Below are positions 1 to 21,093 of a stretch of DNA of 21,093 nucleotides, piece by piece. The first letter of the stretch is position 1. Every line of letters starts with the position of its first letter. The notes under the pieces are model-generated. The model ran no database searches. It was not told the origin of the DNA and saw nothing but the letters and a program-made list of their open reading frames with translations. The DNA is from a virus, in the IMG/VR virus record IMGVR_UViG_3300009418_000148, positions 1 through 21,093 of that record; one strand, given 5' to 3'. A program made the translations under genes and the position numbers.

Positions 1-533
1 ATGTTGTAGTCGCTTTTAAGATAAAAGACTGCAGCTAGGGCTCCTGTAACCTGGCGGCCGGTCGTCCCATCTGGTGCGACCGCGGACGTGGCCGCGTTGG
101 CTACGTCTATTACCCATAGTCCATAAGCTCCGCCTTCACCGGAGGAGGCAATTGAGACATTTCCCATATCCCAGCCGGCCTTACCATCCGAAGTTGAGTT
201 AGAATGCTCCGCGCCTAATAGTCTAACAACAGTTAGTGGAGAATTATTTTTAAGCCAAGCTTGGGCAGCATATCCTGCATATGTAGGGGCGGTAAAATTA
301 CCTTCTCTCCATACGTCACCACCTCTTCCACCAGGAATTGGTTCGCCAAAAATCTCAACAAACTCAGAAAAAGATTGCACTTGCACTGGCCTCATTGCTG
401 GTCCGCGCAAGGTTCTTCCAATTATTACTGGTCCAACTCTATCCGATTGTCTAATAATTTGAGAATTATCAATTTCGTCAATAAAAACGCCTGGTGATAC
501 AAATTTAAATTTGCTTTCTGGTCCTTGTGCCAT
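1..533 (-). CDS. 18: Tail sheath protein (gp18-like), 3' part outside window
   Basis: The reading frame opens at the ATG at 533 and runs off the left edge with no stop, giving 177 visible residues. It starts MAQGPESKFKFVSPGVFIDE, and the SPGVFIDEID motif near residue 13 followed by GPVIIGR and GPAMRPVQVQSF is the usual N-terminus of contractile tail sheath subunits in T4-like phages. The sheath polymerises around the tail tube and contracts to drive DNA delivery. A good ribosome binding site (AGAAGGAG) lies about 9 bases upstream of the ATG. It follows the sheath-stabiliser gene after an 83-base gap that contains a recurrent AACTATTTATA motif, so it may begin its own transcript. The T4 tail tube gene gp19 would be expected beyond the left edge. 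Confident on family; the C-terminal domains cannot be judged. Confidence 0.88.
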   Translation of the reverse strand, partial: MAQGPESKFKFVSPGVFIDEIDNSQIIRQSDRVGPVIIGRTLRGPAMRPVQVQSFSEFVEIFGEPIPGGRGGDVWREGNFTAPTYAGYAAQAWLKNNSPLTVVRLLGAEHSNSTSDGKAGWDMGNVSIASSGEGGAYGLWVIDVANAATSAVAPDGTTGRQVTGALAAVFYLKSDYN

Positions 534-571
534 GCTTATATTCTCCTTCTAAATGAATGGTTATATTCTTA

Positions 572-582
572 TATAAATAGTT
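572..582 (-). promoter_or_regulatory. AACTATTTATA motif upstream of sheath gene (copy 1)
   Basis: On the minus strand this 11-mer reads AACTATTTATA, about 40 bases upstream of the sheath start at 533. The exact 11-mer recurs before the gp13-like gene (3258-3268) and inside the membrane-protein gene (9749-9759), and a one-mismatch 10-mer lies before gp22 (6319-6328). On the plus strand it reads TATAAATAGTT, which contains the T4 late-promoter core TATAAATA but in the orientation opposite to the genes. It may be a phage late promoter element or a regulator site; the direction is unresolved. Confidence 0.4.
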
Positions 583-616
583 AACAAATGCTCGAAAACC
601 CATTTTATAAAAAATA

Positions 617-1486
617 TTAACTCTCTCTATAAAACCCTTCTTTGCCAATATGTTCAAGTTCGTCCTCGGTGGCAAATCTCTCTCTGGGGATTTTGTATTC
701 CACTGCATTTTCTCTAATAACAATTTTTGGCTGTTCCTGATTCTTATCTTCTCCTATTAAATATCCTAAAACTTTGATATCAATCTTAGTTTTATACGTT
801 CTTTCTTCTGCCTCTAAATTCGCATTATTATTCTCTTGCGAAAAGCTTTGTTGAATAAACGCTTCATACCTGTGGCCATCTTTTTTAACGACAGTGTAGT
901 TTATACCTCCGGTTTTTGTTATAAATGGCGTCAACATCTCATTCATTTGCTGTTGATATTCAGTTCTTAATATTACACTATAATTGACTTCCACATATAC
1001 GGGTATCGGAATCGACATTGTTTGATAAACAACTCTTTTATTTTCTTTAGGAAAATTGATTTGCCCCCTTTTATCAAAAGCGTTTGCGTTTGCATATTTT
1101 GAGGTTTTATTTTGATTTATTCTCCTAGCAATTGTAATTGAACCGCCTTTTTTATCAAATGTAGGCGGAATATTCGCTTGAAAGATGCCTTTTTTTTCTG
1201 GATTTTTATCAATAGACGTCCTTTCAATTGTAATGACTGGTAAAATTATTGAATCAGAAGAGTCTCGTAAGTTTTGATTATTTTTAACTTGAAATGCTCT
1301 TTCAGACGTCATCCAAATAACTGGAACTTTTTTCCACCCTTCATTTGTTGTGCAAAAAATATTAAAACCATCATCTAAAAGCTCCAACAAGGCGCCATCA
1401 ATAGTCTCAAATGTAGACGGAGTAACAAGTCGCTCTTCTAATATTTTCGGATCCGAAATTCCTGTGTAACTCTTATCACTTGGCAT
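617..1486 (-). CDS. 15: Tail sheath stabiliser / completion protein (gp15-like)
   Basis: I place the start at the ATG at 1486 (289 residues, beginning MPSDKSYTGISDPKI) rather than the in-frame ATG at 1570: the later start has a GAGGG ribosome binding site 8 bases upstream and overlaps the previous gene by 11 bases, whereas the earlier one would overlap by nearly 100. The layout matches T4 gp15 (272 residues): a KVPVIWMTSERAF stretch, then ILPVITIERTSI, a central IPVYVEVNYSVILRTEY strand pair, and a late ERTYKTKIDIKVLGYLIG segment, corresponding to the RVPITYAS, ILPRINLHLV, IYELSIFTRYED and EWSLTFEVNGW regions of T4 gp15 as I remember them. gp15 caps the contracted or extended sheath and joins tail to head. 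Its place directly before gp18 agrees. Insert-like Lys/Asn-rich loops lie between strands. Confidence 0.78.
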   Translation of the reverse strand: MPSDKSYTGISDPKILEERLVTPSTFETIDGALLELLDDGFNIFCTTNEGWKKVPVIWMTSERAFQVKNNQNLRDSSDSIILPVITIERTSIDKNPEKKGIFQANIPPTFDKKGGSITIARRINQNKTSKYANANAFDKRGQINFPKENKRVVYQTMSIPIPVYVEVNYSVILRTEYQQQMNEMLTPFITKTGGINYTVVKKDGHRYEAFIQQSFSQENNNANLEAEERTYKTKIDIKVLGYLIGEDKNQEQPKIVIRENAVEYKIPRERFATEDELEHIGKEGFYRES

Positions 1487-1961
1487 TGAAAAGACCCTCG
1501 CGTGCCCTAATACACTTTGCTGATATTTCCATACGATGTTGAGGTTGTCCAAACAACTGTTTCGGCTCACTTAAGTTAACAATTTCATAGTATATCTCTC
1601 CATACGAAACGAAGTCTCCAACTCGAACATAGAGATCTTGATCTTCAGTTAACCTTCTTTTATGAAAATGTATATTTATCGCTGCTTTTTTATCAATTCC
1701 AACGTTACCCATCCATGATGTTTGTAATTCTTCCCACTTAACCAGCGCGTAAACACGAATTGGCGGCAAGAATGTTTTTTCAATAGCTTCTCCATATAAC
1801 GGATGAAAATTTGTGTGCTCTAGACTTATAGGATAGTACAAAATTTGTTGGCCAATAACCCTTTCAATCAACTCATCGTTGACTTGCTTGACCAAATTCC
1901 GTTCTTTCTCGCCAGTAAATAACGGAGGCGGTGGCTGTTCTGGTTGTTTCCATTTGGACAT
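1476..1961 (-). CDS. 14: Neck / head-closure protein (gp14-like)
   Basis: A 161-residue protein that starts MSKWKQPEQPPPPLF, with a proline-rich N-terminus, followed by a helical segment (ERNLVKQVNDELIERVIGQ) and a beta-rich body (ILYYPISLEHTNFHPLYGE, then KTFLPPIRVYALVKWEE, and DLYVRVGDFVSYGEIYYEIVN). The body ends with a pattern typical of head-closure or neck proteins, in which a defined oxidation or coordinate frame 'RVGDFV.Y....YEI' recurs. T4 gp14 forms, with gp13, the neck to which the tail docks. The assignment rests on position between the gp13-like and gp15-like genes and on the YYPIS/LYGE pattern; direct sequence similarity to T4 gp14 is weak by eye. It follows the upstream gene with 9 bases between, so the two are probably co-translated. 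Confidence 0.55.
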   Translation of the reverse strand: MSKWKQPEQPPPPLFTGEKERNLVKQVNDELIERVIGQQILYYPISLEHTNFHPLYGEAIEKTFLPPIRVYALVKWEELQTSWMGNVGIDKKAAINIHFHKRRLTEDQDLYVRVGDFVSYGEIYYEIVNLSEPKQLFGQPQHRMEISAKCIRAREGLFNAK

Positions 1962-1970
1962 TGTTTCTTA

Positions 1971-3236
1971 TTAACCTACAAAAATTGGGAATGGTGTCAA
2001 CTTATTCAATTTAAACACTGATTCAGATTTGTTAGCATCTTGTTCGGCTAATTTCGCATACGTTAACTCGTCTAGTGTTGTCTTTAGTTCTTCTCTTAAT
2101 TTTTCTTTTTCTTCTTTTGCTTGACCTAGCAACTCACTATGATTTAATGTTACAGATTCTCCAGGTATGGGCATGGTAGTAAACTTGCCTCTAATTTGGC
2201 CTAGCATTTCTTTTGCTAAAGCTAAAGCAAACCTTCTAATCCATTGCTTTCCAATTGAATTTATATTCTCGTAAGGTATATTGGCAAATGGAAGAGTATT
2301 CATATTATTAATGCCATCTGTGCCTGTTTGCCTGTCGCTATGATCCTCCCACGCATCTCTCTTTATTGTAAATCTAACCCACATCTTTCTAGGACCAACA
2401 GTCGTCGATAAAGGATATATTCTTAATTTATTATTTTTGAGTTCATAAGAATAATGAGAATTTCTCGTGTAAATTGAAGATTCAAAACTCTTTGCTTGAA
2501 GTTTGTTTTGCCAAACAGGAATAATTTGAAATTGTGAATCATCTGCCCACTGACCATAGTTTTGAAGATTGCCCACTGTGTTTAATCCACCATAATATCC
2601 ATAAAATCTCCACATAGACTGTGGTGTTTTAAAATAAACTTGTTTAATAGTAACTTTATTGTTGCCAACTAAAGCATTTGTTGTTTGAAAATTACTTGAA
2701 CTTGATATTACAGTTTGCAAATCATAATCTTGCACATCTGTGTCTGTAGTGAATGAAGCTGAATATTCCGTTTCGTTCCCACCTACGGCAACCAAACTTG
2801 CGACACCTTGTGAAAGTCTTCTGGCATATTCAAATCTAACTTGAGGAAATTTAAGGGCCACATTTGTGCCGCTCAAGCTTGATGATAGGCTGCTAGCTTT
2901 TAAATTACCGTCCTGATCAAAAGTTCCAGTTGTATTCCCAAGCAAATCTGACAATACATTTTTTGCTTGATGTATGTTAACTATATATGAATATTCTAAT
3001 ACTGCCTCTTCGTAAGCAGTATAGACATTTTTTTCAGTTAATTCAACATCTAATACGTCGCCACCTAATTTTCTATATGTGTATGAAACCTGATCAACAG
3101 CACCCGAAAGAAAATCTATTGAAGACAGATATACCCCAAATGGGACTGCAGTTGTGGTCACGTTCGTTGTTGAACCAGTAGCTGGCAATCTCACTGCGCT
3201 GATATTGCTTTTTGGTGTAAGAGTGGTGGCGGCCAT
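1971..3236 (-). CDS. 13: Neck / head-completion protein (gp13-like), long form
   Basis: A 421-residue protein with a Thr/Ser/Val-rich N-terminal 60 residues, then a helical adaptor-like stretch (LGGDVLDVELTEKNVYTAYE and the following LEYSYIVNIHQAKN) of the kind seen in head-tail connector proteins, where the first helices sit against the portal. A beta-rich centre follows, and the end is a charged coiled-coil-like segment (KEEKEKLREELKTTLDELT). T4 gp13 has 309 residues, so this is about 110 longer; the extra length is in the N-terminal leader and the C-terminal helix. It is the first gene after the gp23 terminator and has its own ribosome binding site (AGGAG, about 9 bases upstream) preceded by an AACTATTTATA motif, suggesting a separate neck-tail transcription unit. 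The name rests mainly on order (gp23, then gp13/14/15/18) and general fold features. Confidence 0.55.
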   Translation of the reverse strand: MAATTLTPKSNISAVRLPATGSTTNVTTTAVPFGVYLSSIDFLSGAVDQVSYTYRKLGGDVLDVELTEKNVYTAYEEAVLEYSYIVNIHQAKNVLSDLLGNTTGTFDQDGNLKASSLSSSLSGTNVALKFPQVRFEYARRLSQGVASLVAVGGNETEYSASFTTDTDVQDYDLQTVISSSSNFQTTNALVGNNKVTIKQVYFKTPQSMWRFYGYYGGLNTVGNLQNYGQWADDSQFQIIPVWQNKLQAKSFESSIYTRNSHYSYELKNNKLRIYPLSTTVGPRKMWVRFTIKRDAWEDHSDRQTGTDGINNMNTLPFANIPYENINSIGKQWIRRFALALAKEMLGQIRGKFTTMPIPGESVTLNHSELLGQAKEEKEKLREELKTTLDELTYAKLAEQDANKSESVFKLNKLTPFPIFVG

Positions 3237-3257
3237 TCATGAAATTCTCCTATACAC

Positions 3258-3268
3258 TATAAATAGTT
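3258..3268 (-). promoter_or_regulatory. AACTATTTATA motif upstream of gp13-like gene (copy 2)
   Basis: Exact copy of the 11-mer found upstream of the sheath gene, here about 22 bases before the gp13-like start and just beyond the gp23 terminator. At this copy the sequence is nearly palindromic (ACTATAAATAGT on plus, ACTATTTATAGT on minus), so orientation is ambiguous. A promoter placed immediately after a terminator would make sense for a new transcript carrying the neck and tail genes. Confidence 0.42.
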
Positions 3269-3270
3269 TT

Positions 3271-3316
3271 GGAAAATAGAAAACCCCAGTCCAGCCGAAG
3301 CCAAACTGGGGTTTTC
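3271..3316 (-). terminator. Intrinsic terminator after gp23, UUCG tetraloop
   Basis: On the minus strand an AAAACCCCAGT arm (3315-3305) pairs with ACTGGGGTTTT (3290-3280). Inside it UUGGC pairs with GCUGG (two Watson-Crick and three G-U pairs) around a UUCG loop closed by C-G, the extra-stable tetraloop. The whole hairpin is therefore 16 continuous pairs with no bulge. It is followed by U-rich sequence (UUUUCUAUUUU). It sits 23 bases past the gp23 stop and before the neck genes. Read on plus, the stem also ends in UUUU, so it may work both ways. Confidence 0.9.
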
Positions 3317-3338
3317 CATAAAAAGGTTAATTTAAATA

Positions 3339-5201
3339 TTAACCAAGTATGTCGGACACTACTACAAGACCGTACATATCAGGACGTACCATCTTCTTGG
3401 CATAGCGAGTCATGACACCCTTGCGGGGCACGAAGTCTTCTACACCGAAGATAGTAGGCGTTACCTGGAGAGGTACGTAAGGAGCGTATACATATCCACT
3501 CTCGAGGAATGAACCACCCTTGCGACCAACAAGGACAACATTTCTCAAGAAGTAGGGATCTACGTATACATCCCATTTCTTGCTAAGACTGCCAGTCTTC
3601 ACAGAACCAACTGTGCCTCTGTCAGTATCACCTGTTACATCAGCACGGAAACCGGAAGTAAACTCGAGGATATTAGCTACCTCGGGACCTACCACGATAA
3701 AGTTGGCTCCGCCGCGAAGTGTCTTACGATGAATAGCAGCAGAAACATCGTTGATTGTCTCAACAAGAGTCTCATACCATTCAGACACTGTGCCGGTGAA
3801 GTCAGCACCAAGCAAGCTCTCGTTCGCTACAAGACCCTCAATTGGAGTGCCATTGCTACGATTAAGGAACTTACCCGGGCGGCGTGACCAGTAAAGCGTA
3901 TCAGCAGTCGCACCAGTAACGAGATCATTGAGAATCTCGCGATCAATTTCTAGAGCAATTTGCTCAGAAAGGATACCAGTAAGCTCAACCTCGGCATCGA
4001 GATTGTGATAAGCATTGAGGTCCTGACCTAATTCAGGAGTCCACTTAGCTTTGAGCTTCTTAGTGATCGCCGTGACGGACACACTATCGACTTTGATGTC
4101 GATTTCAGGGATATTGGGATTATTCTCAAGTCCCCACGTGGTCTGTGCAACTACAGCACCGATTGCGTTGGTTGTACCAGCAGCTGCTGAACCTCCAAAA
4201 TCATCGGTTTCAGCGAAAGTAATAACTTTCGCAGCCTCGTTGACTTCTGTCTTCGTGCTCGCCGCGCTTAAGCCGGCGCTTTGACTACCATCAAGGTTGC
4301 CATCTTGACGTGTACCATCCTTGAATACAACAACAATTGACGTACCCGTATCGGTAGGATCAAGAGCAGCTACTTTGTCGGTGGCACGTGCCGAAGTGGC
4401 ACCAACCATCGTTGTCAATCGACGAACGAGAATAGCTTTGTCCTCTTCCAAGGCGGAAGTTGCAGAACCAGACGTAACATTAATAGTAATAAGATTATTA
4501 CGATTAAGTTGTGTATAGTTCGCGTGGCCAGGAACCGTAGCTACAACAACAAGAGTACCAGAAAGATCGGGATCGTAACGTACTAGCTTGTTGAGGGAGG
4601 TTTTGATCGCAGAACCACCCAAAGTTGCAGCGGTAACAGTCGCATCTGCATCATCAGTACCAACGGTACCCGAAGCAACAACAGTAAACGCGGCTTGAAG
4701 CGTCAATGAACCAGTAGGTGAAGAATATCCATTATTCAAGTTATAAAAACTCTTTTCAGCGTTTTTATTACCGTCACCGCCTAGGTTCATACCGCCAGTA
4801 ATTTGCTGACCAACAACACCACCACCATACAGTGAATCGTTAGCAGCTCCACCACCTCTAGCTCTATCGAACTGGAAGTCGAGGAAGAAGATAAGACCGG
4901 AAGGAAGACTCATCGGCTGAACTGATACAAGATCGTTAGCGATAAGACCCCCAAATACGCGGCGTACGATTGGGAACGCCACTGCGGCAAAACCTTCTAC
5001 ATCACCAACAGCCATGGAGCTATTCTCACGAAGAAGCTCCTTGGCCTGGTTTTCAAGTAAAAGAGCCATATTGCTCTTAGCGTTGGCATTATTAAGGCCT
5101 TCCAAAAGACCAGTTCTTTCCCACTTATTTAGTAGAGCAGCACCTTCCTTTTGTAGATCCCTATTAACAATGCCTTCAGTTAATTTTTCTAAAACAGACA
5201 T
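3339..5201 (-). CDS. 23: Major capsid protein precursor (gp23)
   Basis: 620 residues, starting MSVLEKLTEGIVNRDL. The N-terminal region carries LLNKWE (residues 23-28) and LLLENQAKEL (47-56), followed by FPIVRRVFGGLIANDLVSVQ (76-95), which parallels the LLNKW, FENQ and VRRAIPNLIAFDICGVQPM blocks of T4 gp23. In T4 the propeptide is removed by gp21 after residue 65 at a (Leu/Ile)-x-Glu site; here L57-R58-E59 is the best-placed candidate, with LTE9, LLE34 and LLE50 as others. The protein is about 100 residues longer than T4 gp23 (521), and a Thr/Ala/Val/Gly-rich stretch around residues 150-350 looks like an inserted surface domain. The C-terminal VYAPYVPLQVTPTI and RYAKKMV are gp23-like. Base composition is clearly richer in G+C than neighbours, consistent with very high expression. 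Ribosome binding site AAAGGAG; 15 bases after gp22. Confidence 0.95.
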   Translation of the reverse strand: MSVLEKLTEGIVNRDLQKEGAALLNKWERTGLLEGLNNANAKSNMALLLENQAKELLRENSSMAVGDVEGFAAVAFPIVRRVFGGLIANDLVSVQPMSLPSGLIFFLDFQFDRARGGGAANDSLYGGGVVGQQITGGMNLGGDGNKNAEKSFYNLNNGYSSPTGSLTLQAAFTVVASGTVGTDDADATVTAATLGGSAIKTSLNKLVRYDPDLSGTLVVVATVPGHANYTQLNRNNLITINVTSGSATSALEEDKAILVRRLTTMVGATSARATDKVAALDPTDTGTSIVVVFKDGTRQDGNLDGSQSAGLSAASTKTEVNEAAKVITFAETDDFGGSAAAGTTNAIGAVVAQTTWGLENNPNIPEIDIKVDSVSVTAITKKLKAKWTPELGQDLNAYHNLDAEVELTGILSEQIALEIDREILNDLVTGATADTLYWSRRPGKFLNRSNGTPIEGLVANESLLGADFTGTVSEWYETLVETINDVSAAIHRKTLRGGANFIVVGPEVANILEFTSGFRADVTGDTDRGTVGSVKTGSLSKKWDVYVDPYFLRNVVLVGRKGGSFLESGYVYAPYVPLQVTPTIFGVEDFVPRKGVMTRYAKKMVRPDMYGLVVVSDILG

Positions 5202-5216
5202 ATTTTTAATCTCCTT

Positions 5217-6290
5217 TTATTTAATACCTGCTAAAGTTTTCCATCTATTGGAGACGGAATTATATTGTTTCTCATCTTTGCGAGAAGACAATATCGTTGA
5301 AGAGTTCTTTTTCACTGCTTCGCTCAGTGATTTTGGTGGACGCTTGCGCGAACTACCCACTGCGCTTTGAAGAGTATCATAGATTACTTTAGCCCCTTCA
5401 ACCGAATCAGCCTTGGACAGAGCTTCGACAATATTATTTTTTTGTCGCTCATTCAGGGAGGTGCTACCCAACACACGATTCGTGTACAACAGCCTAGCAT
5501 TTGAAAGATTTACTTCATCAAGTTTTTCCTTCAACATCATAAGCATATTCTTATATTCTTTACTCTTTTTAGAAAGTGATTTTTTATCTTTTTGAAGTTT
5601 TTTTACTAATTCTTCGAGTTTTTCCTTTTCTTCATCTTCTTCTAGTTCTTCTTCGTCTTCAGAAAGAGCCACTTCTTCATTATCTCTATCAAGAGTTTCG
5701 TTTGATCCGCCGCCTGGTTGTCCAGTTGGCACATTTTTTGCGTCGACTTTTAATTTTTCGAAAATAGAAGCTAGTTCTTCTTCCGTTAAATCAACTTTGT
5801 CTTCTTCAGATTCTTCGAGGTCTATTTCTTCGTCTTCAGATTCTTCGAGATCTATTTCTTCGTCTTCTGTCAATTCTTCATCTTTTAAATTCAAAGCTTC
5901 GGCTAACCTGTCTAAATCAATTTCTACCATTTGTTCTTCATCTGGACATCCACCAATGCAGATATCAGTGCCATCTGTATGTGTCATTTTTAAATTAGGA
6001 AATTCGTCTTCAACTGGCTCCGTGGTTTCTTCCAAACCTAAGTCCAGATCCGGGGCGGCGAGTGGATCGTCCATCGGCCCTTCAGCACCAAGATCTAAAG
6101 GTTCTTCTCCCTCTTCACCTGGAAGCGGCTCATCTGGATCACCTGGAAGCAAAGGTTGTTCTAAAAGTCTATTTAGGGCAGTTTTAATCTCTCCAGAATA
6201 TTTCTCCAAAACTGCTGTTTCCGCATTTTTTAATGCGGCTTCTTTAAGTGCATCTGCATCAACAATGGCCTGTTCTAACATATCTGACAT
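5217..6290 (-). CDS. 22: Prohead core scaffolding protein (gp22-like)
   Basis: 357 residues, strongly acidic and mostly helical. The N-terminus (MSDMLEQAIVDADALKEAAL) is helical; residues about 50-210 are an Asp/Glu/Pro/Leu-rich region with tandem EEIDLEESED repeats; residues about 215-290 form a Lys/Glu coiled coil (EELVKKLQKDKKSL, then NMLMMLKEKLDEV) followed by NARLLYTNRVLGS, a block typical of gp22 family scaffolds; the tail ends NRWKTLAGIK. The gene is immediately upstream of gp23, exactly as in T4, and three genes after gp21. gp22 is the main component of the inner core around which the shell assembles and is then degraded by gp21; LSE and LLE sites for such cutting are present. It is larger than T4 gp22 (269), mainly through the acidic region. 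Good ribosome binding site (CAGGAG) and a motif copy upstream. Confidence 0.85.
   Translation of the reverse strand: MSDMLEQAIVDADALKEAALKNAETAVLEKYSGEIKTALNRLLEQPLLPGDPDEPLPGEEGEEPLDLGAEGPMDDPLAAPDLDLGLEETTEPVEDEFPNLKMTHTDGTDICIGGCPDEEQMVEIDLDRLAEALNLKDEELTEDEEIDLEESEDEEIDLEESEEDKVDLTEEELASIFEKLKVDAKNVPTGQPGGGSNETLDRDNEEVALSEDEEELEEDEEKEKLEELVKKLQKDKKSLSKKSKEYKNMLMMLKEKLDEVNLSNARLLYTNRVLGSTSLNERQKNNIVEALSKADSVEGAKVIYDTLQSAVGSSRKRPPKSLSEAVKKNSSTILSSRKDEKQYNSVSNRWKTLAGIK
5803..5866 (-). repeat. 30-base in-frame tandem repeat in gp22 gene
   Basis: A 30-base unit starting at 5803 repeats at 5833 with one substitution, and begins again at 5863. It encodes two copies of the ten-residue acidic unit EEIDLEESED. 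It probably varies in copy number by slippage and lengthens the acidic linker of the scaffold. Confidence 0.8.
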
Positions 6291-6318
6291 AATAAATCTC
6301 CTGATATAGTCAATTCAT

Positions 6319-6328
6319 AATAAATAGT
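6319..6328 (-). promoter_or_regulatory. ACTATTTATT motif upstream of gp22 (copy with one change)
   Basis: On the minus strand the sequence reads ACTATTTATT, one base different from the ACTATTTATA core, about 29 bases before the gp22 ATG and within an 80-base gap, the second or third largest gap in the window. A TTGACTATA stretch follows directly. The position supports a transcription start for the scaffold and capsid genes, though this is only inference. Confidence 0.3.
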
Positions 6329-6370
6329 GTGTTGCATTAGTAAATGCCATGTTATTAAACCATAGATTTT

Positions 6371-7141
6371 TTATATCGCAGTCCAGTTAAATACAACGAA
6401 CTCATTAGGATTTTGTTTAGTACCTCTTATGTTCGTAAAAGTAAAGCTAATGTAAACAGCTCCATCGTAATCTGCTATTGATGGGCGCGCCACGGAGACT
6501 TGAGAGGGTCCAAGAGAACCACCGCCAACAGGGTTATCGGCCGAACCAGTTTGCTCCACTATGTTTACAATCACATTGTCTGTGGCTTTAAGCACGCCGG
6601 CATAATTATGCACAGACGTATAAAATTCACCATTATTAGCAACTTCACTAGTACAGGTAAAGTGAATTTGACCACTTCGTTCAAAAACAGCCTGTCCAGT
6701 ATCATCTGCTGAGCTACCAGTACGATAATAACGTTTCTTATCGCTGTGGTAGGACCCGGAGAAACCGAGTTCAGGGCCATGGGCCGCGGTCTTGAAACCT
6801 GAACCAGTTACGGCGGAACCTTGCAAAGAACCAGTTAAAATAACTTGACCCATGTCGGCATTAGCACCAACAGTCATCTCGCCTGTATAAATATAAAGGC
6901 CGGATCCGGTAACAGAACCCACATTTGTAGTTCCGGCAGTGAAATCTACATCTCCAGCCGATAAAAACGTTGTGCCAGTGACAGCTCCCATATTAGCAGC
7001 AGGCTTACCGGCAATATCTCCACTAATACTGAATGAACCTGTAACCTGATGTACATCAGTTGTTTCTGAACCGAAACTAACTGGGCCCTCTTGATCCGCT
7101 GGGCTACTTGAAAAACCACCGCCGCCGCCAAAATTTCCCAT
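6371..7141 (-). CDS. Beta-rich probable virion protein sharing a module with the fibre
   Basis: 256 residues, Gly-rich N-terminus (MGNFGGGGGFSSS), then repeats of the form GKPAANMGAVTG and NVGSVTGSGLYIYTGEM to about residue 105, then a distinct beta-rich C-terminal domain (SGQIHFTCTSEVANNGEFYT and later DYDGAVYISFTFTNIRG). The segment from TTNVG to QVILTG matches the large fibre protein at 18357-21093 in 28 of 34 residues. No signal peptide or membrane segment. Lying between the gp21/gp22 genes and next to another beta-rich protein, it is most simply a head-associated fibre or decoration protein, possibly occupying the role of Hoc-type outer proteins, but I do not recognise the family. Ribosome binding site AAGGAG, 13 bases after the previous gene. 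Confidence 0.7.
   Translation of the reverse strand: MGNFGGGGGFSSSPADQEGPVSFGSETTDVHQVTGSFSISGDIAGKPAANMGAVTGTTFLSAGDVDFTAGTTNVGSVTGSGLYIYTGEMTVGANADMGQVILTGSLQGSAVTGSGFKTAAHGPELGFSGSYHSDKKRYYRTGSSADDTGQAVFERSGQIHFTCTSEVANNGEFYTSVHNYAGVLKATDNVIVNIVEQTGSADNPVGGGSLGPSQVSVARPSIADYDGAVYISFTFTNIRGTKQNPNEFVVFNWTAI
6831..6932 (-). repeat. Module shared with fibre gene (copy at 20683-20784)
   Basis: These 102 bases align without gaps to 20683-20784 inside the fibre gene; I count about 75 identical positions by eye. Both copies are in frame and encode the TGSGL[YW]IYTGE[MV] and ADMGQVILTG blocks. The protein match is higher than the DNA match, so the copy is old and kept by selection, or was acquired separately from related phages. 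Confidence 0.8.
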
Positions 7142-7154
7142 TTCTCAATTCTCC

Positions 7155-7571
7155 TTAAGCCGTTATTCCAGAACCTGTTAATGCATACATATCGCCAGTA
7201 TCGATTGTCGTTAATTCTGCAAAAAGTTGATACGCACTATTTTTTGAAATATCACACTGGACATTGGTTAAATAAATTTCTTTGCACTTAACGTTAAATG
7301 TAACCGAGTCTTCATCACTATCTAAAGTAACATAATGGCGACCAGTCATTACGCCTTGCTCCGTATTATAAGACCCTGTAGGTTTAAAATGTATTCTAAT
7401 GACCGAATTCGATCCGGATGCGACTACAGTAATTGAGCGTGTAACAGCTCCAAATTCAATTTTGTGCGTATTACCAGGATGGCCCATACTTTCCGAGCCT
7501 GTTAAATATGGCCGACCGGCGGCCAAATAAGCAGCTGCGTGTCCTAATCCTGATCTATAATTAAAAGCCAT
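7155..7571 (-). CDS. Conserved small probable virion protein, beta-rich
   Basis: 138 residues, starting MAFNYRSGLGHAAAYLAAGR. After this N-terminal segment the protein is mainly beta-strand (KIEFGAVTRSITVVASGSNS, then SVTFNVKCKEIYLTNVQCDI) and ends YALTGSGITA. Small single-domain proteins with an N-terminal FNYRSGLGxAAAY are, to my recollection, common between gp21 and gp22/23 in marine T4-like phages and are listed as structural proteins without known role. A decoration or shell-stabilising role is the natural guess from position. The two cysteines at about residues 95 and 106 lie on neighbouring predicted strands. It is followed by a related-style beta protein 13 bases on. Function not recognised. 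Confidence 0.7.
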   Translation of the reverse strand: MAFNYRSGLGHAAAYLAAGRPYLTGSESMGHPGNTHKIEFGAVTRSITVVASGSNSVIRIHFKPTGSYNTEQGVMTGRHYVTLDSDEDSVTFNVKCKEIYLTNVQCDISKNSAYQLFAELTTIDTGDMYALTGSGITA

Positions 7572-7590
7572 TTTTCACTCCATTCCTTAA

Positions 7591-7803
7591 TTAATTAGTG
7601 TCTTGTTGTTGTTTAATCTTCTTATTTAAAGCTTTTATTCGCTTTTTAAGCTTGTTTCTTTTTTCAGATGGTTTCTCGTAATACATTCTATCACGAAAGT
7701 CTTCAAGTATTTGTTCTTTTTTGATTTTTTTCATAAATCTTTTTAAAGCTCTGTCAATATGCTCCTCCCTTCTAACTGCTACCTCAACCTTAACTGATTT
7801 CAT
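7591..7803 (-). CDS. rpsU: Ribosomal protein bS21 (phage-encoded)
   Basis: 70 residues, highly basic. The body VAVRREEHIDRALKRFMKKI, then KEQILEDFRDRMYYEKPSEK and a Lys/Arg-rich tail, matches the bS21 family position by position with E. coli S21 ([37 protein letters not shown]). bS21 is a small-subunit protein near the anti-Shine-Dalgarno end of 16S rRNA and helps initiation. Phage copies have been reported from aquatic viruses (established knowledge) and are thought to replace host bS21 on ribosomes to favour phage messages. Unusually, it lies within the virion-protein cassette, 5 bases after the preceding gene and 19 before the next, so it would be made with late genes. Length is normal and no key region is missing. 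Confidence 0.9.
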   Translation of the reverse strand: MKSVKVEVAVRREEHIDRALKRFMKKIKKEQILEDFRDRMYYEKPSEKRNKLKKRIKALNKKIKQQQDTN

Positions 7804-7808
7804 ATTGT

Positions 7809-8243
7809 TTATCCCTTAGCTAGTGCTTTCCAGATGTTGGCTTTACCGGCAAACCTTGATATATCAACGCCGGCGTCAGTTGGCTCGAGCCCAGAAAGGG
7901 CCCCTTGGGGCGCTCCACTTGCAGCTGGGTTGCCAGCTCTGGTTAGTGGTGCTGTATTTTCAAACAAGTCAACACCATTGTAAGAATCGCGCCCAATTGC
8001 ATCTAACATTTTTTTTCTGGTTTCGCTCATTTTATGTGTTCTCTTTTGTTTTTCTTGCAATTGTAATTGTCTAATTTCGTTATCGTTTTCTTGTTTTTGC
8101 TCGACAACTAATTGCTGTGTGGTCCCTAGACCTTTTACAACTTCAGAAATGACAGTAGACAATAGGCCTTCTTCTAAAATGGCTTCTTGAATGCATTCTT
8201 TAATAAGCGGCTTTAATACTTTTTTGAGTTCTGATTTTTTCAT
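7809..8243 (-). CDS. Tagged-like prohead-region protein, helical
   Basis: I choose the ATG at 8243 (144 residues, MKKSELKKVLKPLIKECIQE) because it forms an ATGA overlap with the previous stop, as its neighbours do; a longer frame from 8387 would overlap the upstream gene by about 150 bases. The N-terminus is a looser form of the tag seen on nearby proteins and ends in I14-K15-E16, a gp21-type cleavage site, with L-E-E-G at about residues 24-27 as a second. Next comes GLLSTVISEVVKGLG, a Gln/Glu/Lys-rich helix to about residue 75, then a Gly/Ala/Pro-rich linker and an end ANIWKALAKG. Conserved in related phages by recollection; no known function. Likely an internal or core protein of the prohead. 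Confidence 0.65.
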   Translation of the reverse strand: MKKSELKKVLKPLIKECIQEAILEEGLLSTVISEVVKGLGTTQQLVVEQKQENDNEIRQLQLQEKQKRTHKMSETRKKMLDAIGRDSYNGVDLFENTAPLTRAGNPAASGAPQGALSGLEPTDAGVDISRFAGKANIWKALAKG

Positions 8244-8623
8244 TCTGTTTCTCCGGACACCATCCAGTCTGGCCTTAAGTATTTTTTTTGTATCAGCCTC
8301 ACCTTCCGTTTGCCGGCGCCTTTGACACCTCTCGGCCACATAAACTTTACACTTCCGGGGTGATCTGGTTGATCCGCGGCCAGCCATTCTTCTTCTAGTA
8401 CTTCGCCAGGAGTATTTGGTTTAAGGCCCGGGCCCAACATATTTTCTTGCTGAGTGGTCAAATGAAATCGTTCATCTCCGTCGCCGGCCCGGGCTGATTT
8501 TTTTACACGAACGGGGACTGTTGTTGGTTGTTCTAATTTTACTACTACTGATTTAGTTTCTTGAATAGCCTTTTCAAGTTCTTCTTTGATGATTTGTTTA
8601 AGTTGTGATTTTGTTAGTTTCAC
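8240..8623 (-). CDS. Tagged small basic protein next to prohead protease
   Basis: 127 residues starting at a GTG that overlaps the gp21 stop (GTGA). The N-terminus is the consensus tag MKLTKSQLKQIIKEEL, with I12-K13-E14 as the putative protease site. The rest is polar and rich in Pro, Arg and Lys (VPVRVKKSARAGDGDERFHL, later GVKGAGKRKVRLIQKKYLRP). Small, basic, tag-bearing and coupled to the protease gene, it fits an internal protein packaged with DNA, like T4 IPI-IPIII, whose targeting sequences are also cut by gp21. No enzyme motif is seen. Function is not known; the packaging role is inference. Confidence 0.72.
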   Translation of the reverse strand: MKLTKSQLKQIIKEELEKAIQETKSVVVKLEQPTTVPVRVKKSARAGDGDERFHLTTQQENMLGPGLKPNTPGEVLEEEWLAADQPDHPGSVKFMWPRGVKGAGKRKVRLIQKKYLRPDWMVSGETE

Positions 8624-9240
8624 TTATCGCTTTCTCCTTTTAGTACATCGTTTAATGCGCGATTGATTCTATCTGCTTTTGTGAATACGCCTTTCACAGC
8701 GCCTTCATGAAGATGTCTTGGTGTCATATACGCACCAGTCGTTGAAGGCTCAGAAACCATATCAAAACAAATCAATTGAAAATCATCCTCAACGATTGTA
8801 TCTCCGTTAGATTCGGTAACTGAGCCCATTCCTCTAGAAGAAATTCCAAGTTTAACGCCGGCATTAACAAGCTCTTTTAACACTTGGCCTGAAGGAGTGT
8901 TGAGTACTTGAATTTTGCCCATTACAGCATCATTGTCCCACCAAACTTCTGTTACAAGGTGGGAAGCATTTCTAAGATTAATAACTGACTCATCCGGGTG
9001 ATCTAATTCGCCTAATGCTCTTCTTTCTTTTACAAGCTTTGTGTAGTTTTGTACTTCTCTTTGTAAGATGGGGCTGGGATATACGCGACCATTGCCATTT
9101 TTCGCGTCCGCCCTTTGCATAATACCACTAAGGAACACATGACCTTCTTTAACCATTTTCTTTTCGGCTTCAGTTAGAAAGTCTTGGCAAACGCCACCTT
9201 CACAAAGTTCGTAGTATTCCCTTAATAGTAGTTTTGACAT
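8620..9240 (-). CDS. 21: Prohead core protease (gp21-like, S80 family)
   Basis: 206 residues, close to T4 gp21 (212). After the N-terminal FLTEAEKKMVKEGHVFLSGI come the family marks NGNGRVYPSPILQREV (49-64), GELDHPD with candidate catalytic His81, and GVKLGISSRGMGSV (128-141) with the nucleophile Ser134 or Ser135, then FDMVSEPSTTGAYM. These are the assemblin-like serine protease motifs of T4 gp21. The enzyme resides in the prohead core and, when activated, cuts gp23, gp22 and internal proteins after (Leu/Ile)-x-Glu. Its own N-terminus holds L22-T23-E24 followed by Ala, a plausible self-processing site. The gene is flanked on both sides by tag-bearing genes, overlapping the downstream one by GTGA. 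Ribosome binding site CAAGGA. Confidence 0.93.
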   Translation of the reverse strand: MSKLLLREYYELCEGGVCQDFLTEAEKKMVKEGHVFLSGIMQRADAKNGNGRVYPSPILQREVQNYTKLVKERRALGELDHPDESVINLRNASHLVTEVWWDNDAVMGKIQVLNTPSGQVLKELVNAGVKLGISSRGMGSVTESNGDTIVEDDFQLICFDMVSEPSTTGAYMTPRHLHEGAVKGVFTKADRINRALNDVLKGESDK

Positions 9241-9260
9241 TTAATTAATATCCTTGTGAT

Positions 9261-9533
9261 TTATACCGGGGGGGAATCAGGAGGCAGGAAACGGCCTCCG
9301 GGGGTTTCACCCTTCAAAAGATCCATTGCAACTTGCAGAATCGGGTTCGCAATGATATCTAAATCAGTGGTTTTCCCAGTTCGCATCTCAATTTGTGTTA
9401 CAATAATCTCAGCTAGGTTGCCCACCGCATGCGAAATATCCTGTTGCGCGCCGAGATTTTCTGACATGTTGCCAGAGAAATTTTGCAACTCTTCTTTAAT
9501 AATCCCTTTCAATTGTTTTTTCGTTAATTTCAT
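9261..9533 (-). CDS. Tagged small protein before prohead protease
   Basis: 90 residues, starting with the tag MKLTKKQLKGIIKEEL (I12-K13-E14 then Glu). The remainder is helical (DISHAVGNLAEIIVTQIEMR, then LDIIANPILQVAMDLLKGE) and ends in a Gly/Pro tail (GRFLPPDSPPV). Strong ribosome binding site AAAGGAG about 9 bases before the ATG, 20 bases before gp21. In T4 this place is held by small core proteins gp67/gp68, so a core or internal protein is likely. A run of seven C (on minus) just before the stop could hide a sequencing slip that changes the last residues. No known family recognised. Confidence 0.75.
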   Translation of the reverse strand: MKLTKKQLKGIIKEELQNFSGNMSENLGAQQDISHAVGNLAEIIVTQIEMRTGKTTDLDIIANPILQVAMDLLKGETPGGRFLPPDSPPV

Positions 9534-9556
9534 TTGATAAAACTCCTTTATTAGTT

Positions 9557-9605
9557 TGTTGTAACAATAAGAAGCACAGTCAGGCGCCTTTACAACACCT
9601 CCTTA
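9557..9605 (-). promoter_or_regulatory. Orphan perfect Shine-Dalgarno with adjoining inverted repeat
   Basis: In the 92-base gap, the minus strand carries TAAGGAGGTG (9605-9596), a ten-base match to the 16S rRNA 3' end, but no usable start codon follows at normal distance. The sequence next to it, TGTTGTAA (9597-9590), is exactly complementary to TTACAACA (9564-9557), giving an 8-pair stem whose left arm overlaps the Shine-Dalgarno end. It could be a leader structure controlling the tagged gene at 9533, or a relic of a lost gene. Confidence 0.35.
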
Positions 9606-9625
9606 CGGGCTGTAACATCCACTTA

Positions 9626-9922
9626 TTAGTTGTCCAAATGTTTGAATTCATGTTTAACTCCATTATCTCCAAATAGTGTGCATAAAATGTAAGATGTTCC
9701 AGAACTCAAACATCCTAACAAGAAATAATTAGCAATACTATTGTCAAATATAAATAGTTCTGTATATTTGTTTATTCCTACTAAAAACACGCCAACCCAA
9801 AATCCAATACACATTGGACAATGGAAGAAATGGTGTTTAGGTCTTATTTTTTCGAATACTGAACCATAGGTCAAAATTTGCGTTAAACCATAGGTACAAA
9901 GAATAAAATATATTAACTCCAT
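9626..9922 (-). CDS. Small membrane protein with CPMCxGFW motif
   Basis: 98 residues with three hydrophobic stretches: about residues 3-18 (LIYFILCTYGLTQILT), 35-51 (CPMCIGFWVGVFLVGIN) and 63-84 (IANYFLLGCLSSGTSYILCT). The HCPMCIGFWVG motif is typical of small phage membrane proteins of the DUF1360 type, which I recall as uncharacterised. It starts one base after the previous gene. Its place among prohead core genes is odd, since T4 prohead assembly begins on the inner membrane; a membrane anchor for the initiator complex (as T4 gp40 does for the portal) is one idea, but this is inference. An AACTATTTATA motif lies inside the gene. Confidence 0.7.
   Translation of the reverse strand: MELIYFILCTYGLTQILTYGSVFEKIRPKHHFFHCPMCIGFWVGVFLVGINKYTELFIFDNSIANYFLLGCLSSGTSYILCTLFGDNGVKHEFKHLDN
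9749..9759 (-). promoter_or_regulatory. AACTATTTATA motif inside membrane-protein gene (copy 3)
   Basis: Third exact copy of the 11-mer, in frame as codons for Glu-Leu-Phe-Ile, about 216 bases upstream of the tagged gene at 9533 and gp21. Being inside a coding region it may be chance, but it could start a transcript for the protease group. Confidence 0.25.
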
Positions 9923-9923
9923 T

Positions 9924-10493
9924 TTAATACCTATAGAATGTTGTCATCCCATATGGGCCGCGGACCCACCCTGGAACAAGAGAGCCTTTCTTTTCTTCGT
10001 GAGGTATTTCGCCAAGTTCTGTGGAATCTTCATCGCTAGGATTCAAAAGATACTCTTCCTCTTCTTCAAACTCGTCGACAAAATATGGCCTTTCCTCTTT
10101 CATAAAACTCTCAATTAAAAACAGAGCTACGTGAAAAGGATTTATTTTTTCATCTATCGATTCTAGCAGTTTTGCTTCAACGGAGCCATACACATTGCCC
10201 CCTTGGATTGAATCGTGTGCAATTACTCCTTTTTTGGAAAGAAACTCAAATAATCTATTTTGGGTTTTATAAACTTTATCACTTGTTACTTTTCTTCCTT
10301 TTGAAAAAGTGACTATTTTTTTGGTTCTTGGGACTAATACAATATCAATATCCATATGATCAAAGATCATGATATTCCCATCAATACTTTTGCGTGCATT
10401 AAGTAAAACTGTAGCTTGTGGCTTTCTTTCTTCGCCAACTCTTAGAACAACTTGTGGTTCTTCCTCTTGTTCTATTTTAAATACAATTGCCAT
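9924..10493 (-). CDS. Conserved prohead-region protein of unknown function
   Basis: 189 residues. The first 90 are beta-rich (MAIVFKIEQEEEPQVVLRVG, then IMIFDHMDIDIVLVPRTKKI), with a helix-containing centre (NRLFEFLSKKGV; LLESIDEKINPFHVALFLIE) and a very acidic stretch near residue 140 (VDEFEEEEEYLL), ending in GWVRGPYGMTTFYRY. It overlaps the previous stop by one base (TAATG) and is followed one base on by the membrane gene. Its place between portal and protease corresponds to T4 gp67/gp68 (core proteins), but size and sequence do not resemble these. A structural or core role is plausible; I do not recognise it. Confidence 0.68.
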   Translation of the reverse strand: MAIVFKIEQEEEPQVVLRVGEERKPQATVLLNARKSIDGNIMIFDHMDIDIVLVPRTKKIVTFSKGRKVTSDKVYKTQNRLFEFLSKKGVIAHDSIQGGNVYGSVEAKLLESIDEKINPFHVALFLIESFMKEERPYFVDEFEEEEEYLLNPSDEDSTELGEIPHEEKKGSLVPGWVRGPYGMTTFYRY

Positions 10494-11326
10494 TAATCTA
10501 AAATCTCTTTTGCCAATTTTTGAATCTTGAAGATTTTGTTAATTAAACGTTTATCAATATTTTCATTTTTCATTTTACTGAGAGTTAATAAAACTTTTTT
10601 AGTTTTCTCTGTCATATCTGAATCATCTTTTACCTCTTTCGAACTTAAAGAATTTTTAACAATTTTTTTAAGCCTGGCTATTTCCTCGTTAAGATATACT
10701 TTTAATTCAAGTCCGTTGTCAACGAAAGAAGAAATATATTTATTAAGCATTTGCTTTTGCTCTTCAAGTAATTTTGTGGAATATTCCAAATTAAACTTGT
10801 TTATAAAACTTTGAAAAACAATATTATCAATAGGCTTCATGTTGCCTTCTTTTTGGTTTTTATTGGAAATTAATTTTCTAACTATCTCATTTTCCAAAAG
10901 AACACGTTGTTTAACAGGACACTCGTTATCAAATATTTGGTAAATTGTTGCTATGCTCTTATAATTGGGAACAAAATTTGAGAAAACAGATTTTGATAAT
11001 ATTTTATTTATTTGTTTTATGACACTACTCTGTTCTAGAAAAAGTTTGTCCTTGTCAATTTTTGAATGTTCTTTTTTAACTTCAGTTATTAATTTCTCTG
11101 CTAGGTGTGGGTGTACATCAGAAGTTTCATATAACGCCTTATACAAATTTAATTCTTTGAGAAGTGTAGTTTTTTTATTGAAGCCTTTATTAATAATCGA
11201 CGCTAGCTCTTTTTTTAGTTGCTCATTTTTTTCCATTATTGATCGTGATAATTCTCTAATAAGGACTTCATAAAGAAAAGCCGTATTACGCTTCTTGTTG
11301 TGCTTTATCTTCATCTTTAGATTCAT
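10493..11326 (-). CDS. Helical, lysine-rich protein following the portal gene
   Basis: 277 residues, almost all helical and rich in Lys, Asn and Ile. It begins MNLKMKIKHNKKRNTAFLYE; the ATG at 11326 has GGAG ten bases upstream and gives a 41-base overlap with the portal gene, while the ATG at 11314 (overlap 29) is a good alternative because HNKKRNTAFLYE is the part I recall as conserved in marine T4-like phages. Long helices include EQLKKELASIINKGFNKKTT and LEEQKQMLNKYISSFVDNG, suggesting a coiled-coil assembly protein. It is in the portal-to-protease gap of the T4 order. Likely a prohead core or portal-associated factor; no function is known to me. Confidence 0.7.
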   Translation of the reverse strand: MNLKMKIKHNKKRNTAFLYEVLIRELSRSIMEKNEQLKKELASIINKGFNKKTTLLKELNLYKALYETSDVHPHLAEKLITEVKKEHSKIDKDKLFLEQSSVIKQINKILSKSVFSNFVPNYKSIATIYQIFDNECPVKQRVLLENEIVRKLISNKNQKEGNMKPIDNIVFQSFINKFNLEYSTKLLEEQKQMLNKYISSFVDNGLELKVYLNEEIARLKKIVKNSLSSKEVKDDSDMTEKTKKVLLTLSKMKNENIDKRLINKIFKIQKLAKEILD

Positions 11327-13259
11327 TATTTTTTTGCTCCAATTCAGTTATTAAATTTTTAACATCATGATGAACTTTAAATATCTTGTTTTCTTCATCA
11401 TTATAATTAGTGTCTTGTATTTCGTAAATTCCCTTACCTAGGCTAGTTAATTCACCTGCGCCCTTAAAAACATTTCTTTTTGTATTCCTGCCTGTCTCAT
11501 CTGAATATTTGGCTCTGTAAGATCTTTTTCTTGCTCCAGCTTGTCTTTTGTCCGCGCGAACTGGAGTATACCATTTGCCTTTAGATTTAGAAGTTGTAGT
11601 TTTGCCATCATTTCTTCTTTTAACTTTGTACCAATCTTCATCTCTTTTGCCAGGAGGGGCTGCCAAAAGACCATATTCTTCTTCTTCGCCAGCTTCAGCG
11701 CCGGGTTCAGCGCCAAGCTCTTCAGCGCCGGGTTCGACACCAAGCTCTTCAGCGCCAAGATCGGCGCCTAACTCTCCTCCTGCTTCTAATCCTCCACCGG
11801 CCGCGGCTGTTATCCCCTCTTCACCAGCAGCTTCTAGGGCGGATTCAAACTTCTTATCATAAAATAGTTCTCTTTGCATACGAATGAATTCTTCATCAGA
11901 AAGATTAAATACATGTTTCGCAACCCAACGCTTACTAAAGAAACCTTCAGTAGCTGAACCTGCTGTATCAAATCGAGTTTTCCAATTTTCCAATTCTTGC
12001 ATTTCCGCAATCTTCGAAGGATTATTAAGTGAAAGCCTGAAAGAAATTAAATCACTTCCTCTATACCCAAGTGTAAACAAATGAATGATTCCAATTTTTT
12101 CCAATTCAGTAACAACAGCTCTTTGTAATCTTTGAACCGTTCTTGCGAAACGAATATCTTTTTGAGCTAATGTTGTTTTATCTTCTTCCGCGCCTTCGCC
12201 CCTAAAAAGGTATGCTTGAGGAATTTTAAGAGCGGCAAACAATTTATTTTTTAGATATTTAACATCATCGATATCCCCTGTGTATGAGCCCCCGGCGATG
12301 GTATCGATTTTGGTACTAGAGTCGCCTCTAACCGGAATAAAATAGTCTTCTTCAATGCTTAAGGGGTTATACCGTAAGTCAACACGTCCGGTGGCAGCGT
12401 CAACTACTTGATTTCTTTTCATCTGTGTCATTGCTTTTTGCATAAATTGCTCAACATCTTCCGGTGGAATATTGCCAACATCAATGTAAAATATTTTTCT
12501 TTCTGGGGAACGAACAATACGATATGCCATCATAGCATCTTCCAAAAGATTTAATTGTCTCCAAATTCTTCTCGCCGGCTCCAGAATGCTCGTTCCGTAT
12601 GGGGCATATTTGTCGTTTCCTAAAATACGAAAATGAGCAATCTGCCAATTTTCAAAAGTTATTCCGCCAGAATTCCATTGATACTGAACATAGTTTGGAT
12701 TTGTTTTGTCTTCACCTTCGACTCTCTCTACTTCAGAACCCGGCATGCCAATTACATTTTTAACACCAATCTCTTCATCAATGTCTAAATATAGAAAAAA
12801 ATCACCATACTTACACATCGAGCGGCACCATCCAAAAAGATTGAATTCTATATTCATTGCGTTATGGTATACGCTTTCGAGTATTTCTTTTATCTCTTCA
12901 TTTGGGCACTTAATTGTTAACAATGGTTGCAAGTCACTTGAAGTCGCCATTTCATCTGCATATATATCTAATGCGGACGCAGTAATTGGCTCATATTCCA
13001 TCTGCTCAAAATCACCATATCTTTCAATGCGATTTTGATTGGCCATGATATTAGCAGTAAGATTTTCAAAAGGATCATATGATGTTTTTTTAAATTGTTT
13101 CCCACTAGCAGAGTGAAATTTATATTTGTCTAGTTGCCTTCTTTTTTCCTTTCTAGGTAGTTGAGTTCTATAATTTACAATTGGGCCTGAAAATAATTTT
13201 GTCAATCTTTTAAATAAAGAAGACAGGGGGTTTCTTGGGTTGTTTTTACGATCTGCCAT
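11286..13259 (-). CDS. 20: Portal protein (gp20)
   Basis: 657 residues. The portal core covers about residues 60-480 and contains gp20 landmarks: YEPITASALDIYADEM, EFNLFGWCRSMCKYGDFFLY, GTSILEPARRIWRQLNLLED, AYRIVRSPERKIFYIDVGN, and GKLAALKIPQ-type KNKLFAALKIPQAYLF with RTVQRLQRAVVTEL. The portal is a dodecamer at one vertex that starts head assembly and forms the DNA channel and the docking site for terminase and neck. It is about 130 residues longer than T4 gp20 (524): residues about 480-520 are an Ala/Gly/Glu repeat (GAEELGVEPG) and the last 130 are basic and polar (YKVKRRNDGKTTTSKSKGKW). Five bases after terminase; overlaps the next gene. Confidence 0.95.
   Translation of the reverse strand: MADRKNNPRNPLSSLFKRLTKLFSGPIVNYRTQLPRKEKRRQLDKYKFHSASGKQFKKTSYDPFENLTANIMANQNRIERYGDFEQMEYEPITASALDIYADEMATSSDLQPLLTIKCPNEEIKEILESVYHNAMNIEFNLFGWCRSMCKYGDFFLYLDIDEEIGVKNVIGMPGSEVERVEGEDKTNPNYVQYQWNSGGITFENWQIAHFRILGNDKYAPYGTSILEPARRIWRQLNLLEDAMMAYRIVRSPERKIFYIDVGNIPPEDVEQFMQKAMTQMKRNQVVDAATGRVDLRYNPLSIEEDYFIPVRGDSSTKIDTIAGGSYTGDIDDVKYLKNKLFAALKIPQAYLFRGEGAEEDKTTLAQKDIRFARTVQRLQRAVVTELEKIGIIHLFTLGYRGSDLISFRLSLNNPSKIAEMQELENWKTRFDTAGSATEGFFSKRWVAKHVFNLSDEEFIRMQRELFYDKKFESALEAAGEEGITAAAGGGLEAGGELGADLGAEELGVEPGAEELGAEPGAEAGEEEEYGLLAAPPGKRDEDWYKVKRRNDGKTTTSKSKGKWYTPVRADKRQAGARKRSYRAKYSDETGRNTKRNVFKGAGELTSLGKGIYEIQDTNYNDEENKIFKVHHDVKNLITELEQKNNESKDEDKAQQEA
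11694..11765 (-). repeat. In-frame tandem repeat in portal gene
   Basis: A 30-base unit (agcgccgggttc and ccaagctcttc on plus) is repeated about two and a half times. It encodes the GAEELGVEPG / GAEELGAEPG units of the portal's acidic linker. Such repeats commonly vary in number between close relatives. Confidence 0.75.
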
Positions 13260-13264
13260 TAATT

Positions 13265-14851
13265 TTATCCTTTAAGAAGCCAAATAAAGTTTTCTTGTTC
13301 ATCTATACTTTTTTTCATTTCATCAGATTTTTGTATTGGCTTATATTCGTTCATTCCTGATATAGATGTATTAATTATACTATCAGATTTAAACATAGAA
13401 TTTAAACAAGCCTTTTGATATTCAATTTTTCTTTTGTTTTCGACAAACACCGTATCTTTTATCCAACACCCAATTGCAAAAGACATAACTAAATCATCAT
13501 TTTCTGATCGCATTGCTTGTGCCTTTCCGTTATTCCAAATAAAAGTCTTAAATTCATTATAGAGTCTAGACGAATACGTTGTAATTAGCTTGTTTCTTAT
13601 AAATTCTTCCATCTTAGCGACAATAATTGGTCTTGTTTTTAACGAAGTTGTGAAACCAGCTACACTATTAGAATTATGTTCTGCAGTTAGCTGATCAATA
13701 TATTCATGAGTTGATTTAATAGAGTAATATATATTTGAGTATTCCATATCTTTGAGTTTGTCTAACACCGCAAACCCAACTGAATTATTTTCAACAACCA
13801 CCAAACAGCTGCCATATTCTTTACCAGCGTCGGATAATATATTTGAAAAAATATCTGGCGCGACTTTTCCTTGATATTCTGCAACCACTTCTGCTGTCTC
13901 CAGCTTGAAAACATGGAACACAGAATAGTCTTGCCCGTCGCCTCTAGCAACATCTGCAGTGATCATATATGTGTTCTCTGGCTTATATTCTTCCCAAATC
14001 CAAAAATTTCTATCAAAGCCGGTTCTATATTTTGGCTCTTTTATGTTTTGTTCAATAAATGTTAGATCTTCTGGATGTATTACTGTTTCACCAGAAGTGT
14101 TAAAATTACATTCAAGCTCTTGAGCAATTTGGCGGATTGACATATTTTTAGTTTCTTTCTCAAACCAATTTTGATCACGATCTGGGTGTACGTCCCACAA
14201 TAGTTTTGTTGGATGAAAGTCATTTCTTCTTGCTTCTGAATCAATATATGTTTTAAAAAACCAGCCACCTACACCATTTGGAGTACTAAGGGCAATGCAG
14301 CGGCCGCCAGTTGAAATTGTAGGATATAAACCTGTCCAAAGCTCTTCAAGGCCATCGACATGTGCAGCCTCATCAACGACTAATAATGATAATGCCTCTG
14401 AACGGCCGGCATCAACAGAAGTAGAAGATGCTTTAATTTGAGATCCATTGCTTAGTTCAAAACTAGCTCTATTATCAACAATGACTTTTGCCATCTGAAT
14501 CCATTCGGGCAAATATTGAATTATCGCTTTGACTTTTTTAACAAGGTTCGCTGCTGTGTGATACTTTGTTGCGACAACCAACACATTTTTACTACGATGA
14601 AACATCATTAACCAAACAACATAAGCTGCTGTAATTGTTGAAATTCCAAGTTGTCTTGCCTTTAAAATAATGTTGAAACGATAATCATTGAAGTCTTCGA
14701 TAAGATCTTCTTGATAATCATAAAGCTTAAAAGGAATTAGCCCTCTCATCGGATGAGAAATTTTACAATAGTTGTTTATAAAATAAACTGGATCCTTACC
14801 ACACTTAAGGATCTCTTTCGTTATTTCTTTCTTTGTTAATTGGTAAGACAT
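13265..14851 (-). CDS. 17: Terminase large subunit (gp17)
   Basis: 528 residues (T4 gp17 has 610). The ATPase domain holds an adenine-motif region YDYQEDLIEDF (45-55), a P-loop ILKARQLGIST (62-72), Walker B LSLLVVDEAAH (154-164) with catalytic Glu161, and the coupling motif STPNG (189-193). The RNase-H-like nuclease domain has ITADVARGDGQDYS (297-310, Asp300), VVVENNS (351-357, Glu354) and NDDLVMSFAIG (451-461, Asp452/453). It powers DNA packaging through the portal and cuts the concatemer. The P-loop lacks the usual Gly-Lys-Thr: Lys lies earlier, in LKARQ, as in many phage terminases of this type. It follows a tagged gene by 11 bases and precedes the portal by 5. No recognisable small terminase gene is upstream. 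Confidence 0.96.
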   Translation of the reverse strand: MSYQLTKKEITKEILKCGKDPVYFINNYCKISHPMRGLIPFKLYDYQEDLIEDFNDYRFNIILKARQLGISTITAAYVVWLMMFHRSKNVLVVATKYHTAANLVKKVKAIIQYLPEWIQMAKVIVDNRASFELSNGSQIKASSTSVDAGRSEALSLLVVDEAAHVDGLEELWTGLYPTISTGGRCIALSTPNGVGGWFFKTYIDSEARRNDFHPTKLLWDVHPDRDQNWFEKETKNMSIRQIAQELECNFNTSGETVIHPEDLTFIEQNIKEPKYRTGFDRNFWIWEEYKPENTYMITADVARGDGQDYSVFHVFKLETAEVVAEYQGKVAPDIFSNILSDAGKEYGSCLVVVENNSVGFAVLDKLKDMEYSNIYYSIKSTHEYIDQLTAEHNSNSVAGFTTSLKTRPIIVAKMEEFIRNKLITTYSSRLYNEFKTFIWNNGKAQAMRSENDDLVMSFAIGCWIKDTVFVENKRKIEYQKACLNSMFKSDSIINTSISGMNEYKPIQKSDEMKKSIDEQENFIWLLKG

Positions 14852-14862
14852 TCATTATTGTG

Positions 14863-15582
14863 TTATTGTTTGACGCCAGGCTCTAATATACTTTTGTACA
14901 CAAAATATTTTATCTTGGCCATATCCGTGCCGGCCCCAGATATATCAATATTATCCGGAACCGTCTTGCCCATTTTCCCCCACATATCAATCATTTGCTT
15001 ACTCGGTATGAAATTATCCATCAATCGTTTACCACCTATGAATACGCGGCGGTTTGGGCTCAAATGCTTGGCCAAAAGATCCTCTGATTCTTTATCCCAA
15101 TTTTTTTCTGCTTGTGGGGCGTCGAGTTCAGCGCTGTAAACATCTCGCGGCTGTTGCCATTGTCCTGGTGCGACAGGTTTCAAACCTGTGCGGCCCATAC
15201 CTCCACGCAAGGGATCTCCAGAATGTTTCTTAAGCCAGTCTCCGATCTCGGCCCAAAATGACTTTTCCTCTTCTGGAGGCAACTCTTGTGTTGCGGCGGC
15301 TACTTCTTTTGATGGAGGTTCAGGTGGAGCGCCGGCGAATGCTGGTGTTGAAGTGAGAATACTTGTAACAGCCATCAACGGCAAGCCATATTTCATTGCC
15401 AATCTCTTAGCAGTATCCTTGAGGCCTTCAGCCAACAGTTCTTCTATTTCTTTTTGCGACTTGCCCTCAGTCAGCAACTTTATAAAACTCTCTTTGATAT
15501 ATTTTTCAAATTCTTTTTCAATAAGAACTCTTTGTGTTTCTTCTACAATGACCTCTTTTAATTGTGATTGAGCAAATCTCAT
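14863..15582 (-). CDS. Tagged protein with buried signal-peptide-like segment
   Basis: 239 residues, ATG in an ATGA overlap with the previous stop. The N-terminus MRFAQSQLKEVIVEETQ is a divergent tag with I12-V13-E14. More (Leu/Ile)-x-Glu sites follow: IKE31, LTE39 and LAE52, the last two each followed by Gly. Directly after LAE52 a positive stretch (GLKDTAKRLAMKYG) leads into a hydrophobic core (LPLMAVTSILTST) and PAFA-G, which together look like a Sec signal peptide ending at Ala83, although it is 50 residues from the N-terminus. The rest is a Pro/Glu linker and a mixed C-terminal region (RRVFIGGKRLMDNFIPSKQM). No enzyme motif. Just upstream of the terminase. An internal or pilot-type protein is my inference. 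Confidence 0.7.
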   Translation of the reverse strand: MRFAQSQLKEVIVEETQRVLIEKEFEKYIKESFIKLLTEGKSQKEIEELLAEGLKDTAKRLAMKYGLPLMAVTSILTSTPAFAGAPPEPPSKEVAAATQELPPEEEKSFWAEIGDWLKKHSGDPLRGGMGRTGLKPVAPGQWQQPRDVYSAELDAPQAEKNWDKESEDLLAKHLSPNRRVFIGGKRLMDNFIPSKQMIDMWGKMGKTVPDNIDISGAGTDMAKIKYFVYKSILEPGVKQ

Positions 15583-15914
15583 TTTTTTGGCTGTATCGCT
15601 TTCATCACCATATTGGCTGTAGCAGTATCGTTACCCAAAGCAAGCAGCAACCCTCTAGAGGAATCTCCCTCTTGTGGAAGTTGATGTCGTAAAACCAACT
15701 GTATAAGTTGTGCATATTCCTTTTTTGATTTGACAGCTGGAAGTATAGACCTAACCCTCTCCACAGCGCTCAATAATTTTTCTTTAGGTTTCCCCGCGGG
15801 AGCCGCTGTTGGGGGAGCCGCGGCGGGGGCGCCTGCTGCATCAGTTCTAAGTTCCATTATTTTATCAAGCTCTTCCTTGATGATTTTCTCAATCTGTGAT
15901 TTGGTAAATTTCAT
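15579..15914 (-). CDS. Tagged protein with Ala/Pro linker and helical domain
   Basis: 111 residues, ATG in an ATGA overlap with the gene before, and itself overlapping the next by ATGA. Three parts: the tag MKFTKSQIEKIIKEEL (I12-K13-E14), an Ala/Pro-rich linker at about residues 25-45 (AAGAPAAAPPTAAPAGKPKE), and a helical domain at 47-111 (LLSAVERVRSILPAVKSKKE, then YAQLIQLVLRHQL and NMVMKAIQPKK). The domain order resembles a targeting peptide joined to a cargo by a flexible linker. The cargo domain is not recognised. Lying two genes before terminase, it could also be considered for the small terminase role, but there is no helix-turn-helix I can defend. Confidence 0.72.
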   Translation of the reverse strand: MKFTKSQIEKIIKEELDKIMELRTDAAGAPAAAPPTAAPAGKPKEKLLSAVERVRSILPAVKSKKEYAQLIQLVLRHQLPQEGDSSRGLLLALGNDTATANMVMKAIQPKK

Positions 15915-16483
15915 TGTTCTTTCTTCCTTGTTACATTTTGGGGTTTTTTACCCTTGCCAATTTCAAAATTTTTGTTATAAGCTAACCAAGTTTTCGTAAT
16001 TTGATCTAGATGTTCTTTCGCAGAAGATCCTTCTTCGACGGCGACAACTCCATCTAGCCCGCCAATTTTGTACATGCAATTCGCCTGACAAGTGCTTCTA
16101 ACATTACTAATATGTTGGACCATAATGTCTGGATCGCCTTCTTTCGTTAGAGATAAACTATCTCCTGTAATTTTTTTATACTCTCTTTTTAAATAATTTG
16201 CTATATCGTTAATGTTGGCTGTAATTGTATTTTCAAATCTATTTTTATCATGAGTTTCTTTAAGCTTAATCTCTGCATGATATAAAATATTTAATTTATT
16301 TCCATGAAAGCGAACCTTAAATCCATCAATTTCTCTACTTTCTAAAACAGAATCACCTTCTTCCCTTCGAAGTCCCATTTTTTTCTCTTCGCCATCGGCA
16401 GTATAACGCTCATCGTGCGAACCATCATAAGCATTCGCTGCTGCTTGTGAGATCCCTTTTATAATATCTAATACAGTTGCCAT
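15911..16483 (-). CDS. Conserved phage protein of unknown function (AAANAYDG type)
   Basis: 190 residues starting MATVLDIIKGISQAAANAYD. A block GLRREEGDSVLESREIDGFK leads into a beta-rich middle (VRFHGNKLNILYHAEIKLKE), then a helix (IANYLKREYKKITGDSLSLT) and VRSTCQANCMYKIGGLDG. I recall proteins of this layout in many marine T4-like phages, always near terminase and uncharacterised. Two cysteines at about residues 136 and 140 could be a metal or disulphide pair. Ribosome binding site CTAGGAG 7 bases from the ATG. The C-terminus is basic (GKGKKPQNVTRKKEQ). A virion role is likely from context only. Confidence 0.7.
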   Translation of the reverse strand: MATVLDIIKGISQAAANAYDGSHDERYTADGEEKKMGLRREEGDSVLESREIDGFKVRFHGNKLNILYHAEIKLKETHDKNRFENTITANINDIANYLKREYKKITGDSLSLTKEGDPDIMVQHISNVRSTCQANCMYKIGGLDGVVAVEEGSSAKEHLDQITKTWLAYNKNFEIGKGKKPQNVTRKKEQ

Positions 16484-16511
16484 TATTTATCTCCTAGCTG
16501 TACATAATGAT

Positions 16512-17273
16512 TCAATATAAGTAGTTCTGTCTTTCTTTAATGTCTACGACTTTTTCGAAAACGACCATGGTATTATGATGTATCCAGTTTTTGTAGTTTT
16601 CATCTTCTCCAAGTATTCGGGCGTCTCCGTCGCGTTTGCCTCCCTCCCGAGCGCGCACCGCCGGGTCGTAACGACGTTTCTTTCCTAGAATTTTATTATA
16701 AATATAAGGTGTGATATAATAAATTAAGTTCCAATTTAAGTTTAGATCATTAAAAAACTCAAGCCACTGATCATGCTTCCAACATGTTAAATGAAGATTC
16801 TGTTTCTTGTTTGGGCGATAGCCTTCTGGAGTATTTGATATTCCGTGAGCAATATATCTATTGGATACTCTAAAACATTCTCTATGTGCCTCTTCTTGAT
16901 CTGAGGGTAATAGATGTTCAATAACATCTGTTGACATAACCAAATCAAAAGAATTGTCTTCATAGGGTATGTTAGTTGCAGAAGCTACTTTTCCTTTGTA
17001 GCCCTTTCGTTTAACTTTGTCTATAGCCGTGCGTGATGGATCAATTCCACAAACTAGTTTTCCCAGATCTTTCGCCATATAATTAAGTCCAATTCCAGGA
17101 CCGCATCCGATGTCAAGAACTGAATGGAATTTTATTTTTGAAGGATTAATACAATATCGAAACATACCAGGATAATGCGAGTCATTTAATAAATTGGTAC
17201 AAATTCCGCCATAATTATGTTTTTTATATAGTGTTTCATATATTTCATTATAAAATTTTAATTTATTATCCAT
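16512..17273 (-). CDS. SAM-dependent methyltransferase, class I
   Basis: 253 residues. Motif I is VLDIGCGPGIGLNYM (about 52-66), motif II LVCGIDPSRTAIDKV, then ATNIPYEDNSFDLVMSTDVI followed by EHLLP, the standard SAM-binding fold of Methyltransf_11-type enzymes. The C-terminal half (HLTCWKHDQWLEFFNDLNLN onwards) is substrate-specific, and the target is unknown. Phage enzymes of this kind can modify DNA, proteins or sugars; the nearby fibre gene makes virion or glycan modification a possibility but gives no proof. A very G+C-rich stretch (16621-16680) encodes a Arg/Gly/Asp-rich insert (VRAREGGKRDGDAR). The ribosome binding site is weak (GAAG), and the gene starts 3 bases after the previous stop. 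Confidence 0.85.
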   Translation of the reverse strand: MDNKLKFYNEIYETLYKKHNYGGICTNLLNDSHYPGMFRYCINPSKIKFHSVLDIGCGPGIGLNYMAKDLGKLVCGIDPSRTAIDKVKRKGYKGKVASATNIPYEDNSFDLVMSTDVIEHLLPSDQEEAHRECFRVSNRYIAHGISNTPEGYRPNKKQNLHLTCWKHDQWLEFFNDLNLNWNLIYYITPYIYNKILGKKRRYDPAVRAREGGKRDGDARILGEDENYKNWIHHNTMVVFEKVVDIKERQNYLY

Positions 17274-17276
17274 TCT

Positions 17277-17981
17277 TCAAACCAAATCACTATCCCGTTT
17301 AAATGGTACATTAACTCTCATCCATGGTTTACCATATTTTACATCCGGGGAAATATATACTTTTGATTTTTTATAGTTTTTCCACCAATTTTCTGCTTTC
17401 TTTCTCCAAGTTGGAACTTTGGTTTGTTTTTTAAATTTCAAAAAAGAACGCAACGCCTGTTGTCGTTTTTTGTCTGGTATCTTGACATCAGATAAAATTT
17501 TATCATACACAAGAACTGGATTTTCTTTTGTTTCTGCAGCCCAAGCTTCGTCCGTTGTTGGGAGCATAGCAGCAGTTCCCATTAAAAAGGCTAGCACAAT
17601 CTCTTTTATGCCCTCATTTAACTCTTTTTTTTTTATTGCTTCTTCTACTTCTTCTTTAATGATTTGTTCTAACTGGGTGATTGTGTCCTCTTCTGGAGGT
17701 CTTCGTCCGCCGGGGTTGGTATCTGTTGTAGGCTTGGCTGTCCACTCACGCTCTGCCTCCGGTTCTGCAAATCTACTTGGTTTTTCTCCTGTAGACAAAG
17801 AATCATAAAGTTTAGCAGTTAGCTCTTCAATTGAATCTTCAAACTCTGCACGAATTCTGCGAGTTTCCGAATACAAGTCGTTAATATCCAATCTATTTTG
17901 AGCTATCAGTTGAGAATCAGTCATCTCATTAGTAAATGCTTCTTTGATAAGTTGTTTTAATTGTGATTTGGTTAGTTTCAT
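17277..17981 (-). CDS. Tagged protein with second internal tag and hydrophobic segment
   Basis: 234 residues, ATG in an ATGA overlap with the previous gene. N-terminus MKLTKSQLKQLIKEAF with I12-K13-E14 then Ala. Residues about 20-65 are helical (RRIRAEFEDSIEELTAKLYD), then a polar Pro/Gly linker (68-98), then a second tag-like helix ITQLEQIIKEEVEEAIKKKE (101-120). LNE123 followed by Gly is another candidate protease site, directly before a hydrophobic segment (IVLAFLMGTAAMLP) and DEAWA-A, a signal-peptidase-like end. The C-terminal third is basic and aromatic (KKAENWWKNYKKSKVYIS). The same order of tag, I/L-x-E-Gly, hydrophobic core and AxA occurs in the protein at 14863-15582. No known family. 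Confidence 0.72.
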   Translation of the reverse strand: MKLTKSQLKQLIKEAFTNEMTDSQLIAQNRLDINDLYSETRRIRAEFEDSIEELTAKLYDSLSTGEKPSRFAEPEAEREWTAKPTTDTNPGGRRPPEEDTITQLEQIIKEEVEEAIKKKELNEGIKEIVLAFLMGTAAMLPTTDEAWAAETKENPVLVYDKILSDVKIPDKKRQQALRSFLKFKKQTKVPTWRKKAENWWKNYKKSKVYISPDVKYGKPWMRVNVPFKRDSDLV

Positions 17982-18355
17982 TTATTTGGTCTCCACCCCT
18001 CTAGCCAGCGCTCTTCTCTTCTTTCAACATATTGAACATAACATTTAAAACAGCAGTCATATTTGTTCATGTATGTATCGTCCTTCACGCTAAAAGAATA
18101 AATCTCACACACTGGACAAGTTCTAGTGCTTGCTTTATTAAGTAGTTTTTTGCTGACTAAAAAACCATCTTTCTCAACCTTTTCGACTTTATCCTTTTTT
18201 CTTCTCTGCTGATCAACAAACTCTTTCAATTGTGAAAGATATTCTTTCTCTTTTTCCTCGTCCCAATTGGCTTTTGGATGTTGAACTGCTTCTTTGCCAT
18301 ACTTCTTCTGAATGGCTTGTTCAATTTTTGCTATGTAATTTGGATCTTTTTTCAT
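17978..18355 (-). CDS. Small zinc-ribbon-like protein
   Basis: 125 residues. The first 75 are charged helix (IEQAIQKKYGKEAVQHPKAN, later LKEFVDQQRRKKDKVEKVEK). The C-terminal part has CPVCEIYSF at about residue 81 and DCCFKCYVQYVERREERW from about residue 100, giving a CxxC and CxxC pair that most likely binds zinc. It ends WLEGWRPNK. The layout resembles uncharacterised small zinc-finger proteins found near structural genes of marine phages, by recollection. One base separates it from the fibre gene stop, and it overlaps the next gene by ATGA, so it is tightly coupled to both. It could be an assembly factor for the fibre or a regulator; neither can be shown. Confidence 0.75.
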   Translation of the reverse strand: MKKDPNYIAKIEQAIQKKYGKEAVQHPKANWDEEKEKEYLSQLKEFVDQQRRKKDKVEKVEKDGFLVSKKLLNKASTRTCPVCEIYSFSVKDDTYMNKYDCCFKCYVQYVERREERWLEGWRPNK

Positions 18356-18356
18356 T

Positions 18357-21093
18357 TTATGCCGAATGATAAGTGCATGTAATTAATTTTGTGGTACCTG
18401 ATTCATTAGCCCAAATAACAGGCTCAGTGGCTTTCGCTACAGTATAATTATGAAGTAAATCATCATCTTGTTTCTTGCCATGGCCAACAGTGTTTGAAGA
18501 ACAAATATAATCGCCCAATTCAATGTCACCGCCTTCCGAACAAACTAGAATGTGACCATCACCTAAACAAAAAATTGAATGAAAGTTTTCTTCATCGAAG
18601 CCTCCCGGGATGTCGGGTTCATATGGATATTTGCGGCTGTAGACTCCAAAAACAGCTTTATCCTTCGCTTGAGTTGTTTTTTCAGCAGAATAATTAACTT
18701 TTTTTCTTTCTGGTCCAGTTGTAGTAGATATAATTTTGATTAATGTTCCATATGGATATCCATTTTCGTTATCTTCTTCTGGAATTGAAACATCATGATT
18801 TGCTGTAAAAGCGCCATATGATACAGTTCCTCCTGAAAAAGTGATCTTCCCTTGAGTCACGCCATTACCGGCCAGGAAGATGAGGGGTGTGCCAGCGGAT
18901 TCGTTCGGGGCGAAGGCGTCTGTACCACATTGTATTGAGAGACCATGGTTCGAGATATTTTCACCATCGTTCTCGATGTGCGCGGCGGCGCCAGGGCCCT
19001 CGTGGGTGACGATAAAGGGATACCTCGGCGTCAATTCGTCGATGGGGATGTAGTTGGAGTTCGCTTCGCCGCTCCTGATAGACACATATCCCTCGGCGTT
19101 GCGGTTGAGGGGAGCAGCAGTTTTGGCGCCGGCGGCCCATACCTTCAGACTCGTTGACATAAAATTGCCTGTCAACTCCAATATCGAACCGTTAAATATA
19201 AGATTAGCTTCTCCATCAAGTTCTGTTGTAGTACTGCCAATTGATACTAGTCTGCCTTCTGTTTGATTGTTGAGAGCAGTTATCGTACCAGCGGGGCCAT
19301 CTTGCCAAGAACAAGTTCCGTCACCGTCTTCTCTTAAAAATTTATCTCCTCCTGACTCGCCAGTAGAAGCTAATTCAGTGCCTTCCAAATTGCAAGCAAA
19401 TGTTAAATCATAAGGATCGGCGTTCGAACCAGGAGAAGTATCAGTCCAGTTGATATCAATACCAGCACCTTCTACAAATTTAACTTCCTTTGCATTTGTA
19501 ACTGTGACTTCTGTGCCGTCGCCGTCCTCGAGAACCCAGTTTGTCATGCCTGCGGCGACGGAAGACATGTTGGCTGACACGTCCATGAATTGTAGAAGAT
19601 ACCAATTAGTTCCGTCAAAAACCCACTGAGTAACATCGCCATTGGCAGTGGTTATATTAGTTGAGCCGCCCTTTAAATTAGTACTGGTCACATCGTAAAC
19701 AACTGCAGCCGTTGAAATAACGGTAATAATTTGGCCAGCGACACCATCATCAAACATCCTCAAGGTCTGCCCGCTAGCGTGAGTTTTGAAAAGATTCCCG
19801 CCCTTTACCGATGGCGTGATATCGCTTGAACTAAAAGTTGAGAACGTTCCAGCAGGCCCACTAAATGCAGCTGGACCTTTTACCAGCAGTGAAGAACCAG
19901 TGATTGCGCCTTTTGCACAAGAGAACGAACCAGTTAAAGTAACAGTTCCAGGGTTACCAGTTCCAATTGTCACTTCACTTGTGGCTACGTTAAGTGATGA
20001 ACCAGTTATTTGACCAAAAGTAGCGTGTGTTCCAGAGACGGCTCCAGACAAATGCGCAGAACCGAAGATATGTGCGTCTCCAGTTATTCTAAGAAGAGAA
20101 CCAGTTATTTGACCAAAAGTAGCGTGTGTCCCAGAGACGGCTCCTAAAGTGGCAGCTGGTTTGCCACCTAGAGTTCCAAAACCTGAGCCTTCAGAAAAAG
20201 TAAAATAGGCACTGTCTGTCAATTGACCGTTTGAAGTGGCAAAAGTAGCTCTGCCTGACGTTAAATTAGCAACTCTTAAAGTAGTGCCAGATAAAGCACC
20301 TTTTACACAAGCGAACGAGCCAGTTAAAGTGACAGTCCCGGGATTTCCAGTCCCAATTGTCACTTCGCTTGTGGACAAGTTGAGTGATGAACCAGTTATT
20401 TGACCAAAAGTAGCGTGTGTTCCAGAAACGGCTCCAGACAAATGCGCAGAACCGAAGATATGTGCGTCTCCAGTTATTCTAAGAAGAGAACCAGATACTT
20501 GCCCAAAGGTGCCATGGGTTCCAGTGACTGCTCCTAAGTCAGAACCCGGTTTGCCGGCTATAGTTTTGGTAATACTAAGTTCAGATCCAGTAATTGGCCC
20601 ACCACGTAAGTAAATGGCAGATCCAGTAATAGCTCCTAAGTCAGAACCCGGTTTGCCGGCTATAGTAGCAGCAGTGAATGAACCAGTCAATATAACTTGG
20701 CCCATGTCAGCCTCTGCGCCAATGGTAACTTCTCCAGTATATATCCAAAGACCAGATCCTGTAAGGGCACCTACATTGGTAGTCACTGAGTCAAAATACA
20801 CAGGACCTGTAGCTGTATAAGTTGAGCCAGTGATTGCTCCCAGGTTAGCAGCTGGCTTACCACCCAGTGTCGTCCCGTCAAATGTAAATTTGGAACTATC
20901 CGTTAATTGACCATTTGAAGTGGCATAAGCAACTCTACCAGATGTTAAATTAGCCAATCTTAATGTAGAACCAGTAAGGGCCCCTATGAGCCCGCTGCCA
21001 GTTAATTTAAGAGACGAGCCAGTAATTTGACCAAAGGTGCCATGAGTGCCAGTGACAGCACCAAAGAAGGTGGCTGGTCTTCCGCCCAGTGTC
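18357..21093 (-). CDS. Repeat-rich tail-fibre-like protein, N-terminus outside window
   Basis: At least 911 residues; the frame is open to the right edge, so the true start lies outside (a TTG at 20957 is not a believable start because the repeats continue through it). The N-terminal half is built of Gly/Thr/Ser-rich repeats such as GKPGSDLGAITGS, GTHATFGQITGSSL and ITGDAHIFGSAHLSG, likely a beta-spiral or triple-beta shaft. Next is a segment YDVTSTNLKGGS with DVTQWVFDGTNWYLLQF, then GGDKFLREDGDGTCSWQDG, both familiar from marine phage fibres. The last 110 residues (FHSIFCLGDGHILVCSEGGD, ELGDYICSSN, YTVAKATEPV) form the conserved C-terminal domain of such fibres. It probably contacts the host surface. 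A G+C-rich block (about 18870-19160) lies inside. Confidence 0.85.
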   Translation of the reverse strand, partial: TLGGRPATFFGAVTGTHGTFGQITGSSLKLTGSGLIGALTGSTLRLANLTSGRVAYATSNGQLTDSSKFTFDGTTLGGKPAANLGAITGSTYTATGPVYFDSVTTNVGALTGSGLWIYTGEVTIGAEADMGQVILTGSFTAATIAGKPGSDLGAITGSAIYLRGGPITGSELSITKTIAGKPGSDLGAVTGTHGTFGQVSGSLLRITGDAHIFGSAHLSGAVSGTHATFGQITGSSLNLSTSEVTIGTGNPGTVTLTGSFACVKGALSGTTLRVANLTSGRATFATSNGQLTDSAYFTFSEGSGFGTLGGKPAATLGAVSGTHATFGQITGSLLRITGDAHIFGSAHLSGAVSGTHATFGQITGSSLNVATSEVTIGTGNPGTVTLTGSFSCAKGAITGSSLLVKGPAAFSGPAGTFSTFSSSDITPSVKGGNLFKTHASGQTLRMFDDGVAGQIITVISTAAVVYDVTSTNLKGGSTNITTANGDVTQWVFDGTNWYLLQFMDVSANMSSVAAGMTNWVLEDGDGTEVTVTNAKEVKFVEGAGIDINWTDTSPGSNADPYDLTFACNLEGTELASTGESGGDKFLREDGDGTCSWQDGPAGTITALNNQTEGRLVSIGSTTTELDGEANLIFNGSILELTGNFMSTSLKVWAAGAKTAAPLNRNAEGYVSIRSGEANSNYIPIDELTPRYPFIVTHEGPGAAAHIENDGENISNHGLSIQCGTDAFAPNESAGTPLIFLAGNGVTQGKITFSGGTVSYGAFTANHDVSIPEEDNENGYPYGTLIKIISTTTGPERKKVNYSAEKTTQAKDKAVFGVYSRKYPYEPDIPGGFDEENFHSIFCLGDGHILVCSEGGDIELGDYICSSNTVGHGKKQDDDLLHNYTVAKATEPVIWANESGTTKLITCTYHSA
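19906..20104 (-). repeat. Fibre gene direct repeat, copy 1
   Basis: This copy matches 20296-20494 at a fixed offset of 390 bases, or 130 residues, in frame. The stretch 19994-20104 is almost identical to 20384-20494, with only a few changed bases, while the outer part is more diverged. It encodes the IFGSAHLSGAVSGTHATFGQ region and its flanks. Confidence 0.88.
20296..20494 (-). repeat. Fibre gene direct repeat, copy 2
   Basis: Partner of the copy at 19906-20104. The near-identical core suggests recent duplication or gene conversion; it offers a site for length change of the fibre shaft by recombination. Confidence 0.88.
20683..20784 (-). repeat. Module shared with the 6371-7141 virion protein
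   Basis: Ungapped partner of 6831-6932, both in frame, encoding the NVG-TGSGL-IYTGE-ADMGQVILTG block. The link between a fibre and a protein beside the capsid genes is described under findings. Confidence 0.8.

Follow-up and report, generated by a model that had tools for sequence, protein, structure and literature searches.

The internal proteins of T-even phages have only an N-terminal packaging leader in common and are injected as restriction-enzyme inhibitors, with each of three leader-bearing T4 proteins inhibiting a distinct restriction system (PMC12373910). The leader of IPIII reads MKTYQEFIAE/A in the T4 record (here and below, a slash marks the known or predicted cut), and its mutants reveal that targeting depends mainly on residues 4 and 7, and processing on residues 8 and 10 (PMC9026906). 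Propeptides of the ejection proteins of phiKZ and SPN3US are likewise trimmed by a protease, which cuts after a glutamyl residue (PMC9026906). Herein, a tag at the start of five proteins that are unrelated beyond it, all from an uncultivated marine T4-like phage, is compared with these systems, and is best read as a new, lineage-specific capsid-targeting sequence.

The tag and its surroundings in the window

The stretch analysed (the window) is a 21 kb viral-contig record from such a phage, and the following features are relevant to the comparison:

3339..5201, minus strand: major capsid protein (PHROGs), with a predicted propeptide cut NQAKELLRE59/N at 5025-5051
5217..6290, minus strand: predicted scaffold, gp22-like by position, assigned from position and from homologues in 19 other head modules
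7809..8243, minus strand: sixth protein, 144 aa, start MKKSELKKVLKPLIKEC, with N-terminal motif LKPLIKE/C, ILEE/G
8240..8623, minus strand: tagged protein 5, 127 aa, GTG start, tag MKLTKSQLKQIIKE at 8582-8623
8620..9240, minus strand: gp21-type prohead protease, the presumed cutter (PF03420, 2.5e-33; phrog_207, 3.8e-55)
9261..9533, minus strand: tagged protein 4, 90 aa, tag MKLTKKQLKGIIKE at 9492-9533
11286..13259, minus strand: T4-type portal protein, the head-module marker (phrog_213, 1.4e-70)
13265..14851, minus strand: terminase large subunit (phrog_2, 9e-55)
14863..15582, minus strand: tagged protein 3, 239 aa, tag MRFAQSQLKEVIVE at 15541-15582, directly upstream of the terminase
15579..15914, minus strand: tagged protein 2, 111 aa, tag MKFTKSQIEKIIKE at 15873-15914
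17277..17981, minus strand: tagged protein 1, 234 aa, tag MKLTKSQLKQLIKE/A at 17940-17981

The original prediction of five near-identical starts, at 17981, 15914, 15582, 9533 and 8623, agrees with the open reading frames and their translations, all of which lie on the minus strand, and the protease-type ending proposed for them is present as [IL]-x-E at residues 12-14 in all five. A pattern covering the five tags occurs at exactly those five places in the window, with 0.00 matches expected from 100 dinucleotide-preserving shuffles. The gp21-type gene does indeed lie between two tagged genes, with 8620-9240 flanked by 9261-9533 and 8240-8623. It had been labelled an S80 protease; its match is instead to Peptidase_S77 (PF03420; 115.7 bits against a curated cut-off of 27), with no S80 profile among the matches listed, and the portal, terminase and capsid protein are encoded nearby.

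With regard to the sixth protein, put forward as a looser version of the tag, the start at 8243 is that of a real open reading frame, but the relationship to the tag did not stand. The protein aligns weakly to a family whose genes are found a short way downstream of the protease in jumbo contigs; the two have LKxxxKEC, E20, L23-x-E25-G26 and C-terminal residues in common. It is a conserved head-module protein from a separate head-gene family, which has a similar N-terminal motif and is not a copy of the tag.

The bodies that follow the five tags have no convincing relatives in Pfam or PHROGs, and for 17277-17981 and 14863-15582 no close relatives were present in viral contigs. Third codon positions of the tag vary freely, and the tag is thus conserved at the protein level. 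On this ground, a role for the repeat at the DNA or RNA level (as a recombination seed or a translation signal falling by chance within the first codons) was rejected, and it is regarded as very improbable, given also that the key residues persist in homologues as the others change. Specifically, nine homologues found via their bodies, of which the first shares 34-67 % identity with the remaining ones, all have L8, I12, E14 and E15, and their residues 2-7 drift. A nucleic acid element would fit the excess of identical codons for the same residue among tags of one locus (62 % vs 41 % expected), an excess which suggests that tag DNA is copied between the genes of a locus.

Distribution of the tag and its link to the S77 protease

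The tag pattern returned at least 120 matches from 2.9 million viral contigs and a permuted pattern returned none. The proposed use of the tag for finding similar proteins elsewhere is borne out by tagged proteins recovered from many viral contigs. Each of 50 tag-bearing contigs of at least 30 kb has between 1 and 17 tagged genes, and reading the pattern backwards gives zero in all of them. Bacterial and archaeal genomes (257 Gb) yielded 14 stretches with the pattern, several with 7-8 tags each, and the MAG contigs that hold them are probably phage. The tag is strictly N-terminal: in 377 loci (3.5 Mb) chosen without the tag pattern, its core stands directly after a start codon in 53 instances and elsewhere in one. 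Closeness to head genes, which had been anticipated, did not prove general, as in large genomes the tagged genes form arrays distant from the head genes.

The search pattern set residues 1-5, 7, 8, 11, 12 and 14 wholly or in part, and their high conservation in a logo is therefore partly built in. Positions left free in the search are still strongly biased, with K/R at 9 and 13, E at 15 and L/I at 16. No cultured carrier of the tag was found among cultured phages by tblastn, for which the tag is a short, low-complexity query, and blastn with tag DNA gave only weak, chance-level matches. A literature search, with preprints and most subscription journals outside its range, returned nothing on the tags.

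That the tag would co-occur with a gp21-type protease is upheld. S77 is encoded by 34 of the 50 tag-bearing contigs, compared to 8 of 50 random contigs sampled by a random 14-mer (p = 2e-7); the tag is present in 1 of the 50 random contigs. Among the tag-bearing contigs in which a T4-type portal is represented by more than a fragment at the edge, S77 is found in 33 of 33; tag-bearing contigs without S77 are also without a portal, except for one portal fragment at a contig end. Neither portal nor S77 is encoded by the tag-bearing contigs G032 (147 kb) and G004 (82 kb), which may be fragments. Most contigs in these comparisons are fragments, and the counts ignore relatedness. The tag lives in S77 phages, and this co-occurrence could stem from common descent within T4-like phages, since association alone cannot separate function from descent.

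Descent is also how the S77 link would be explained if the tag were a helix for assembly or host interaction, docking for example to a phage or host enzyme or to the membrane, unrelated to the capsid and fixed in one T4-like clade. All phages of the clade are T4-like, and S77 would be expected in any case; random contigs with S77 but without the tag exist (8 of 50), and a search for virion proteomics of a tag-bearing phage found none. Such a helix does not predict a protease-type I-x-E ending, nor the match to T4 targeting positions, the excess of second sites with small acceptors or the fact that three further tag families are built alike (see below), and we consider it unlikely.

The predicted cut site and sister tags

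A common motif, Phi-x-x-Phi-[IL]-x-E, is found in the tag, the T4 IPIII leader, T4 gp23, T4 gp24 and the capsid-protein site of the window. When aligned on the final Glu, IPIII residues 4, 7, 8 and 10 correspond to L8, I11, I12 and E14 of the tag, and the pattern is matched by F-GS-F-L-T-E65 in gp23 and by I-NE-L-L-R-E10 in gp24. Capsid proteins of the tag-bearing contigs have a conserved propeptide ending NQAxxLLRE, which aligns with T4 E65 and resembles SQLKQIIKE of the tag; the window example, E59/N, aligns with E65/A66 of gp23, and all of these capsid-protein cut sites are predictions by alignment. When a profile of the capsid sites is applied to the 305 tagged proteins, E14 ranks first in 232, a figure in which one motif is counted many times. 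A survey of 23 window proteins for the motif in their first 75 residues gave the capsid protein (at its predicted cut), the five tagged proteins, the sixth and two others; the predicted scaffold contains 17 [LI]xE sites. Co-variation at P2 between the tag and the capsid-protein site was not observed across lineages (V/M/I in the capsid protein of lineage B, T/N in its tag).

The original prediction had every tagged protein cut after residue 14, which is at odds with the residue that follows. Glu occupies position 15 in about 77 % of tags, including four of the five in the window (the other having Ala), and is never the acceptor at the 51 predicted capsid-protein sites. A second [LI]xE is concentrated just beyond, at 8.4 % of positions for residues 18-24 vs 1.1 % for residues 31-80, making it approximately seven times commoner there, and small acceptors follow 90 of 189 second sites at residues 18-27 vs 88 of 339 distant sites. 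Second sites at residues 18-30 are found in 155 of 227 proteins with Glu15 and in 27 of 63 with a small residue at 15 (p = 4e-4, in a comparison that ignores relatedness). We read this excess as indicating two cut sites, with the second used when the first is poor. E14 is thus probably not always the final cut, and, as follows from the two-site reading, an N-terminus at residue 15 is likely only for some of the proteins. Within the window, the best case for one is the protein starting at 17981, where it is predicted as likely from LIKE/A; this protein also has an internal, second tag-like stretch (ITQLEQIIKE/E, cut position aa 110). Tagged protein 5 has its second site, AIQE/T, at aa 22.

The closest cultured relative by protease, Flavobacterium phage immuto, has other repeated leaders, MKKQILSEQFRRMQKLAGIITE/S and MENFDLKKFLVENKLTxNSKLLKE, both of which are widespread, and for both of which immuto is the one cultured carrier found. 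In the family of the former, P3 is I/L/V in 97 % and the acceptors are small (S, N, G), neither feature being fixed by the search; in the latter, the closing L-L-x-E was similarly free. A fourth tag, MKLLFENWRKYLKE, is exactly 14 residues long and places W at 8, Y/F at 11, L at 12 and E at 14, the last two of which the search itself required. In contigs that have a whole portal and continue past it, S77 accompanies the second and third tags in 23 of 23 and the fourth in 14 of 14. Cultured carriers of the tags are nearly absent, a tblastn search with the LFENW tag gave no match, and a paper on phages of the host strain of the immuto isolates is without a virion proteome.

Related bodies are found behind different leaders, namely MKLTKAQLKRLIKE in locus L097, MKQILENFRRYERQILKE in L019 and L044, and FENFRRFLKE in L038, with a weaker case, MKIKKSILIEAVRKVIKE, in L005. 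Among the bodies behind the sister tags, one contains an Acb1-like domain (E = 9e-7) that lies after the leader, at residues 64-146; NUDIX, kinase, HD, DnaJ and nucleotidyltransferase-like domains are also represented. The Acb1 of T4 is an anti-CBASS enzyme that is encoded beside ipI (PMC9117128). AlphaFold models were of low confidence, with a mean pLDDT of 37 for the Acb1-like tagged protein and 54 for a tagged family. Judged by their shared build, the tag appears to belong to a wider class of lineage-specific targeting sequences with Phi-x-x-Phi-[IL]-x-E.

Putative tagged cargo and comparison with known systems

The non-redundant set comprises 305 tagged proteins with a median length of 110 aa, and their bodies are, by sequence, unrelated and mostly small proteins of unknown kind. 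A Pfam scan of 136 of them gave five families, with one protein each; 136 untagged proteins matched for length from the same loci gave 37, with DNA polymerase, sigma factor, single-strand binding protein and baseplate among them. The tag thus avoids replication and structural proteins. The notion of a widespread set of membrane proteins was set aside, as a TM-like stretch is present in only 6 of 292 tagged proteins.

It is quite likely that the tag is a capsid-targeting leader. An N-terminal leader, predicted to be helical, would bind the prohead core during assembly via L8 and I11, and the S77 protease would then recognize I12-x-E14 and cut either at that site or at another [LI]-x-E some 4-8 residues downstream. 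This cut would release the body inside the head, from where it would probably be injected together with the DNA. For the tagged proteins themselves, each of these steps (core binding, cleavage, packaging and injection) is inferred.

A different fate would await the tagged proteins if they were helpers of the core or scaffold, like T4 gp67 and gp68, being targeted, chopped and expelled rather than entering the host as cargo. Several motif sites do exist in some of them (after aa 14, 31, 39 and 52 in 14863-15582), one tagged protein matches a head scaffolding family, and the family of the sixth protein adjoins the protease. A core would nevertheless need far fewer proteins than the up to 17 unrelated tagged genes seen on one contig, many of which lie in distant arrays, and tags of the same build stand on enzyme-like bodies (Acb1-like, NUDIX, kinase, HD and nucleotidyltransferase-like), which makes the helper role quite improbable.

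Under the preferred reading, that of a capsid-targeting leader, a broader scheme has a slightly better than even chance of being correct. In this scheme, many T4-like lineages would possess interchangeable labels, of at least four families built on Phi-x-x-Phi-[IL]-x-E, by which large, fast-changing sets of effectors made in advance, with anti-CBASS-type enzymes among them, are packed and injected with the genome; bodies would swap labels as they move between lineages, and the labels would amount to a sequence-readable catalogue of the injectome. Injected phage proteins are hard to learn, and are mostly unknown outside of a few model phages. If the scheme is true, a label readable from sequence lists hundreds of candidate injected proteins from uncultivated marine phages, and, these being mostly unknown small proteins, the prospects for anti-defence or take-over functions amongst them are good. 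The tags would also offer marine T4-like phages ready-made labels with which to load proteins into heads.

In comparison to known systems, the tag most resembles the leader of the T4 internal proteins. Both are short N-terminal leaders common to unrelated small proteins, with the same Phi-x-x-Phi-[IL]-x-E spacing; as in T4, the tag ends in a gp21-type site, the phage encodes S77, and the bodies vary fast between phages. Unlike the T4 leader of 10 residues, the tag extends over at least 14, with the sequence match limited to the spacing; it is often followed by a second [LI]xE approximately 8 residues on, and its P1′ residue is usually Glu. The number of tagged genes is also greater, at up to 17 in one contig vs three internal proteins in T4. 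Pfam and PHROG searches revealed no homology of the window bodies to IPI-IPIII; therefore, the tag would work like the T4 capsid-targeting sequence, and the proteins that bear it are not members of the internal protein families. The propeptides of phiKZ and SPN3US, which similarly belong to packaged head proteins of large phages and are there cut by a diverged protease, are longer and varied, and do not constitute one short repeated label. Finally, the cut sites of T4 gp23 and gp24 (FLTE/A and LLRE/S) display the same motif at the cut, and the end of the window capsid propeptide, NQAKELLRE/N, is close to SQLKQIIKE of the tag; unlike the tag, however, gp23 and gp24 are shell proteins with one fixed site, and not portable labels.

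Hydrophobic stretches within two tagged proteins

Two proteins bearing the shared 14-residue N-terminal leader (the tag) concern us here:

17277-17981, minus strand, tagged protein 1 (234 aa)
14863-15582, minus strand, tagged protein 3 (239 aa)

Each displays a signal-peptide-like hydrophobic stretch, ending AWA/AE or AFA/GA, downstream of late predicted prohead protease sites (LNE/G, LLAE/G; slash, cut position). Judged from sequence, both could harbour a hidden membrane or export signal that is unmasked by cleavage.

Shared repeats and a recurring domain

Repeats of the TGTHGTFGQITGS / GKPAANLGAITG type are common to the proteins encoded at 18357-21092 and 6371-7141. A short conserved domain, GEGSMARSQLGRTAELALMLQ...WVESKITKSQDYLSSVLNYM, occurs in loci L036, L043, L081 and L306 (gp191 of the cultured Flavobacterium phage immuto), variously preceded by differing leaders or internal to a long protein.

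Other tag-bearing contigs

The bacterial MAG contigs NHDW01000006.1 (loci L273/L281/L283; ~14 tags) and PBIO01000025.1 (L277/L280; ~9 tags) are probably large phages misbinned as bacterial. At loci L290 and L297, which belong to jumbo contigs, two major capsid protein genes stand in tandem. In contig G022 the S77 protease and portal matches are interrupted within extended reading frames of 579 and 2366 aa; these genes are possibly fused or intein-bearing.

Further genes of the window

16512-17273, methyltransferase-like gene (DIGCGPGIGLN), untagged, flanked by tagged genes
7591-7803, head-module gene for a homologue of ribosomal protein S21 (PF01165, 4e-14)

Microcystis phage Mel-JY01 likewise has an S21 homologue within its head module.
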